A stretch of DNA of 64,000 nucleotides from Pontibacter lucknowensis (lineage in GTDB: Bacteria; Bacteroidota; Bacteroidia; Cytophagales; Hymenobacteraceae): positions 248,001 to 312,000 of the forward strand of contig NZ_FTNM01000006.1 of assembly GCF_900156415.1 (NCBI RefSeq), written 5' to 3'. Below are positions 1 to 64,000 of the stretch, in pieces; the stretch's first letter is position 1; every line of letters begins with the position of its first letter. The position numbers and the translations under genes are program-made. Under the pieces are notes generated by a model, which did no database searches, was not told the DNA's origin, and saw nothing but the letters and a program-made list of their open reading frames with translations.

Positions 1-304
1 ACTTTTTTGATTTTCATATAAGGTGAGATGTAAGGTATAGCTGCACTATATTTTTATGGATAAAGGGCGAAAAGGGGAACACCGATGCGCCACAGGTATA
101 AGCAACACTATAATAATCTAGTATAGACGAATGGCAGACGGGAAATGAAGCGACCTGCCGTTTTGAAAACATCCCTTAATACAGGCTTTTTCCGGATAAG
201 GTTATATTGCAAATCCGAAGGATATACAGCGGTATTTATACCTTATAGATTAAAGCACATGCAACATATTGCAAAACACTAATATACCTGTAGTTAGGCA
301 GATA
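1..304. other. Intergenic stretch without a recognisable gene
   Basis: I see no convincing open frame or RNA here. It contains four copies of the recurrent GGTATA/TATACC motif (near 33, 95, 236 and 292) and is otherwise AT-rich. It lies downstream of the minus-strand gene at 404-1255, beyond that gene's terminator. Confidence 0.5.
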
Positions 305-340
305 GCAAAAAAATAGCGCCACCGTTAATCAGTGACGCTA
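305..340 (-). terminator. Intrinsic terminator of the HAEPLYID-family gene
   Basis: Read on the minus strand, a ten-base stem (339-330 with 324-315, two wobble pairs) with a five-base loop is followed by a run of seven T at 313-307. It lies about 65 bases past the stop codon of the gene at 404-1255. Confidence 0.7.
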
Positions 341-403
341 CCAAATAAACAACAACCTAAACTTTAATCTGATTAGAAAACCTATAGCTATACTTGTCTA
401 GCC

Positions 404-1255
404 TTAGTGCTTTTTGTGCCCCGGTTCGTAGATCAGTCGGAAAAAGGTGCTCATGCGCTCCCGCTCTTTTGTAACAGGTATACCTGTCACAATACCGATC
501 ATCAGGCCCTCGTTGATCACCAATCGCATCTGCGGACGCAGCACCATGTCCATGTGTCCGCCCTGCATTTCCTTGTTTACCTCAAGGCCTACAAAGTTGC
601 GGCTGTTCGGTATCATGTAGTGGGCACTGGTGTTGATCTCGTAACTGGTCTCCAGCCCGCTGTGGCCAAAGTGATTGAACACCCGCGGACCGGTATAGAT
701 CAGCGAGTGAAAGTTGCTGCCCCACTTTTTGGCCGCCACTAGAAAAGGGTTAAAAAGAAATCCCTGAAACACGTCATCCCTCCGGATGCGGTCGAGGTCT
801 GTCAGTTCGAACTCAGTGATGGTGCCCAAGGCCATGGACGTATTGAACCGCTTGTTCACCAGAAAGGTATACTGCGCCGCCAGCTTCAGCGACTCGATGC
901 GGTCAGAGGGTCGGTTCACCTCAGGGCGTCGGTCTTTACTATTGGTTGTGTAAACCGATACAGGCACTTCGATTTCCAGACCCAACCTGTCGATCGGCGC
1001 CCATTCGTACTCCACCAGAAATTCATAGCGGTCGTAGCCAAGGTTGTCGGTCATGCCGGCACCGATGTTCCACTCCTTTTCCCCTTTGTGTGCGCCAAGA
1101 TCCCGGATCAGGTCAATGTACAGGGGCTCTGCGTGGTTCAGTTTGAGCGGTTTTGGAGCTTGCTGCTGGCTTGTGTCAGGTATGGCTGTTTCTTGTGCGT
1201 AAGCAGTAAAAGAAAGTGTGGTAATAAAAGCTGAAAGAAAAAAAGTCCGTTTCAT
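404..1255 (-). CDS. Exported HAEPLYID-family protein, function unknown
   Basis: A 283-residue protein with a clear signal peptide (MKRTFFLSAF followed by a hydrophobic stretch ending TAYAQ). Just after it comes the string HAEPLYIDLIRDLG, which I recall as the hallmark of a Bacteroidota family named after it. The rest alternates short hydrophobic and polar stretches with many aromatic residues, as expected for a beta-barrel or outer-membrane-associated protein. That location is inference. It is transcribed alone, divergently from the DUF2279 gene, and has its own terminator. No catalytic motif is visible. Confidence 0.8.
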   Translation of the reverse strand: MKRTFFLSAFITTLSFTAYAQETAIPDTSQQQAPKPLKLNHAEPLYIDLIRDLGAHKGEKEWNIGAGMTDNLGYDRYEFLVEYEWAPIDRLGLEIEVPVSVYTTNSKDRRPEVNRPSDRIESLKLAAQYTFLVNKRFNTSMALGTITEFELTDLDRIRRDDVFQGFLFNPFLVAAKKWGSNFHSLIYTGPRVFNHFGHSGLETSYEINTSAHYMIPNSRNFVGLEVNKEMQGGHMDMVLRPQMRLVINEGLMIGIVTGIPVTKERERMSTFFRLIYEPGHKKH

Positions 1256-1383
1256 AAAAGGGTTAAACCGAAATATGAGCGAAAGTAGAACGGCACTATT
1301 AAAGGCATATTAAAAATAGATTAGAAATAGATTAAAGCAGCTGATATGAGGCAGGCAGACAAACTGTTTTTGACAGGTATGTG

Positions 1384-1391
1384 TATCTTTG
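1384..1391 (+). promoter_or_regulatory. Bacteroidota -7 box (TATCTTTG)
   Basis: Exact match to TAnnTTTG only eight bases before the chosen ATG at 1399, so the transcript would be nearly leaderless. A TTTG at 1369-1372 is present but closer than the usual 19-20 base spacing, so the -33 element is uncertain. Confidence 0.5.
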
Positions 1392-1398
1392 CCACGCA

Positions 1399-2304
1399 AT
1401 GTCGCGAAACCTGCTTCTTCTCTGGCTATCTTGTCTGCTCCTGCTCCAACCCTTGCAGGGCATGGCCGCTATACCTGACAGCACCAATGCAGCGCCAGAC
1501 AAAGGACGTCTGCTGCTACTCGGCAGTGGCTTTACGGTCGGCTACACGGCCATGCTGGTTTCACTGAACAAGGCCTGGTACAGCGATCAGGAACGTACGG
1601 GTTTCCACTTCTTCAACGACAACCGGCAATGGAAGCAGATGGACAAAGCCGGTCATTTCTGGGGTGCCTTTCACCAGAGCCGGGCAGGTATAGACCTGCT
1701 GCGCTGGGCAGGCGTACCTGACAAAAAAGCAATCTGGTACGGCGGCCTGACAGGTATTATTCTACAAACGCCCATCGAGATCTTCGACGGTTTCCAGTCT
1801 GACTACGGCGCTTCAGTGGGCGATGCGATTGCTAACACGGTGGGCTCAGCTGCTGTGGTGGCGCAGGAACTGGCCTGGCGGGAGGTGCGCATCATGCCAA
1901 AGTTTTCTTTCCAGACCACCCGGTACGCCGAAGAGCGTCCCAATGTGCTGGGTAGTACCCTGCCGGAGCAAGTGCTCAAAGATTACAATGGGCAGACCTA
2001 CTGGCTTTCCGTCAATGTAGGCAGCTTTCTGAAAGAAGAGAGCAGATACCCCAAGTGGCTGAGCATCGCGGTTGGCTATGGTGCACAAGGTATGGTATAC
2101 AATGATCCGGAGTTGAATAAGGTACGTGGTTTCAATGCCCGCCGCCAGTTCTACCTCAGCCCCGACCTCAACCTGATGCACTTCAAAGGACGCAGCAAAG
2201 TGCTCAACACCACGCTATACGTGCTTAGCATCATCAAAATCCCGGCTCCCGCCCTGGAGTACAATCGCACAGACGGGCTGCGCTTCCATCCTGTATACTT
2301 CTAA
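1399..2304 (+). CDS. DUF2279 / YfiM-like exported protein
   Basis: I chose the ATG at 1399 (301 residues) because it opens directly into a signal peptide (MSRNLLLLWL, then hydrophobic to about residue 24). A GTG at 1381 in the same frame would overlap the promoter box. The segment MDKAGHFWGAF around residues 85-95 is typical of DUF2279 (predicted periplasmic, YfiM-like) proteins. A glycine-rich hydrophobic stretch (GGLTGIILQT, then FDGFQSDYG and GDAIANTVG) follows and may insert in or lie on a membrane. The C-terminal half is Bacteroidota-specific. No enzymatic role is known for the family, and nothing in the neighbours suggests one. Confidence 0.8.
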   Translation: MSRNLLLLWLSCLLLLQPLQGMAAIPDSTNAAPDKGRLLLLGSGFTVGYTAMLVSLNKAWYSDQERTGFHFFNDNRQWKQMDKAGHFWGAFHQSRAGIDLLRWAGVPDKKAIWYGGLTGIILQTPIEIFDGFQSDYGASVGDAIANTVGSAAVVAQELAWREVRIMPKFSFQTTRYAEERPNVLGSTLPEQVLKDYNGQTYWLSVNVGSFLKEESRYPKWLSIAVGYGAQGMVYNDPELNKVRGFNARRQFYLSPDLNLMHFKGRSKVLNTTLYVLSIIKIPAPALEYNRTDGLRFHPVYF

Positions 2305-2334
2305 CTCGGCACGATTATTCCGCCGCACAAATCG

Positions 2335-2342
2335 TATCTTTG
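2335..2342 (+). promoter_or_regulatory. Bacteroidota -7 box (TATCTTTG)
   Basis: Exact TAnnTTTG match upstream of the DUF2027-Smr gene, giving a leader of roughly 110 bases to the ATG at 2457. A GGTATA motif copy sits in the leader (near 2373). Confidence 0.5.
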
Positions 2343-2456
2343 TGTAAAGTCAATTTGTACTTGTATAATAAGGTATAGCAAACAACGCTATGCCTCAGCA
2401 CAGGCTTTATACTTGTGACTAATGAACAACCATTAACGATAACAAGCAACGAAAAT

Positions 2457-3416
2457 ATGAACGTAGGAGATCGCGTGCGCCTGATGTCAGGACGAGAAGA
2501 AGGCATCATCACCCGCATACTGGATAATAACATAGTAGAGGTCGCCATCGACAACGACTTCACTATACCTGTGTCACGTCGTGAGATTGTGTTGATTGCG
2601 CCGGAAGAAGCCAAGGCTTTCCGAAATGCAGAGCTTGAGCCCTACGCAAAGCCATCTGCCCGCAAGGAACCGCCTGCGCCCGTATTGGCCGAAAAAGGCA
2701 TATACCTGGCCATGGTGCACCAGTCAGACGAACTACTGGCCGCCACGGTGGTGAACAATACCGACTACGACGTGCTGTTCACCTGTGGCGAAGAGCGCAA
2801 CAATCAGTACCGCGGTTTGCAGAACGATAAGTTGGCTCCGAAAGCCAGCCGGGTTGTGAGTCATTACCACATGAAAGACTTTGAGAAATGGCCCACGCTG
2901 ATCGTGCAGTTTTTGCAGCATCGCAATGGCAGTCCGAGCTTGTTGGAGCCGGTGACCAAGAAGGTGCAGTTCCGCGCTAACTCCTTTTATAAGAGCAAGA
3001 AAACCGCTCCTGTCCTCAACAAAGAGGCCTACCTGTTTCAGCTCGACACCAAACCGGTGGCCGTAGACACCGACAAGATAAAAGAACAGCTTTCCGAAAA
3101 GCCCGCAGCACAGGAGAATATAAAAGTACAGGCGCCTGAGCACGAAGTAGACCTGCACATCGACAAGCTGGTGGAAGATTACAGCGGTATGAGCAACAGC
3201 GCCATGCTGAGGCTACAACTTGATCGTTTTCAGGATGCACTGGACCGCGCCATGGCCGCCAACATGCACGAGATCGTGTTCATCCACGGCACCGGCAACG
3301 GCGTGCTCCGCAAGGAGATCCAAAAGATACTGAGCCGCACCCCTGGCATCCGCTTCTTCGAGGATGCCAAGAAAGAGAAGTTCGGGTATGGCGCTACCCT
3401 GGTGAGACTGAGGTGA
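2457..3416 (+). CDS. DUF2027 and Smr-domain protein
   Basis: The protein has three parts. A short SH3-like N-terminus begins MNVGDRVRLMSG. A DUF2027 middle domain covers roughly residues 70-190. A C-terminal Smr domain (about residues 230-319) carries the signature DLHIDKLVED, the loop IHGTGNGVLRKEI and the ending YGYG-like FGYGATLVRLR. Smr domains are nucleases or nucleic-acid-binding modules related to the MutS2 C-terminus. I prefer the ATG at 2457 because the family starts with a NVGDKVR-like strand. A GTG at 2415 would add 14 residues. It sits just upstream of rnpB but need not be functionally linked. Confidence 0.88.
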   Translation: MNVGDRVRLMSGREEGIITRILDNNIVEVAIDNDFTIPVSRREIVLIAPEEAKAFRNAELEPYAKPSARKEPPAPVLAEKGIYLAMVHQSDELLAATVVNNTDYDVLFTCGEERNNQYRGLQNDKLAPKASRVVSHYHMKDFEKWPTLIVQFLQHRNGSPSLLEPVTKKVQFRANSFYKSKKTAPVLNKEAYLFQLDTKPVAVDTDKIKEQLSEKPAAQENIKVQAPEHEVDLHIDKLVEDYSGMSNSAMLRLQLDRFQDALDRAMAANMHEIVFIHGTGNGVLRKEIQKILSRTPGIRFFEDAKKEKFGYGATLVRLR

Positions 3417-3578
3417 GTTGAGGAGTTGAGGAGTTTGAGAGTTTAGAAGGTAGAAGTTAGTAGCGTTACACGGTATCGTCCGTGCTTGATTGGAAATCTG
3501 TGCCCTGACCGCCTATTTTGAAGGGAACTTATACCTGCTTTCAACAATTTAACCTGTAAGCAATTCAACAATTTGCCA

Positions 3579-3586
3579 TACCTTTG
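3579..3586 (+). promoter_or_regulatory. Promoter -7 box of rnpB (TACCTTTG)
   Basis: TAnnTTTG match ending 14 bases before the predicted 5' end of the RNase P RNA. A GGTATA motif overlaps the likely transcription start. No matching -33 TTTG at standard spacing was found. Confidence 0.5.
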
Positions 3587-3599
3587 CAGGTATAGAAAG

Positions 3600-3993
3600 C
3601 TTAACAGCAAGCCGTCTTATCGCTGCTCCGCTTGGAGGAGAGGAAAGTCCGGGCAACACAGAGCATCCTACTTCCTAACGGGAAGGGGCCTTCCGGGAGA
3701 CGGGTAGGCTACAGCCAGTGCCACAGAAAATAACCGCCAGCTGCAAAGCTGGTAAGGGTGAAAAGGTGCGGTAAGAGCGCACCAGCGGCTGGGTGACCAG
3801 TCCGGCTGGGTAAACCTTAGGAGTTGAAAGACCAAATAGGCTGACAGCGCCTCGCTTCGGCGGGGCTAAGGGCTGCTCGTCCGATGTCAGTGGGTAGGTC
3901 GATGGAGCCTGTGCGCGAGTGCAGGCCTAGATAAATGATAAGACGTTGGGCTTCGGCACAGCGACAGAACCCGGCTTACAGGCTTGCTGTTAA
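3600..3993 (+). ncRNA. rnpB: RNase P RNA, bacterial class A
   Basis: The catalytic RNA of RNase P, which trims the 5' leader of tRNA precursors. Visible hallmarks are the conserved 5' block GAGGAAAGTCCGGGC (3638-3653 region), the P1 helix formed by AACAGCAAGCC near 3603 with GGCTTGCTGTT at 3981-3991, and the 3' block ACAGAACCCGGCTTACA (3964-3980). The internal hairpin GCCTCGCTTCGGCGGGGC lies near 3849. Length of about 394 bases is usual for class A. A T-rich tract (CTTTTCTTTCTTTTC) follows directly and may end transcription. Ends are placed by the P1 helix and could shift by a few bases. Confidence 0.95.
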
Positions 3994-4376
3994 ACTTTTC
4001 TTTCTTTTCAATTCATTTCTTCTTTTTCTCTAGCGTAGAGTAGGTTACAGATATAGCGGCGACATTGGTATACCGCAAGTTTAGCGTTAGCGCAAATGTG
4101 GTTGTGCATGGGGCCAGTTTGTAACTGGCGTGCCGGCGACATTTGCAGGCATAGCAACCTAACTTGTTTCATTGCTTCGCCTGTGCGGAGGGTACCTTAT
4201 GCCCTGGCCGGGCGGGCCTTACTTTTTGTCTTGACGCAAAAATCGAGGGCCCCTACCCCCAATCGCTGAACGCTCTTGACAGGGGGATGACAATCATGCA
4301 TGAAAATCCTATTTGTCCGTGGGGTAAAGGCCCTCTTAAAATCCTGTAAATCCTGATTCAGACAAGCTCTTCTTCG
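3994..4376. other. Intergenic region with hairpin and repeat-like segment
   Basis: No gene is supported. The first part is a pyrimidine-rich tract after rnpB. A small hairpin (GCCAGT/ACTGGC around 4111-4127) and two related GGCGACATT strings (near 4060 and 4134) follow. The segment from about 4190 to 4275 resembles a dispersed intergenic repeat and is described separately. Confidence 0.4.
4190..4275 (+). repeat. Possible remnant of a dispersed Bacteroidota intergenic repeat
   Basis: The segment contains CCGGGCGGGCCTTACTTTTT followed by GTCTTGACGCAAAAATCGAGG. Strings of this type (ACTTTTTGTCTTGAC...CAAAAA) recur between genes in many Bacteroidota genomes, often producing spurious frames with RAGLTFCLDAK. 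That recollection is not verified here, and there is only one copy in the window. Confidence 0.3.
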
Positions 4377-4384
4377 TATCTTTG
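4377..4384 (+). promoter_or_regulatory. Bacteroidota -7 box (TATCTTTG)
   Basis: Exact TAnnTTTG followed by CACCC, 20 bases before the ATG at 4405. This is a typical arrangement for a short-leader Bacteroidota promoter. The -33 element is not obvious. Confidence 0.6.
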
Positions 4385-4404
4385 CACCCTCAAATGACGC
4401 GATT

Positions 4405-5397
4405 ATGACTGAGTTGAAATTATACGACCCCTTCCCGAACATGCAGTTCAGCGATAAGCACTGCTTTTTGTGCGGGGCACATACCGGACCCGAGAACCGA
4501 ACACCTGTATTCGCCACCTGGCTGCAGGACAGGTATAAGCTGCGTGACAAGGAGTTGCTTATGCTCGACAAGAGCGTCAGCACCTATGGTGAGCTCACCA
4601 TCCCCTGCTGCGACCATTGCCATACCCAGCACGTTATTCCACTGGAGGAAGAAATAGCCAAAGCCACAGAAACAGGCATGGCCGGGCTGCAGGCGCTGGA
4701 TCCTAAAAAGCTGTTCCAGTGGATTGGAAAAATGTATTATGGTACGCTGATCACGGAGCTGATCAAGGAAGCAGACCCGCTGATTATGCCGCAGAACCCG
4801 GTGAGTGAGAACCCGAAAATGCTGGGCAAATTCCGTGAATTCTTCAAGGTGCTGCAGTCCATGCGGGTGCCGATGGAGTTTTCCGATTTTCTACCCTGCT
4901 CCCTGTTTATGCTGGAGGTAAGCCCTAAAGAGGACGAACTACCTTTTGAATACCAGGACGAACTGACAACCATGGCTTTTAGTATCAAGCTGGGGCCGGT
5001 CGTGCTCGTATGCACGCTTCTCGACAATGGCATCATTGGCAGAGCCCTTGGCAAACTTTACCGCCTGACACAGGATCAACAGCTGCATCCGGTACAGGTG
5101 GCTGAGTTTAAAGCGCGTGTATTTTATGCTGCTTATATCTTCAATGTAGTGCCCGAGTACTTTGAGCGACCACTCAAGCCGGAGGATACACATATTACCC
5201 TTGACACCATTATCGATGATGTGACGAACGAGATTTTCAACCCCTGGGAGTTGACTGCTTATACCCATATGTTGGAGGAAATGCTCAAACCCTGGGACAT
5301 CCGCGAAAAAGAGATACTCGCTGAACCTGGCAAACCACTAAGTTTTCTACTGGATGATCAGCAAAACCTTAAACCAATGGAGCGTTTTCAGAAATAA
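4405..5397 (+). CDS. Conserved hypothetical protein with CxxC pairs
   Basis: A 330-residue soluble protein of unknown function. Near the N-terminus C20-x-x-C23 and C69-x-H71-C72 (CFLC and CCDHC) could make one zinc site, a layout seen in HNH-like and treble-clef folds. I do not see the catalytic histidines of an HNH nuclease. The remainder looks mostly helical with no membrane segment or signal peptide. It has its own promoter and shares a bidirectional terminator with the convergent SIMPL gene, so it is a single-gene unit. Confidence 0.8.
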   Translation: MTELKLYDPFPNMQFSDKHCFLCGAHTGPENRTPVFATWLQDRYKLRDKELLMLDKSVSTYGELTIPCCDHCHTQHVIPLEEEIAKATETGMAGLQALDPKKLFQWIGKMYYGTLITELIKEADPLIMPQNPVSENPKMLGKFREFFKVLQSMRVPMEFSDFLPCSLFMLEVSPKEDELPFEYQDELTTMAFSIKLGPVVLVCTLLDNGIIGRALGKLYRLTQDQQLHPVQVAEFKARVFYAAYIFNVVPEYFERPLKPEDTHITLDTIIDDVTNEIFNPWELTAYTHMLEEMLKPWDIREKEILAEPGKPLSFLLDDQQNLKPMERFQK

Positions 5398-5430
5398 GCT
5401 GAATCCGTTTCGCTTTCTACCTGTTCCAAA

Positions 5431-5474
5431 ATTAAAAAGAGCTCCCCGGCCTGTGCCAGGGAGCTCTTTTTAAT
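5431..5474. terminator. Bidirectional terminator
   Basis: Perfect 16-base arms (5431-5446 and 5459-5474) with A-run at the left and T-run at the right, so it can stop transcripts from both the CxxC gene (+) and the SIMPL gene (-). Confidence 0.9.
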
Positions 5475-5491
5475 TTGGTTACTATTATACT

Positions 5492-6202
5492 CTACTGCTC
5501 TATCACAAAGCTCACGTTAACATTAGAAGTCACCGTCACTTCCCCTCCTGCTATGGACGGACCGCCACTTTGTGCCATTTCCATATCCATCGACATTTTA
5601 GCATAGCCTATTCGCGGAGAGCCGTTAGAAGTATGTTCGTTGATGGAGTATACCTTACCCACTTTAGCACCTAGTTCAGCTGTCAGGGCATTGGCTTTTT
5701 GTTTGGCATCGGCCACCGCTTTCTTGCGGGCTTCAGCACGGTGCTTCTCAATGTCTGAAACTCTGAAATAAATGTTATCGATGCGATTCACCCCATTGTC
5801 GTACAAACCAGAAAGCAGTTCGTCAAACCTGTTGATTTTTCTGATGACAATGGTCATGGTTTTCTGCGCCATGTAAAATTCGGGCTGTGCTTTCCCAAAT
5901 TCGTTACCTGAATAAATAGGCTGCAGGTTCACGAAAGAGGTCTGGATATCCTTGGCATCCACTCCCTGCTTGCGCAGGTAGGCAATAATGGCAGCGGCTT
6001 GCTTATCGGTTTGCTTCCGGGCCTGATCCAGGGTCTTCTCACGTGTTTCCACTCCCAGGCTTATCACAACTTCATTTGGTTCAAGCTTCACCTCCCCTAT
6101 TCCGTTCACACTGATAAGCGGAGGCATGATCTGTTGCTGGGCCATTGCCGGAAACATAGCTGCCAGCAAAAACACAAGGGCGATAAAAGATACTTTTTTC
6201 AT
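5492..6202 (-). CDS. SIMPL domain (DUF541) periplasmic protein
   Basis: From the ATG at 6202 the protein is 236 residues and begins with a signal peptide (MKKVSFIALVFLLAAMFPAMA, cleavage before QQQ). The mature part matches SIMPL/DUF541: an ISVNGIGEVKLEPNEVVISLGVE-type start, a TMTIVIRKINRFDELLSGL core and the helix KKAVADAKQKANALTAELG near the C-terminus. Family members (E. coli YggE, Brucella BP26) are periplasmic or outer-membrane-associated oligomers linked to oxidative stress or signalling. The biochemical role is unknown. An in-frame ATG nine codons upstream would disrupt the signal peptide. Confidence 0.9.
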   Translation of the reverse strand: MKKVSFIALVFLLAAMFPAMAQQQIMPPLISVNGIGEVKLEPNEVVISLGVETREKTLDQARKQTDKQAAAIIAYLRKQGVDAKDIQTSFVNLQPIYSGNEFGKAQPEFYMAQKTMTIVIRKINRFDELLSGLYDNGVNRIDNIYFRVSDIEKHRAEARKKAVADAKQKANALTAELGAKVGKVYSINEHTSNGSPRIGYAKMSMDMEMAQSGGPSIAGGEVTVTSNVNVSFVIEQ

Positions 6203-6293
6203 AGTATTGAATAAAAAGGTTAGAAACACTCTGGTAAATATAGCTACTTGCTATATAGAACCAATTACAAAGGCCGTACCAGAAATGGATTTG

Positions 6294-6330
6294 CACAAAA
6301 AAACCCTTCACGATTTAAGCGAAGGGTTTC
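6294..6330 (-). terminator. Intrinsic terminator of the small protein gene at 6350-6658
   Basis: Nine-base perfect arms (6301-6309, 6321-6329), with seven A on the plus strand at 6297-6303 giving the T-run on the minus strand. It lies 20 bases past the stop codon at 6350. Confidence 0.85.
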
Positions 6331-6349
6331 TAATAGCATGAGTTGCTTA

Positions 6350-6658
6350 CTAAGCCTCTAAGTCAAAATCCTGGTCAGCTACATATTTGGCTACCAGCAC
6401 AGCGCCCAGTGTCACAGCACCAGCCGTCAGGATAAGCTGTGTCGTGCTCATGCGGCGGGCACCCTGCAGCACCAGTTTGCCAACATCGTGCAATAGCTCA
6501 GGCAGTTTATCATGTTTGCCCTGGAACACATGCATAGCCGACTCCACTGTTTTAGACATATCATGTGGCTGTAGAAGTTTGAGAGCACTTTGTTCCTTCT
6601 TGCCCTGGCTTTGTCCGCCATTGCCGGCATTCTGGTTGCTCTTGTTATCGTTTTCCAT
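6350..6658 (-). CDS. Small hypothetical protein with one membrane segment
   Basis: 102 residues. The N-terminus is polar and rich in N, Q, G and K (to about residue 24), followed by an amphipathic helix. A short hydrophobic stretch near residues 76-90 (LILTAGAVTLGAVLVAKYVA) could span or anchor in the membrane. The C-terminus is acidic (DQDFDLEA). I do not recognise the family. It has its own terminator, and the next minus-strand gene at 6734-7009 is 75 bases upstream, so the two may be co-transcribed. Confidence 0.7.
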   Translation of the reverse strand: MENDNKSNQNAGNGGQSQGKKEQSALKLLQPHDMSKTVESAMHVFQGKHDKLPELLHDVGKLVLQGARRMSTTQLILTAGAVTLGAVLVAKYVADQDFDLEA

Positions 6659-6733
6659 AGTTATACTCGGTTTCGTTTAGGTATTAAGTTCAAGTGATTT
6701 TCTTATACGGCATTATGCGCGACAGGATATGAC

Positions 6734-7009
6734 CTACCCCTCTGCACGACCACCGTACTTGGTGATCATCTCGCTCATTCGCTGCATCAGACTTTCGGCG
6801 CTGATCATCATGCTGGCCGGAAATCCTACTGACAGGTCACTGATCTCAAGCGACTTTGCCTCAGGATTATAGTTGAAACTGGCATTGACCCCCTTCTCGT
6901 TTATGCGTCCGCTGTTGCCCTGTAAGTTCATGCCATAGGTCTGAAGTTTGCTTTTCAGTTCATTGTAAGCCTCAGGCGTTACGCCGGTATATAGTGCTCT
7001 TTTTGACAT
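6734..7009 (-). CDS. Small hypothetical protein
   Basis: 91 residues without signal peptide or membrane segment. The sequence (SKRALYTGVTPEAYNELKSK at the start, then a GVNASFNYNPEAKSLEI strand pattern and an ISAESLMQRMSEMI helix) suggests a small alpha/beta cytoplasmic protein. No known family is recognised. Probably the first gene of a two-gene unit with 6350-6658. Confidence 0.7.
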   Translation of the reverse strand: MSKRALYTGVTPEAYNELKSKLQTYGMNLQGNSGRINEKGVNASFNYNPEAKSLEISDLSVGFPASMMISAESLMQRMSEMITKYGGRAEG

Positions 7010-7155
7010 AGTATTTATCTCTTTTATGAATGAAAGTATAACGGCACAAGATAAGATGAAGTTTACAAAAGTTACCGCTCGTCATATGCAAGAATCACCT
7101 GCTAAGGCATCAAAAGGGGGGACGATGCAGAACTTCCACTTTTTCGGAAAATAAT

Positions 7156-7186
7156 TTTGCATACTAAAAATCAGCTTGTATATTTG
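7156..7186 (+). promoter_or_regulatory. Complete Bacteroidota promoter for tRNA-Glu
   Basis: TTTG at 7156-7159 and TATATTTG at 7179-7186 with 19 bases between them, the standard -33/-7 arrangement, ending 20 bases before the tRNA. It is the best-formed promoter in the window. Confidence 0.85.
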
Positions 7187-7206
7187 CACCCGCAATACAG
7201 TAGCAC

Positions 7207-7278
7207 GGTCCGTTCGTCTAGGGGTTAGGACTCCAGATTTTCATTCTGGCAACAGGGGTTCGATTCCCCTACGGACTA
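7207..7278 (+). tRNA. tRNA-Glu (anticodon TTC)
   Basis: A 72-base cloverleaf. The acceptor stem is GGTCCGT with ACGGACT (first pair G-T), the anticodon stem is CCAGA/TCTGG around loop TTTTCAT with anticodon TTC, and the T arm is AGGGGTTCGATTCCCCT. The discriminator base is A and the CCA end is not encoded. A standard promoter precedes it and a strong terminator follows at once, so it is a single-tRNA unit. Confidence 0.97.
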
Positions 7279-7279
7279 C

Positions 7280-7322
7280 AAAAGGGGAAAAGTGATTTTG
7301 AGAATCGCTTTTCCCCTTTTCT
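7280..7322 (+). terminator. Terminator of tRNA-Glu
   Basis: Arms at 7281-7297 and 7303-7319 pair over 17 positions with one G-T wobble and a five-base loop, followed by TTTTCTTTTTC. It begins two bases after the tRNA end. Confidence 0.9.
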
Positions 7323-7459
7323 TTTTCAACCACTTTCTACTCCAGCCCGAAAAGTATCAATACTGTAGGTTGAGGATTTATCAGGTGATTTAGTAAGCCT
7401 TCATCTTGCCCTGTCCCGGATGGATTAGGAACAGTGGCTGAGGAGTACTAGACTCAACC

Positions 7460-10129
7460 TTACCTTCTGAAGATTTTCCTATCTATTTTTACAACAATAA
7501 AAACCAAACTCCCTGCTGCAATAGAAATCAGCAGGTCCTGTGCTGACAAAGGCACAAGCCTGAAAAAGCTCTCCATAAACGGCAGATAAATAACGGCGAG
7601 CTGTAGCAGGATAGCGGATATCACCACCACTACCATCAGTGGGTTTGTGCTGATGGCAAGCGGAGAATGGGCCGAAGAGCGCAAAGCAAGGGCCTGGAAA
7701 ACCTGCGCAAACCCTACGGTCGCGAAAATCATCGTTTGCCAGGTCAGGTCCTCAGGGTTGTTTGGGTTGTAGTAGTACAGGGCCAGTCCCAGCGAAACCG
7801 CCGCAATGGTCACGCCGACTACTCCCATCTGGTAGAAGTCTTTTCTCTCCAGCGCCCCTTTCTCCGGATTTCTCGGTGGTCTTCTCATGGTGTCCTTCTC
7901 CCCAGGCTCCGTGCCCAAGCCCAGGCCGAGCAAGCCATCTGTGAGCAGGTTCAGCCACAGCAGCTGCAAGGGCTGCAAGGCGATGACCATACCAAACAGG
8001 GGAGCAAGGAGCATGATCAGCACCTTGCCGATGTTGCCTGCCAGGGAGAACTTGATGAACCTAATCAGGTTATCGAATATCACCCTGCCTTCCTCCACAG
8101 CAGCGACAATGGTTGTGAAGTTGTCGTCGAGTAGCACCATGTCCGCCGCTTCCTTGGCCACGTCGGTTCCGGTTATGCCCATGGCTACCCCAATGTCAGC
8201 CCTTCGCAGTGCCGGGGCGTCATTCACCCCGTCGCCCGTCATGGCCACGACCTCCCCCTGGCTCTGCAGTGCGCTTACAATCCTTAGTTTGTCCTCCGGG
8301 GAGACGCGGGCATAGACGGAGGTGGTTTTGGCCAAACCCAGGAGCTCACCCTCATCTGCCTGCTGCAGCTTTTGGCCTGTCACCGCATCATACTGCTCCG
8401 TGAACAGCAGCTCACGGCCAATTGCCGAGGCAGTCAGGGGATGGTCGCCGGTAATCATGACAGGGCGAATACCTGCTAGTTTACAATTCTCCACGGCCGC
8501 TTTCACTTCTTCACGTGGCGGGTCTATCATACCTGCAAGGCCTACGAAGACCAACCCCTGCTCCGCATCCGTTCCACTGCTCGGCGCCTCCAGGCTGCGG
8601 AAAGCAAGCCCCAGCACCCTCATGCCATTTTGGGCCAGCCTCGAGTTGGCCTCCAGAATTCGCTCCCGCCACTCAGCGTTCAGCGGCACCTGCGAGTTGT
8701 TCACCCACACATACTCCGAAACGCTCAGCAGAGAATCGGGCGCGCCTTTGGTGCAGAGCAAAAAGGGAGTGTTCTGAAGCGGAAGTAAATAACCGGGTAA
8801 CCCACCTTCCACTTTATGAATGGTGGACATCCTTTTCCTGGTGCTGTCAAAAGGCACCTCATCCACCCTCGGCAGGGTTTCGTAGAGATGCTCTTTACTG
8901 ATTTCTCTTTTCGCGCCGGCTATGAGCAAGGCGGCCTCTGTAGGGTCTCCTATGACCTTCCCGCTATCATATTCTGCCCCGTGGTCGAGGGTGGCGTCAT
9001 TGCATAGTACCGAAACGGCAAGGGCGAAATCCAGGTCATCTGCTGACGCGCTGTCCATTTCCGTCATGGCGGAGGGGTCTATCTCCACCGACCGTTCCGG
9101 CAGGTCCACCACCGTCACCGTCATCTTGTTCTGGGTAAGGGTGCCTGTCTTGTCTGAGCAGATGACCGTGACGGAGCCCAATGTCTCAACTGCAGGAAGC
9201 TTTCTGATCAGCGCGTTTCGTTTTAGCATGCGCTGCCCTCCCAATGCCAGTGTGATGGTGACAACCGCAGGAAGTCCCTCGGGAACGACAGCCACTGCCA
9301 CGCTCACAGCTGTGAGAAACATGTCTGCGGCAGCCTCCCCCATAAGCATCCCCACACCGAATACCAGTGCGGCCGCCGCGGCGCCGAACAGGGCAAGCAT
9401 CTTGCCGAGCTTGTCCAGCCTTTCCTGCAAAGGGGTCTTGCCTGACTCAACGGAGTCTATGAGGTTGGCGATTGTCCCGAGCTCGGTCTGCATCCCTGTG
9501 GAGACGGTGACACCGACCCCTCTTCCATAGGTCACCACCGTGCCCATGTAGGCCATGTTCTTCCTGTCACCCAGCGGGAGGTCTTCCTTGGGGATAGGGG
9601 CGGTGTCCTTGTCTATGGGCTCCGACTCACCTGTCAGGGCTGCCTCCTGTATTTTGAGGTTAAATCCGTCTATCACCCGGAGGTCTGCAGGTACCACGTT
9701 GCCTGCCTCCAGCTCTACTATGTCTCCAGGCACCAAATCGGTTGCCGAAACTTCCCTGACTTTCCCGCCTCTTCTGACCCGCACTTTCGGAACCACCATA
9801 CGGTTCAGCGCGGCCATGGCGCGGTCTGCGCGGTACTCCTGGAAGAAGCCGAGAAGCCCGAAGAGCAGCACGATAGCGAGGATGGCCACCGCCTCGGTGG
9901 TCTTGCCAAGGAAAAGAGAAAGCAACGCGGCGACTATCAGGATAACCACCATGGTCTCTGTGAACTGCTGAAGCAGCATCTTGAAAGGACTTTTCCCTTT
10001 CTTTTCCTCCAGCTTATTTGGCCCCACCTCCCTCAGAATAGCCTCTGCACCGGCATCTGTAAGACCTGTGGCTGATGTCCTCAATTCAGAAAGGACCTGC
10101 TCGCTTGTTTTTGTATGCCAATTGTTCAT
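7460..10129 (-). CDS. Calcium-type cation P-type ATPase
   Basis: From the ATG at 10129 the product is 889 residues, standard for PIIA (SERCA/PMR1-like) pumps. Visible motifs: N-terminal cation-ATPase domain ([10 protein letters not shown] start), TGES at 166-169 (actuator dephosphorylation loop), PEGLP at 283-287 in M4, DKTGT at 326-330 with the phosphorylated aspartate, TGDGVND at 631-637 (hinge), and NLLTDG in M6. The E of PEGLP and the N and D of M6 are the calcium-site residues of the family. The open frame runs 42 codons further upstream, but that extension is not typical and contains no domain. It probably exports Ca2+ (or Mn2+) from the cytoplasm. Single-gene unit. Confidence 0.93.
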
Positions 10130-10372
10130 AGAGGTTCGATTTACATCACCAATATAAGTTGCGGTTCCATCACCATTAACTTCTGAAACTATATTATAGC
10201 CTTTAGTGATACTGAAAATGCTTGGCTTGCCTTTGGGGCGCTCCAAACAATTCAATAGAAGTTACAGAAAACTGTCAGGTTGTGCTAAGGTTGGTAATCT
10301 ACCTGTCTTCAAACGCTCAACTAATAAAATCAGCCTACTTTTTAGTCGATTTTCAAATCAGGTCAGGTATAG
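10130..10372. other. Leader of the P-type ATPase gene, no other gene seen
   Basis: Contains the upstream extension of the ATPase reading frame, which I do not consider coding, and the probable ATPase promoter region. I could not locate a clear TAnnTTTG box on the minus strand. Confidence 0.4.
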
Positions 10373-10640
10373 GAGGTATTTGGGAATATAGGAAAGTGAT
10401 AGGATCCGAACTCTCTTAGTCTCTCTAGCTCAACCATTCTGATTTCTTTGGGGACGTACACGTGGTTCAATAGCCACCGAAAGATAAGAGATGTTGCATC
10501 AAAGGAGTTATTTAGACGCCACATCCCTTACATTGAAGTCCCCTGCCACTACGGAGGTGCCTTTTATACGAGCTACCGTTTCTTCAACCTCTTCCAATGT
10601 CAAGCACCCGTGCAGACTTCCCTGGTCTACCTGGCCTGAA
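10373..10640 (-). pseudogene. Decayed C-terminal fragment of an endonuclease/exonuclease/phosphatase-family gene
   Basis: Two overlapping frames on the minus strand preserve pieces of an EEP-fold enzyme. The upstream piece reads LTLEEVEETVARI...VVAGDFNVRDVAS and stops at 10508-10510; GDFN is the family's metal/DNA-binding motif. The downstream piece, in another frame, reads NNSFDATSLIFRWLLNHVYV...VELERLREFGSYHFPIF and stops at 10373. It corresponds to the family's YNTFHA...RWPLDHVFVS...GSDHFPI tail. A frameshift, an internal deletion and loss of catalytic residues (LDH to LNH, SDH to SYH) show that it is dead. The N-terminal two thirds are absent. Identification is from recall of family motifs. 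Confidence 0.6.
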
Positions 10641-10643
10641 CAC

Positions 10644-10679
10644 CAACGCCCCATTGCAACCTGTAGCAATGGGGCGTTG
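10644..10679 (-). terminator. Perfect 14-bp stem hairpin after the PLP-enzyme gene
   Basis: Arms 10644-10657 and 10666-10679 are perfectly complementary with an eight-base loop, nine bases past the stop codon at 10688. There is no T-run after it on the minus strand, so it could be a 3'-end stabiliser rather than a classical terminator. Confidence 0.6.
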
Positions 10680-10687
10680 TGAAAGAC

Positions 10688-12532
10688 TCAAATCTGCTCC
10701 ACAAAATTTAAAAAGACCTTTTTATGCAGCTCAAGGTCCATGTCAGGTGAAAGTGCTACACGGGCTATGTAGTCCTTGTCGTCTTCTTTCGTTGTCCCTT
10801 GAGTGGATGTAGCAGGTATTGTCCAATAACATCCTTTCAGTTGCCCGTAGCTCACGCAGTATTTACTTTCGTGGGGAATTTCTTCGATCATTAAATTGAT
10901 CAGCTTTAAATTCAACTCCCTTTTATAGGCTTCCCTTTCTGCATCGGTATCCCCTTTCGTAGGAAGATCCAGTGAAAACACGGATGGCGTAAATCCTTCC
11001 TGCGCCAGTTCTTCGGAAACAAAATTGATTTTAGCTGCTGGCAAAACTTCCTTGATGAAGTTTACATAGTCACGTGTGTTCTTATAAGCATCTGCAATCC
11101 GTTGATTCATGGAAGGCAACTGCTCTGCGAGTATCTCCATCTGAAGATCTGTAGCCTCGTTGTCACAGAGTATCAGGTGCTGTTCTATTTTTTCGAGCAA
11201 AGCTTCTGCCTTTTTGTTTGCTACACAGTAGCCAGCAGTAACTTTTCCGCCACTCGGGAATTTCGATCCGCTAACATATGAAATTGTTCTGATCGTGGAG
11301 AGGATACTTCCTTCACTTGCGAACTGTACATTCGGGCAAAATGTCTGATCCAGGATAAAGACCGGATCGATCGCAACCTCACCGGCTGCATTCCTACGCT
11401 CTTTACTTAAGACATCTCTTAGTTTTTGAAGATCCGGAACCTCGACCCTCGGGTTTGTTGGAATCTCAGCGATGATGTAAGGGACAGCGTCCTGGTTGGC
11501 AATCCTGTCCAGCACGGTATCAATACTTTGAACCATATCGTGCTCCCCATCAACAAGTAAGTCCACTATTTCCACATTATCCAAACAGGCAGCTACCCGT
11601 CTTGCCTGGTCGTTTGTTCCACCATAGCAATTGGGGGGAACAATAAAGCGAATACCCTTTCCTTTATGTCTTTCCAGGGCCTCGTGTACCAGCCCCATCA
11701 TGATGGCATACTGCATAGACAGGCCGGATGAAGCAACGAGCGCTTTTGTATTAGTTCCCGTGATTTTTCTGATTGACTCTACTACACGGGCTTTGTTCTT
11801 GGCTACATCACGCTGCCTATGATCGGAAGAAGGTTTTCCTGTCAGCTGCTGCAAGGCAGCAAAACTATTGGCCGGCGTCATGGCAATGGTTTCTCTTCTG
11901 CGCACATGCTGAATTTCGGAGATATAGCGCTCTTTTTGTTCACCATTCACCAATAAGATACTTCCAAACTGAGAGTGAACCTGAACAAAGAAATCAATCA
12001 TCGGGTTGAGTTCCACTTTACCAATCTCATCATCCTGCGAAATGAAAATGGTACTACCATTAAATTCAGAAACCTCTTCTATTTTCCCAACCTGCTTTAA
12101 GTCAAATTTATAACCATAAACTTGCTTCAGCACTTCAGCATCGAAGGCATCTGGTAAATCGCCGGAATAAAGAATCTGCGTGTTCTTACGATCCAGTAAG
12201 TTCTTTCTGAGAATTGCTAAGACAGGAACCGTTCTGGAAGAGAAACTGATAACATTCTCCGGTTTCAGATTATTCAACTTGGCAACACTCCATTCCAGTA
12301 CAGAAGATAAGGGATGCCCTAACCGGATATAATCAAATGCAGTGGGCAATTCACTGAGCGCTGATGTTTCAGAATTGCTGTCTTTGTACAGTTTTTCAAA
12401 CTGCTCTAAGAATTGGGTTTTGGCTAATTGTTCATTGTAAATATCCAGTCGGTGGGTGGTGAGCTTCAACCAATCAGCTGGCATATTTTCTAATACACCT
12501 TGTATATAATGAAGCACTTTATTTCCTTCCAT
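10688..12532 (-). CDS. Cys/Met-metabolism-type PLP-dependent enzyme with degenerate N-terminal half
   Basis: From the ATG at 12532 the protein is 614 residues, about 200 more than a cystathionine gamma-synthase or beta-lyase. The C-terminal 400 residues carry the fold-type-I features of that family: ASSGLSMQYA, PPNCYGGTND (the YGGT substrate/phosphate segment), AEIPTNPRVEVPDL, DQTFCPN (PLP-binding Asp) and SGSKFPSGGKVTAGY with the PLP lysine. The N-terminal 200 residues look like a diverged copy of the first half of the same fold (GHPLSSVLE, VISFSSRTVPVLAILRKNLL) but lack the lysine half. The likely reaction is C-S bond making or breaking on homoserine or cysteine derivatives. The exact substrate cannot be told. 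Confidence 0.85.
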   Translation of the reverse strand: MEGNKVLHYIQGVLENMPADWLKLTTHRLDIYNEQLAKTQFLEQFEKLYKDSNSETSALSELPTAFDYIRLGHPLSSVLEWSVAKLNNLKPENVISFSSRTVPVLAILRKNLLDRKNTQILYSGDLPDAFDAEVLKQVYGYKFDLKQVGKIEEVSEFNGSTIFISQDDEIGKVELNPMIDFFVQVHSQFGSILLVNGEQKERYISEIQHVRRRETIAMTPANSFAALQQLTGKPSSDHRQRDVAKNKARVVESIRKITGTNTKALVASSGLSMQYAIMMGLVHEALERHKGKGIRFIVPPNCYGGTNDQARRVAACLDNVEIVDLLVDGEHDMVQSIDTVLDRIANQDAVPYIIAEIPTNPRVEVPDLQKLRDVLSKERRNAAGEVAIDPVFILDQTFCPNVQFASEGSILSTIRTISYVSGSKFPSGGKVTAGYCVANKKAEALLEKIEQHLILCDNEATDLQMEILAEQLPSMNQRIADAYKNTRDYVNFIKEVLPAAKINFVSEELAQEGFTPSVFSLDLPTKGDTDAEREAYKRELNLKLINLMIEEIPHESKYCVSYGQLKGCYWTIPATSTQGTTKEDDKDYIARVALSPDMDLELHKKVFLNFVEQI

Positions 12533-12700
12533 AATTATTATCTTGAGGTAAGCTATAAAATACAAAGTAGTAGAAAATATAACTTCCTGCCTAGTTTTAA
12601 ACTGATTGAGAAGATGCTACACTACTACTGTTGGTTATTCGGAGGCCTTCAACACCAAAGAAGGCTACCGCATAATCTTCTGCAAAAGAGAGGTACAAGT

Positions 12701-12862
12701 TTAGTCTTCGGATGCAGGTAACCGATCAATTTCATCATCATTTTTAGATGCATTGCGTTTAGCTTTTTTCGCCGCAGCTTTAAGAGACTCCTGATGTTTT
12801 TTCCTTTCCAGAAACTCTTTTTGGCGCTGCTTCTTCTGTTGGTCCCTTGCTCTGGTACTCAT
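12701..12862 (-). CDS. Small lysine-rich hypothetical protein
   Basis: From the ATG at 12862 it is 53 residues: STRARDQQKKQRQKEFLERK, then a Lys/Ala-rich helix and an acidic tail ending LPASED. The high charge suggests an RNA- or ribosome-associated helix, but this is inference. An upstream in-frame TTG at 12913 would add 17 residues and is less likely. It is 168 bases upstream of the PLP-enzyme start, on the same strand. Confidence 0.6.
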   Translation of the reverse strand: MSTRARDQQKKQRQKEFLERKKHQESLKAAAKKAKRNASKNDDEIDRLPASED

Positions 12863-13064
12863 AACCTGATTTATTTTTAAAGTATCTGATTTTCGAATCT
12901 TACTAAGCCCCAATTTCCATAATAATCTTATTGCACAGCTGAGCTTCCTTCAAATATTTACGCAAAGCCGCTAAATCCATATGGAGAGAGTCCGACAATT
13001 CATACCTAAGGGCTAGCGCAGCAGCACCCAGGTATACCTGAAACGATTAGGATCAACCCATTTA

Positions 13065-13739
13065 TTACAAGGGTATTTTCGGATAATTCTGCACTTCTGT
13101 TTCCTTGCCGCTTTTGAAGATTTTCAGCCGGCTGGGCCTATTCTGCTGCGCTACCTCATGTGCCTTTTCCAGGGCCTGCTCTTCGCCTTCAAATGCCTGT
13201 ACCAGCTCCCTGTCATGGTCCAGCACGCACCACTGCTTTTTTTCCTTATTCCATTCCACCCGGTATGTTTTAAACTGCGCTTTGTTCCGAATCAGGTCAA
13301 GTATCACTTTACCATCGCTCTCGTTGCCATCCGGGTAAGGCATGGGCAGCAGGGCAAAGAATACATAGTATAGCGAGAAGTACGTGAATTGGTAAGTGAG
13401 TATACCTGGTTCCAGTGTCTTGTTCTCGATGAGGTAAATTACCACGAGCGCTGCAAGTGTATTAAACAATGCTCCTCCAGAAAATATGAGGATGTTGGCA
13501 AACCGTTCGTTTCGCTTCAGGTTTTCAAAAGTGCAGAGGCCATACCAAAAGTAGTACTTTCGAACTTCCACTATACCTATCCTAAAAAGCACTTTACCAG
13601 CGCCTATAGAAACTTTTATGTTCTTCCCTCCCATCAGCCAGGCGAAAAACACATGCCCTGCCTCGTGCACAAAAGAAATGATCGGTAGTACAAGAAAGAA
13701 AGCCAGGAAAAACTTAGGGAGGTCATTTATTTCAAACAT
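13065..13739 (-). CDS. M50-like membrane metallopeptidase
   Basis: 224 residues. The first membrane helix contains H25-E26-x-x-H29 (VHEAGHVFFAWLMGG), the zinc site of site-2-protease-type peptidases. A later hydrophobic stretch (residues 83-135) leads into MPYPDGNESDGKVILDLI, where D142-G143 resembles the family's third zinc ligand motif (NxxPxPPLDG-type). The last 80 residues are soluble and repeat Trp/Asp/Gln-rich patterns (WCVLDHDRELVQAFEGEEQA) reminiscent of DUF2188. It probably cleaves a membrane-bound substrate in or near the cytoplasmic membrane. No substrate candidate lies next to it. It may share a transcript with MarC, located 61 bases downstream. Confidence 0.8.
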   Translation of the reverse strand: MFEINDLPKFFLAFFLVLPIISFVHEAGHVFFAWLMGGKNIKVSIGAGKVLFRIGIVEVRKYYFWYGLCTFENLKRNERFANILIFSGGALFNTLAALVVIYLIENKTLEPGILTYQFTYFSLYYVFFALLPMPYPDGNESDGKVILDLIRNKAQFKTYRVEWNKEKKQWCVLDHDRELVQAFEGEEQALEKAHEVAQQNRPSRLKIFKSGKETEVQNYPKIPL

Positions 13740-13800
13740 AGCTTCAGGTATACGTTTTACAGAAAGCCGGATGCTGCCATAGAAGCAAATATGACTGCCA

Positions 13801-14412
13801 TCACATGACCTCAGGTGTTACCAGGTTGCGTATACCTGACACAATCATGTCGATACCGATGGCACCCAGGAAAAAGCCGTTGATACGCAGTAACAACTCC
13901 ATGTTCTTGTCAAAAGCAACCTGCACTTTTTTGGAGCGCATACTCCGGCGTATATATTTCAGCCCCATGATAATGCCAAAGTTGATCAGCATGATACTCA
14001 CGAGCGAAAGCACCCCTTGCCACAGCACCAGTTGCTCCGACATCAGTACGGTAAGCGATATGGTACCGGCACCCACCATGAAGGGCAGAGCAATTTCTGA
14101 GGCCAGATCGTGAAGATCGCCTTTTATTTGGATGAAGGCTTTCTTGCCCTGCACGATAAACATATAGGCAAAGGAGAACAGCACAACGCCGCCGAATATC
14201 CGAAATGACTCAAAATTGATGCGGAACACTTTCTGAAACACCAGGTCGCCCAGCAGCAGAAAAACCAGGTAGATACCAAAGGAAATACTGCTGGCTTTAA
14301 TAAAAACAGATCGGAAGTCTTCATCCGACAGGTCTTTCATGATGGGCTTCAGGTATAGGAAAAGCGCAAAAGGGTTGAGCATTACCAAAAAACTAACGAT
14401 TGCTGTAATCAT
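13801..14412 (-). CDS. MarC-family integral membrane protein
   Basis: 203 residues with six hydrophobic segments and the family pattern MLNPFALFLYLKPIMKDLS near the start (NPxxxxP-type loop), MVGAGTISL in the middle (PFMVGAGTIS, typical PxxAGPGxI region) and GFFLGAIGIDMIVSGI near the end. MarC/SNARE-associated proteins are inner-membrane proteins of unknown substrate; the old link to antibiotic resistance in E. coli has been withdrawn. It lies just downstream of nothing else on the minus strand except a 166-base gap, and upstream of the M50-like gene. Confidence 0.88.
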   Translation of the reverse strand: MITAIVSFLVMLNPFALFLYLKPIMKDLSDEDFRSVFIKASSISFGIYLVFLLLGDLVFQKVFRINFESFRIFGGVVLFSFAYMFIVQGKKAFIQIKGDLHDLASEIALPFMVGAGTISLTVLMSEQLVLWQGVLSLVSIMLINFGIIMGLKYIRRSMRSKKVQVAFDKNMELLLRINGFFLGAIGIDMIVSGIRNLVTPEVM

Positions 14413-14578
14413 AAATATCAGGACTGGTTGAGGGTGCCTTTAACTACGCAGCACAGCACAGGTAGATATGTAAAAAGCGGGATCAGGCGAGTCATCAACC
14501 CACTTTTAGTTGACAGCCAGTACCTAAGGATTGGCTGTTCGTTCAGAAAATATTATTCGGGAGAGAAGCCAGTATCTG

Positions 14579-14968
14579 CTAAATCGACTGGTTATCAAAA
14601 ATGAATTCCATGGTATAGGTGTGGTACTCGGGCTGCGTGATACCAGCTACATACGGCAGGTTGTGCTCTTGTGTGTACTTCGCTTTGTAGGCTTGGTCTA
14701 CTTGCAGGTTCAGGTCAGTATCACTTACCTGCTCTCCTCTTACGTTCAGCACATGTTGGCCGTATTGAATCTGCCCGACGCCTTCTTCCAGAAAAGCAGT
14801 GAACCAGCTTCTGTTACTTTTGGTCCAGCTTCGGGCAAAAACCCTTCCTGCTACTTCGACCATCCAGATGTTCAGAAAAGTTTCACGTTCTACGCCTCCT
14901 TTTATACCTACTAATGTGGAGGAGCCCAGGTAGGCTATAAAATCAGTCGGGAAGGGTTGTTGCTTCAT
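14579..14968 (-). CDS. DUF2255 family protein
   Basis: From the ATG at 14968 it is 129 residues. The sequence (YLGSSTLVGIKGGVERETFLNIWMVEVAGRVFARSWTKSNRSWF) fits DUF2255, a small beta-rich fold related to flavin/nitroreductase-like (split-barrel) proteins. No activity is established. It starts 19 bases after the serine-hydrolase stop codon and is very likely co-transcribed with it. An earlier in-frame ATG at 14998 would overlap the hydrolase gene. Confidence 0.8.
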   Translation of the reverse strand: MKQQPFPTDFIAYLGSSTLVGIKGGVERETFLNIWMVEVAGRVFARSWTKSNRSWFTAFLEEGVGQIQYGQHVLNVRGEQVSDTDLNLQVDQAYKAKYTQEHNLPYVAGITQPEYHTYTMEFIFDNQSI

Positions 14969-14987
14969 GATCTGTATCTGATGAGAT

Positions 14988-16199
14988 TTAGCGTGCACTG
15001 GCTACCCGCACCTGTTTCTTTGTACTTTTTGGTTGGGCCGGATACATAAAATTGCGCACATCCTTCATGTAGTTCAGGCTGCCATTGGTCAGGTTGCTGA
15101 GCACAATGATGGAACTGTGGTCTTTTGGGTTGCGCAGGAAATAAGTGTTGAAACCATGCCACAAGCCGCCATGGTAGATTACAGTATCGCCACTCTCCAC
15201 CTGCTTCAGACGAAAGCCGAAGCCATAGGACTCTGCCCGCTTGTTGATCTTTCCGGTTGGCATAAAGGCCTCCTCCAGCGTTTCGCGCTTCACCAGTTTT
15301 TGGGTATAGAGCGCCTGGTCCCATTTATAAAGGTCTTCTACGGTTGAGTACATACCCTTATCACCCAGCACGGTGTCCTGGTAGTCGGGCAGGCGCTTGC
15401 GACGACCACCAATGTGCCCTGTAGCCACACGACCGGTTTGGGTGACCAGTTCGTGGTTGAAGGTATAGGTGTCATGCATTTTGAGCGGCTCAAAAATATG
15501 CTCCCGCATAAACTCTGCAAAAGGCTGCCCGGAAGCCTTTTCTACCACGGAAGCCAGCAGCGCATAGCCTGTGTTACTATAGCTGAAGGTACGGTCAGGC
15601 TGGTAATAAATATTGGGTTTGTGCACAGCCATCATGCTCAGTACATCATCGTTGCTCAGGTCCACTTTACGGTCTGGCCAGAATTCTTCGCTGAAATAGG
15701 TATAGTTGGGCAGGCCGGAGCGGTGCGTGAGTAGCTGGCGCACAGTTATGCCTTTGTAAGGAAAATCAGGGATGTATACCTGCAGGCTGTCATCGTAGCT
15801 AAGCTTACCTCGCTCCTTAAGCATCATGATGGCCATGGCCGTAAACTGCTTCGATACGGAGGCTAGCTGAAAAACCGTCTGGGTGCTGAGGGTGTCTTTC
15901 GTCTTGAAATCAGCATACCCGAAAGCGCCACGGTAAATGATCTGGTCATACTTGGTCACGAGTACTGTCCCGTTAAAGCCCTTGCGCTTGTGCAAATGCG
16001 TGAAAAGGGAATCGACCTCTTTACCAAGTTTGGTCGCAATGGTGGGTGTAAAGGTTTCAGGTACCTCTACGTGTAATTCACAGTCCTCCTCGACGATCAG
16101 CTCTTCGTTCTGAAAGCCGGAGCAGGCACTAAAAGATAGAAATAAAGCGCATGCCACTACGCTCCGGATTAAAAGCGATTGAATGTTACTAAAAGCCAT
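14988..16199 (-). CDS. Lipoprotein serine hydrolase, beta-lactamase (class C-like) fold
   Basis: 403 residues. The start is a lipoprotein signal peptide with a lipobox-like LSFSAC, putting the acyl-anchored Cys at residue 26. The catalytic motifs of the beta-lactamase/D-Ala-D-Ala carboxypeptidase superfamily are all present: S114-V-S-K117, Y207-S-N209 and H343-G-G345 (the KTG-box equivalent is HGG, as in many esterases of this group). LLTHRSGLPNY at about 157-167 is also typical. Likely acts on cell-wall peptides, esters or amides in the periplasm; true beta-lactamase activity is doubtful. First gene of a two-gene unit with DUF2255. Confidence 0.9.
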   Translation of the reverse strand: MAFSNIQSLLIRSVVACALFLSFSACSGFQNEELIVEEDCELHVEVPETFTPTIATKLGKEVDSLFTHLHKRKGFNGTVLVTKYDQIIYRGAFGYADFKTKDTLSTQTVFQLASVSKQFTAMAIMMLKERGKLSYDDSLQVYIPDFPYKGITVRQLLTHRSGLPNYTYFSEEFWPDRKVDLSNDDVLSMMAVHKPNIYYQPDRTFSYSNTGYALLASVVEKASGQPFAEFMREHIFEPLKMHDTYTFNHELVTQTGRVATGHIGGRRKRLPDYQDTVLGDKGMYSTVEDLYKWDQALYTQKLVKRETLEEAFMPTGKINKRAESYGFGFRLKQVESGDTVIYHGGLWHGFNTYFLRNPKDHSSIIVLSNLTNGSLNYMKDVRNFMYPAQPKSTKKQVRVASAR

Positions 16200-16966
16200 A
16201 CCTGAAATATACCAACAAGGGAAATGAGCTTTAAATATAAAGGAAGTTTCTGGTTTTTAGGAAAGGAAGTTTCACAAATTTGTAAAAGAAGGTCCACTAG
16301 TAAATTCACCATAACTGACTACAGCAAAATCGGGATCAGGATGAATTAGACAGGCCTGAATACTTTTGAAGCCCTATATTATTTAAATTATATCAGTCTG
16401 TTTAATTGCACTATTTTTAAATCATACGGATGTTTCCTTACTCCTGAATCAGCATAACCAAATAACCATCAGACCCTTAACTGTACAACTTTAGTAATCC
16501 TCTTCTAGCACCTCTCTTCTTATTAGACTCAAATTAATCTTGTATTCACTAATTAAAAGCGCATTCTGACCATGCTTTTAATCAAATTAAAAAATTTCAT
16601 AAAATCATGTAAATAAAATTAATGCAATCCCGTACAGCAAGGCATGTAAACTAAAAGCAGTTTTAATAGCAACGTTTACAGTACATTTAAAATCAGCTGC
16701 AGAATCAGTATATAGTTTTAATAATATTTTTAACCAGTACACGTAACCCTCTACTATGGAAAAAAACTTACTTCTTCCGCTAAATAGCCCATATTATCTT
16801 ACCTCACCACCAAGCTAAGGGCTGATTGACCTTCCCTTTTAGGGGCACCATATATCAAGGCACATACTTCACCAACTGAGCGGGACACATAAAAATCCCT
16901 GCCTGGCAGCGCCTTGTCTGTTTCATTTTAATTTCAATTACCAGCATATATTTTAAATCATCGACT
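16200..16966. other. Long AT-rich leader upstream of the repeat adhesin
   Basis: 767 bases, clearly more AT-rich than the flanking genes. GGAAGTTTC occurs twice (near 16243 and 16265). An in-frame 20-codon peptide begins at 16756 (ATGGAAAAAAACTTAC) and resembles the real gene start at 16967 (ATGAAAAAAAATTACAC), both preceded by a CTACT/CGACT string. No RNA gene or strong hairpin is visible, and no exact TAnnTTTG box was found. Confidence 0.4.
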
Positions 16967-19900
16967 ATGAAAAAAAATTACACTTACACAATTCCTGAAT
17001 TTCAAAGCTACCACACCTCCTCCCGGCTTTGGCGTCTTTTTGCCTTTAGCCTATTGTGCTTTTTACTATACCCGGCTACTGGGCTGCAAGCAAACACGAC
17101 AGCTAATGCTAATATGGTAGCGGATCAGTTGACAGTGACCATCGAAAACCACCTGGGCCCGGGCTGGATCAGCTGCAATCACGAGAAAGTAACCTTGGTG
17201 GCCACAGTTTATCTGAACGGAGTTCAACAGAACCCTGATGGCATTTCCTTTAGCTGGACGGGACCTGAGGGCTACAAGTCAACTGGTTCTCGGATTGCTG
17301 TGACAGTAGCAGGCGAGTATGTACTCACGGTCCAAAACGCTGCAGGTTTGACCGCTTCTGCCAAATACGTGGTAAGAGGTGTTGCCGGAGCTGCAGGTGC
17401 TGACAAAGTGATTAGAACATCTGAAACCTCAGTACAATTGGCTGCTGAATCCCACCCATGGGAAACATTTGGGTTTACACCGTCCTGGACTGCCAGCAAC
17501 GGAGGCAACATAGTTTCTGGTGCTGACACCTTTACCCCAAGCGTTGGCGCACCAGGCACGTATACCTTAACCCTCACCCATACTTCTGGCTGCACCATGG
17601 AGGATCAGGTAGAGGTAACTGAGGGAGAAGATGTTTTGGAGGTATATATCGGCCGCGGGAGTGTCTTACAAATTGATTGTTATGGCACACCTATTCATGC
17701 ATACACGCATGTTTACCTGAATGGGGATGAGGTTACTGAGGGCCTTACCTACAAGTGGTCTGGTCCTAATGGTTTTTCCTCAGAAGGATCAGGGCCAACC
17801 ATATCAGAGCCAGGTGATTATACAGTTGTAGTAACATACCTTGCTACTGGCTTAACGGCAACAGCGACACGTGAAATTTCTCAGAGACCCAGACCTGAGG
17901 GAAGTGCTGGGCCCGACAAGGTACTGACACGCGACAACCCTACTGTTACACTAGAGGGATCAGTGGTAAATAACTCCGGGCAACCTACATGGTTAGCCAG
18001 CGATGGGGGTAATTTTGTTTCGGGCTACAGAACGCTTAATCCGATTGTGGATGCCCCAGGCACCTATACCTTAGTACTTCAGGATGGAAGAGGATGCAAG
18101 ACAGAATACACCGTAAAAGTTACCAAAGCAGAAGATCAATTCATTGCACGCATTGGTGATGGCTCTTCAAAACAACTGGATTGTGATCGAAATCCTATTA
18201 CACTGAATGCCTACGCTACACTTAATGGAGAGGAAATAAAAGAGGGTATTACTTACAGTTGGACTGGTCCTACTGGTTACACGTCAATACAACAGAAAGC
18301 AATCATTTATGAGCCAGGGGATTATACACTTGTGGCTACACACATTGCCACAGGAGCAACAGCAACCGCGACAATGACTGTTTCTCGAATGCCTTCTCCC
18401 GAAGGAAGTGCAGGCCCCGACAAAGTACTGACACGCGAAAACCCTACTGTTAGACTCGAAGGGTCAGTAGTACCAGGGTCAGTACCCAATGATTTTTATG
18501 AAGTAATGTGGTTTAATAATGTTGGTGCTTCCATAAAGGAACCATGGAGCCTCAATCCGGAAGTTGATACTCCTGGTACATATCGTATGGTAATTACCGA
18601 CCGTCTAGGCAAATGCACATTTGTTGATGAGGTTGTAGTTACCCGCGAAGAAGGGGAGAGTCCACTAGTAGCACGTATCTCCACTTCAGGTGTTCCGCAA
18701 CTTGGTTGTGACCCTGCTGATTCTTTCTATATGATGGGCGTTGCCATGCTCGATGGACAGACCGTGACAGAAGGAATCACTTACAAATGGAACGGCCCTA
18801 ATGGCTATACATCCAACGACAAAAACGTGTCTGTTACTGAGGCTGGCGATTATACCTTAATGGTTACATATACGGCCCGTAATCTTACCGCCACATCTGA
18901 GCCGATTAGAGTAAGCAGGTATACCTTGCCAGAGGGCAGTGCCGGTCCAGAAAAAGTGCTGACCTGCAAGAATCGCACCGTCACTCTGGAAGGTTCAGGT
19001 CATGGCATGGTGCAATGGGTTGCAAGCCATGGAGGTAACATTGTATCAGGACACAATACCTTAAACCCAGTAGTAGATGCCCCAGGTATTTACACGATGG
19101 AACTTAATCTGATGAGAGGTGGCTGCGTATCTTATTTTACTGTAAAAGTTATCCGTGAGGAAGATATGACGGTAAACGCTACAGGCGGCCAGCTGGATTG
19201 CACCACTGGAACCGTGCAACTTACAAGCTCATCTTCAGCTGAAAATGCGACCTATAGCTGGACAGGCCCAAATGGCTATACCTCAGCAGAACAAAACCCT
19301 GTGGTGAAAGTGGCGGGCACCTATACCCTCACCGTGGCTGACCCTGATGGTGGATGCTCTGCTTCGACCAGTGTGGTGGTAACGCCTAGCTCAACTGAGG
19401 TGACCATGACGCAGCACCTGATTGATTTCGACGACCAGCCAAGAGGCCTGATCTCGAGCATTGACACCGAAGCAGGACCAGTGGCGATAACGGGAAGAAA
19501 ACGCAACCCAGATGGTACATACGCACCAGAGAACCATGCCGCCATCTTCGACTCCCAAGACCCGACAGGCGACGACACCAACCTCTATACTACAGACTGG
19601 GGCCAGGTGCTCATCATCAACCAGTACCAGAATGACTACCCGGATGCCACACAGTGGGGCGGCGAACTGATCCTGGACTTCTCGGCCATCGGACCTGTGA
19701 CGATGGAATCGTTCAGAGTAGTAGGTATGGACAAATTTGAGGATCTATCCTGGGTATACCTCTACGATGCGAATGGCAAGGAGCTGAACAAGGTATACCT
19801 GAAGCCGCTCGGCATGAACAGCAAGCAACTTGTCAACCTGGGGAATACCAGAGGCGTTATGAAAATGAAAGTAGTGCTGGATGGCAGAGACGGGTCTGGC

Positions 19901-20248
19901 GATTTTGCTGGATCAGCCGCTATCGACAACATCAAGTTCCACACAGAGAGCGTCACAAGCAGCCCTTGCACTGTAGCTGTGGAGAACTTTACCCATGCGA
20001 TGGCCTATCCTACCGCTTTCAGCGACCGGACAACTGTAGAGTTCATTGTGCGTGAGACAGAAAACTACAGCATCAACCTCTACGACGCGCAGGGCATGCT
20101 GGTAAAGCAACTGCAGTCAGGCACCGCCAGAGCCGGCGAAATGACACGTGTTGAGGTGAACGGCAAAGACCTGAAGGAGGGTATGTACTTTGCCCGACTG
20201 GTAGGTAGTTCCGGTTCTAAAACCTTTAAGCTGGTTCTGAAGCGATAA
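16967..20248 (+). CDS. Large secreted repeat protein with T9SS C-terminal sorting domain
   Basis: 1093 residues. An N-terminal signal segment (hydrophobic around residues 24-42) is followed by Ig/PKD-like modules arranged in larger repeats of about 165-175 residues, beginning near residues 50, 225, 390, 566 and 733 (last one partial). Each carries a YxWxGPxGY-type strand (for example YSWTGPTGYTS), paired cysteines and a GSAGPDKVLT linker. Residues about 813-998 form a separate domain (LIDFDDQPRGLIS to AIDNIKF) that looks like a carbohydrate-binding or jelly-roll module. The last 85 residues (INLYDAQGMLVKQLQSG, GMYFARLV, KTFKLVLKR) match the type A sorting tail of the type IX secretion system. 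Probably a surface adhesin or matrix protein. Strong terminator follows. Confidence 0.9.
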   Translation: MKKNYTYTIPEFQSYHTSSRLWRLFAFSLLCFLLYPATGLQANTTANANMVADQLTVTIENHLGPGWISCNHEKVTLVATVYLNGVQQNPDGISFSWTGPEGYKSTGSRIAVTVAGEYVLTVQNAAGLTASAKYVVRGVAGAAGADKVIRTSETSVQLAAESHPWETFGFTPSWTASNGGNIVSGADTFTPSVGAPGTYTLTLTHTSGCTMEDQVEVTEGEDVLEVYIGRGSVLQIDCYGTPIHAYTHVYLNGDEVTEGLTYKWSGPNGFSSEGSGPTISEPGDYTVVVTYLATGLTATATREISQRPRPEGSAGPDKVLTRDNPTVTLEGSVVNNSGQPTWLASDGGNFVSGYRTLNPIVDAPGTYTLVLQDGRGCKTEYTVKVTKAEDQFIARIGDGSSKQLDCDRNPITLNAYATLNGEEIKEGITYSWTGPTGYTSIQQKAIIYEPGDYTLVATHIATGATATATMTVSRMPSPEGSAGPDKVLTRENPTVRLEGSVVPGSVPNDFYEVMWFNNVGASIKEPWSLNPEVDTPGTYRMVITDRLGKCTFVDEVVVTREEGESPLVARISTSGVPQLGCDPADSFYMMGVAMLDGQTVTEGITYKWNGPNGYTSNDKNVSVTEAGDYTLMVTYTARNLTATSEPIRVSRYTLPEGSAGPEKVLTCKNRTVTLEGSGHGMVQWVASHGGNIVSGHNTLNPVVDAPGIYTMELNLMRGGCVSYFTVKVIREEDMTVNATGGQLDCTTGTVQLTSSSSAENATYSWTGPNGYTSAEQNPVVKVAGTYTLTVADPDGGCSASTSVVVTPSSTEVTMTQHLIDFDDQPRGLISSIDTEAGPVAITGRKRNPDGTYAPENHAAIFDSQDPTGDDTNLYTTDWGQVLIINQYQNDYPDATQWGGELILDFSAIGPVTMESFRVVGMDKFEDLSWVYLYDANGKELNKVYLKPLGMNSKQLVNLGNTRGVMKMKVVLDGRDGSGDFAGSAAIDNIKFHTESVTSSPCTVAVENFTHAMAYPTAFSDRTTVEFIVRETENYSINLYDAQGMLVKQLQSGTARAGEMTRVEVNGKDLKEGMYFARLVGSSGSKTFKLVLKR

Positions 20249-20274
20249 GCTATAGAGGTATAATAATTCTATTG

Positions 20275-20310
20275 AAATGCCCCGACTCCAGCTAAGTCGG
20301 GGCATTTTTT
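20275..20310 (+). terminator. Terminator of the repeat adhesin gene
   Basis: Eleven- to thirteen-base perfect arms (20275-20287 and 20295-20307) with a seven-base loop and a run of six T, 27 bases past the stop codon. Confidence 0.92.
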
Positions 20311-20388
20311 GTCGTATAATATGTGCCAACATCTTCTTATATCTAAAGTATATAAAGGAAGAGGTTTGATGTGACGATTGATGGTGTG

Positions 20389-21087
20389 ATGGGATCTCCG
20401 GTTAACATATTCATTTTTCTGATACTGCTGTTTGCGCCCGTTCAGGAAGACGCTTACAAAGTGCAGCGTGAGCAAATGGTCGAGCAGCAGATCAAGCGAC
20501 GGGGCATAAGTGACAAAGCCGTGCTAAATGCCATGCGCTCCGTGCAACGGCACCTCTTTGTGCCTCCCTCCATCGCTGCCGAAGCCTACTCTGATGGCGC
20601 ATTACCCATTGGGCACAAACAAACCATCTCACAGCCTTACATGGTAGCTTACATGACGCAGGTGATCAGACCTAAACCAGATATGAAAGTGCTGGAAATC
20701 GGCACAGGATCTGGCTATCAGGCTGCTGTGCTGGCTGAAATCGTAAAGCAGGTATACACCATCGAAATTGTACCGGAGCATGGGCGGGCAGCGGCTGCAC
20801 GACTAAAACAACTGGGTTATGAAAATGTGGAAGTCAAAATAGGCGACGGTTATGCTGGCTGGACGAAGCACGCGCCTTTCGACGCCATAGTCGTGACGGC
20901 CGGTGCCGAGTCAGTTCCCCCTCCCCTGTTTGAACAACTCAAAGAAGGCGGCCGCATGGTTATACCTGTCGGTCCTGTGTACAGTACCCAAACCCTCAAG
21001 CTGATCGAAAAGAAAAAGGGCAAAGCTGTGACCCGCAACCTGATGCCTGTCGTATTTGTCCCCTTTACAAGGGAAGGACAGCGGTAA
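20389..21087 (+). CDS. pcm: Exported protein-L-isoaspartate O-methyltransferase
   Basis: From the ATG at 20389 it is 232 residues. The body is a standard Pcm: REQMVEQQIKRRGISDKAVLNAM, VPRHxF-like QRHLFVP, GHKQTISQPYMVAYM, the SAM loop VLEIGTGSGYQAAVL and VVTAGAESVPPPLFEQLK-GG. The family repairs L-isoaspartyl residues using S-adenosylmethionine. Odd point: the N-terminus is hydrophobic (VNIFIFLILLFAPVQ, then acidic), reading as a signal peptide or anchor, so the enzyme may act outside the cytoplasm where SAM is not expected. A GTG at 20371 would add six residues. Similar exported forms occur in other Bacteroidota by my recollection. Confidence 0.9.
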   Translation: MGSPVNIFIFLILLFAPVQEDAYKVQREQMVEQQIKRRGISDKAVLNAMRSVQRHLFVPPSIAAEAYSDGALPIGHKQTISQPYMVAYMTQVIRPKPDMKVLEIGTGSGYQAAVLAEIVKQVYTIEIVPEHGRAAAARLKQLGYENVEVKIGDGYAGWTKHAPFDAIVVTAGAESVPPPLFEQLKEGGRMVIPVGPVYSTQTLKLIEKKKGKAVTRNLMPVVFVPFTREGQR

Positions 21088-21186
21088 TCACCCTTCATCC
21101 CGAATTAAAGTAGAATAGATTAGGCAGCGTTATCTGAAAAAACATACCCATACCTGCAAAATTGCGTAAGCGCTATATAGCAACCA

Positions 21187-21226
21187 GCAAGCATAGCTAT
21201 TATCCTATGCTTGCCTGACTTTTTAT
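21187..21226 (+). terminator. Terminator between pcm and the DUF3078 gene
   Basis: Ten-base perfect arms (21187-21196, 21205-21214) followed by CTGACTTTTTAT. It is 100 bases past the pcm stop. The TTTTTATAACCCTTTG that follows could also serve as the DUF3078 promoter (relaxed TA...TTTG box). Confidence 0.7.
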
Positions 21227-21252
21227 AACCCTTTGCCATACAAAGCTTACAC

Positions 21253-22134
21253 ATGCAGAAAATTCTATTTTCCTTCCTGATCATCTTCTTAACGGTAACT
21301 ACAGCTTCGGCACAGGTAGAAGCCGACACCACCTGGCGCAGAACTTTTTCAGCGGGCATCAACCTGAACCAGGCCGCCTTCAGCGACAACTGGAAGGCAG
21401 GCGGCATTAGCTCAATCGCTTTTAATTCACACCTGGATGCACGCGCCGATTACAAACTGGGCAAAACCTCCTGGGACAACGCCGTGCAAATGCAGTACGG
21501 TCTGCTTAAAAACAAGGGAGAGGAACAGCGCAAGAGTATCGACCGCATCTTCCTGGACTCCAAGTATGGCTATGCTATTTCTTCGGACTGGAACACTTTT
21601 GTGTCGGCTAACTTCCTGTCGCAGTTCACAAGGGGCTATGAATATGACGTGGACGCCGACGGCAACGACCGGCTTATTTCAAACTTCCTGTCTCCGGGCT
21701 TCCTGACGTTTGCGCTGGGGGCTGAGTATAAGCCAAACCCTTACTTTTCGCTTCGCCTGAGCCCCTTTGCACCCCGCTTTACTTTTCTGGCAGACGATGC
21801 CGTGGCAGCTAATGAGCGATACGGCGTGCCGGAGGGCAAAAGTGTACGCACAGAGTGGTTGGCGGCCATGGTGCAGGCCACTTATAACCGCGACATCTTC
21901 ACTAATGTCAACCTCCGGCTGAATTATATGTCATACATCAATTACGAGGAGCTATCCGGGAAGCGCATTGACCACATGCTCAACTCTACCCTCACGGCTA
22001 AGGTAAATCGCTACATCAATGTCAACCTGATGGCCAACTTCATCTACGACTACGATCAGGATAGCGACGTGCAGTATAACCAGTCACTCGGTTTGGGTAT
22101 ACTCTACACCATGCAGGGTTTTACTGTGCGCTAG
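21253..22134 (+). CDS. DUF3078 outer-membrane protein
   Basis: 293 residues: signal peptide (MQKILFSFLIIFLTVTTASAQ) followed by the typical DUF3078 opening (WRRTFSAGINLNQAAFSDNW-type, then GGISSIAFNSHLD and YKLGKTSWDNAVQMQYG). Alternating strands and aromatic residues point to a transmembrane beta-barrel of about 12 strands. The family is common in Bacteroidota and has no assigned substrate. The gene is alone; the convergent DUF983 gene ends 14 bases after it, with no obvious terminator between. Confidence 0.9.
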   Translation: MQKILFSFLIIFLTVTTASAQVEADTTWRRTFSAGINLNQAAFSDNWKAGGISSIAFNSHLDARADYKLGKTSWDNAVQMQYGLLKNKGEEQRKSIDRIFLDSKYGYAISSDWNTFVSANFLSQFTRGYEYDVDADGNDRLISNFLSPGFLTFALGAEYKPNPYFSLRLSPFAPRFTFLADDAVAANERYGVPEGKSVRTEWLAAMVQATYNRDIFTNVNLRLNYMSYINYEELSGKRIDHMLNSTLTAKVNRYINVNLMANFIYDYDQDSDVQYNQSLGLGILYTMQGFTVR

Positions 22135-22148
22135 TATGTTTAGCGTTA

Positions 22149-22547
22149 CTAACGATGCAGCTTGTTGGGGATTTCACTACAGGGTCCTTCGTAGCGCACA
22201 AAAATGTGGATGTACAGCGAACGCGACCACCTGAAGATCACAGGCAATAAACCGATTACCACAGCTGCTACTACACCGATCATCATGCCCATCGTGATCT
22301 CCTCTACGAACTGGTACAGGATAAAAAGGCATACAATGAAAATAGCCACGTTGAAGGCAAAACTCACGTACATGGCGCCATAATAAAAGCCGGGCTCTGG
22401 CTCAAACTCCTGCCCACAGCAGGGGCAGTTGGTGTGCATATCAGAAAACCTGGTGGTATAGAGTCCACTCTTGAACATTTTGCCTTCACGGCAACGCGGG
22501 CATCTGTTGAAAAAGATACTGTATAATACGGAGTTTCTGTTGCTCAT
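22149..22547 (-). CDS. DUF983 zinc-ribbon membrane protein
   Basis: 132 residues. C16-x-x-C19 (RCPRCREGKMF) and C41-x-C43-C44 (CPCCGQEFEPEPGFYYGAMYVSFAF) form the cysteine pattern of DUF983. Two membrane helices follow (about 62-83 and 88-106). The family is found next to varied metabolic genes and has no known function. Transcribed on its own, convergent with DUF3078. Confidence 0.9.
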   Translation of the reverse strand: MSNRNSVLYSIFFNRCPRCREGKMFKSGLYTTRFSDMHTNCPCCGQEFEPEPGFYYGAMYVSFAFNVAIFIVCLFILYQFVEEITMGMMIGVVAAVVIGLLPVIFRWSRSLYIHIFVRYEGPCSEIPNKLHR

Positions 22548-22634
22548 GCTGTGTCTTTCTCTGATGTTAGGACATACTTCTCAAAGGTACGTCTTTTAAG
22601 AAATAAGGCACAGCAACGGCCTAAATTTACAGTC

Positions 22635-25064
22635 CTAAAATTCTACAATAAACCCTAACGTAGGCACTAGATTCCCATCATTGTTTTTGAGGATGACAGG
22701 TATGGCGTTGCTTCCATCGTTGCGCAGCGGATTGCCGTCGGTGGTCGCGAAGCCTGTATTGTCCTCATTGCGTTGGAAGGTATAGCGGTCGAAGCCTGGT
22801 GTGTTGCTGGCCAGCACATTGGCAATGTCCAGGAACAGGTCGAGGGTGATACGGCTGAAATTCCACTTCTTGTCGATGCGCACGTCCAGTTGGCTGAACG
22901 GCCGCAGGCGCTCCGAGTTGAGGCGGGTATAGTCGAGTATGCCTACACCCAGCGAGGCATAGTTGCGCTGCGAAGCCTCCAGATCGAAGGGCGTGGCAGG
23001 TGCGCCGCCTGCGAAGCGGTACTTGGCCCCAAACTCCCAGTTGCGCGGCAGCTTCTTGCCCAGCAAACCGGAGGCAAGGTGGCGGTAATCCCAGGCGCTG
23101 GACACATAGCGACCGTCGGTACCGGCAAACTCACTGATTACATAGGTATAGGACAGCACACCGAACACCGTTCCCGTCAGCTTTTTCTGTACATAAAACT
23201 CCGCTCCGTAAGCCCTCCCCTTCCCGGTGGTGCTTACGGCTTCATTACCAATCGAACCGAAATCACCTCCCTGGTTGGCCAGCGAAATACCATCGCGCAG
23301 CGACACAGGGTAGTTGTCATAGTCTTTATAGAAGCCCTCCACTGTGAAGCGCAGATCCTCGCGAGGCAGAAACTCCGTGCCCAGCACATAGTGGATGGAC
23401 CGGATATAATCAGCTGAGCGGTTCAGGAATCGGTTATTCTCCTGATAACCCAGCACGGTATAGGTCGGCAGTTTATAATAGGTGCCCCAGGAGCCGTTGA
23501 TCGTCCATTTATCAGTGAGCAGGTATGAGGCTGACAGGCGCGGCGAGAGCGTTTTCAGCGGATTGCGGCCTTCGTCTGTGAAGGTGTTCATGTCGGTGCG
23601 CAAACCAAAAGACAGCCCGAGCCGGTTGTTTAGCACTGAACGCGATACTTGCCCGAATGCGCCATACCGGAAGAAGTCGAGGTTAGTATCGTAATCAACC
23701 GTAACAGCAGGCTGCACCAGATTGCCACTTTCGTCGCGCACCTCGTTGCGGATCAGACTGAAGATATCGTTGGTGAACTGCACATACTGCCCCGACACAC
23801 CATAAGCGTATTTGAATCCGTTCTGGTATTTGTTTACGTCCAGACGCAGCTTGTTCTCCGTTTCACGTGAAGTTGACTTGAGCGTGAGTTGCGAAGCGCC
23901 TCCCTCCTGCGCCGCCTCCGTCTTTTCCAGATCAATGTTGAAAGCGTTACGGCTCAGCGCCAGGTTCACGTAACCATCACGCACCAGTCGCTTCATCGCC
24001 ACGCCGGTTGTATAGTTCCATTGATTGTTGGAAGGTATAGACCGCAGGATGTACTCACTTTCTGGCGTGCTGTTGCGCGGCACCCCAAAGGCAAACTCGT
24101 CTATGGCCCCGACGCCAATAAAAGAAAGTGAGGTTTTACTGTCAATCTTATGGTCTACTTTATACTGGAAGTCCCAGTAATTTGGCCGGATGGGCAGGTC
24201 AAGCAGCTTAAACAGAAACTGCAGGTAACTGCGTCGGGCTGAGACCAGATAGGTTGTCTTAGAAGAAAGCGGCCCCTCCAGCGTTGTCGCAAACTCCGAA
24301 CCGCTCAGACGCACGTTGCCCGAAAAACGCTCCGGGTTGCCGTAACGCTGCCTGAACTCAAACACTGAGGCCAGGGCATTATCGTAACGGGCGTCGAAAG
24401 CAGAGGAACTCAGTTTCAGGTCCTCGATAAAAGACACGTTGAGTATACCTGTCGCGCCGCCGGCGCTGCCTTGCGTGGTGAAGTGGTTGATCAGCGGTAT
24501 TTCGATGCCATCTAGGTAATACACGTTCTCGCTCGGCGCGCCGCCACGGATGATGAGGTCGTTGCGGCTGCCCCCGCCTGTGCCACTGGTGGCCACACCC
24601 GGTAGTACTTGCACTACTTTCGAGATGTCGAAGTTCCCGCCCGGGTTGCTGCGGATCTCTTCTGTGCTCAGGCTCTGCACCGACAGCGGCGTCACGATAT
24701 CGGCGATGGCCGCGCTCTGCCGGCGACGTGCCACCACTTCTACCTCACCCAACTGACTTGAAGCCGGCACCAGCTCAAAGTTGATGATCTGGGCATTGCC
24801 TGAGGTCACGTTCACGTTGAATTTACTCAGTGGCTGGTAACCGATGTACGAGCTCTGTAAGGTATAACTGCCGAGCGGAATGTTGTCGATCCGGTAGGAG
24901 CCGCTCTCGTTTGTGACCGTACCCAGCTGCGTGCCTACCACCTGCACCGACACCCCAATCAGGGTTTCCCTGGTGTTGGCGTCGCGCACAGTACCCGTAA
25001 TCACACCAGACTGTGCAAAGCTAAGTGTTGGCAAAAGCAGTAAGAAAAAGAAGAATAAGCGCAT
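22635..25064 (-). CDS. TonB-dependent outer-membrane receptor
   Basis: 809 residues. Signal peptide (MRLFFFFLLLLPTLSFAQ), then a carboxypeptidase-regulatory-like domain (ITGTVRDANTRETLIGVSVQV, residues about 20-105), the plug domain (about 110-230, with NDLIIRGGAPSENVYYLDGIEIP and VEVVARRR) and a 22-strand-type barrel ending LGFIVEF with a terminal Phe. It resembles uncharacterised TonB receptors of the CirA/FecA type with a CarboxypepD_reg extension rather than a SusC, because no SusD partner is adjacent. The substrate cannot be told. Single gene; regulatory palindromes lie just upstream. Confidence 0.92.
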   Translation of the reverse strand: MRLFFFFLLLLPTLSFAQSGVITGTVRDANTRETLIGVSVQVVGTQLGTVTNESGSYRIDNIPLGSYTLQSSYIGYQPLSKFNVNVTSGNAQIINFELVPASSQLGEVEVVARRRQSAAIADIVTPLSVQSLSTEEIRSNPGGNFDISKVVQVLPGVATSGTGGGSRNDLIIRGGAPSENVYYLDGIEIPLINHFTTQGSAGGATGILNVSFIEDLKLSSSAFDARYDNALASVFEFRQRYGNPERFSGNVRLSGSEFATTLEGPLSSKTTYLVSARRSYLQFLFKLLDLPIRPNYWDFQYKVDHKIDSKTSLSFIGVGAIDEFAFGVPRNSTPESEYILRSIPSNNQWNYTTGVAMKRLVRDGYVNLALSRNAFNIDLEKTEAAQEGGASQLTLKSTSRETENKLRLDVNKYQNGFKYAYGVSGQYVQFTNDIFSLIRNEVRDESGNLVQPAVTVDYDTNLDFFRYGAFGQVSRSVLNNRLGLSFGLRTDMNTFTDEGRNPLKTLSPRLSASYLLTDKWTINGSWGTYYKLPTYTVLGYQENNRFLNRSADYIRSIHYVLGTEFLPREDLRFTVEGFYKDYDNYPVSLRDGISLANQGGDFGSIGNEAVSTTGKGRAYGAEFYVQKKLTGTVFGVLSYTYVISEFAGTDGRYVSSAWDYRHLASGLLGKKLPRNWEFGAKYRFAGGAPATPFDLEASQRNYASLGVGILDYTRLNSERLRPFSQLDVRIDKKWNFSRITLDLFLDIANVLASNTPGFDRYTFQRNEDNTGFATTDGNPLRNDGSNAIPVILKNNDGNLVPTLGFIVEF

Positions 25065-25113
25065 GGTTGAAAGGCTAAATCATATCGCAGGTATTACACA
25101 CTTCTAGCTGAAA

Positions 25114-25142
25114 TGTTTTGAAAACACTATATATTTTTAGTG
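25114..25142 (-). promoter_or_regulatory. Possible operator upstream of the TonB receptor
   Basis: An exact palindrome TGTTTTGAAAACA (25114-25126) is adjoined by CACTA at 25125-25129 and TAGTG at 25138-25142, two overlapping inverted repeats 50-78 bases before the start codon. This is the position of a repressor or activator site. No regulator family can be named. Confidence 0.35.
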
Positions 25143-25220
25143 ACTACATTTTCAGAGCGTTAACATCAAATTTAATTCATTGAAGTTTAAACACTTAGAA
25201 TCATCCTTTTCTGATATTAA

Positions 25221-25973
25221 CTATAGCTCGTTAATCAACTCCCGTAGCCTGTCGGCATTGAGCACGGCATTGCCTACGATGGTGTTATTAAAGAATACCC
25301 ATACCTCTTTGCCATCTTCCAGCCAGTCTTTCACCATGTAGGCATAACGCTCCAGCTTTTCGTCGGAGTAGGACGAAGCGTACATTTTCTCATCGCCGTG
25401 GAGCCGCAGGTAGGCAATATCGGTGGTCGTGACTTCTGTGCCCGGAAAGCGCTTGCCGGCATTGGCGATAACGGTGGAGATGTTGTGTTCGCGCATCAGG
25501 TCAAAAGACTCCTCTGTGAACCACGAGACGTGGCGTGCCTCCAGCGCAAAAGGCTGCTCCGGGTACAGCTCCCGCAAGGTATGGTAAAAATCACCGGCTA
25601 TACCTTTGTCGAAACGGAAACTACCGGGGATCTGCACCAGCACCGGACCCAATCGCTCTCCCATCAGCTGGTAGCGCGACATAAATTTCTGCAGCGGTTC
25701 TTCGATGTCCTTAAACTTGCGCTTGTGCGTGATCTCCTGGTGCAACTTGGGTGCGAACTTAAAATGCGCCGGTGTCTGCGCCAGCCACTTCTCAATGGTT
25801 TTGGCCATGGTGAAGTGGTAGAAACTGCTGTTGATCTCCGTGCAGTTGAAACGAGTGGCATAGTGGCTCAGGAAGTCCGCCGACTTAAGCTCAGGCGGAT
25901 ACAGCACTTCCCGCCAACGGTAGCTCCAGCCGGAAGTACCGATGTACAGCCTACTTGAAATTGTATCCGTCAT
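25221..25973 (-). CDS. DUF72 (YecE-like) family protein
   Basis: 250 residues. Typical DUF72 features: start YIGTSGWSYRWREVLYPP, the FNCTEINSSFYHF strand, FKFAPKLHQEITH, GPVLVQIPGSF, FALEARHVSW and YLRLHG. The fold is a TIM-barrel related to xylose-isomerase-like enzymes and the activity is unproven. Its ATG lies seven bases after the HtrA stop codon, so it is the second gene of a unit with the protease. Confidence 0.93.
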   Translation of the reverse strand: MTDTISSRLYIGTSGWSYRWREVLYPPELKSADFLSHYATRFNCTEINSSFYHFTMAKTIEKWLAQTPAHFKFAPKLHQEITHKRKFKDIEEPLQKFMSRYQLMGERLGPVLVQIPGSFRFDKGIAGDFYHTLRELYPEQPFALEARHVSWFTEESFDLMREHNISTVIANAGKRFPGTEVTTTDIAYLRLHGDEKMYASSYSDEKLERYAYMVKDWLEDGKEVWVFFNNTIVGNAVLNADRLRELINEL

Positions 25974-25979
25974 GAGCCC

Positions 25980-27533
25980 TTACGCACCCAGCGGGAAGTT
26001 GAACACAAAGGCCGTACCGTCTGGCGTAATGCCATCCAGCCGCACCATACCGCTGCGCGACGCTGCCAGCGATTTGCTAATGTCAGCAAGACTGTTCACA
26101 GGGCGGCCGTTCACTCTGGCGATCACGGTACCCTCCGGTATACCTGCTGAGTCGAAGAAACCACCTGGCTGAATCTTGGTGACGTACACGCCCTCGCTCA
26201 GACCGTAGCGCTGCTTCATGCGGTCGTTGATTGGCGCAAAAGTGGCACCTAACCTTGCCTCTAAGCCTTTGGCAGCGCCCTCGGTAACTGTCTCCTCTTC
26301 TTCTCCCTGCAATGTGACCGTAGCTTTTCGCTGTTTGCCATCCCGCAATATCGCCAGCTCCACCTTGTCGCCGGGGTAGTAGCGGGCAATGCGTTCTGAA
26401 AGCTCTGCTGATGTGTTCACTTCAATGTCGTCTATACCTTGTATAATGTCGCCTTCTTTCAAACCTGCCTTTTCAGCGCCGCTACCAGGCTGAACCCCCA
26501 TGATGTACACGCCACTCACCTCACCCGGATCGATGCCCCGTGCCCGCAGCATCTGATCTTCTACGGCAGGAACAGGGAAGTTCACACCTAAAAAGCCACG
26601 ACGTACCTGGCCGTACTTCCGTATGTCGCCCACAACTTTCTGCATCAGGTTGACAGGTATAGCAAAGCCATAACCAGCGTAGCTACCCGTTTGCGAGGCA
26701 ATGGCTGTATTGATGCCGATCAGCTGCCCGGAAGTGTTCACCAGTGCACCACCGCTGTTGCCGGGGTTAATGGCCGCGTCAGTTTGAATGAAAGACTCGA
26801 TGGCGGTATTGGCTACCTGTGCCGGATCCACGTATCCGCCCTGCCCTGGCCGGTTCAGGATGCCGATACTGCGGCCCTTGGCACTGACGATACCGGCTGT
26901 TACAGTCGAGTTCAGCGAAAGCGGATAACCTACGGCCAGCACCCATTCTCCCACCTGCACTTTATCTGAATCACCCAGCGGCACCACCGGTAAGTCACTT
27001 GCCTCCACTTTCAGCAAAGCCAGGTCCGTGCTTGGGTCCGTACCGATTAGCTTGGCCTCGAAGGTACGGCGGTCAGGCAGCACCACTTCTATACCTGAGG
27101 CCCGGTCGATCACGTGATTATTGGTCACGATGTAGCCATCGCCTGATATGAGTACTCCTGAGCCCGAGCCGCGTGCCGGGGTAGATTGCTGTGGCATGCC
27201 GAACAACTCGTAGATCGGATTGCGACTGGTTTGGTTGACGTTATAGAGCGTTTTGATGTGCACGACGGCAGGCGTCACATTGGCAGCGGCCGGCACAAAA
27301 TCCGGGTTACCAACTGATGAGACCACCGGTGTGGCAGCATTGTTATTGTTGTTGAAGTTGCCGTTTTGTTGTGAATTGCCCTCGAAGAGTTTATACCCCA
27401 CAATGGCCAGCACGGCAGAAAGGATGGCAATCAAAAAAGTGCCGACAGCTTTTCCCATAAATATTGATGTTTTACCACTTGCTTTACCGATTATCGCACG
27501 ACCGGGTTGGCTGATAGGCAGATTAGAGTTCAT
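25980..27533 (-). CDS. Do-like (HtrA/DegQ) serine protease
   Basis: From the ATG at 27533 it is 517 residues with a membrane anchor at about 26-50 (GKAVGTFLIAILSAVLAIVGY), an Asn/Gln-rich linker, a trypsin-like domain with the triad H140 (TNNHVID), D170 (TDLALLK) and S260 (NPGNSGGALV), then two PDZ domains (about 295-400 and 415-510). It degrades or chaperones misfolded periplasmic proteins. The open frame continues to a TTG at 27572; other plausible starts are ATG at 27563 and at 27458, the latter opening directly at the anchor. First gene of a unit with DUF72, divergent from the amino-acid permease. Confidence 0.92.
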   Translation of the reverse strand: MNSNLPISQPGRAIIGKASGKTSIFMGKAVGTFLIAILSAVLAIVGYKLFEGNSQQNGNFNNNNNAATPVVSSVGNPDFVPAAANVTPAVVHIKTLYNVNQTSRNPIYELFGMPQQSTPARGSGSGVLISGDGYIVTNNHVIDRASGIEVVLPDRRTFEAKLIGTDPSTDLALLKVEASDLPVVPLGDSDKVQVGEWVLAVGYPLSLNSTVTAGIVSAKGRSIGILNRPGQGGYVDPAQVANTAIESFIQTDAAINPGNSGGALVNTSGQLIGINTAIASQTGSYAGYGFAIPVNLMQKVVGDIRKYGQVRRGFLGVNFPVPAVEDQMLRARGIDPGEVSGVYIMGVQPGSGAEKAGLKEGDIIQGIDDIEVNTSAELSERIARYYPGDKVELAILRDGKQRKATVTLQGEEEETVTEGAAKGLEARLGATFAPINDRMKQRYGLSEGVYVTKIQPGGFFDSAGIPEGTVIARVNGRPVNSLADISKSLAASRSGMVRLDGITPDGTAFVFNFPLGA

Positions 27534-27717
27534 AACAGCTGTTTTTGAGAATGAAGTGAACATTTTCTTCAAAGGCTATACCTGATTTGTCCCAACCAGT
27601 AAACCTTCCTATATACTACTTACTCTTTAAAAAAGCGCATGGTTTACAACTTAGATCCTGTTACACTCCGTAAACAGTGGGTCAGAGACGATAAAGCCTA
27701 CACCTAACAATAAAACT

Positions 27718-29130
27718 ATGCCTAACCTGAACGAAGACTATCCTGCGGCAGACGCGACGCTCGCTTCAACCCAACCAGAAGTTTCAGCCGAAGAAAAGCC
27801 CAAAGCAGAGCCCAGACCCGCCCTGAGCATGTTCGACGCCATCGCCGTGATTGTGGGCGTGGTGGTGGGAGCCGGCATATTCCGGACGCCCTCGCTGGTG
27901 GCTGCCAATGTGGAGAGCGGCACCATGTTTCTGACCACCTGGGTGTTGGGTGGGCTGGTCTCGTTGATCGGGGCACTCTGCTACGCTGAACTGACCACCA
28001 CCTTCCCGCATGCCGGGGGTGACTATCACTTCCTGACGAGGGCATTCGGAAAACGGCTGGCTTTTCTCTTTGCATGGGCGCGTATGAGTGTCATCCAGAC
28101 AGGTTCTATTGCGCTGCTTTCTTTTATCATCGGCGACTACATGGCCCAGATTTACAGCATCGGGGAGCTTTCGTCAGTTATCTATGCGGGACTGGTTGTG
28201 GTCTTGCTCACTACGATTAACATTGTGGGTGTGAGCTTCGGCACAGGTGTGCAGCGCTTTCTGATCATACTGGAAGTACTGGGCATCCTGATCGTACTGG
28301 GCGCAGCCTTCCTCTTTACGCCCGATGAAGCAGTAGCGGCAGGCAATGCAGGCACGGGCAACGGCACTTCCATGGGCCTGGCCATGGTGTTTGTGCTGCT
28401 CACCTTCGGCGGCTGGAACGAGGCAGCCTATATTTCTGCGGAGCTCAAGAGCGGACGCCGGGGCATGGCAACCGCCCTGATTGCCAGTATTGCCGTTATC
28501 ACCCTGATTTACCTGCTCATCAACCTGGCCTACTTGCATGTGCTGGGGCTGGAGGGGATGGCTGCCTCTGATGCCATAGCAGCTGACCTTGTAAGGGTGA
28601 CGCTTGGGGACACGGGCATGGTGCTCATCGGCATCATTGTGACACTGGCTGCCCTCACCTCCGCCAATGCCACTATTCTGACTGGTGCCCGTACCAATTA
28701 TGCGCTGGGGCGTGACTTTCCGGTTTTCAGCTTCTTAGGCCAATGGAATACCAAAGCATCCTCTCCGGTGAATGCCTATGTAGTCCAGGGAGTCGTGTCG
28801 CTGGCGCTGGTTGGCTTGGCACTATTTACCCGCAACGGATTCGAGACGATGGTGGAGTATACGGCGCCGGTTTTCTGGTTTTTTCTGCTGCTGGTAGGTA
28901 TCGCCTTGTTTGTGCTTCGCCGCAAAGAGCCAGAGCGCCCGAGGCCTTTCAAAGTACCGCTATACCCTGTCCTGCCCCTTATTTTCTGCCTGACAAGTGG
29001 CTATCTGTTCTACTCCAGTTTGATGTACACCGGCTTAGGGGCTCTTGTAGGTATAGGCGTGCTGGTGGTGGGGGTACTGGTGCTGCTGGCTATACCTCGC
29101 ATCCAAAAACAGAAAGAACAGGCAGCATAA
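27718..29130 (+). CDS. APC-superfamily amino-acid permease
   Basis: 470 residues, about 12 membrane segments. The first helix after an unusually long acidic N-terminus (residues 1-36) carries VVVGAGIFRTPSLVA, the GxGI substrate/sodium segment of APC transporters. LGGLVSLIGALCYAELTTTFPHAGGDYHFL is the classic second helix and loop, and GGWNEAAYISAEL matches helix 6. It imports or exchanges an unknown amino acid or polyamine. An exported methyltransferase gene follows after 189 bases. Confidence 0.9.
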   Translation: MPNLNEDYPAADATLASTQPEVSAEEKPKAEPRPALSMFDAIAVIVGVVVGAGIFRTPSLVAANVESGTMFLTTWVLGGLVSLIGALCYAELTTTFPHAGGDYHFLTRAFGKRLAFLFAWARMSVIQTGSIALLSFIIGDYMAQIYSIGELSSVIYAGLVVVLLTTINIVGVSFGTGVQRFLIILEVLGILIVLGAAFLFTPDEAVAAGNAGTGNGTSMGLAMVFVLLTFGGWNEAAYISAELKSGRRGMATALIASIAVITLIYLLINLAYLHVLGLEGMAASDAIAADLVRVTLGDTGMVLIGIIVTLAALTSANATILTGARTNYALGRDFPVFSFLGQWNTKASSPVNAYVVQGVVSLALVGLALFTRNGFETMVEYTAPVFWFFLLLVGIALFVLRRKEPERPRPFKVPLYPVLPLIFCLTSGYLFYSSLMYTGLGALVGIGVLVVGVLVLLAIPRIQKQKEQAA

Positions 29131-29319
29131 CAGCGCAATCGCTTAAAGAAGTCCTACTAAAATATTCATAAAATGCCACAATTAAGAACTACTGATCCCT
29201 GCTGCACGTAAATACAGCCTGTGCGCGTTTCTCTTCTCCGGATAAGATACGCCATCACAAAATCGCTCACCTTATACCTGATATTTTCTTAAATGGATTA
29301 CTAACTTAATGAAAACAAG

Positions 29320-29886
29320 ATGAGAGCAATCAGAAACTCGCTTTGCACACTCGTGCTGACACTATTCGCTTCTGCGGCATTCGCCCAAACAACCACTGCT
29401 ACACCTAAGCTGGATGTCCCTTATGTTCCTACTCCTCAAAAGGTGGTAGACGCCATGCTTAAACTGGCAAATGTGTCGGACAAGGATGTGCTTTATGACC
29501 TGGGTTGTGGCGATGGTCGCATTGTAATCACGGCGGCAAAGGAGCACGGTGCCACGGGTACTGGCTTTGACATAAACCCGGAGCGCATTAAAGAAGCCAA
29601 TCAGAATGCCCGTGAGGCCGGCGTGACCAATAAGGTGAAGTTTGTGGAGCAGGACCTGTTCAAAGTGGACTACCGACCAGCCTCTGTAGTGACGCTATAC
29701 CTGCTGCCCAACGTGAACATGAAGCTTCGTCCGGTGCTGCTCGAGCAGTTGAAGCCTGGCACCCGCATTGTGTCGCACGCCTTCGACATGGGTGACTGGG
29801 AGCCGGAAGAGACCCAGGTGATAGACGGATCTACCATTTATTTGTGGACTGTTCCTGAGAACAAGAAAATCGGCAAAAGTCGCTAA
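29320..29886 (+). CDS. Exported class I SAM-dependent methyltransferase
   Basis: 188 residues. A clear signal peptide (hydrophobic, ending FASAAFAQ, then TTTATPK) precedes a compact Rossmann methyltransferase: PTPQKVVDAMLKLANVSDKDVLYDLGCGDGRIVI (motif I), GFDINPERI (acidic residue for SAM ribose), VKFVEQDLFKVD and TLYLLPNVN. Substrate unknown. As in the exported Pcm at 20389, the signal peptide puts a SAM-dependent enzyme outside the cytoplasm. The gene has its own leader and a strong terminator. Confidence 0.88.
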   Translation: MRAIRNSLCTLVLTLFASAAFAQTTTATPKLDVPYVPTPQKVVDAMLKLANVSDKDVLYDLGCGDGRIVITAAKEHGATGTGFDINPERIKEANQNAREAGVTNKVKFVEQDLFKVDYRPASVVTLYLLPNVNMKLRPVLLEQLKPGTRIVSHAFDMGDWEPEETQVIDGSTIYLWTVPENKKIGKSR

Positions 29887-29901
29887 TAACCACCGAAACT
29901 A

Positions 29902-29943
29902 CTAAAAAGCCCCGTGCACTTCATGTGTGCGGGGTTTTCTTTT
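29902..29943 (+). terminator. Terminator of the exported methyltransferase gene
   Basis: A-run, then arms CCCCG/CGGGG extended by wobble pairs to ten positions, then TTTTCTTTT, about 15 bases past the stop. Confidence 0.85.
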
Positions 29944-30036
29944 GTGTGCTATCTATACATCTAAAATAGGGCTACCGCATCTGAATTGATAATTTAATCC
30001 CTATATTTACAGCTGACACTAACCACAATCTCTGAA

Positions 30037-30471
30037 ATGTATACAGGATTACAACATCTTCACTCATTCATGGCCTATCTGGTAATTCTAGGCCTTCTTG
30101 TAAGCATCATATTTGCCTTCATGGGCATGTCTGGTAACAAACCCTTCACTGATAAGGATAGAAAAATGGGCCTTTTGGGCCTTATACCTGCGCACTTGCA
30201 GTGGGTGATCGGTGTGATTCTCTACTTTGTATCACCACTTGGAATTGAACTTGCAAACGAAGGCTTCATGAAGGATTCCACTTCAAGACTTTACGTGCTG
30301 GAGCACCCGCTGACTATGATCATCGCTGTTGTATTGATCACCGTAGGTTATGCCCGTGCCAAGCGTCTGCCGGATGACAAGAAGCGTTTCAGCAGCATTG
30401 CTATTTTTTACACCATCGCTTTGATTCTGGTATTGGCTCGCATTCCGTGGGGTGCATGGCCTGGCAACTAA
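30037..30471 (+). CDS. Small four-helix membrane protein, possible cytochrome-like
   Basis: 144 residues with four hydrophobic segments (about 10-30, 46-66, 90-110, 118-138). Histidines sit at helix ends (LQHLHSFM at residues 6-13, PAHLQW at about 52, LEHPLTM at about 86), a layout that has led to the label cytochrome B in related genomes. Paired heme-ligand helices are not certain. It has its own terminator. No partner gene reveals its role. Confidence 0.75.
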   Translation: MYTGLQHLHSFMAYLVILGLLVSIIFAFMGMSGNKPFTDKDRKMGLLGLIPAHLQWVIGVILYFVSPLGIELANEGFMKDSTSRLYVLEHPLTMIIAVVLITVGYARAKRLPDDKKRFSSIAIFYTIALILVLARIPWGAWPGN

Positions 30472-30502
30472 GCCACCAACAGGTATAGCCCGCTAATGGG
30501 CA

Positions 30503-30549
30503 GCGCCTCCCCTTTCAGGTATAGCCCTGAAGCGGGAGGCACTTTTTTT
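30503..30549 (+). terminator. Terminator with the GGTATA motif in its loop
   Basis: Outer arms GCCTCCC/GGGAGGC (30505-30511, 30534-30540) and inner arms TTTCAGG/CCTGAAG (30513-30519, 30526-30532), then a run of seven T. The loop is TATAGC, so CAGGTATAGCC spans the apex. Confidence 0.88.
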
Positions 30550-30572
30550 AGAGAGCATCTTAAATTAGTATG

Positions 30573-32021
30573 ATGAATACGACATCTTCAAACAGCAATA
30601 TGCCAGCTGCCATTCAGGAGTTGGGCCAGCAACTCTACCATAGCCACCACAAGTACAAGGAGTCTGCTCTGCGGCACCGGCGCTTCCGACACCGCGATAT
30701 TGTACCCCTGATCGAGCGGCTGCAGGAGCAGTCAGCCTTCGAAGTGCAGGTGGCCGGCCACTCGGTGCAGGGTCGTTCGATCTATTTGATCAAGGCGGGT
30801 ACTGGCAAAACTAAAGTTATGCTTTGGTCCCAGATGCACGGCGATGAGCCCACCGCCACCATGGCTTTGTTTGACTTGCTGCACTTCCTCAACCAGACGG
30901 ACGAACTGGATTCTATACGCAGGCATATACTGGAGCACCTGACACTATACATCGTGCCGATGCTCAACCCGGATGGGGCCGAAATGTATACCCGCCGCAA
31001 CGCCTTGGGCATAGACATGAACCGAGACGCCCTGCGCCTGCAGAGTCCGGAATCAGAGCTGCTGAAACAGCTGCGCGACAAGCTGGAGCCTGCCTTTGGC
31101 TTTAACCTGCACGACCAGAGTCGCTACTACACAGCCGGCTACACAGCACGGCCGGCCACAATCTCTTTTCTGGCTCCGGCATATGATCATGCCCGCAACA
31201 TCAATACAGTACGTGAAAGGGCCATGCGCACCATCGCAGGTATGGACCATGTGCTGCAGCAGTTTATACCTGGGCAGGTGGCTAAGTTCAATGACGAGCA
31301 CGAGCCGCGGGCTTTTGGCGACAACATCCAAAAATGGGGTACCAGCGTGATCCTCGTGGAGTCTGGCGGGCAGCACGGCGACCCGGAAAAACAGCACATC
31401 CGCCAGCTGAACTTCACGGCCATCCTTTCGGGGCTATACCTGATTGCCGAGGAAGCTTACCAAAGCTTCGGAGTGGACGCCTATGACCGTATACCTGAAA
31501 ACCAGCGTCACCTTTACGACCTGGTGCTGCGCCATGTCCGCCATACCGAAAACGGCCGCGATACTATCCTTGATATTGGCATTAACCGGCTGGAAGTGGA
31601 CGCTCCGAACCACCTCGGCTTTTATCATAGCAGTGCGGTAGAAGAGATCGGCGACATGAGTGTGTTCCATGGCTACGAAGAACTCGACGCCAAAGGCCTT
31701 ACCTTGGTGCCCGGCAAAGTATACGAGCAGCCCATCGACAGCCTGGACGAACTGACAGACGAGTTGGGAGCCGAATTGCTCAGGCAGGGCTATACCACCA
31801 TCCGGGTGCGTCACCTGCCCGGCGTATTGCCCGATCCGACCTCACTCCCGCTCAACGTGACAGGTATAGCCAGCATCGTCAATCACCAGTTGGCACTTGA
31901 CGAGTCGGCCAACTTCGTCCTGAAAGATGCGCAAGACCAGCCCAGGTATGCCGTCCTGAACGGATTTTTGTATGACCTGCAGAGCGACCGGCCGGAGCTC
32001 TTTCATGGAATACTACATTAG
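30573..32021 (+). CDS. M14-family zinc carboxypeptidase-like protein
   Basis: About 482 residues, no signal peptide. Zinc ligands: H90-x-x-E93 (SQMHGDEPTATM, numbering from the ATG at 30570) and H181 (NLHDQ). N151-R152 (MNRD) bind the C-terminal carboxylate and E264 (VESGGQ) is the expected catalytic base. After the peptidase domain (to about 290) is a 190-residue C-terminal region of unknown fold. Cytoplasmic location suggests amidase or peptide-trimming activity rather than secreted digestion. The first ATG is at 30570 with a second directly after it at 30573. Confidence 0.9.
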   Translation: MNTTSSNSNMPAAIQELGQQLYHSHHKYKESALRHRRFRHRDIVPLIERLQEQSAFEVQVAGHSVQGRSIYLIKAGTGKTKVMLWSQMHGDEPTATMALFDLLHFLNQTDELDSIRRHILEHLTLYIVPMLNPDGAEMYTRRNALGIDMNRDALRLQSPESELLKQLRDKLEPAFGFNLHDQSRYYTAGYTARPATISFLAPAYDHARNINTVRERAMRTIAGMDHVLQQFIPGQVAKFNDEHEPRAFGDNIQKWGTSVILVESGGQHGDPEKQHIRQLNFTAILSGLYLIAEEAYQSFGVDAYDRIPENQRHLYDLVLRHVRHTENGRDTILDIGINRLEVDAPNHLGFYHSSAVEEIGDMSVFHGYEELDAKGLTLVPGKVYEQPIDSLDELTDELGAELLRQGYTTIRVRHLPGVLPDPTSLPLNVTGIASIVNHQLALDESANFVLKDAQDQPRYAVLNGFLYDLQSDRPELFHGILH

Positions 32022-32108
32022 GCAGCAATATAATTTTGTCGCCTAAAGCCCTTCCCTTTTGGAATCAGTTTGTATCTTACAGACTGATTCCAGACCAACC
32101 TTTGCTTC

Positions 32109-33341
32109 ATGGTATTAAACTATCTGTGGGCGGCCTTCTTTCTGATCGCCTTTGCTATTGCTTTGTTCCAGCTCATCGTGTTTCGCGATGTAGAGATCTT
32201 TCAGAAACTCGTTAGCAGCACCTTCGACAATGCCAAGCTCGGCTTTGAGATTTCGCTCGGCCTGACCGGCGTGATGACACTGTGGCTGGGACTGATGAAA
32301 GTGGGCGAACGCGGCGGCATCATCGCCATTTTCTCCCGACTGGTGGCGCCATTTTTCAACCGTCTCTTCCCGGAGATCCCGAAGAACCACCCCGTGTTTG
32401 GCTCTATCCTGATGAACTTCTCAGCTAACATGCTGGGCCTTGATAATGCCGCTACACCACTGGGCCTGAAGGCGATGAAAGAGATGCAGGAGCTCAACCC
32501 GATCAAAGAACGCGCTTCGAATGCCCAGATCATGTTCCTGGTGCTCAACACCTCCGGGCTCACGATTATCCCGATCAGTATCATGGTATTCCGGGCGCAG
32601 CTGGGCGCGGCTGACCCTTCTGATATTTTTATCCCTATTCTGCTGGCTACCTTTTTCTCGACGATGGTCGGTTTGATCGCAGTGGCTCTGTACCAGCGCA
32701 TCAATCTGTTCAATCCTGTGATCATGGCTTATATAGGCACTTTGCTGCTGCTAATAGGCGGGTTGATTTATTACTTCAGCACTATTTCCCAGGAACAGGT
32801 CAGCGTAATCTCACAGGTGGCCAGCAATGTGATCCTCTTCTCGATTATCATTTCGTTTGTGGGTCTGGCACTTATCCGGAAGGTAAATGTGTACGAGGCT
32901 TTTATTGAAGGCGCTAAAGAGGGTTTCACAGTGGCCATCACCATTATCCCCTACCTGGTAGCGATACTAGTGGCAATTGGTGTGTTCCGTACTTCTGGTG
33001 CTTTGGATATGATCGTGGATAGCATAGGCTACCTGATTGCGCTCACCGGTGTAAACACAGACTTTGTTCCTGCCCTGCCAGTAGCCTTTATGAAACCACT
33101 GAGCGGCAGCGGCGCCCGTGGCCTGATGGTGGAAGCCATGAACACATACGGCGTAGACTCTTTTGTGGGACGTATGGCTTCTGCTTTCCAGGGCTCGACG
33201 GAAACGACTTTTTACATACTGGCGGTATACTTTGGCTCTGTTGGTATCAAGCGTTCCCGCTATGCCCTGACCTGTGGTTTGCTGGCCGACTTGGCAGGTG
33301 CCATTGCCGCTATCTTTATTGCCTACCTGTTCTTCCATTAA
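32109..33341 (+). CDS. SpmA-SpmB fused nucleoside-recognition membrane protein
   Basis: 410 residues, about ten membrane segments. The first half (FGSILMNFSANMLGLDNAATPLGLKAM) matches spore maturation protein A; the second half (VAILVAIGVFRTSGALDMI, PVAFMKPLSGSGARG, STETTFYILAVYFGSVGI) matches SpmB. Both are Gate-domain (nucleoside-recognition) families. Bacteroidota do not sporulate, so the Firmicutes name is misleading; a transporter or core-modification role is only inference. It ends in a bidirectional terminator. Confidence 0.9.
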   Translation: MVLNYLWAAFFLIAFAIALFQLIVFRDVEIFQKLVSSTFDNAKLGFEISLGLTGVMTLWLGLMKVGERGGIIAIFSRLVAPFFNRLFPEIPKNHPVFGSILMNFSANMLGLDNAATPLGLKAMKEMQELNPIKERASNAQIMFLVLNTSGLTIIPISIMVFRAQLGAADPSDIFIPILLATFFSTMVGLIAVALYQRINLFNPVIMAYIGTLLLLIGGLIYYFSTISQEQVSVISQVASNVILFSIIISFVGLALIRKVNVYEAFIEGAKEGFTVAITIIPYLVAILVAIGVFRTSGALDMIVDSIGYLIALTGVNTDFVPALPVAFMKPLSGSGARGLMVEAMNTYGVDSFVGRMASAFQGSTETTFYILAVYFGSVGIKRSRYALTCGLLADLAGAIAAIFIAYLFFH

Positions 33342-33355
33342 CAGCAGGTATACCC

Positions 33356-33397
33356 ATAAAAAAGCGGCTGCCCCATGGGAGCAGCCGCTTTTTTTAT
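33356..33397. terminator. Bidirectional terminator
   Basis: An A-run and arms GCGGCTGC/GCAGCCGC with a loop CCCATGGGA (itself partly self-complementary), then seven T. It separates the convergent SpmA-SpmB fusion and NTF2-like genes. Confidence 0.9.
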
Positions 33398-33414
33398 TTT
33401 CAATTCTTAACCTC

Positions 33415-33873
33415 TTAATTTCGGGCAACAACCGGATGACCTTCCAGCTGCGCATAGCTTAGTTTCCAGTTACCGTCACTGCTCTTCTTCCATAGCAGCA
33501 TAAAGTTGCCTTCTCCAAGTCCGCGGGGTTCGCCGGGACTAACCGGTAACACGTCTACTGAAAACGTACCAGCCTCGTAGGCGATCTGCGTATCGGTGCC
33601 TGAACTTACCGGGTAGGTTTTCAGGTCGGCAATGGTGCCCATGGTTTCGCGCACCCACTTATCTGACACTTCGGACTTGCCTCTGTAGATCACCTCGCCC
33701 TGCAGAAACTGCACATCCTCGGCCATCATCGAGATCACTTTGTCAGAGTCCCGTGCATTCCAGGCACTGATAAACTCCTGGTTCAGTTCGCGGACATCCA
33801 CCGATTCACCTTCAGACTTCGCACAGGAAGCCAGGAAAAAAAGGGCAAATAGGGTATAAAGTATATTTTTCAT
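33415..33873 (-). CDS. NTF2-like (DUF4440/SnoaL-type) lipoprotein
   Basis: 152 residues. Lipoprotein signal peptide with lipobox FLASC (Cys17). The remainder fits the NTF2-like/SnoaL fold: ELNQEFISAWNARDSDKVISMMAEDVQFLQG at the start and NFMLLWKKSSDGNWKLSYAQLEGHP at the end. No catalytic residue can be assigned; members bind small hydrophobic ligands. Single gene, with the terminator shared with the fusion gene. Confidence 0.85.
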   Translation of the reverse strand: MKNILYTLFALFFLASCAKSEGESVDVRELNQEFISAWNARDSDKVISMMAEDVQFLQGEVIYRGKSEVSDKWVRETMGTIADLKTYPVSSGTDTQIAYEAGTFSVDVLPVSPGEPRGLGEGNFMLLWKKSSDGNWKLSYAQLEGHPVVARN

Positions 33874-33936
33874 GATTTCTAAATTTTGGTGTTAAACCAC
33901 GACGCATTACGTGAAAACAGCGTCGTTGGATTTATA

Positions 33937-33965
33937 CCTTCTCCCGGCTCAGCACCGGGAGAAGG
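33937..33965 (-). terminator. Hairpin after the glycine-zipper gene
   Basis: Eleven-base perfect arms (33937-33947, 33955-33965) and a seven-base loop, 16 bases past the stop at 33981. The minus-strand sequence after it is TATAAATCC, so the T-run is poor. A weaker second inverted repeat lies at 33897-33928. Confidence 0.6.
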
Positions 33966-33980
33966 CCAAGGGTAAACGTG

Positions 33981-34568
33981 TTACCAGCTCTTACGTCGAA
34001 CCTCAGAAGTATAGTAAGGTTTGCTGCGGTCACCATAGTCCAGGTTAGGCAGGAAGTTAGCGTACACTACTTGTGGCGTTGGTCCGTCTTCAGATGCATA
34101 CATCATCGCCAGTGAATTAGCTGCTGCTGTTTCAGCTGGAGTGGCCATTGCCAGACTTGTCTGAGGAGCAGCTGTTTTTTTAGCTGGAGCTGGAGTCGGC
34201 TTGTTTTTAGCAACTGTCGCTCTGTTGGCAGCCGCCGCACGTTCTGCAGCTGCGGTACGCTGGGCTGCGGCTGCTCTTTCGGCTGCCGCTACACGAGCTG
34301 CTTCAGCTTCACGCTCCTTCTGCTTGTTGTCGATCACCTTGCCTACACCATAACCTACGGCGCCACCGGCTACACCACCTACAACACCACCTACTACGCG
34401 GTTACGCTTATGTATAATAGCACCTGCTGCTGCACCTGTACCGGCACCAATCACAGCACCTTTTGCCTGAGGGCTCCAGCCTGTTCTTTTCTCTTGCGCC
34501 TCAGCCGATCCGCCAAAAGCTACTGATGCCATCAGTGCCAGGCTCATGATATAGCTTACCTTTTTCAT
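33981..34568 (-). CDS. Glycine-zipper (YMGG-like) exported protein with Ala-rich helix
   Basis: 195 residues. Signal peptide (MKKVSYIMSLALMASVAFGGSAEA), then a glycine-zipper pair (GAVIGAGTGAAAGAIIHKRNRVVGGVVGGVAGGAVGYGVG, residues about 37-78) that should insert as a helical hairpin in a membrane. Residues about 80-125 are a highly charged Ala/Arg/Glu helix built of repeated AAERAAAAQR units. The C-terminal 50 residues include an aromatic-rich tail (FLPNLDYGDRSKPYYTSEVRR). This is probably an envelope-anchored protein; role unknown. Confidence 0.85.
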   Translation of the reverse strand: MKKVSYIMSLALMASVAFGGSAEAQEKRTGWSPQAKGAVIGAGTGAAAGAIIHKRNRVVGGVVGGVAGGAVGYGVGKVIDNKQKEREAEAARVAAAERAAAAQRTAAAERAAAANRATVAKNKPTPAPAKKTAAPQTSLAMATPAETAAANSLAMMYASEDGPTPQVVYANFLPNLDYGDRSKPYYTSEVRRKSW

Positions 34569-34870
34569 AACAATTTCAGTTTAGTTAAAACAATTAAACT
34601 CTGTTGTATGGTCTAATTACAACTTGCGTGCCAGTGCAATAAAAATCGCCTAAACCCGCTAGTCGCTATTCCTGTAAATCTTCATAAATAATCGTATTAA
34701 GACCAATAGTACAACATTGGTTTACAGCAAGTTACATCCACACCTGATTCTTGAAAAAATTTACAAGAATGAAGAAAAAATATTTTCAAGGTCTGGTAGT
34801 TTTCTACAGCAGAGGTGCAAACGAAACAGGAAATGCATTGCTTTTCATTGCTAATAAATTATCTTTAAGC
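34569..34870. other. Divergent intergenic region
   Basis: AT-rich region between the glycine-zipper gene and the amidohydrolase. The amidohydrolase reading frame is open 40 codons further upstream to 34751, but the lipoprotein signal at 34871 makes that extension unlikely to be translated. Confidence 0.4.
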
Positions 34871-36412
34871 ATGGAAAAACTGTATCGTCACGCCGCCCTG
34901 TTTGCCACGTTAGTCCTTGCATCGCTCGTATTCGCATCCTGTCAGCAGGTCGCTTCTGATCAAAACCGGTATGAACTGCTGATCCGCAATGCCATGGTGA
35001 TAGACGGTACCGGTAGTGCCGCTTATGCGGCCCAGGTCCTGATAAACGGCGACTCCATTGCGCTGATCGATACGGATACCTCCAAAACTTACACAGCCAA
35101 TCGCACCATCGATGCCGCTGGCCTATACCTGACACCGGGCTTTATTGACACGCACGCACACGGCGATCCGCTTGAGACCCCTGACTTTTCCAACTTCCTT
35201 TCGATGGGGATCACGACGATCTGCCTGGGCCAGGACGGCTTCAGTCCCCAGCGCGAAAACCTGAAAGAATGGATGCGTGAAGTAGACGGGAAAGAGCTCG
35301 GTGTAAACGTGGCCATGTTTGCCGGTCATAATACCCTGCGCATGCTGTCGGGTATTGAGTACGATTCCATCCCATCAGAGCATGGTATGGCCAAACTGGA
35401 ACAGCTCCTCACAGATGCACTCGACGCAGGCTGCTTCGGTATGACTACCGGTCTCGAGTATAACCCCGGCTACTACGCCCGCCCAGCTGAGCTGAACAGG
35501 CTTGCTGAAATTGTGGGTAATAAAGGAGGTATTATTATGAGCCACATGCGCAACGAGGACGACGCCTTTGTAGAGGCCTCCATACGCGAGTTACTGGAAC
35601 AGGGCAGGTACTGTCCGGTGCACGTGTCGCACATTAAAGTAGTGTATGGTAAGGGTGAGAAGCGTGCCAACCGTGTGCTGCAGGTGCTGGATTCTGCCCG
35701 TCAGCAAGGTATACAGGTGACAGCCGACTTTTATCCTTACACCGCCAGCTACACCGGCATCGCCATCCTCTTTCCAGACTGGGCGAAAAAGCCTCATGAC
35801 TACCAGGAAGTGCTGAAGACCCGCCGCCAGGAGCTTGCCACTTTCCTGCGCAACAAGATCATACAGCGTAACGGACCGGAAGCGACCCTGATCGGCTCCG
35901 GCCCCTATAAAAGTAAAACACTGCAACAGGTGGCCGAGGAACTGAACAAACCCTTCGAGCTGGCACTAATGGAAGATATCGGGCCTTACGGTGCTGACGG
36001 TGCTTACTTTATCATGGACGAAACCTTGCAGGAGACCTTTCTGAAAGACCCTCATGTGATGGTCTGCACAGACGGCAGCCCCACCATGCGCCACCCCCGC
36101 AGCTTTGGAGCCTTTGCCCGTATACTGGAGACCTACGTGGTGCAGAAAAAACTACTATCACTAGAGGAAGCTGTGCATAAAATGACGGGATTGTCCGCTG
36201 AGACCATTGGCCTGCGAGACCGTGGCTTAATTAAGCAGGGCTATAAAGCGGATCTGCTGCTGTTCAGACCGGAGGAAGTAAAGGAGAACGCCACCTATGA
36301 AAACCCGCACCAGGAGGCCAGTGGGTTTAAGTATATAGTGGTGAATGGGAAGGTTGTGAGAGAGGGTGAAAAAGCAACTTCTTCAGGTGCAGGCCTCGTA
36401 CTCACAAAATAG
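34871..36412 (+). CDS. Lipoprotein amidohydrolase (D-aminoacylase-like)
   Basis: From the ATG at 34871 the product is 513 residues, beginning with a lipoprotein signal peptide (hydrophobic, ending LVFASC, so Cys24 is acylated). The metal-dependent amidohydrolase barrel shows the TPGFIDTHAHGD motif (HxH ligands), the SHMRNEDDAFVEA strand (His), the PVHVSHIKV segment (His) and CTDGSPTMRHPRSFG (catalytic Asp). The closest named relatives are N-acyl-D-amino-acid deacylases, which often use one or two zinc ions. Surface anchoring suggests action on extracellular peptides or amides. Start chosen for the signal peptide. Confidence 0.9.
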   Translation: MEKLYRHAALFATLVLASLVFASCQQVASDQNRYELLIRNAMVIDGTGSAAYAAQVLINGDSIALIDTDTSKTYTANRTIDAAGLYLTPGFIDTHAHGDPLETPDFSNFLSMGITTICLGQDGFSPQRENLKEWMREVDGKELGVNVAMFAGHNTLRMLSGIEYDSIPSEHGMAKLEQLLTDALDAGCFGMTTGLEYNPGYYARPAELNRLAEIVGNKGGIIMSHMRNEDDAFVEASIRELLEQGRYCPVHVSHIKVVYGKGEKRANRVLQVLDSARQQGIQVTADFYPYTASYTGIAILFPDWAKKPHDYQEVLKTRRQELATFLRNKIIQRNGPEATLIGSGPYKSKTLQQVAEELNKPFELALMEDIGPYGADGAYFIMDETLQETFLKDPHVMVCTDGSPTMRHPRSFGAFARILETYVVQKKLLSLEEAVHKMTGLSAETIGLRDRGLIKQGYKADLLLFRPEEVKENATYENPHQEASGFKYIVVNGKVVREGEKATSSGAGLVLTK

Positions 36413-36967
36413 TCTTTAGCAGGACGTAAAGCTCCTAATCCGAATATCCATTAGTTCCCTGCTGTCAGTTATAACTGGCTTGATAGATAGTAGCTTTATT
36501 AATGAGCTGCTTATCTTAAGCAGGTATGTCTGTCTCTATATTTTGCCTCTCCATTTCTGATTTTAGCTCCGCTTGCTCACTAAGGAGTTTCAATTAAATC
36601 CCTTTCAGATAAAAATTATCAAATTTCGATTAAAAACTTTCACTAAAATCAAGCAATTAGAATAGCTTTTTTCTAATACTAACCGTATTACAAATACAGT
36701 CTTTATAACTTTACTAATTTTAATTAATACAAAACTAGATTCTATAACTATTATTATATATAATATGACTACTAATTTTTACCCTTAAATTATGTCCGTT
36801 AACCCCTCAAAATATTTTTTTTACCAGAACAGTTATGCAAGCAACTTGAATATATTGTTTCCGTATTGTAATTGAACACTATTAATTTTAACTATTTCAA
36901 TCAAAACTTGACAATAAACTTACTTCTGTGCATGACAATTTAATACCACCTTTTCCCATTAACCCTT
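36413..36967. other. AT-rich leader of the polysaccharide locus
   Basis: 555 bases without a gene, strikingly AT-rich from about 36600 on. It contains no exact TAnnTTTG box in the last 100 bases. TTGACA at 36907-36912 is a sigma-70-like hexamer with no convincing partner. Because it precedes the export genes of a 17-gene same-strand run, it is the natural place for the main promoter and for regulatory leader RNA. Confidence 0.4.
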
Positions 36968-37756
36968 ATGAAGCTCTATAAAGTAAAAGCATTTGTTTTT
37001 ATCTTGGTATGCTGTGTTCTTTTATCCTCCTGCGCCTCTACCAATCATGCAGTATATTTCGATAACGTTTCCACGTCTGAGATCATAAGTAAAGCAGAAA
37101 GCCTGGAGCCTATCCTTCAGCCTAATGACTTACTTAATATCACAGTCAGCAGCCTAAACCCAACTGCAACTGAAATATTTAATGCCTCTTCTGAGAACAG
37201 CTTCAGAGCTTCCAGCGCCACCAATACGATAGCACAGTCACCAGGCTACCTCGTTGATCCGGAGGGTTATATACAGTTCCCTTTCCTGGGCAGAATCAAA
37301 GCAGCCGGATTAACCAAAAAGGAATTTCAGGAAGGTATTAAAAGAGAAATAGAGAGCCGTAAACTGCTGAAGGACCCAATCGTGGATGTCAGGTACCTCA
37401 ACTATAAAGTTTCAGTACTGGGTGAGGTGTCACGCCCCTCGGTGCTCACGGTTCCAAACGAAAAACTGACACTGTTGGAGGCACTCGGTCTGGCCGGTGA
37501 CCTCACCATATTCGCGAGCCGCCATAATGTGCTGTTGATCAGAGAGGAAGCGGGTGTAAAAAAACTGGTAAGGCTTGACCTTACGACAGATGAGATCTTC
37601 AAATCCCCCTACTATTACCTCCGATCCAATGACATTATTTATGTAGAGCCGAACAGAGCTAAAATAGCAAGCGCCAGTGCTACCAGACAGTGGCTGCCGC
37701 TCGTGCTGAGCTCTCTGACATTTGTAGTTGTGAGTATTGATCGCTTAACGAGGTAA
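36968..37756 (+). CDS. Polysaccharide export outer-membrane protein (Wza-like)
   Basis: 262 residues. Lipoprotein signal peptide (hydrophobic to LLSSC, Cys22) followed by the Poly_export domain (LEPILQPNDLLNITVSSLNP, residues about 46-66) and a SLBB-like domain (VSVLGEVSRPSVLTVPNEKLTLLEALGLAGDL). A C-terminal hydrophobic helix (WLPLVLSSLTFVVVSI) matches the outer-membrane barrel helix of the Wza octamer or its Bacteroidota equivalent. It forms the exit channel for the polymer. The Wzc-like gene follows after 16 bases. Confidence 0.93.
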   Translation: MKLYKVKAFVFILVCCVLLSSCASTNHAVYFDNVSTSEIISKAESLEPILQPNDLLNITVSSLNPTATEIFNASSENSFRASSATNTIAQSPGYLVDPEGYIQFPFLGRIKAAGLTKKEFQEGIKREIESRKLLKDPIVDVRYLNYKVSVLGEVSRPSVLTVPNEKLTLLEALGLAGDLTIFASRHNVLLIREEAGVKKLVRLDLTTDEIFKSPYYYLRSNDIIYVEPNRAKIASASATRQWLPLVLSSLTFVVVSIDRLTR

Positions 37757-37772
37757 TTTACAAAATAAGTTT

Positions 37773-40097
37773 ATGGAGAATAAAAGGTCAAATGTTGAAG
37801 ATAACCTAGGGGCTGCCCTCGTTTTTAAGTTCCTGCCCTTCTGGCCTCTTTTTGTGGTGCTATTTGCAATATGCTCTCTGGGAGCATGGGCATACCTGCG
37901 CTACTACGCTGTGCCTACCTATGCTATCTCGGCATCTATTATTGTAAAAGATGAGAAAAAAGGGGTGAATGACTCCAAAATGACGGAGTCTATTGATGCC
38001 TTCACAACCAACAAAATCGTTGAAAACGAAATAAATGTACTAAGCTCACATTTCCTCATGCATGAGGTAGTGAAGGATCTTAACCTATATGCTTCAATAT
38101 ATGAAGAAGGCAAATTCAAATCTACCTCTGCTTACAACACCTCTCCTATCAACATCAAGCTCAAGTCTCCCTACGACGTTGCCGAACAACCTGCCGTGTA
38201 CTTCACCTTTGATTACAATAAGCAACTGGTGAAAATCGATGATGTAGATTATCCACTTAACAGATGGGTGAAAACACCTTACGGTGAAATGTTTTTCTCT
38301 AAAAATGAGAAGAAGAATGATATAGCGACCTCTCCCCTCTACTTCTCTATTTCAAGTCCTAAAAAAGAGGTGAGTAAACTGCTGCGGACCATTAGCATCG
38401 AAACACCAGGCAAGATGTCAAGTGTTATTACCCTATATATTGAGGATGAGGTGCCGGAGCGAGGCGAGGACATCCTCAATTCGCTGATTCACGCTTACCA
38501 ACAGGCCATTATGACCGACCGGAACAAGCTTGCATCACAAACCCTGGATTTTGTCGAAAACAGGATTCGATTGATTGAAAGTGAGCTGGAGGAGCTTGAA
38601 AACAGCATAGTGAAATACAGATCCTCTAAAGGAGCTATCGACCTGACAGAACAAGGCCGCTTGTTTTTGCAGAGTGTAGGCGACAACGACAAAAGAATCT
38701 CAGAGATCAACATACAGCTGGCAGTACTTGATAAGATCGAGAAATATGTGATCTCTAAAGAAGGCCTTTCGGGGGTAGTTCCTTCCACGCTCGGTGTGAA
38801 CGACCCAGTGCTGTCGCAGCTGCTTCAGAAACTGCAGTTGGCAGAAACGCAATACCAGCAGCTAAGCCGGACTACGGCCGAGAACAACCCTATGCTGATA
38901 TCGGTAAGAGAGGAAATAGCCAACCTGAGACCGGGTATACTGGAAAACCTGCGTAACCAGCGTGACAACCTGATCACCAGCAGGTCAAGATTGGTTGCCA
39001 CTAACAACAGCTATAATTCTGTGCTACAAACGATTCCGCACCAGGAAAGAGAGCTGCTCGAGATAAGTCGTCAGCAGCTTATTAAAAACAATGCCTACAG
39101 TTTCCTACTGCAGAAGCGTGAAGAAACTGTACTGTCCTCCGCTCCTACTTCAGAAGATATCCGCATCGTGGATTTGGCTCAGTCATCCAGAGGACCTATC
39201 AGTCCACGGCCCCTGCTGGCCTATTTGTCTGCCTTTGTTTTATCTCTGATCATCGGCATTGCCATTGTCTCCAGCAGAGAGATCTTGAACAGCAAACTGT
39301 TATTCAGATCTGAAATTGAGGCTTATACCAATGTGCCAATCGTGGCTGAGCTGTCAAGCGTGAAACAGCAAAACAATGGCATGTTCATAGAGCCAAGCGA
39401 GGCAGCAGATGTAGAGCAGTTCCGACAGCTTCGGGTGACGATGGGGCTCTACGGAAGAACATTTACGAAGAAGAAAATCATGGTCACCTCCAGCATACCT
39501 GGCGAGGGCAAAAGCTTTGTGAGCACAAACCTGGCATCCAGCCTTGCCTCATCTGGGAAAAAGGTGGCGCTACTGGACTTTGACCTAAGAAATCCTACCA
39601 CTTCAGCGCTTTTTGACAGCTACAAACACCCGGGCATCATTGAGTACCTGATCGGCGACTTAAAACCGGATGATATTATCAAGAGTACCTCTATCGAAAA
39701 CCTAAGTATTGTACCGGCAGGCATAGACATCGGTGATCATACAGAACATTTGCTGAACGGAAAGCTGGAGGTATTCTTCTCTTATTTAGAAGAAGCTTTC
39801 GACTACGTGATCATTGACACGCCTCCTGTTGATCTGGTATCTGACGGTTATCTGCTCTCGCAGTATTGTGATATTACGCTGCTTGTTATGCGGCATGCCT
39901 ATACCCCAAAAAGCCTGGTACAGCGCCTGGCGCAAAACAATAAGTTGAGCACTCTGCACAATGTGGCTATTGTATTCAACGGGGTGAAAGCCAGAGGCTT
40001 TGTGAAAGGCCAGTACGGCTATGGATATGGCTACGGCTACGAAAGCAGGTATAGCGACAAGGTGTATAGAACCAGATCCATAGGTACAAAAGCCTGA
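37773..40097 (+). CDS. Wzc-like tyrosine autokinase / chain-length regulator
   Basis: 774 residues. N-terminal Wzz domain bounded by two membrane helices (about 25-45 and 485-505), with a coiled-coil periplasmic part including SRxxL-type GNVR segment. The C-terminal BY-kinase domain has Walker A (IPGEGKS, about 575), Walker A' (LLDFDLRNP, about 600) and Walker B (VIIDTPPVD, about 680). The tyrosine-rich tail (GQYGYGYGYGYESRYSDK, about 745-765) is the autophosphorylation cluster. It couples polymer length and export to Wza. Next gene lies 183 bases on. Confidence 0.93.
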   Translation: MENKRSNVEDNLGAALVFKFLPFWPLFVVLFAICSLGAWAYLRYYAVPTYAISASIIVKDEKKGVNDSKMTESIDAFTTNKIVENEINVLSSHFLMHEVVKDLNLYASIYEEGKFKSTSAYNTSPINIKLKSPYDVAEQPAVYFTFDYNKQLVKIDDVDYPLNRWVKTPYGEMFFSKNEKKNDIATSPLYFSISSPKKEVSKLLRTISIETPGKMSSVITLYIEDEVPERGEDILNSLIHAYQQAIMTDRNKLASQTLDFVENRIRLIESELEELENSIVKYRSSKGAIDLTEQGRLFLQSVGDNDKRISEINIQLAVLDKIEKYVISKEGLSGVVPSTLGVNDPVLSQLLQKLQLAETQYQQLSRTTAENNPMLISVREEIANLRPGILENLRNQRDNLITSRSRLVATNNSYNSVLQTIPHQERELLEISRQQLIKNNAYSFLLQKREETVLSSAPTSEDIRIVDLAQSSRGPISPRPLLAYLSAFVLSLIIGIAIVSSREILNSKLLFRSEIEAYTNVPIVAELSSVKQQNNGMFIEPSEAADVEQFRQLRVTMGLYGRTFTKKKIMVTSSIPGEGKSFVSTNLASSLASSGKKVALLDFDLRNPTTSALFDSYKHPGIIEYLIGDLKPDDIIKSTSIENLSIVPAGIDIGDHTEHLLNGKLEVFFSYLEEAFDYVIIDTPPVDLVSDGYLLSQYCDITLLVMRHAYTPKSLVQRLAQNNKLSTLHNVAIVFNGVKARGFVKGQYGYGYGYGYESRYSDKVYRTRSIGTKA

Positions 40098-40283
40098 CAG
40101 CGTGTCTGCGATGATCCATCGTTAGGATACCTTGTAGTAGTCAAAAGCACAGCAAACACACACGGGGGTTTTTCTCCTGCCTGAAATAAGTATGGCTTAA
40201 AGTTTTTCCCGGTCACCGAAATGGGACTGAGGTAGGCGAAGCCATATCCTGATTCAAAAGATTAGCTTAAAAACGAAGATGTG

Positions 40284-40781
40284 ATGGAAAAAAGATGGTA
40301 TGCCGTTTACACTAAGCCTCGCTGGGAAAAGAAAGTAGCAGACTTGCTTACATTGAAAGAAATCCAGAGCTACTGCCCACTGAACAAGGTTACCCGCCAG
40401 TGGAGCGACAGGAAGAAAGTGCTGCACGAACCCCTCTTTACCTCTTATGTATTCGTGCATCTATCCGATAAGCAAATCCGGGAAGTAAAGGAAGTGGATG
40501 GTGTAATCAACCTGGTGCACTGGCTGGGCAAGCCGGCTGTGATCAGAGACGAAGAAATAGAAGCGATCCGAAATTTCCTGAACGAGCACAGCAATGTGCA
40601 GCTCGAGAAAACAAGTGTATGCGTCAACGATCCGGTGAAAGTATCCAGGGGTTTTTTGCAGGACAAAGAAGGCACTGTGGTTGCCATTAAGAACAACACC
40701 GTGCGTGTTGCACTGCCATCCCTTGGGTATGTCATGTACGCCAATCTTGAAAAATCCAGTGTCACCAAAGTACTCGCCTAG
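40284..40781 (+). CDS. UpxY-like NusG-family transcription antiterminator
   Basis: About 165 residues. The NGN domain (KRWYAVYTKPRWEKKVADLL, PLFTSYVFVHL, VNLVHWLGKPAVI) and the KOW-like end (VKVSRGFLQDKEGTVVAIKNN, RVALPSLGYVMYA) are typical of the specialised NusG paralogues of Bacteroidota capsule loci. Such proteins bind their own leader RNA region and let RNA polymerase read through the long locus. It is the third gene of the run rather than the first, after a 183-base gap, which suggests a second promoter in front of it. An ATG three bases upstream (40281) is equally possible. Confidence 0.9.
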   Translation: MEKRWYAVYTKPRWEKKVADLLTLKEIQSYCPLNKVTRQWSDRKKVLHEPLFTSYVFVHLSDKQIREVKEVDGVINLVHWLGKPAVIRDEEIEAIRNFLNEHSNVQLEKTSVCVNDPVKVSRGFLQDKEGTVVAIKNNTVRVALPSLGYVMYANLEKSSVTKVLA

Positions 40782-40817
40782 CACATTACCGATATTCCTT
40801 ATTCTTTCAGAAAGTCA

Positions 40818-42053
40818 ATGAACACTACATTACAGACCTTATTCCGTACGCTGCACGAAGATGGCATCAGCTATTTTCTGCTTTCAGATTTTGAATCTGA
40901 GTCTCAGTCCGGCGATATCGATCTGTTTGTCGCCCCTGAAAGCAAAAGTGAATTTGAGAAGCGGTTGCGCACCTTAGGCTGGTTCAAAAGAAAAGAGCCA
41001 AGTTATCATACCAATCACCACTTTTACTATTCCCCGCAGTCTGAGCTATACCTGGATGTGAAGTACAGTTTAACCTTTGCCGATGGCGAAGACCAATGCT
41101 ATACCTACTCCAACATGGATCAGGCACTTTCAGCTGCTGTGCTTAACGCCAAAGGGGTGTACAGACCAAATGGAGTGGATGCGATTCTGCTATATGCAGC
41201 GCACCTGGCTTATAGGGAAAGGGGCAGACTGGAGCCAAAGCATCAGGTATACCTGAGCCAGTACATCAGCATGTACCAGGCTGAGCTAACAGCACAACTC
41301 AGCCAAATGGTAGCCGGCCTACAGAGATGGCTCAGCCAGGGCTTCCCCCATAACACAGAGCAGCTCAAAGCAATGCTTCGCCCCTATTTCAGCCAGCAGC
41401 GTAGAAGGATGGTGTATAATAGTAAGTTCAGAAGGTATGGCTATGGCATGAAGGTGCTCTTTCTGGGTACTGACGGTGCAGGCAAATCCACACTGATAGA
41501 GGCTGTAGAGCAAAAGCTGAACCTCAAAACAAACAAGCTATACCTGGGCATGGGAGAAAACGGCTGGACTTCACCCTGGGTAAAATTGGTTTACAACAAA
41601 AGGCTCAAACCCAAAGTGCTTGACAAGGCTTTCAGTTTTCTGAAGTCATTTGTGGTGCTGCCGGCTGAACTCCTGCTTCGCCAGTTGCCGGTTAAGCTTA
41701 GATCAAGGTATAGCATTGTGCTGATTGACCGCGTACCGGGAGCCTTCCTGATGGACAAAGGCATGGGGAAAAATCTGCTCTACCGCTCCATCCTGCCGAC
41801 ACCTGACCTTGTGTTTTTCCTATATGCCTCTCCGGAGGTACTGGTAGCAAGGAAACCAGCCGAGAATACTTTAGAGAGAAGCCGGATTGATATAAATAAA
41901 TTCAGGAAAGTGGCAGAGCTGGTTTCCGCAGGGCAGTACATCGGCATCGACACTTCTCACCTTTCCATAAGTGAAGCGGCCGATGCCATCATTTCTGAGA
42001 TATATAAAAGTCGCAAAGTATACGACAATCTGTTAACAGCGCAATTCAACTAG
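40818..42053 (+). CDS. Nucleotidyltransferase-fold and P-loop kinase fusion
   Basis: 411 residues. The N-terminal 120 residues carry a nucleotidyltransferase-like motif SGDIDLFV (residues 31-38, with the two-Asp pair) preceded by LLSDFE, and the rest of that half is helical. The C-terminal half opens with a P-loop GTDGAGKST (about 217-225) and continues like a dTMP-kinase-type phosphotransferase: LIDRVPGAFL (DRxxx) and LVARKPAENTLERSR (lid-like Arg). I do not know an established name. A sugar, alcohol or lipid phosphate kinase acting on a locus metabolite is plausible but inferred. It lies 36 bases after UpxY and 3 bases before the flippase. Confidence 0.8.
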   Translation: MNTTLQTLFRTLHEDGISYFLLSDFESESQSGDIDLFVAPESKSEFEKRLRTLGWFKRKEPSYHTNHHFYYSPQSELYLDVKYSLTFADGEDQCYTYSNMDQALSAAVLNAKGVYRPNGVDAILLYAAHLAYRERGRLEPKHQVYLSQYISMYQAELTAQLSQMVAGLQRWLSQGFPHNTEQLKAMLRPYFSQQRRRMVYNSKFRRYGYGMKVLFLGTDGAGKSTLIEAVEQKLNLKTNKLYLGMGENGWTSPWVKLVYNKRLKPKVLDKAFSFLKSFVVLPAELLLRQLPVKLRSRYSIVLIDRVPGAFLMDKGMGKNLLYRSILPTPDLVFFLYASPEVLVARKPAENTLERSRIDINKFRKVAELVSAGQYIGIDTSHLSISEAADAIISEIYKSRKVYDNLLTAQFN

Positions 42054-42056
42054 ACT

Positions 42057-43496
42057 ATGGCATTAGCGGGCATGAGGGGTAAGGTACTATCTGGTATAAA
42101 GTGGAACACGATCAGTGTGGTTGCCACCAAAAGTACTGACTTTCTGGTAATGCTGATCCTGGCCAGGCTGCTGGTTCCGGAGGCTTATGGTATCGTGGGT
42201 ATGGCCATGCTGGTGGTGGGCATTCTGGAAGTGGTTTCGGACATGGGTCTTTACAATGCGCTTATACAAAAAAAAGAAGACGAACTGACCGAGGTTCGAT
42301 ACTCAAGTGCGCTGTGGTTTCTGCTTGTCGTTTCGCTTCTGCTTGTGCTCTGCTTCTTTCTGTTCATATCACCGGCGGGAGCCGCCTTTTATAACGAACC
42401 CCGTTTAGTACCTATTCTGAACGCACTGAGCATATACCTGTTCTTCAATATCTCGTCGATCATCCCGCGGGTGATCCTCACCCGGAAGCTGAACTTCAAG
42501 TCTCTTGTGACCATCACCTTCCTGGGCACTGCTATCAGTTCAGTAGCTGCTGTTGTCATGGCTTTGCTGGGGTTTGGCGTATGGAGTCTGGTTACAAAAT
42601 ACATAGCCGGATCAGGCGTGATCCTGGTCTCCTACTGGGTGAAAGTTGGCTGGTCTCCGAAGTTTGTGTTTCGCAAAGATGTATTGCTGGACATGGCCGG
42701 GTATAGCGTTTACACACAGCTCAACAACGTACTACACTTCCTCCGCAAGAACCTGGACTACCTGATTATTGGCAAGCTGGTCAGCTCACATTTGCTCGGT
42801 ATCTATACCCTGGCATTCATGTTGAGCCTAACGCTGAAGTCACAGCTTTACTCCATCTTCAACAAAGTGTTCTTCCCAGTGTACAGCAAGCTGCAGGACG
42901 ATCCGGAGAAGATCAAAATGTACTACCTGCAAACCATGCGGATGACGGCGATCATTACGTTTCCGATCTCAGTCCTCTTCATCGGACTGGCAGAGGAGAT
43001 CGTATTGTTCTTCTTCGGTGCCAAATGGCTGGAGGCGGCTTCCCCACTTCGCATACTATCCGTAGCCGCCATGATTTTTGCCATCTCCGGCACACCTGCC
43101 GAGGTGCTCAAAGGGATTGGAAAGCCGTCTGTGAGTTTTTACCTGAACACAATCAACACCTTTGTGATCGCATTACCGCTTATCTATTTCGGACAGAAAT
43201 ACTTTGGGATAGATGGTGTGGCATACGCCGTGTGTATCCATTATACCACCTCTCGCATCGCTTTCCATTATTTCATGAAAAAGTACATTCACATTACTGA
43301 CCTGGAGGTAATGTATGCGCTAAAAGACCCAGCACTGGCTGCACTTGTGATGCTTGTCATCATCTACCTGATCACACTGGTGGGCATGGCTGTATTAGTG
43401 GAACTGCTCGTTGCGGGTATTATAGGCGGTCTGGTTTATCTAATGTTCTTTTTAGACGATTTAAAACAAGGTATAAAGCTGATTAAGAAGTACTAA
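42057..43496 (+). CDS. Oligosaccharide flippase (Wzx-type), first copy
   Basis: 479 residues, 12-14 hydrophobic segments. N-terminus GIKWNTISVVATKSTDFLVMLILARLLVPEAYGIVGMA is the classical polysaccharide-synthesis/MOP superfamily start, and PISVLFIGLAEEIVLFFFGAKWLEAASPLRIL is the matching second-half helix. It translocates undecaprenyl-linked repeat units across the inner membrane. The gene starts three bases after the kinase-fusion stop. A second flippase lies at 58442. Confidence 0.93.
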   Translation: MALAGMRGKVLSGIKWNTISVVATKSTDFLVMLILARLLVPEAYGIVGMAMLVVGILEVVSDMGLYNALIQKKEDELTEVRYSSALWFLLVVSLLLVLCFFLFISPAGAAFYNEPRLVPILNALSIYLFFNISSIIPRVILTRKLNFKSLVTITFLGTAISSVAAVVMALLGFGVWSLVTKYIAGSGVILVSYWVKVGWSPKFVFRKDVLLDMAGYSVYTQLNNVLHFLRKNLDYLIIGKLVSSHLLGIYTLAFMLSLTLKSQLYSIFNKVFFPVYSKLQDDPEKIKMYYLQTMRMTAIITFPISVLFIGLAEEIVLFFFGAKWLEAASPLRILSVAAMIFAISGTPAEVLKGIGKPSVSFYLNTINTFVIALPLIYFGQKYFGIDGVAYAVCIHYTTSRIAFHYFMKKYIHITDLEVMYALKDPALAALVMLVIIYLITLVGMAVLVELLVAGIIGGLVYLMFFLDDLKQGIKLIKKY

Positions 43497-43527
43497 GTCA
43501 ACTCTGTATTTTCTTTTCTCCTGTAAC

Positions 43528-44154
43528 ATGGTAAAAAAATACATAAGAAGTGCTTTAAACAAAATCAGGTATGGAGCCAATGCACCTGCATTCGCTGAGC
43601 TGATTTTTGTAGACCCCATGCAGGTTAACCATTACTCCTTCGCCTGGAAACAGAAAGACTCGGGCCGTGTAATCGGGGGAGACTGGGACCGGGAGGAGAA
43701 CATGACTGAGATAAGTTCACGCTTCAAGTATAATGCCTGCATTGAACGATGGAAATTAAACAAAAGCTGGGAAGACACCGGCATCTATGAGTTCATGCTA
43801 GATTTCATACTGCAGCGTAACAAGCCGGTTGACAAGTGTAGCACATTGGATGAGATCCTGACCAGGTATAAGCGACTGGATCAACTCTTTGAACATGTAA
43901 AATCAACCGGTAAACTGAAAACACAGCGGGAACTGAATCCTCGCAGCTATAATGAAGAGGGCGGAATTTTTATTCATATAGGCCGGCAAAACCAAGTGAT
44001 ATTTGGCGGCGGTGGGATACACCGGTTAGCCATTGCCAAGGTACTGCAGTTAAGCAGCATACCTGCCCAATTAGGCGTAATACATCCTGAGGCGCTCTCC
44101 ACCTGGAAAGTGTATAAGCAAATTCCAGCCTCGCACTTAACCCTTACCAAATGA
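43528..44154 (+). CDS. ParB/Srx-fold-like protein in polysaccharide locus
   Basis: 208 residues. The N-terminus (KIRYGANAPAFAELIFVDP, then RVIGGDWD) and the C-terminal block IFGGGGIHRLAIAKVLQLSSIPAQLGVIHPEAL resemble ParB/sulfiredoxin-fold proteins, whose DGxHRLxAA motif binds nucleotide. Here it reads GGGGIHRLAIA, keeping the His-Arg. This is not a chromosome-partitioning ParB: no HTH is present and there is no ParA. Its stop overlaps the start of the APH-like gene by four bases, so the two are translationally coupled. Function unknown. Confidence 0.7.
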   Translation: MVKKYIRSALNKIRYGANAPAFAELIFVDPMQVNHYSFAWKQKDSGRVIGGDWDREENMTEISSRFKYNACIERWKLNKSWEDTGIYEFMLDFILQRNKPVDKCSTLDEILTRYKRLDQLFEHVKSTGKLKTQRELNPRSYNEEGGIFIHIGRQNQVIFGGGGIHRLAIAKVLQLSSIPAQLGVIHPEALSTWKVYKQIPASHLTLTK

Positions 44155-45074
44155 CAAACTTTAAAAAACAATACGAGGAAGTAAAAGACTCCTTGGATTG
44201 GGGATTCTACTCACTATCATACATCCAGCGGACCTGCCAGAACTGGAGTGTATTCCTGACGAGTTTTCCTGATCATAAACATCTACTTATGCCATTCTCT
44301 TTAGATTCAATTTCCCGGATTTTAAGATGCTACTCCTACATATTCCACTGGAGAGATACCACATACAAACTCTTCACGCCAATGGGGGGAGCTATAAAGA
44401 ACGCTGAACTATGCGGTAATCAAAAAGCACTGCAAACAAAGTTCTGGTCAGACACTGTCATACAGGTGAATCCTTTTGTGCTATGCCTGGCTATGGTGAA
44501 GGGCACACCTGTACCTGAATCCAGGATGGAGCAGGCGGAGCAGTTCATGGCAGCCAAACTGGAAGAGGCGTTGAACCACGAGTGGCAACAGGCTCACATG
44601 ACTTATAATCTGATGAAGTTGCAGAAGCTAGGGCAACAGGGTCTTGACTTACGGCTGATTGAGGTTTGCCACAATCTGTTGCGTCACTTAAAACTACCCG
44701 TTACAAGTGCCCATGGAGACTTGCACATCGAAAACATGATACTGATTGACGAAGAGATCAGAATAATCGACTGGTGCATGTATAACCGGAGCGGTAGCTT
44801 TATCACCGACTACATACACTTTTACAATTTTGCTGAAGCCGTAAAACACAACGAAAGCTGGACGGTAGCTATTCAAAAAGACAGCGACTACCTCCGCAGA
44901 CTGGCTAGCCACATGAGCACAGAGCCAGGGCTTCTTAGTATAGTCTACACCCTCAACAGAATAGCCGGAGAAGCCAGCCAGTTTCCAAGAACAGATTTAG
45001 TCCCGGCTAGCCAGATAGACAAGTACAACGCTGTGTTAACTCACCTTACCACCTCTATCAAGCAGAATGTTTAG
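44151..45074 (+). CDS. APH-like phosphotransferase
   Basis: 307 residues. The catalytic loop SAHGDLHIENMILID (about 182-196, with HxDxxxxN) and the metal-binding IIDWCMYN (DFG equivalent) mark an aminoglycoside-phosphotransferase/choline-kinase fold. The N-terminal lobe is divergent, and I do not see the usual glycine-rich loop or an obvious ATP lysine. Kinase substrates could be a sugar, lipid or choline-like headgroup. Start overlaps the ParB-like stop by four bases, and the GT2 gene start overlaps its own stop by eight. Confidence 0.8.
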   Translation: MTNFKKQYEEVKDSLDWGFYSLSYIQRTCQNWSVFLTSFPDHKHLLMPFSLDSISRILRCYSYIFHWRDTTYKLFTPMGGAIKNAELCGNQKALQTKFWSDTVIQVNPFVLCLAMVKGTPVPESRMEQAEQFMAAKLEEALNHEWQQAHMTYNLMKLQKLGQQGLDLRLIEVCHNLLRHLKLPVTSAHGDLHIENMILIDEEIRIIDWCMYNRSGSFITDYIHFYNFAEAVKHNESWTVAIQKDSDYLRRLASHMSTEPGLLSIVYTLNRIAGEASQFPRTDLVPASQIDKYNAVLTHLTTSIKQNV

Positions 45075-46011
45075 TATCATCATACCGCTTTATAACAAGG
45101 AAGCCAGTGTCGCAGAAACACTGAACACTGTGCTCGCCCAGACTTTTACTGCCTATGAAGTGATTGTGGTAGATGACGGATCAACGGATAGGAGCCTCTC
45201 CATTGTTCAGTCATTCACCGACAGCAGGATAAAAGTTTATTCCAAACAAAACGGAGGTGTGTCGCATGCCCGCAACTACGGCATAGAGAGAGCAAACTAT
45301 GATTACATCGCCTTTCTGGATGCAGATGACGCCTGGGACAGCAACTACCTGGAAGAAATGAGCAAGCTGATAGCACGTCACCCGGAATGCGGTATGTATA
45401 ACTGTGCCTACAGAGGTGTCAAAGGAGACAGAATCCTCATAGAGAGCCCTAATATACCGGACGGCGTTATCGATAATTACTTCAAAACCACCCTGACCCT
45501 GGATAACATGATCTCCTGGACCTCTGCCACCATCATCAGGAAAGAGGTCACTACCGTAGCAGGTCTGTTTCCGGTTGGCATGATCAGCGGTGAGGACTCA
45601 TTTATGTGGTGCAAGGTAGCTATGCACTATCCTGTGGCTTATACCCATAAGATCATGGCTACTTACAACATGATGATGAGCGGCGCTTACAGCAGGATCG
45701 CCAAGCCTGACTCCTGCAAGGAGTCCTGGTCTGACCTGTACAGTGACCATGACATGTACCTGAATAAATTTATTGCTTATAAGGCCGTTGAAAATGGCCT
45801 GCGCCACGCCTGGGCCGGACAAAAGAGGAAAAGCAAATTAATCGAACGTCAGCTTAATTTTGCCAGAACGTACAACGACAAGTTCTTCAACCAACGGTTT
45901 GTACGGTTATTCTGTCTGAACAGAACACCTCTGTTTGCCGTGAGGATTTTACTTCTCTATAAGAAGCTCGTTACAATTCGATTCTTCGGTCCCCGCTATT
46001 TATCTGCCTGA
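45067..46011 (+). CDS. Family 2 glycosyltransferase
   Basis: 314 residues. Nucleotide-sugar-binding N-terminus (SIIIPLYNKEASVAETLNTVLAQT, EVIVVDDGSTD) and the acceptor-side region (FLDADDAWDSNYLEEM, containing DxD-type DADD, and GEDSFMW, the ED motif) make this an inverting GT-A enzyme. It adds one residue of the repeat unit on the cytoplasmic face. It overlaps the APH-like gene by eight bases and the polymerase gene follows after two bases. Confidence 0.93.
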   Translation: MFSIIIPLYNKEASVAETLNTVLAQTFTAYEVIVVDDGSTDRSLSIVQSFTDSRIKVYSKQNGGVSHARNYGIERANYDYIAFLDADDAWDSNYLEEMSKLIARHPECGMYNCAYRGVKGDRILIESPNIPDGVIDNYFKTTLTLDNMISWTSATIIRKEVTTVAGLFPVGMISGEDSFMWCKVAMHYPVAYTHKIMATYNMMMSGAYSRIAKPDSCKESWSDLYSDHDMYLNKFIAYKAVENGLRHAWAGQKRKSKLIERQLNFARTYNDKFFNQRFVRLFCLNRTPLFAVRILLLYKKLVTIRFFGPRYLSA

Positions 46012-46013
46012 TT

Positions 46014-47285
46014 ATGATTCTGATTGCTCTGGGAATACTGCTTATACTTCTTTTTTTAGTCAATCAGAAGCTATTCCCTATTGGTTTGGTTCTATTCTTT
46101 CTGCTGTTTGATATGTTCGACGGCTTCTACAAAGATGATCAGATCTTTGCGGCGATACGCTATATTATCCCGCTTTCGCTCATGCTTGTGTACCTGTTTG
46201 CACATGGGGGCCTTCGCAAATCCGACAGTATCTTTCTGGTGCTTATTACCTACCTGGGTTTACTGATGATCTATATCCCGGGGGACATCATTCTATCGGC
46301 CAAAACTACGCTGGCTATCCTAATAGCCCTGCTGATGATCCCCATTGGGCGGGAGATAGCAGAGAATAGAAACTTTTTGCAGGAATTTGAAAAATATAAC
46401 CGCTACCTGCTTATCCTGATCCCGCTGTACATTATTTACGCGAATATTTTCAATGTTGGGCGCTCATATGCTGAGTCCTTTACAACAGGCTTCCTGAGTA
46501 CTTCCCGTATGTACATTGCCCCCATTCTGATCTTTCTGGGTGTCCATTATATTTTCACAAATAAAAACAGAGGGGCCATGATCAAGCTCTTCGATATCGG
46601 CTTGATTCTGTTCAATATAGCGCTTTTGATTGTGATCACCCGGCGCACGTCGCTTGTGATGACTGTCGGGGCGCTGTTTGTCTACATGCTGTTGAACCGG
46701 CAGTTGATCTTCAAAATGGTGATACTGGTATTTTGCCTGGTTGCCGCCCTTATTTTCAGTTACCCGCTTTATGAGGCCAAGCTTGCGGCGCAACTCGAGA
46801 AGCGCGAGAGGATACAGGATCTCGAAACATACGAGGAAGAGGGCCGATACCTCGAGACCCTGTTCATCATTGACTACCATGATAAGCGTGAAGATCCGCT
46901 GGAACTTATGTTCGGTGTCAAACTGTGGGACACATTCAGCTTTGGAATAAAATATTTCGGCCGAGACCGTCCCATCCACAGTGACATTAACATGATCTTC
47001 TACAGCACGGGATTCTTTGGCCTCTTTCTGTTTACGCTGTTCTTCGTGCACTACTTTCTGCTCGGAAACGGCAAGATCACACCTGAAAACAGGAAAGCAT
47101 ACTATCCCATTCTGGCCATGTTTGTCATGGTGCTAATACCTGGGCGCTTTATCGGCACCTTTACCTATGCCCCGCTTCTGATGCTGCTGCTTTCAGCCAT
47201 CAAGTATTACCGGCCAGTGGAAGAAACAGAAACCGAAAAAGAAGAAACAGTTCAAGAGGAAAAACTGCTGGAGATGAACGCCTGA
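46014..47285 (+). CDS. O-antigen polymerase-like (Wzy-type) membrane protein
   Basis: 423 residues, 10-12 membrane segments with a large loop (residues about 255-315, LEKRERIQDLETYEEEGRY...). VITRRTSLVMTVGALF (about 207-222) resembles the Arg-bearing loop of Wzy/WaaL-type polymerases. It would join repeat units on the periplasmic side. The C-terminus is acidic (EETETEKEETVQEE). It is the only polymerase-like gene in the locus, although two flippases are present. Confidence 0.85.
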   Translation: MILIALGILLILLFLVNQKLFPIGLVLFFLLFDMFDGFYKDDQIFAAIRYIIPLSLMLVYLFAHGGLRKSDSIFLVLITYLGLLMIYIPGDIILSAKTTLAILIALLMIPIGREIAENRNFLQEFEKYNRYLLILIPLYIIYANIFNVGRSYAESFTTGFLSTSRMYIAPILIFLGVHYIFTNKNRGAMIKLFDIGLILFNIALLIVITRRTSLVMTVGALFVYMLLNRQLIFKMVILVFCLVAALIFSYPLYEAKLAAQLEKRERIQDLETYEEEGRYLETLFIIDYHDKREDPLELMFGVKLWDTFSFGIKYFGRDRPIHSDINMIFYSTGFFGLFLFTLFFVHYFLLGNGKITPENRKAYYPILAMFVMVLIPGRFIGTFTYAPLLMLLLSAIKYYRPVEETETEKEETVQEEKLLEMNA

Positions 47286-47384
47286 GCTTTACCCAGGTAA
47301 GCCTGGCAGTTCCTGATACACCTATTTTTCAACCAGGGCTTAGGCAAATCCGTCCAAAGCTCTTCAATACTACATTTCAATTTT

Positions 47385-48440
47385 ATGAAGGTACTTTTTG
47401 TGTGCAGCGGCAATTCTAAAAATTTTGAAGTAGCGCCATTTATAAAAGCGCAGGGTGAGTCATTGCAAAAAGCAGGTATAGAGGTAGCATACTTCCCAAT
47501 CAAGGGCAAAGGACTGCGCGGCTACCTGCAGGCAGGCGGTCAACTGCGTCAACACCTGAAGTATCATCGCTATGACCTTATTCATGCTCATTTTTCGCTT
47601 TCAGGATGGTCTGCCGTGCTGGGCGCAGGCAGCACACCGGTTATACTCTCTCTCATGGGAGATGACGCACAGGGAGATTATATTGGCGTAAACAAAATAA
47701 GGTTCAGCAGCAGGTTCTTTATGCTGTCATCTATCCTTATTCAGCCTTTTGTAAGAGCCATCATTTCAAAGGCCCCCAACCTGGAGAAGTATGTGTACCA
47801 AAAACACAAATCCTACATTGTCCCGAATGGGATAGATACCAAAACCTTCATTCCGAATCCGGCAGGCTATCGGGAAGAACTGGGGCTGGACCCGGCGAAA
47901 AAGCTGGTTCTGTTTCTGGGAAGTCAGGAAAGAGTCGGTAAAAACTACCCGCTGGCGCAGCAGGCAGTTGCGCACCTCAACCTGCCAGATGTGCAACTCA
48001 TCAACCCCTTCCCGATCCCTCATGATGCCATACCTAAATACATGAATTCGGCAGACGTGCTGGTGGTGCCCTCGTTTATGGAAGGCTCCCCGAATGTGAT
48101 CAAAGAGGCGATGGCCTGCAACTGCCCTATTGTAGCCACGGATGTGGGCGACATCAGATGGGTGATGGGCGACACGGAAGGCTGCTACCTGGCTTCGTTC
48201 CAGGTAGAGGACTTCGCCGAAAAAATTCACCGCGCATTGGAATTTGCCCAAACGAAAAGAAGAACCACAGGCCGTCAAAGGATCGAGCGGCTGGGCCTTG
48301 ACGCCGACACCATCGCTCAGAAGGTGATCAGTATTTACAGAAAGCATGTGCCCATACCCGCGGCTACAGTGCATGAAGCAGCTGCTCAGCTTACCAGAAA
48401 CGTAACCGCTAACACAGTATCACCTACCCGGTCTATCTGA
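47385..48440 (+). CDS. Family 4 glycosyltransferase
   Basis: 351 residues, GT-B fold. The N-terminal domain begins MKVLFVCSGNSKNFE and ends near MGDDAQGDYIG. The C-terminal domain carries SADVLVVPSFMEGSPNVIKEAMACNCPIVATDVGDI, the Glu-x7-Glu motif of retaining GT4 enzymes. Adds a sugar to the lipid-linked repeat. A 99-base gap precedes it, longer than elsewhere in the locus. Confidence 0.93.
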   Translation: MKVLFVCSGNSKNFEVAPFIKAQGESLQKAGIEVAYFPIKGKGLRGYLQAGGQLRQHLKYHRYDLIHAHFSLSGWSAVLGAGSTPVILSLMGDDAQGDYIGVNKIRFSSRFFMLSSILIQPFVRAIISKAPNLEKYVYQKHKSYIVPNGIDTKTFIPNPAGYREELGLDPAKKLVLFLGSQERVGKNYPLAQQAVAHLNLPDVQLINPFPIPHDAIPKYMNSADVLVVPSFMEGSPNVIKEAMACNCPIVATDVGDIRWVMGDTEGCYLASFQVEDFAEKIHRALEFAQTKRRTTGRQRIERLGLDADTIAQKVISIYRKHVPIPAATVHEAAAQLTRNVTANTVSPTRSI

Positions 48441-48457
48441 ACAAATCCGCCCCCGCC

Positions 48458-49546
48458 ATGAAGATACTTATCGACATCAATCACCCTGCCCATGTGCATT
48501 ACTTCAGAAATTTCACGAGTCTGATGGAAGCGAAAGGCCATGCTGTTCTCTTCGTTTCGCGGGACAAGGAGATGGCTCAGAGACTGCTTAATCTTTACCA
48601 GATCCCATACATCAACAGAGGCAAAGGCAAAGACGGCAAGATCGGCAAGTTTCTATACCTGCTGTATGCTGATTACAAACTGCTGCAGATCGCATCCTCT
48701 TTCAAGCCCGATCTCTTTCTGAACTTCCTGCACCCTTACCCTTCTCAGGTAGCTGCCTTACTGGGCAAGCCATCGCTTGTGTTCAGTGACACAGAGCACG
48801 CTACCCTGCATCATAAACTGACAGTGCCTTTTGCTACGAAAGTATTTACACCTGCCTGCTACCGCACAGATCTGGGCGACAAACAGGTGCGCTTCAGGGG
48901 GTACATGGAGCTGGCTTATCTTCACCCGCGTTACTTCATGCCAAACCCCGAAATACTGGAGCTGCTGCAGGTAGCAGCAGGAGAAAAGTATGTGATTGTG
49001 CGCTTTGTTTCCTGGGCAGCCGCCCATGACTTTGACCACACAGGTATGTCGCTCGATAACAAGCGAAAAGCCGTGCAGGCACTCTCGAAGCTGGCACGGG
49101 TCTTTATCACTTCCGAAGGAGAGCTACCAGCAGACCTGGAGCAGTATCGCATCTCCATCCCCTTCGACAAGATGCACGACGCCATCTACTACAGCAGTCT
49201 GCTATTCGGGGAGAGCGCTACCATGGCTTCCGAGGCGGCAGTTCTGGGTACGCCTTCCATTTTCATGGATAATGACGGCAGGGGCTATACAGATGAAGAG
49301 GAAAGCAGGTATGGCATTGTCTTCAACTTCAGCGAAAGTGAGGACGACCAGCAGCGTGCCATTCACCAGGCCGTTCACATATTGGAAGACGAAAGCAGCC
49401 AGCATAAATTCAAAAAAGTGCGGGACCGGATCGTGTCAGAATGCATTGATACCACGGAGTTCATGGTAGAGCAGGTACTCCGCTATAACCTGAGCCAAGA
49501 AACTGTGCCCGCTGAGCACTATACAAATGTGTCTCTTACCGAATAG
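48458..49546 (+). CDS. DUF354 glycosyltransferase-like protein
   Basis: 362 residues. KILIDINHPAHVHYFRNFTSLMEAKGHAVLFVSRDKE is the hallmark DUF354 start. LVFSDTEHATLHHKL and the C-terminal GESATMASEAAVLGTPSIFMDN resemble the nucleotide-sugar site of UDP-GlcNAc 2-epimerase/MurG-like GT-B enzymes. Likely a glycosyltransferase for an amino sugar. It is the last gene before the four acyltransferase paralogues. Confidence 0.88.
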   Translation: MKILIDINHPAHVHYFRNFTSLMEAKGHAVLFVSRDKEMAQRLLNLYQIPYINRGKGKDGKIGKFLYLLYADYKLLQIASSFKPDLFLNFLHPYPSQVAALLGKPSLVFSDTEHATLHHKLTVPFATKVFTPACYRTDLGDKQVRFRGYMELAYLHPRYFMPNPEILELLQVAAGEKYVIVRFVSWAAAHDFDHTGMSLDNKRKAVQALSKLARVFITSEGELPADLEQYRISIPFDKMHDAIYYSSLLFGESATMASEAAVLGTPSIFMDNDGRGYTDEEESRYGIVFNFSESEDDQQRAIHQAVHILEDESSQHKFKKVRDRIVSECIDTTEFMVEQVLRYNLSQETVPAEHYTNVSLTE

Positions 49547-49591
49547 TCAACTTAACCTGATATGTTCCACTCTGTTCTGACTCCCTAGATC

Positions 49592-51256
49592 ATGATTGAA
49601 GAAATTGCCTACGAGAATGTAAAAATCGGACAAAGCGAAAAGAACTTAGAGCTATTGGCTGGTGAGGAAGTAATGCACTTACTGGAAGATGCCACTTATC
49701 TGACTGAATGGGACTCGCTCTATCATTCCTGCCATTGGGCCACTGTATTTCAAAGTCCTGATTTTGTCACTACCTGGTACAGGCTTTACCAGCATGCTTA
49801 TCAACCAATCCTTATAAGAGAGTACACAAAAGGTGTGCTTAGTGGCTTACTTACACTGGCACTGCCTCTACACAGATTAAACGGCAGAACATTTATTGTT
49901 GGCGCAGGCCATTATGAAGCCGATTACCATACCTGGCTGGCCTCCGACAGTAATGGCAATTCATTTATCAGCTCCGCCCTGAAAGTGCTGATGCGGAAAT
50001 TCCCAACCACAGACCTGATGCTGCGGCACCTGCCGCCAAACACACCCACTGACTGGGCAAAGTCAGAGCCGCGCTGGCAAAGCTCCTGCATACTCTATCC
50101 ACTGACCCGCCCGCTGGTAGTCATGTCGGACTTTACCGTATCCAGGAGGGACAGAAAAAGGGTAAGTCGTATGAATCAGATCGGTGAGTTTATACACCTG
50201 ACTGATGAAGCGGCATTCCGTGATGCGCTTGATCAACTAGCGATCTATTATGACTTCAGACAGGGAGCGATGTACAACAAAAACCCATTCCGAACCGACC
50301 CGGTCAACAAAGAGTTTTTGCTCGCTTTGTTCAGGCGCAAACTGCTGCATGTCACAGTGCTGAAGGCAGGTGAAGAAATGGTCGCTTCTGTAGCGGCTGT
50401 AATAAGCAAGAACAAGGCTAACTTAGGCGGCATTAATTTTCATTCACCGCTTTTTGCTAGTTACTCCCCCGGTTATGTGCACTTCCTAATGCTTTCGCAA
50501 CAGTTTGTGCACGAAGGCATAAGCTCTTTTGACCTGACGCCCGGTGGTGACCCTTACAAAGACCGGCTAGCCACACAGCATGATCAGGTACATATACTGG
50601 TTACTACCAACTCCAGACTGTACTTCTTTAAACGCCAGTTCAGAAAACTGCTCTATCAGCGCATGACAGAGATGGGGATCAGAACAATGTCAGTAGAGCT
50701 TAGTCTAAAAAGACACCTGTATTTAGTAAAGGAGCGTGGTCTTGCACAAGAAATAGTTCGTGGTCTGAGAAAGCTATGGGCCAACGATCAGGATAAAATC
50801 TATCATGCCACACTTGAGCTGAAAAAATTCAGCTGTGATTTCTCTATTAATAAAAATAGCCTCAGCAATCTGCTTGATTACCAGATGCAGGGGAGCATGT
50901 GTACCCGTTGGGAGTTTCTGGAGAATGCGATGCGAAGACTGGAGCAGGGCGCACAGTGCTTTACTATCTCTGACAGAGGCACGCTACTTTACTGTGCCTG
51001 GTACACCACGCCAGCTACAGACACTGCTACAGAAGCAGCTATAGCTGCTGGTCGAGAAGCCATTTACCTGCAGGATGTTTATGTGCATCCTTTTGGAGTG
51101 GCACAACTCAAGGAGTTTTTGGCAGCTGTAATTTCAGCTATCACCCCTAATCTATCAAGTGCGCAGGTATACCTGTCGGTACCTGATCAAGATAAGCTGC
51201 TTTCGAAGGCTATGAAGCGTGCAGGCCTTCAGAAAACCAGGGAACCATTGCCTTAA
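49592..51256 (+). CDS. GNAT/FemAB-like acyltransferase, paralogue 1
   Basis: 554 residues in two parts. The first (to about residue 360) is an Acetyltransf_6/BioF2-type domain: an opening HLLEDATYLTEWDSLYHSCHWATVFQ, the core YDFRQGAMYNKNPFRTDP and LLHVTVLKAGEEMVASV, and the motif SFDLTPGGDPYKDRLATQHDQV. The second (about 410-554) is a GNAT-like region: NLLDYQMQGSMCTRWEFLENAMRRLE and YLQDVYVHPFGVAQLKEF. FemAB-like enzymes transfer amino acids or acyl groups to amines. Here they probably modify amino sugars of the repeat unit. Three close relatives follow in tandem. Confidence 0.85.
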   Translation: MIEEIAYENVKIGQSEKNLELLAGEEVMHLLEDATYLTEWDSLYHSCHWATVFQSPDFVTTWYRLYQHAYQPILIREYTKGVLSGLLTLALPLHRLNGRTFIVGAGHYEADYHTWLASDSNGNSFISSALKVLMRKFPTTDLMLRHLPPNTPTDWAKSEPRWQSSCILYPLTRPLVVMSDFTVSRRDRKRVSRMNQIGEFIHLTDEAAFRDALDQLAIYYDFRQGAMYNKNPFRTDPVNKEFLLALFRRKLLHVTVLKAGEEMVASVAAVISKNKANLGGINFHSPLFASYSPGYVHFLMLSQQFVHEGISSFDLTPGGDPYKDRLATQHDQVHILVTTNSRLYFFKRQFRKLLYQRMTEMGIRTMSVELSLKRHLYLVKERGLAQEIVRGLRKLWANDQDKIYHATLELKKFSCDFSINKNSLSNLLDYQMQGSMCTRWEFLENAMRRLEQGAQCFTISDRGTLLYCAWYTTPATDTATEAAIAAGREAIYLQDVYVHPFGVAQLKEFLAAVISAITPNLSSAQVYLSVPDQDKLLSKAMKRAGLQKTREPLP

Positions 51257-51330
51257 TCTTCAGTACTGCTCGGCACCCCTTGTCTGAGCTAAAGTAGCTC
51301 TACTTGTTACACACCTTATAAGACAACAAG

Positions 51331-53028
51331 ATGATGGAAAATGTAATTAGCGCAATCGATATGCCCCCACTTATTGAGCAACCTAAACAAGTAGATTTGC
51401 TGATAGGTGATCAGGTATATCGACTTCTGGACGATGCCACATTTAAAGAGTCCTGGCACAACCTGTACTCGGCCTGCGCATGGGCTACTGCTTTTCAAAG
51501 TTGGGAGTTTATCGTGTCATGGTATCATGTGTTCAGAAGCGACTACATACCTGTGCTGCTCAAGTCAGAGCAAGAAGGCCGGCTGACTGGTTTGCTGGCG
51601 ATGGCTATTCCTGCCTCAGACAGATCTAATGCCGAGGGCAGGCAAGGTAGCGTTAGAATTGTGGGAGCAGGCGAATATGAGGCCGAATATCATTGTTGGA
51701 TCGCTGAGCCGGATACTAATGATTTCTTCATAACGAATGCGCTTACTAAACTTCTCCAGCATTACCCGAAAGCCAGAATCATGTTTCGGTTTATGCCACC
51801 CGGGACACCCCTGGCCTGGCACGACCAGAACCCCAAATGGCAAAGTCTTAGTGTGAAACAGGCTTTCAGACGTCCATTACTAGAGATAAAAAGCCCCGAA
51901 GCCGAGAAAGCATTTCGTATCAACAATCAGTATAAGACCAAACTCAATCGTCTGAAGAAGCTGGGAACTGTGAAGTTTGAGCGGGTGACAGATCCCGGAG
52001 TGTTCGAAGCCGTGCTACCTGAACTTGCTCTGCAATACGACTTCAGGCAGGGAGGGCTTTTCAACAAAAATCAGTTCAGAGACAAGCCGCTGAAAGCCGA
52101 GTTTATGAAGATGCTGTTTAAGAACGGTTTGCTTCATGTCACGCTGCTCCGCGTGAATGATGATATTATCGGTTCCATGGTAGCGGTAGCAGACAGAGGT
52201 TGGGTATACCTGCAAGGTATTAACACCCATTCCCCGTTTTATGCCAGACACTCACCTGGTATTCTGCATTTCCTCAATCTAGGTCAGTTGCTGGCGCATG
52301 AAGGAGTTGACGTATTTGATTTAACCCCTGGTGGTGACACTTATAAGGAGCGCCTTGCTACTAGTCATGACCAAGTATATGGACTGCTTATAACAGGCAG
52401 TAAAGGCTTCCGCTTCAAAAGGCTGATCAAGAAAGAGCTGCAAGACTACCTCGTTAGAACAGGAAGACGCCCTATGACGGTAGAGCTTCAGATCAAGAAA
52501 CAGGTATACCTATTGAAAAACCATCTTAGAAGAGCCAAGAAGTCTGGCTACGTAAAGGTGATCAGACAGCTATTAAGCAGCGACAAGAAAGGCTCTCCTG
52601 AGCAATTATATGTTAAGGACCTAGAGGCAAACAGTCGCTTTTCAGCGATGCATATTCAAAAGAATAACTTAAACGATATACTCGATTTCGAGAAGGACGA
52701 GACCCTTACACGCTGGGAGTTTATGGAAAACACTATGAGGCTGTTTGAAACAGGGCATCATGCCTATACCTGGGCAAAAGAAGGACGCCTGATGGCCTGC
52801 GCCTGGTTTGCCTATACTGATTTCACAAATCAACAGCAGCCCCAACTGTCTAATATACCTGCCTTGATGCACCTATACTGCCACCCTGAGGCGAACGACA
52901 AATTTGAACAGTTTCTGGAGCATGTAACCTCTATCATCACCCTGGAGATCAACGAACCCAAGCTGTACGCGGTACATAAGCCGAACAGTCAGGCACTGAT
53001 CAGGTCAGGATTTCAAGTAGTCACATAA
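51331..53028 (+). CDS. GNAT/FemAB-like acyltransferase, paralogue 2
   Basis: 565 residues, homologous over its whole length to its neighbours. It keeps LLDDATFKESWHNLYSACAWATAFQ, YDFRQGGLFNKNQFRDKP, GINTHSPFYARHSPGILHFL and FDLTPGGDTYKERLATSHDQVY. The C-terminal domain carries DFEKDETLTRWEFMENTMRLFETG and HLYCHPEANDKFEQFLEHV. Together with paralogue 1 it retains all segments that look essential, so both are probably active. 74 bases separate it from paralogue 1. Confidence 0.85.
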   Translation: MMENVISAIDMPPLIEQPKQVDLLIGDQVYRLLDDATFKESWHNLYSACAWATAFQSWEFIVSWYHVFRSDYIPVLLKSEQEGRLTGLLAMAIPASDRSNAEGRQGSVRIVGAGEYEAEYHCWIAEPDTNDFFITNALTKLLQHYPKARIMFRFMPPGTPLAWHDQNPKWQSLSVKQAFRRPLLEIKSPEAEKAFRINNQYKTKLNRLKKLGTVKFERVTDPGVFEAVLPELALQYDFRQGGLFNKNQFRDKPLKAEFMKMLFKNGLLHVTLLRVNDDIIGSMVAVADRGWVYLQGINTHSPFYARHSPGILHFLNLGQLLAHEGVDVFDLTPGGDTYKERLATSHDQVYGLLITGSKGFRFKRLIKKELQDYLVRTGRRPMTVELQIKKQVYLLKNHLRRAKKSGYVKVIRQLLSSDKKGSPEQLYVKDLEANSRFSAMHIQKNNLNDILDFEKDETLTRWEFMENTMRLFETGHHAYTWAKEGRLMACAWFAYTDFTNQQQPQLSNIPALMHLYCHPEANDKFEQFLEHVTSIITLEINEPKLYAVHKPNSQALIRSGFQVVT

Positions 53029-53077
53029 CCACTTTCCCAAACGTCACATAAACTCTTAACCCTCAAATCGTCTTAGT

Positions 53078-54772
53078 ATGAAAGGCACTTGTACCGACAA
53101 AGGAAGTAATGTTCTGTATCCTGAAATTGAGGATAAAATCGAAATAAGCGTGGGTGAAGACGCCCTGAAAATACTATCAGATGAAAAATTTCAGGCAGAA
53201 TGGGAGGCACTTTACCAATCATGCTACTGGGCTACCGTGTTTCAAGGAACTACCTATACCAATACCTGGTATAAACTATACAAGAAACAGTACATTCCTA
53301 TCCTGATTACTTCTTACAAAGGGAACAAACTCACAGGTATACTGAACCTGAGTATGAGCCTTAAGAAACTCGAAATAACCGGCACAGGCGCGTCAGACGC
53401 TTACTATCATACCTGGTTAGCCGAGGAGTATAATAAAGAGTCATTCATAAAATTAGCGCTTCATAAAGTAAGGGAACATTTTCCGGGATATAACATCCGC
53501 CTGTTCCAGCTCCCACAGCATACGCCAATCAAGTGGCTTGAAACCGATAAGAAGTGGCTGAATCTGGCTGTGCTAAAAACCTATGACCGCCCCTTGGTGG
53601 ACCTAACACACCCTGAATTGTCAAAACTCTACACCAAAAAGCAGTTTAAAGAATGTCGTAACCGGCTGAAGCGTTTAGGCGAAGTCACATTCGAGCATAT
53701 CACCTGCATCGATCAACTATCTGACATTTTTGACGAAATGATGGATCAGTTCGACTTCAGAAAAGGGGCTACCCTCAATACACTGCCGTTCAGATCAGAT
53801 CCTCAGAAAAAAGAATTCCTGATGGAGCTGTTCCGGCTGGACATGCTCCATGTCGCAGTGCTGAAAATGAATGGCATAATCGTAGCTTCGCTTATTGCTA
53901 CAATTGGCAAAGACAAGTGGGTCCATGGCGTCGGGATCAATACCCATGCCCCTACTTATGCAGCCTACTCTCCCGGTTTCATTAGTTTTATTATGCTAGC
54001 GCAGCAACTGGCAAATAAGCAGTACCACATGCTTGACCTGTCTACCGGAGACCAGGAATACAAAAAGCGTATGACCAACACACAGGACCAAGTATATGCC
54101 CTTGTAATCCTGAGCAGGAATAAATCGACTTTCAAAATACCGAACCCTCTCAAAGAGCAAGTCATTGGGAGATTGTCAGAAGCCGGCATTGACTATATAG
54201 CTTTCAGAGCGAAACTCAGAGCTAATAATAAGATGCTAAAAGCCAAGTGGCATCTCCTTAAGCAGCAAGGTATTACGAGATGCTTAGTCAACTCCCTGAA
54301 ATTCACCATATCTAGGGAAAAAGAACAAATATATAAAATAAACACTAAAAACAGCATAACCATTCTCAAAAACACGTATGCATGTATAAGTCAAAACAGC
54401 TTAAAAGACCTACTTCGTTTTTCCGAAGGTCAATCTTTAAAAACTCGTTGGGAATTTCTGATTGAAGCCATGTATAGGCTTGAGATAGGTGAGCAGGCCT
54501 ATACCTACTCCGAGGACAATGTACTAAAAGCCTGTGTCTGGATGAGCTGTTACTCTAAGAAACAAAACATATATGCTGCCAAGCTTGATTATCCAACAGA
54601 AGGGGCTGTGCTTCACGGCCTTTATTTCCACTCCGATTACAACAATAAGCTGCCCCAGTTTATAGAAGCTGTAGCTGCAGAAATTGAAAAAAACCAGCCA
54701 GGCAAACAAATATACCTGATCACTGGCCCATCAGTAGCTGCATTTTGTTTGGCAAGGCAAAGCGCTTGTTAA
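53078..54772 (+). CDS. GNAT/FemAB-like acyltransferase, divergent paralogue 3
   Basis: 564 residues, the most divergent of the four. The core is FDFRKGATLNTLPFRSDPQKKEFL and the motif reads MLDLSTGDQEYKKRMTNTQDQVY, so the PGGD loop of the others is replaced. Bases are more AT-rich and lysine/isoleucine-rich than in the neighbours. The C-terminal domain is kept (DLLRFSEGQSLKTRWEFLIEAM, YRLEIGEQAYTYSED, HGLYFHSDYNNKLPQFIEAV). It may use a different acyl donor or have lost activity. Confidence 0.82.
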   Translation: MKGTCTDKGSNVLYPEIEDKIEISVGEDALKILSDEKFQAEWEALYQSCYWATVFQGTTYTNTWYKLYKKQYIPILITSYKGNKLTGILNLSMSLKKLEITGTGASDAYYHTWLAEEYNKESFIKLALHKVREHFPGYNIRLFQLPQHTPIKWLETDKKWLNLAVLKTYDRPLVDLTHPELSKLYTKKQFKECRNRLKRLGEVTFEHITCIDQLSDIFDEMMDQFDFRKGATLNTLPFRSDPQKKEFLMELFRLDMLHVAVLKMNGIIVASLIATIGKDKWVHGVGINTHAPTYAAYSPGFISFIMLAQQLANKQYHMLDLSTGDQEYKKRMTNTQDQVYALVILSRNKSTFKIPNPLKEQVIGRLSEAGIDYIAFRAKLRANNKMLKAKWHLLKQQGITRCLVNSLKFTISREKEQIYKINTKNSITILKNTYACISQNSLKDLLRFSEGQSLKTRWEFLIEAMYRLEIGEQAYTYSEDNVLKACVWMSCYSKKQNIYAAKLDYPTEGAVLHGLYFHSDYNNKLPQFIEAVAAEIEKNQPGKQIYLITGPSVAAFCLARQSAC

Positions 54773-54796
54773 TAATTTACTTACCCCGGATCGCCT

Positions 54797-56479
54797 ATGA
54801 ATACACTGTTACAGAAAGCTACGTTCCAACAAGAAGATGTCGTAAAAATACTGACAGGAAAAAAAGCTTTGGCATTGCTCGCTGAGCAAAGTTTCCAGTT
54901 GCAGTGGGATACACTCTATACCTCCTGCCCCTGGTCGACTGTCTTTCAAAGCAGAGGCTTCGTTTATACCTGGTATCAATCTTATCATACAACTTATTCA
55001 CCTATTCTGGCTGTCGCATATTGCGGGGAAAAGCTCACCGGACTGTTAACACTGGCACAAGATGACAGTGGCCGGCTTGTTGGTGCCGGAGCTAATCAGG
55101 CAGAATATCAGGTATGGCTTACAAGGGAGCAAACGGATTCTTATTTTATAAAAAAGACACTGAACGATCTGCTGGAGCAGTTTCCTCAGTCTGAGATCAG
55201 TCTGAAATTTGTGCCAGCCAACACACCCTTGCAGTGGCTCGAAACTGACCTTGAATTGCAAAAAGTGTACTTCCGCAGAGAAGTGAAGCAGCCATTGCTC
55301 AGCCTGAATAAGGAAAACCTGTCACAGGAACTTCGAAAGAAGAATAGAAGGGAAAAACTCAATCGTCTGAAACGACAGGGGGAGCTATCTTTTATGAAAG
55401 TCACTGATGCGCAGAAGTTTTCCTCCGTACTGGATGAACTTGCCATACAAAGTGATTTCAGGAAAGGTGCCATGTATAATAAGTGTGCTTTTCAGGAGGA
55501 CGGCTATCGCAAAGAGTTTCTGAAAAAGCTGTTCTCGGAGGGTCTGCTTCACGTCACCCTGCTTAGAGTAGATAATACCATCATTGCATCTAATGTCGGG
55601 GTGACCGGGCAAAACTGGGTGCACCTGCAGGGCATTAACACCCACTCTCCAATGCAGGCGAAACACTCGCCAGGCATTCTCCACTTTCTGATGCTTGGCG
55701 TGATGCTGGCAGAGGAAGGTATTGCAGTTTTTGACCTGACCCCAGGTAACGATCCATACAAAGAAAGCCTTGCCACAGACTTTACGCATGCAACCGAATT
55801 GGTTTTCGGAAACAAGGCCGTCGTTATGAACAGGAAGCTGAAATACAACCTGACTCAGTACCTGAAGGATACACTTCCCAAACTAGGTATAGCGGGCCGT
55901 CAGATCAAGCAGATGAGCCATGAGACAGCTATAATGAAAGAAAAATTCAAGCTTATCAAAAGGCAGAGTCTTTCAACGCTGCTCAGGAAATCTATCCGGA
56001 GTATAAGTAAATCCAATGATCTGAGTATATACTCCGTGCAGCCTGTTCAGAAAGAGGTTCAGGAAGTACCTGTTAATAAAAATGAATTGCAGGACTTACT
56101 CTGCTATACACCTGCAGAAAGCCTTACCTCAAAGTGGGAGTTCCTGATCGATGCGATGCGCAGGCTCGAGTCCGGTCAGCATGTGTATACCTGGCAGAAG
56201 AACGGGCACTTGTTAGGCTATGCCTGGTTAAGCGAACCCAAAGCCTCCAAACCGACCACCTTTTTTCAGTTGGAGTTACCCGAACAGGCAATTGTGCTGC
56301 ACAGTTTTTACTGTCCCTCTTTGGATCATGCAAAAACAGCCGCCTTTATCCGGGCTATAGTCGCTCATTCGAACGTATCAAATGACCTGCCACTTTACGC
56401 CGTTGCAAAATCAACTGATAAAGCTGTATGCAGAGTATTAGAATTACTGTACCCTTCTACCCCCGCTTCAAGCAATTAA
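54797..56479 (+). CDS. GNAT/FemAB-like acyltransferase, paralogue 4
   Basis: 560 residues. Core QSDFRKGAMYNKCAFQEDGYRKEFL and GINTHSPMQAKHSPGILHFLMLG. The motif is FDLTPGNDPYKESLATDFTHAT, with the DQV segment of paralogues 1 to 3 replaced. The second domain is complete (DLLCYTPAESLTSKWEFLIDAMRRLESG, YCPSLDHAKTAAFIRAIV). It follows paralogue 3 after 24 bases and precedes AsnB after 35, so all are probably one transcript. Confidence 0.85.
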   Translation: MNTLLQKATFQQEDVVKILTGKKALALLAEQSFQLQWDTLYTSCPWSTVFQSRGFVYTWYQSYHTTYSPILAVAYCGEKLTGLLTLAQDDSGRLVGAGANQAEYQVWLTREQTDSYFIKKTLNDLLEQFPQSEISLKFVPANTPLQWLETDLELQKVYFRREVKQPLLSLNKENLSQELRKKNRREKLNRLKRQGELSFMKVTDAQKFSSVLDELAIQSDFRKGAMYNKCAFQEDGYRKEFLKKLFSEGLLHVTLLRVDNTIIASNVGVTGQNWVHLQGINTHSPMQAKHSPGILHFLMLGVMLAEEGIAVFDLTPGNDPYKESLATDFTHATELVFGNKAVVMNRKLKYNLTQYLKDTLPKLGIAGRQIKQMSHETAIMKEKFKLIKRQSLSTLLRKSIRSISKSNDLSIYSVQPVQKEVQEVPVNKNELQDLLCYTPAESLTSKWEFLIDAMRRLESGQHVYTWQKNGHLLGYAWLSEPKASKPTTFFQLELPEQAIVLHSFYCPSLDHAKTAAFIRAIVAHSNVSNDLPLYAVAKSTDKAVCRVLELLYPSTPASSN

Positions 56480-56514
56480 TAGAATAAAGTTTCCAACAAC
56501 AAACCCTTTAAGAC

Positions 56515-58416
56515 ATGTGTGGAATAGCTGGTATTATCAACTTTAATCAGGAAACTCCCAAAGAGTCTGCATTGCGAGAAATGATGCGACAAATGAAACA
56601 CAGAGGTCCTGACGACAATGGCGTATTTATAGAAGATGAAATAGGACTTGGATTTGTCCGGCTCAGTATAATTGACCTCTCGCCTGACGGCCACCAGCCC
56701 ATGGTGTCTGCCGACGGTCGTTACGTGCTCGAGTTCAATGGCGAGATATTCAACTACGTGGAGTTGCGCGAAGAACTCCAGCAAGAGGGTATTGAATTTA
56801 AAACGAAAACTGACACAGAGGTTTTATTGAACGCTTACATTCATTGGGGCGAGGACTGCATGAACCACTTTAACGGCATGTGGGCTTTCGCGATTTATGA
56901 CCGCTTGACCAAAACTGTTTTCGCATCCCGAGACAGGTATGGCATCAAACCTTTTTACTATATCCACACAACCAACTATTTTGCTTTCTGCTCTGAGATT
57001 CCGCCACTACTCAGCTTACTTGACGGAAAGCCCAAGCCTAACTACCAAAGCATATTTGATTACCTGGCCTTCAACAGGACTGACCAGTCAGAGGCTACTT
57101 TCTTTGAGGAGGTTAGAAAGCTGCAGCACGGCATGAAGCTGACCGTACGCGGCAGAAACGTAAAGACAAGCCGCTGGTATGATCTAAGGGAGAGAGTAGC
57201 GAAAGCCGAAAAATTCAAGAACCCGGAAGAGTATAAAGAATTGTTCACTTCGGCGGTTGGCTTACGACTCAGAAGTGATGTACCGGTAGGTGTCTGTCTA
57301 AGTGGCGGCCTTGACTCTTCCAGCATTACCTCCGTACTACTCAACAGCTATCAAAAAAAAGATCTCAACACGTTCTCGGCCATCTATCAAAATGGCCAGA
57401 CGGGGGATGAAAAGCAGTTTATACATGAGTACAAACCGCTGCTAAAGAACATGCATTACATCTATCCCAATGCCGAAACGCTTGAAAACGATCTGATGCA
57501 ATTCATAAAAACACATGCCGAGCCGATCCCATCCACCTCACCTTATGCGCAATACAAGGTGATGGAGCTGGCCAAGGATAACGTGGTGGTGACACTTGAT
57601 GGGCAGGGAGCCGATGAAGAACTGGCCGGCTATCATTACTTTTTTGGCTTTTACTTTAAAGACCTGCTCCGCTCCGGCCGTATCGGCAAGCTCTTCAGTG
57701 AGATGTACCATTACCTGAAGAACCACCGCAGCCTGTACGGTGTCAAATCATTTGCCTATTTTCTGCTTCCGGAAGGTATGCGCACGAAGTTAAGGGTAGG
57801 AGAAAAAGGGTATTTGCAGAACGCTTTTGTAGAAAGATATAGCAAGTCCAACGGTATAGCCGGCAAGCTGTATGGTTCCACCTCGCTGAAAGACGCCCTG
57901 TTGGACCACTTTGAAAATAAGCTGGAGCATTTGCTCAAATGGGAAGACCTGAACTCCATGCATTTCTCTCTTGAGGCGCGGGTACCTTTTCTGGACTACC
58001 GTCTGGTGGAGAAAACACTGGCCAGTTCAGAAGACTGGGCTATACGCCACGGCATCACCAAGTTCATACTCCGGGAGTCTATGAAAGGCGTGCTTCCCGA
58101 AAAAATCAGGATGCGGCAGGATAAGATTGGCTTCGGCACGCCACAGGACGAATGGTTCAGAGAGCCTGCCTGGCAGAACATGGTAGAAGGCATCCTGAGC
58201 AGCGATTCTTTTAGAAGGCGCAACCTGATCGACCCGGAGATTGCCATGCGAAAGTATAAGGAGCACCTCTCAGGACAAACTAATATTGCGAAGGAGATCT
58301 GGAAGTGGGTGCACCTCGAGCTATGGTTCAGAACATTCATAGACCTGGACCTGCAGGAGGAAGTTCCTCAACCAGCAGATGCGCTGAATGAGCGCATTAC
58401 ACCATTGCCTGCCTAG
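56515..58416 (+). CDS. Glutamine-hydrolysing asparagine synthase-type amidotransferase
   Basis: 633 residues, AsnB architecture. The N-terminal Ntn glutaminase begins MCGIAGI, so Cys2 is the nucleophile after Met removal. The PP-loop synthetase domain has SGGLDSSSI (about 263-271) and LDGQGADEELAGY (about 360-372). In polysaccharide loci such enzymes can amidate the carboxylate of a uronic acid rather than make asparagine. That is my inference here, from position between acyltransferases and the second flippase. Confidence 0.93.
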   Translation: MCGIAGIINFNQETPKESALREMMRQMKHRGPDDNGVFIEDEIGLGFVRLSIIDLSPDGHQPMVSADGRYVLEFNGEIFNYVELREELQQEGIEFKTKTDTEVLLNAYIHWGEDCMNHFNGMWAFAIYDRLTKTVFASRDRYGIKPFYYIHTTNYFAFCSEIPPLLSLLDGKPKPNYQSIFDYLAFNRTDQSEATFFEEVRKLQHGMKLTVRGRNVKTSRWYDLRERVAKAEKFKNPEEYKELFTSAVGLRLRSDVPVGVCLSGGLDSSSITSVLLNSYQKKDLNTFSAIYQNGQTGDEKQFIHEYKPLLKNMHYIYPNAETLENDLMQFIKTHAEPIPSTSPYAQYKVMELAKDNVVVTLDGQGADEELAGYHYFFGFYFKDLLRSGRIGKLFSEMYHYLKNHRSLYGVKSFAYFLLPEGMRTKLRVGEKGYLQNAFVERYSKSNGIAGKLYGSTSLKDALLDHFENKLEHLLKWEDLNSMHFSLEARVPFLDYRLVEKTLASSEDWAIRHGITKFILRESMKGVLPEKIRMRQDKIGFGTPQDEWFREPAWQNMVEGILSSDSFRRRNLIDPEIAMRKYKEHLSGQTNIAKEIWKWVHLELWFRTFIDLDLQEEVPQPADALNERITPLPA

Positions 58417-58441
58417 CAGTAGGTATTACCCTATACCTTAT

Positions 58442-59977
58442 ATGGCTATCAATCAATTGAAAGCAGGCGCCTTGCTGTCTTATGCCTCTATCGGCATAAA
58501 CAATATAGTGGGCCTGCTCTTTACACCTTTCATGTTGCGGATGCTGGGGAAATCAGAGTTTGGACTTTACTCTCTTGTCGCCTCCGTAGTAGCATACCTT
58601 ACCGTGTTAGACCTGGGCCTGGGCAATGCAGTGGTTCGTTATACCGCCAAATACAGGGCACAAAACAGGCAACAGGAACAGTACTCCCTATTTGGTATGT
58701 TTTTGATGCTTTACTGTAGTATCAGTCTGCTCGTCATTCTGGCTGGTACCTTGCTGTATCATAATGTGGAAGTCCTGTTTGGCAACGCACTAACTGCGGC
58801 AGAACTCGAGAAAGCCCGCATAATGGTAGTGCTGTTGATCTTCAACCTGGCCGCTACGTTTCCACTCAGCATCTTTGGTTCGATCATAGTCGCCTATGAA
58901 AACTATGTATTTCAGAAGCTAGTTAATATTGTACGGGCTCTGATCACACCCTGCCTGATGATACCTTTGCTCCTGCTGGGATACAAAGCCATTGGTATTG
59001 TGTTGGTTATCACACTGTTGAATATCATCAGCTTACTCGTAAACTGCTGGTACTGTTTTACTAAGCTCAAGATCAAGCTGCATTTCAGAAAGATGGAGTG
59101 GCAAGTGCTGAAGGGAATTTCCACTTACTCCTTCTTTATTTTCCTGGGGGTGATAGTGGACAAAATCTATTGGAGCACCGGTCAGTTTGTGCTTGGCGTG
59201 GTAGCAGGTACTGCTGTGGTGGCTGTGTACGCTATTGCCGTGCAGCTGCAGATGTACTATATGAGCCTCTCGACTGCCATATCAGGTGTATTTTTACCAA
59301 AAATCACCGCCATGGTCGCACGCAACACCTCTGACAGGGAAGTGTCTGATCTGTTTATCCGGACAGGCAGGATACAGTTTATCGTGATGGCATTTGTCCT
59401 GAGTGTTTTTATTCTGTTCGGGAAAACCTTTATCATACTGTGGGCTGGGCCTGACTACGCCGATGCTTACCTGATCGCCGTGCTGCTGATGATTCCGCTG
59501 ACGATTCCCTTGATACAGACCCTCGGCATTTCCATACTTCAGGCACGTAACCAGCACAAGTTCCGCTCGCTGGTTTATATTCTGGTGGCCACGGCAAGCC
59601 TGGCTATTAGCATTCCACTGGCCAAGGTATATGGAGGCATAGGCTGCGCCATCGGCACCTCATTCTCGCTTATTGTAGGCAATATCATCGTCATGAATAT
59701 TTACTATTATAAGCGGGTGAGAATTGACATACCCCGCTTTTGGAGAGAGATAGGCTCCATGTCACTTCCTGTTATAGTATTAATACCAGTAGGTGTACTC
59801 CTCAACTATCTATCCCCTGAGGTTACTTTCATTTCACTATTCATAAAAGTACTAATTTTCAGTATTCTATACCTCAACGCAATCTGGTGGAAAGGGCTTA
59901 ATAATTATGAAAGAGAGCTCTTTTGGGTACCTGCAAAGAAAGTAATTTCCAAAGTAAAACTTCACTACAATAACTAG
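58442..59977 (+). CDS. Oligosaccharide flippase (Wzx-type), second copy
   Basis: 511 residues from the ATG at 58442 (an ATG at 58388 lies inside the AsnB end and opens into no membrane helix). 12-14 hydrophobic segments; SYASIGINNIVGLLFTPFMLRMLGKSEFGLYSLVASV is a standard MOP-family start. It is clearly a different subfamily from the first flippase (42057). It might move a separate lipid-linked glycan, or the decorated unit. Confidence 0.92.
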   Translation: MAINQLKAGALLSYASIGINNIVGLLFTPFMLRMLGKSEFGLYSLVASVVAYLTVLDLGLGNAVVRYTAKYRAQNRQQEQYSLFGMFLMLYCSISLLVILAGTLLYHNVEVLFGNALTAAELEKARIMVVLLIFNLAATFPLSIFGSIIVAYENYVFQKLVNIVRALITPCLMIPLLLLGYKAIGIVLVITLLNIISLLVNCWYCFTKLKIKLHFRKMEWQVLKGISTYSFFIFLGVIVDKIYWSTGQFVLGVVAGTAVVAVYAIAVQLQMYYMSLSTAISGVFLPKITAMVARNTSDREVSDLFIRTGRIQFIVMAFVLSVFILFGKTFIILWAGPDYADAYLIAVLLMIPLTIPLIQTLGISILQARNQHKFRSLVYILVATASLAISIPLAKVYGGIGCAIGTSFSLIVGNIIVMNIYYYKRVRIDIPRFWREIGSMSLPVIVLIPVGVLLNYLSPEVTFISLFIKVLIFSILYLNAIWWKGLNNYERELFWVPAKKVISKVKLHYNN

Positions 59978-59984
59978 CCTGATT

Positions 59985-61160
59985 ATGAGCTCCCAAGTGA
60001 TTCTCAAACAGACATACCAATTAAATACACAACAAGCAGCTGCAAATAAAATCATATTTGACGGCTACTATGGACAACTGAACACAGGTGATGATGCATT
60101 CGTAGAAGTTAGCGCTTGGGGAGCTGAGACTTACTGGAATACGGCGAATAACTTTTTTCTGGCAAAGTCACTTCCACTGATTAAGCATGAAGCCAGCCAT
60201 TTTCAGAAGAAAATTTTTACCGGTCAACATGTCCTGGAGCAGCTATATCAGCTGATAAACACTAATGCGGTCATATCTTCCGGAGGATCAACATTTGAAA
60301 AGCCTCAGAAAATGCTACACATCCGCAATCTGTCTATTATTAAGAAAATACTAATCAAGAACTTTAAAATCGGTGCAATCGGGGTGTCACTAGGGCCTTA
60401 TAAGAACGCCTCAGATGAAAAATCTATCATTGAATACCTGAAAAGACTGGATTTCCTGGCGCTTAGGGATGAGCACTCTTATCAACTGGCTTTAAGCTAT
60501 CAACTCCCATACAAACCAGTCAATGCCTTTGATTTGGCAGCTTTACTTCCACGTATTTATGATCACTCCAAGCAGAGCCAGCGAGACTATTATCAGGAAA
60601 AGATCATTGGTGTTAGTGCATGTTTCTTTGAAAGGTACAGAGGTTATACAAACCTCTGTAACGAAGAGCGTAGGACAGGATACCTCAAGCAGCTTCTGCT
60701 AGAAGTATCCAAAATCACAAACGCAAAGCTCAGATTCTTCGAATTCAATGGGAACTCAACTGTGGGCGATCTGCAAATAACTGCTTCTATTATTGATTTC
60801 CTGAAGGAGAATAAGGTGAGCAATGTGGAACTTATACCTTATAATCCTAACATAAATCATATATACAATAAGGTTTTAGAGTGTAACCTAATGATATCGG
60901 TGAGGCTGCATGCATCTATGTTTGCCTGCTTTGGCAACGTTCCGTTTTTTCTACTGGAGTATCACAGAAAATGCAGCGACTTTTTGGAGAGTGTAGGATA
61001 TAAGGAGGCTTACAGAATCGGAGATGGTATGCAGGAAATTCAAAAAACAATCGGACAAATTATTTCAATTCTGGAAGACCCAAATAGGTATACACCTCCT
61101 ACTAAGCTGGAGAATTGCAAACAGAAAGCATTGATGAACTTCACATCTATTTCGCTATAA
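59985..61160 (+). CDS. Polysaccharide pyruvyltransferase-family protein
   Basis: 391 residues. The motifs GYYGQLNTGDDAF (about residues 28-40), SSGGSTFEKPQKM and SVRLHASMFACF (about 305-316, with the RxHA-type pair) define the PS_pyruv_trans family, which adds ketal-linked pyruvate from phosphoenolpyruvate to sugars such as mannose or galactose. The last codons and stop lie inside a perfect 26-base inverted repeat. Last gene of the plus-strand run. Confidence 0.9.
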   Translation: MSSQVILKQTYQLNTQQAAANKIIFDGYYGQLNTGDDAFVEVSAWGAETYWNTANNFFLAKSLPLIKHEASHFQKKIFTGQHVLEQLYQLINTNAVISSGGSTFEKPQKMLHIRNLSIIKKILIKNFKIGAIGVSLGPYKNASDEKSIIEYLKRLDFLALRDEHSYQLALSYQLPYKPVNAFDLAALLPRIYDHSKQSQRDYYQEKIIGVSACFFERYRGYTNLCNEERRTGYLKQLLLEVSKITNAKLRFFEFNGNSTVGDLQITASIIDFLKENKVSNVELIPYNPNINHIYNKVLECNLMISVRLHASMFACFGNVPFFLLEYHRKCSDFLESVGYKEAYRIGDGMQEIQKTIGQIISILEDPNRYTPPTKLENCKQKALMNFTSISL

Positions 61161-61203
61161 CAGAAAAGCCAGCTTCTGAAGCTGGCTTTTCTGTTATAGC
61201 GAA
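61151..61203. terminator. Perfect inverted repeat / terminator spanning the stop codon
   Basis: Two perfect 26-base arms (61151-61176 and 61178-61203) around a single central base, so the effective loop is about seven bases. The left arm includes the final TCG CTA TAA codons. T-run (CTTTT) lies inside the stem. It separates the convergent plus-strand locus from the deacetylase gene ending at 61214. Confidence 0.85.
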
Positions 61204-61213
61204 TGCTAATAAA

Positions 61214-62182
61214 TTAAGCTGGAGAAGGTATCCTCCTACTATGATCTCCACCGTATTTTAATTCATCTTTAGCTAACTCTGGTAACCTGAATTTCAACAT
61301 GATTGGTTTCCAAACACCCGTCATACGGCAGATGTTCTCCGCCAGTGATGCTCCTTCCAGCAGTCCAAAACGAGGCAGACAGAATGTGTTTTTCAACTCT
61401 TCTGAAGTGATGTGACGAGGTTCGCTTGAAAATGCCAGCTTATACCCCAGCTCTTTTAGTGCGCGCATCTCGCGGTCCCCAAAATCACCATTAGGGTACG
61501 CAAAGTATTTCACCTCTTTTCCTATCCAGGATTCCAGCTTAAGTTTTGAGATTAACAGTTCATTGTAGAGCTGTTCATTCCTGCAATTGACCAGGATAGG
61601 ATGCGTATGCGTGTGCCCTCCTATGGTGACATACTTCGATTTAGAAATTTGTTTTATCTGCTTGATTGTCATCGCCTGCCTTTCTACTTTTGTTTGTCGC
61701 TTTATTTCATTGATTAAAGCAGCCCGCTTGTCATTCATTATCAGTTTTAATGAGGATTTGGAAGGTATAGTGATTTTGAGGTCTTTGGCCTTCTCAAGGT
61801 AAGACCACCAGTAGGCTCCCTCCTCTACCGCCTCCGTAGATACAAATATGGTGACAGGCACCTGGTATTTTTCTGCTACAGCCACCAGATTGGATACATT
61901 TCCTCTCCAACCGTCATCTGCTGTCATGAGTACTGCACCTTTTGGCAGCGGGAGGTTTTTATCTATAATGTTCTTTAAATCTTCGGGACTAATAAAAGTG
62001 AACCCATTATGCTTCAGCCACTTGACGCAAGCTTCGAACTCCTTCTTGGAGGGATCATGAAAGTACATTGATAAAATGTGGTCCGCTTTCATTGCTCTTC
62101 CTTTAGCCCTCTTTACAAATCCGCACATTATCAGCAGGTTTGCCAACAACCAGGTGAATACGTTTCTGATACTCAGTTCCAT
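61214..62182 (-). CDS. Polysaccharide deacetylase (NodB-type)
   Basis: 322 residues. Hydrophobic N-terminal helix (about 7-23, VFTWLLANLLIMCGFV) acts as anchor. NodB motifs: MTADDGWRGN (D89-D90, metal), GGHTHTHPILV (His pair), and YPNGDFGD. Removes N-acetyl groups from a polymer such as poly-GlcNAc or from the repeat unit. A deacetylase in the same locus as four N-acyltransferases suggests acetyl replacement by another acyl group (inference). Confidence 0.9.
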   Translation of the reverse strand: MELSIRNVFTWLLANLLIMCGFVKRAKGRAMKADHILSMYFHDPSKKEFEACVKWLKHNGFTFISPEDLKNIIDKNLPLPKGAVLMTADDGWRGNVSNLVAVAEKYQVPVTIFVSTEAVEEGAYWWSYLEKAKDLKITIPSKSSLKLIMNDKRAALINEIKRQTKVERQAMTIKQIKQISKSKYVTIGGHTHTHPILVNCRNEQLYNELLISKLKLESWIGKEVKYFAYPNGDFGDREMRALKELGYKLAFSSEPRHITSEELKNTFCLPRFGLLEGASLAENICRMTGVWKPIMLKFRLPELAKDELKYGGDHSRRIPSPA

Positions 62183-62289
62183 GTGAAATGCCGTTATGAA
62201 TTTAGTAGTATGATTAATTGCACAATAGTATGCTCAATGCGATGAGCAGGAACCCAGCGCTAATTTTATGATCAGTACTATAACCCGAT

Positions 62290-63198
62290 CTATAAATCAG
62301 AGTTGGTTTTATCATTTGTTCTCTGTGACCGCATACTCTCATATGAAGCCAGCTCATTCCCCACTCTTACATTATCAAAATATATAACTCTTTTTTCTGA
62401 CGCAGTTCTGCTATTGTTCCACTTTGCTTTATACACGCCAACTTTCCAATAGGGCATTTTTTTATCTTCAAAATGATTGCGCCCACTGTAAGAAACACGT
62501 TTTACCCCGTTGTGCCACACCTCCAGTATTGCATCGGAGCCAGCAGAATGGATAATATGGAAAACAAACTCGTGCCATACATCCTTTGTCAAAGGAGCGA
62601 GCTCCATGACCTTCCACTTATCTTCCTTGGTATTGTGACGCACCCTGAGGTAAATAACATTGTCTACAGTGCGCAGTGAAATTGGAGGACTTCCTTCCTG
62701 GTGCCACTGGCTAATAAGTTCATTAGAAGAATCCGGGGCATAACCATCTTCAGGAAACATGACGGCAAAGCTATACCACATCTCTTTATCTGTCACCCTG
62801 TCAACCACGAACAACTCAGACCGCATCCCCCGATGAATCATCGGGTCAGATGCACGCAGTTCAAACCTTGCGACCTTATTTTCATTGTTTAATGGATCAG
62901 TTACTACGCGGAAGCCATGCTCTGTATCTGTCTGCAAATTGACAGCAGTATGAAGCGGGTCACTCCCCTCAAAGGTTTCTTCAAAAAGCAGATGGTTCCT
63001 CAGAGGCTTTTCCTCTGCCGTACGCCAGAAGACAGACTTAGATCTATGGCTTATTTTCGCTATTTGATTTTGTAGATCTGAAACGCTCACATAGTTATGT
63101 TGTAGCGAAAAGGCTGGGTATGGGCTATCATATCTTAGAGTACTCCAGCCGAGTATACTAACAACAGCAACCAACCCAACTATATACTCCCTCATCAT
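62290..63198 (-). CDS. Heparin-lyase-I-like polysaccharide lyase
   Basis: From the ATG at 63198 it is 302 residues (a GTG at 63216 is also in frame). N-terminal signal or anchor (VGLVAVVSILGWSTL). The body fits Polysacc_lyase (PF14099): FEETFEGSDPLH, FELRASDPMIHRGMRSELF, MWYSFAVMFPEDGYAP, LISQWHQEGSPPISLR, LEVWHNGVK and YWKVGVYKAKW. Could trim or recycle the polymer made here. Confidence 0.85.
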   Translation of the reverse strand: MMREYIVGLVAVVSILGWSTLRYDSPYPAFSLQHNYVSVSDLQNQIAKISHRSKSVFWRTAEEKPLRNHLLFEETFEGSDPLHTAVNLQTDTEHGFRVVTDPLNNENKVARFELRASDPMIHRGMRSELFVVDRVTDKEMWYSFAVMFPEDGYAPDSSNELISQWHQEGSPPISLRTVDNVIYLRVRHNTKEDKWKVMELAPLTKDVWHEFVFHIIHSAGSDAILEVWHNGVKRVSYSGRNHFEDKKMPYWKVGVYKAKWNNSRTASEKRVIYFDNVRVGNELASYESMRSQRTNDKTNSDL

Positions 63199-63241
63199 GT
63201 GTCTTTTTCGCTTCACTATTTAGCATCAATGCTGCTTGTGT

Positions 63242-64000
63242 TCAATAAGCACTCTTATGTGTTTTCCTGCTGAAAATAGTTTTATAGATTATCCTGATGT
63301 CAAGCCAAAGAGACCATTTCTCCATGTACCACAGATCGTGCATCGTTCTTTGTTTGCGCTGCTCGTCAGTTTCGGTTGGACCTCTCCAGCCGTTTACCTG
63401 TGCCCAGCCTGTGATGCCAGGCTTAAAGTAATGTCTAATCATATACTTATCCACACTTTCCTGAAGTTTCTGGTTCAGGAAACTCCTGTGAGGACGCGGT
63501 CCAACTACACTCATATCTCCAAGGAGCACATTCATAAATTGTGGCAATTCATCAAGACTATACTTTCTGAGGATCCTGCCCAATTTGGTTATTCGTGGGT
63601 CATCTTTCTGGGTGGACTTTGTGCCACCTGTTGAAGCGTCATTCTCACGCATACTTCTGAACTTAAACACTTTAAATGGTCTTCCACCCTTCCCGATCCT
63701 TATAGGGCAGTAAAACACCGGACCAGGTGAGTCCAGTTTAATCAGGATGGCAAGCACCACAATCAGAGGGGAAAGTGCCAGAAGCGCAAAGGCTGAGAAA
63801 ACTTTATCAAAAGTATTTTTCAAGAAGAATGCGTAAGTTTCATCAAGAGGTAGCTGCCGGACATTGATAGCATCAAGTTCACCATACCTGGTCACCTTAT
63901 AATTTTCCCCAAACAGACCTCTGTAATCTGGTATATACTTTACCCGCACGCCATGATAATCAGCTGCCGTAATGATACTCTGTATTTTTTTCGAAACTTT
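63242..64000 (-). CDS. Polyprenyl glycosylphosphotransferase (WcaJ/WbaP-like), partial
   Basis: Truncated by the window edge: the frame stays open to base 64000. The visible C-terminal part has one membrane helix (FSAFALLALSPLIVVLAILI) followed by the catalytic domain with PIRIGKGGRPFKVFKFRSMR, RKYSLDELPQFMNVLLGDMSVVGPRPH and YFKPGITGWAQVNGWRG. It transfers the first sugar-1-phosphate to undecaprenyl phosphate, starting repeat-unit assembly. Complete relatives are about 460 residues. Confidence 0.93.
   Translation of the reverse strand, partial: KVSKKIQSIITAADYHGVRVKYIPDYRGLFGENYKVTRYGELDAINVRQLPLDETYAFFLKNTFDKVFSAFALLALSPLIVVLAILIKLDSPGPVFYCPIRIGKGGRPFKVFKFRSMRENDASTGGTKSTQKDDPRITKLGRILRKYSLDELPQFMNVLLGDMSVVGPRPHRSFLNQKLQESVDKYMIRHYFKPGITGWAQVNGWRGPTETDEQRKQRTMHDLWYMEKWSLWLDIRIIYKTIFSRKTHKSAY

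Follow-up and report, generated by a model that had tools for sequence, protein, structure and literature searches.

Why a single polysaccharide locus of Pontibacter lucknowensis should carry four neighbouring genes for FemAB-like acyltransferases is the question raised by the DNA analysed here (contig NZ_FTNM01000006.1, a stretch of 64,000 nucleotides, hereafter the window). The genes lie on the forward strand of a 4.47-Mb genome: copy 1 at 49592..51256 (554 aa), copy 2 at 51331..53028 (565 aa), copy 3 at 53078..54772 (564 aa), and copy 4 at 54797..56479 (560 aa), separated by 74, 49, and 24 bases. All four are intact. Each of the six pairs aligns over almost its whole length (519-559 columns, 32-37% identical; BLASTP against a database of the four proteins, E 4e-99 to 2e-133), and on these alignments their homology is far beyond chance. 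The open reading frames and alignments agree with a preliminary description of four end-to-end homologues in one orientation with these gaps, and the strings it reported (TRWEFL, TRWEFM, TRWEFL, and SKWEFL in copies 1, 2, 3, and 4) are in place. The four proteins do not fall into unrelated families, as all pairs align and all four match PF13480.

Arrays in relatives allow the age of the four genes to be judged. The two nearest relatives, Pontibacter sp. HSC-36F09 and HSC-14F20, also carry four family genes, arranged identically within the same cluster, and these arrays, together with the identity between copies, rule out a recent duplication or an array unique to this strain. In eight comparisons with both relatives, dN was 0.14-0.21 and dS was 1.4-2.7 (near saturation), and the copies look to be under purifying selection. 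Same-position orthologues are 67-79% identical to the window copies, far above the 32-37% between copies, which indicates that each copy keeps its own role. This is also what would be expected of ordinary tandem duplication giving independent enzymes with different acceptors, free of any heteromer or obligate pairing, as a source of strain-level polysaccharide diversity.

PF13480 (Acetyltransf_6) matches each protein once, at 49.6-55.6 bits (cut-off 22) and within residues 181-340 (E 6e-13 for copy 1, 1.5e-14 for copy 3, and 3.9e-14 for copy 4), so the Acetyltransf_6-type domain first described is upheld. In structure predictions this domain appears to form the latter half of a tandem-GNAT unit of FemX type, with the WEF region as an apparent third, GNAT-like domain. 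The original two-domain view was therefore right about a distinct C-terminal GNAT-like domain and wrong about the number, which appears to be three GNAT-type domains per protein in the predicted models. In copy 2, the FemX-like unit spans residues 19-366, a helical stretch residues 358-417, and the third domain residues 425-558 approximately. The predicted structure has the two-GNAT FemX fold, with residues 15-382 well covered in the fold search. GNAT domains have the element order b-a-a-b-b-b-a-b-a, and DSSP of the predicted model gives this order for residues 425-558. By hhalign, the third domain scored 57-61% (E about 1e-4) against 12 PF00583 proteins from its own genome (of 30 loci, those passing a length filter), an insensitive comparison in which the first two domains scored only 0.3% against the same GNATs. 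Ten decoy families gave at most 0.7%, and the protein's own first two domains at most 1.4%. The third domain has no glycine-rich loop in the alignment shown and looks degenerate.

No Pfam or NCBIfam family matches the C-terminal part of copies 1-4, in keeping with the distinct domain proposed earlier. Among 55 family members, PF00583 matched one (E 0.019), and each of four NCBIfam families gave a match to one or two (best E 0.0011). The whole protein is covered by no described Pfam or NCBIfam family, as searched. Sequence searches of the PDB gave no match for the full family profile, one GNAT for the C-terminal profile (E 0.37), and five unrelated matches, regarded as noise, for a mixed PF13480 profile; none of the three reached FemX.

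To connect the family with FemX by sequence, a PF02388 protein was required as a stepping stone. A profile of 20 Bacteroidota PF02388 FemAB proteins matched the N-terminal unit at 97.7% (E 2.4e-12, 273 columns), and in this alignment a YK pair of the family falls over FK. In the PF02388 protein L210, FK aligns with FK of Staphylococcus aureus FemX (6snr) and FemA (1lrz), and with residues 305-306 of the 4ii9 FemX chain (index one ahead of 1ne9), where the alignment ends with low posterior values. Through these chained, low-identity alignments, YK should be the match of F304-K305 of FemXWv with Tyr replacing Phe, a pair described as essential (PMC4964394). On the forward strand of the window, the pair is Tyr322-Lys323 in copy 1 (50555-50560), Tyr338-Lys339 in copy 2 (52342-52347), Tyr328-Lys329 in copy 3 (54059-54064), and Tyr321-Lys322 in copy 4 (55757-55762). 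PF02388 itself is present in 66 of 296 Bacteroidota genomes; at E 0.001 the window's genome gave no match to it, nor did the four window proteins up to E 1 (Pfam).

Phylogenetic analysis divides the family into two types. A 93-row tree without an outgroup separates type A (38 rows, including copies 1 and 2) from type B (55 rows, including copies 3 and 4) with 100% SH-aLRT support. When seven PF13480-type outgroups were added to 65 of the 93 rows, A formed a clade (99) and B a grade; because the root falls inside B where long branches meet, B is not claimed as one clade. The two types rule out four equivalent paralogues. Action on four positions or use of four donors, as first considered, may apply; the tree suggests that the array is two A plus two B genes rather than four equal roles. 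Copy 4 belongs to a B sub-group of 33 rows (support 91). Of the 29 genomes in the tree that have A as well as B, 27 contain a member of this sub-group (hand count; the exceptions are G059 and G471). Copy 3 is in a separate 18-row B sub-group, which includes the orphan copies in a housekeeping neighbourhood described below.

Conserved residues bear on whether both types are active. All 93 rows share the YK lysine, and the tyrosine is found in all A rows and 98% of B rows. In most rows of either type, DFR, the SPG segment, and the DL(T/S)xG loop are retained, with DFRQG mostly in A (Q in 34 of 38) and DFRKG mostly in B (K in 51 of 55). Because both types retain the YK pair and most of the other core residues, neither looks like a pseudo-enzyme, and the idea that one of them is was rejected. 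These residues also speak against a non-catalytic, regulatory function for one of the types or for the third domain, as a partner that binds, for example, a second messenger or lipid in the manner of the HfsK C-terminus. The degenerate look of the third domain would suit that idea, as would the C-terminal extension of HfsK from the Caulobacter holdfast, on which membrane association depends and which has a part in c-di-GMP binding (PMC5362036). That extension is 25 residues long and may be unrelated to the third domain, and a regulatory partner is in our judgement quite unlikely.

Types A and B tend to occur together. Among 36 genomes with sequences, 31 have both types, five have only B, and none has only A (the typing left out a single copy from L. 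luteola, G465, another from L. arenae, G470, and genome G714). When labels were shuffled over genomes, ignoring relatedness, the mean number with both types was 23.5, and 31 was reached in 17 of 10000 shuffles. Sixteen genomes have two typed copies (including G470, which has a third copy); 13 of these are A+B and three are B+B. Neighbouring family pairs (n=43, hand count) are A-B in 26 cases, B-B in 10, and A-A in seven. Three of the nine genomes of the Niastella genus group that carry the family have the two fused into a single gene, B first and A second, of 1131-1133 aa (L075:8198-11599; L082:8195-11590; and L179, G715:C1:8668532-8671927). MAFFT alignments for the natural B-A fusion put A on the C-terminal half and B on the N-terminal half only rarely. 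Some unfused neighbours overlap, by 4-47 bases in L072, L076, L085, and L156 and by 143 bases in L066, all with mechanical start codons. Independent duplicates as set out above have against them the lack of A without B in any of the 36 genomes, the 26 A-B pairs, and the three fusions; they are favoured by the existence of B-only genomes and by a copy number of 0 to 6 among relatives, and we consider this explanation unlikely. For the hetero-oligomer first suggested for the four proteins, in which A and B would be in contact, co-occurrence and fusion are indirect support. The five B-only genomes indicate that B can act without A.

The family has a narrow, patchy distribution in which arrays of two to six genes recur. 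In Pontibacter, 24 of 50 genomes (the window's included) have one to five copies and 26 have none, with one 81-codon fragment among the matches. A scan of genome contigs also found the family in Niastella, Longitalea, Echinicola, and Cyclobacterium (24 loci). Members of full length were present in at least two of 395 genomes drawn from the phylum (up to three candidates per genome scored), in at least four of 244 genomes drawn from the family of Niastella yeongjuensis (up to five candidates scored), and in nine of 10 genomes of the Niastella genus group, Longitalea included. Genome G342, from the same order as the window's genome, has six copies (four A and two B) within some 14 kb (C1:313809-327401; L156, L178), along with a DegT-type aminotransferase. 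The window's array, first described as unusual, is thus of a recurring kind, and four is not the maximum in the gene-neighbourhood survey. Five Pontibacter genomes have orphan B copies outside polysaccharide clusters (L097, L099, L101, L105, and L115), in a conserved housekeeping neighbourhood with diadenylate cyclase, dihydropteroate synthase, shikimate kinase, and PheS.

The window array is in a polysaccharide cluster, in which the genes given next are on the forward strand. Pfam identifies a Wza-like export protein (36968-37756; Poly_export/SLBB), a Wzc-like co-polymerase/kinase (37773-40097; GNVR/AAA_31), a flippase-type protein (42057..43496; Polysacc_synt_3), a GT4-type glycosyltransferase (47385..48440; relatives in 25 of 48 loci), and a polysaccharide pyruvyl transferase (59985..61160). 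A 423-aa hydrophobic protein with no Pfam family (46014..47285; relatives in 13 of 48 loci) is a candidate Wzy polymerase. Directly upstream of the array is a DUF354 protein, a probable glycosyltransferase (48458..49546; Pfam; 21 of 48 loci), and directly downstream is an asparagine-synthase-like amidotransferase (56515..58416; Pfam, and TIGR01536 above the NCBIfam cut-off; 11 of 48 loci), which might amidate a uronic acid or acidic polymer side chain. The cluster as a whole has a NusG-like factor, two flippase-type proteins, and glycosyltransferases, with a deacetylase and a polysaccharide lyase on the opposite strand. These Pfam neighbours and the PF02388-profile match agree with the initial assignment of the paralogues as FemAB-like acyltransferases of a polysaccharide locus.

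Several other genes of this cluster are of separate interest. Two flippase-type (Polysacc_synt) proteins are encoded in it (42057-43496 and 58388-59977). A 411-aa protein (40818-42053) joins an NTP_transf_5 nucleotidyltransferase to a thymidylate-kinase-like P-loop domain. Two proteins have no Pfam or NCBIfam match: one of 208 aa (43528-44154), whose cluster is in five of 48 loci, the window included, and one of 307 aa (44151-45074) carrying HGDLHIEN and IIDW, which we take to resemble motifs of aminoglycoside/choline kinases.

Neighbours that recur across the 48 loci may point to the substrate. Besides the GT4, DUF354, candidate-polymerase, and amidotransferase clusters counted above, those that recur are a deacetylase (27), the window-lyase cluster (25), a priming sugar transferase (23), and a DegT-type aminotransferase (19); clusters were named from one or two members, a genome may contribute several loci, and flanks are truncated where a contig or the fetched sequence stops. 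In 19 of 19 cases, the DegT-type gene directly precedes a family gene on the same strand (15 A and four B), and it overlaps that gene by 4 bases in the two Longitalea loci. In its consensus, a lysine preceding a GG segment is kept, as is an EDAAQA stretch; these are presumably the PLP residues. Coupling of an aminotransferase to family enzymes points to an amino sugar that becomes N-acylated. A close homologue of DegT is missing from the window genome (best match 26% identical), and obligate DegT coupling is ruled out for the window, which lacks the upstream aminotransferase of the other 19 loci. PF13480 proteins of polysaccharide loci might use acyl-CoA as donor, and the family could be acyl-CoA-dependent N- or O-acyltransferases that attach different acyl groups (acetyl, 3-hydroxybutyryl, or similar) to the polymer's amino sugars and involve no tRNA. 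This is possible and somewhat unlikely in our view.

Known systems share parts of this arrangement. With FemX, FemA, and FemB (PF02388), aminoacyl-tRNA transferases by which amino acids are attached to cell-wall precursors, the window family shares the predicted two-GNAT FemX fold and, by chained alignment, the catalytic-type lysine. It differs in the extra helical stretch, the third GNAT-like domain, the missing PF02388 match, the A/B pairing and B-A fusions, and the polysaccharide context (FemABX proteins act in peptidoglycan). Seven shorter PF13480 proteins of other Bacteroidota (372-454 aa, chosen from 18 listed loci) do not have the C-terminal domain; PG and YK are invariant in these and the four window proteins, whereas all seven have Hxx(K/R)W at the place where copies 1-4 read DFR[QK]G. 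TIGR03019, the FemAB family XrtA/PEP-CTERM-associated protein, is likewise FemAB-like and takes its name from an exopolysaccharide-associated system; in NCBIfam searches it matched none of the four window proteins and one of 55 family members (E 0.007). HfsK resembles the family as a tandem-GNAT protein of exopolysaccharide biogenesis with FemX as nearest solved homologue, and differs from the array in being one gene with a short C-terminal extension (PMC5362036).

Our tentative proposal, held with slightly less than even confidence, is a unit of A and B FemX-fold acyltransferases acting on a polysaccharide precursor, with window copies that have diverged in specificity. The four enzymes would presumably be cytosolic, two of their GNAT domains would jointly form a FemX-type active site, and the third would be a degenerate GNAT-like domain. 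The working unit is probably one A with one B, which would either form a heteromer or act one after the other on a shared substrate; gene fusion is also compatible with sequential action by enzymes that form no stable heteromer. The window array would then comprise two enzymes of each type that differ in specificity, comparable to FemA followed by FemB in Staphylococcus. FemX-like transfer would be to a polysaccharide precursor, and the team probably decorates the polysaccharide. The observations behind this proposal are the predicted fold, the catalytic-type lysine, A/B co-occurrence, gene fusion, and the polysaccharide context; the donor, the acceptor, A-B contact, and the order of action are what we infer. 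Points against the proposal are the orphans outside polysaccharide loci, the five B-only genomes, the lack of a close DegT homologue in the window genome, the possible use of acyl-CoA by PF13480 proteins of such loci, and the low identity of the chained alignments behind the lysine. A more specific version, which we think quite unlikely, is an obligate A:B heteromer of triple-GNAT FemX-type enzymes, with arrays acting as a tRNA-dependent assembly line that adds short peptide (or aminoacyl) side chains to a Gram-negative Bacteroidota exopolysaccharide, as a counterpart of the staphylococcal FemX-FemA-FemB relay.

The FemX fold, PF13480, and FemAB-like proteins in polysaccharide biogenesis are already known. 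Among the open-licence literature matches listed, none described such an array or architecture, and none gave a Myxococcus spore-coat precedent. The catalytic role of HfsK was called difficult to predict by its authors (PMC5362036). The family addresses the wider question of what cargo is transferred by FemAB-like proteins of polysaccharide loci, and two sub-types kept together, sometimes fused, with an extra domain provide a concrete handle on it. If the donor is aminoacyl-tRNA, the charged tRNAs of translation would be tied to exopolysaccharide decoration in Bacteroidota.
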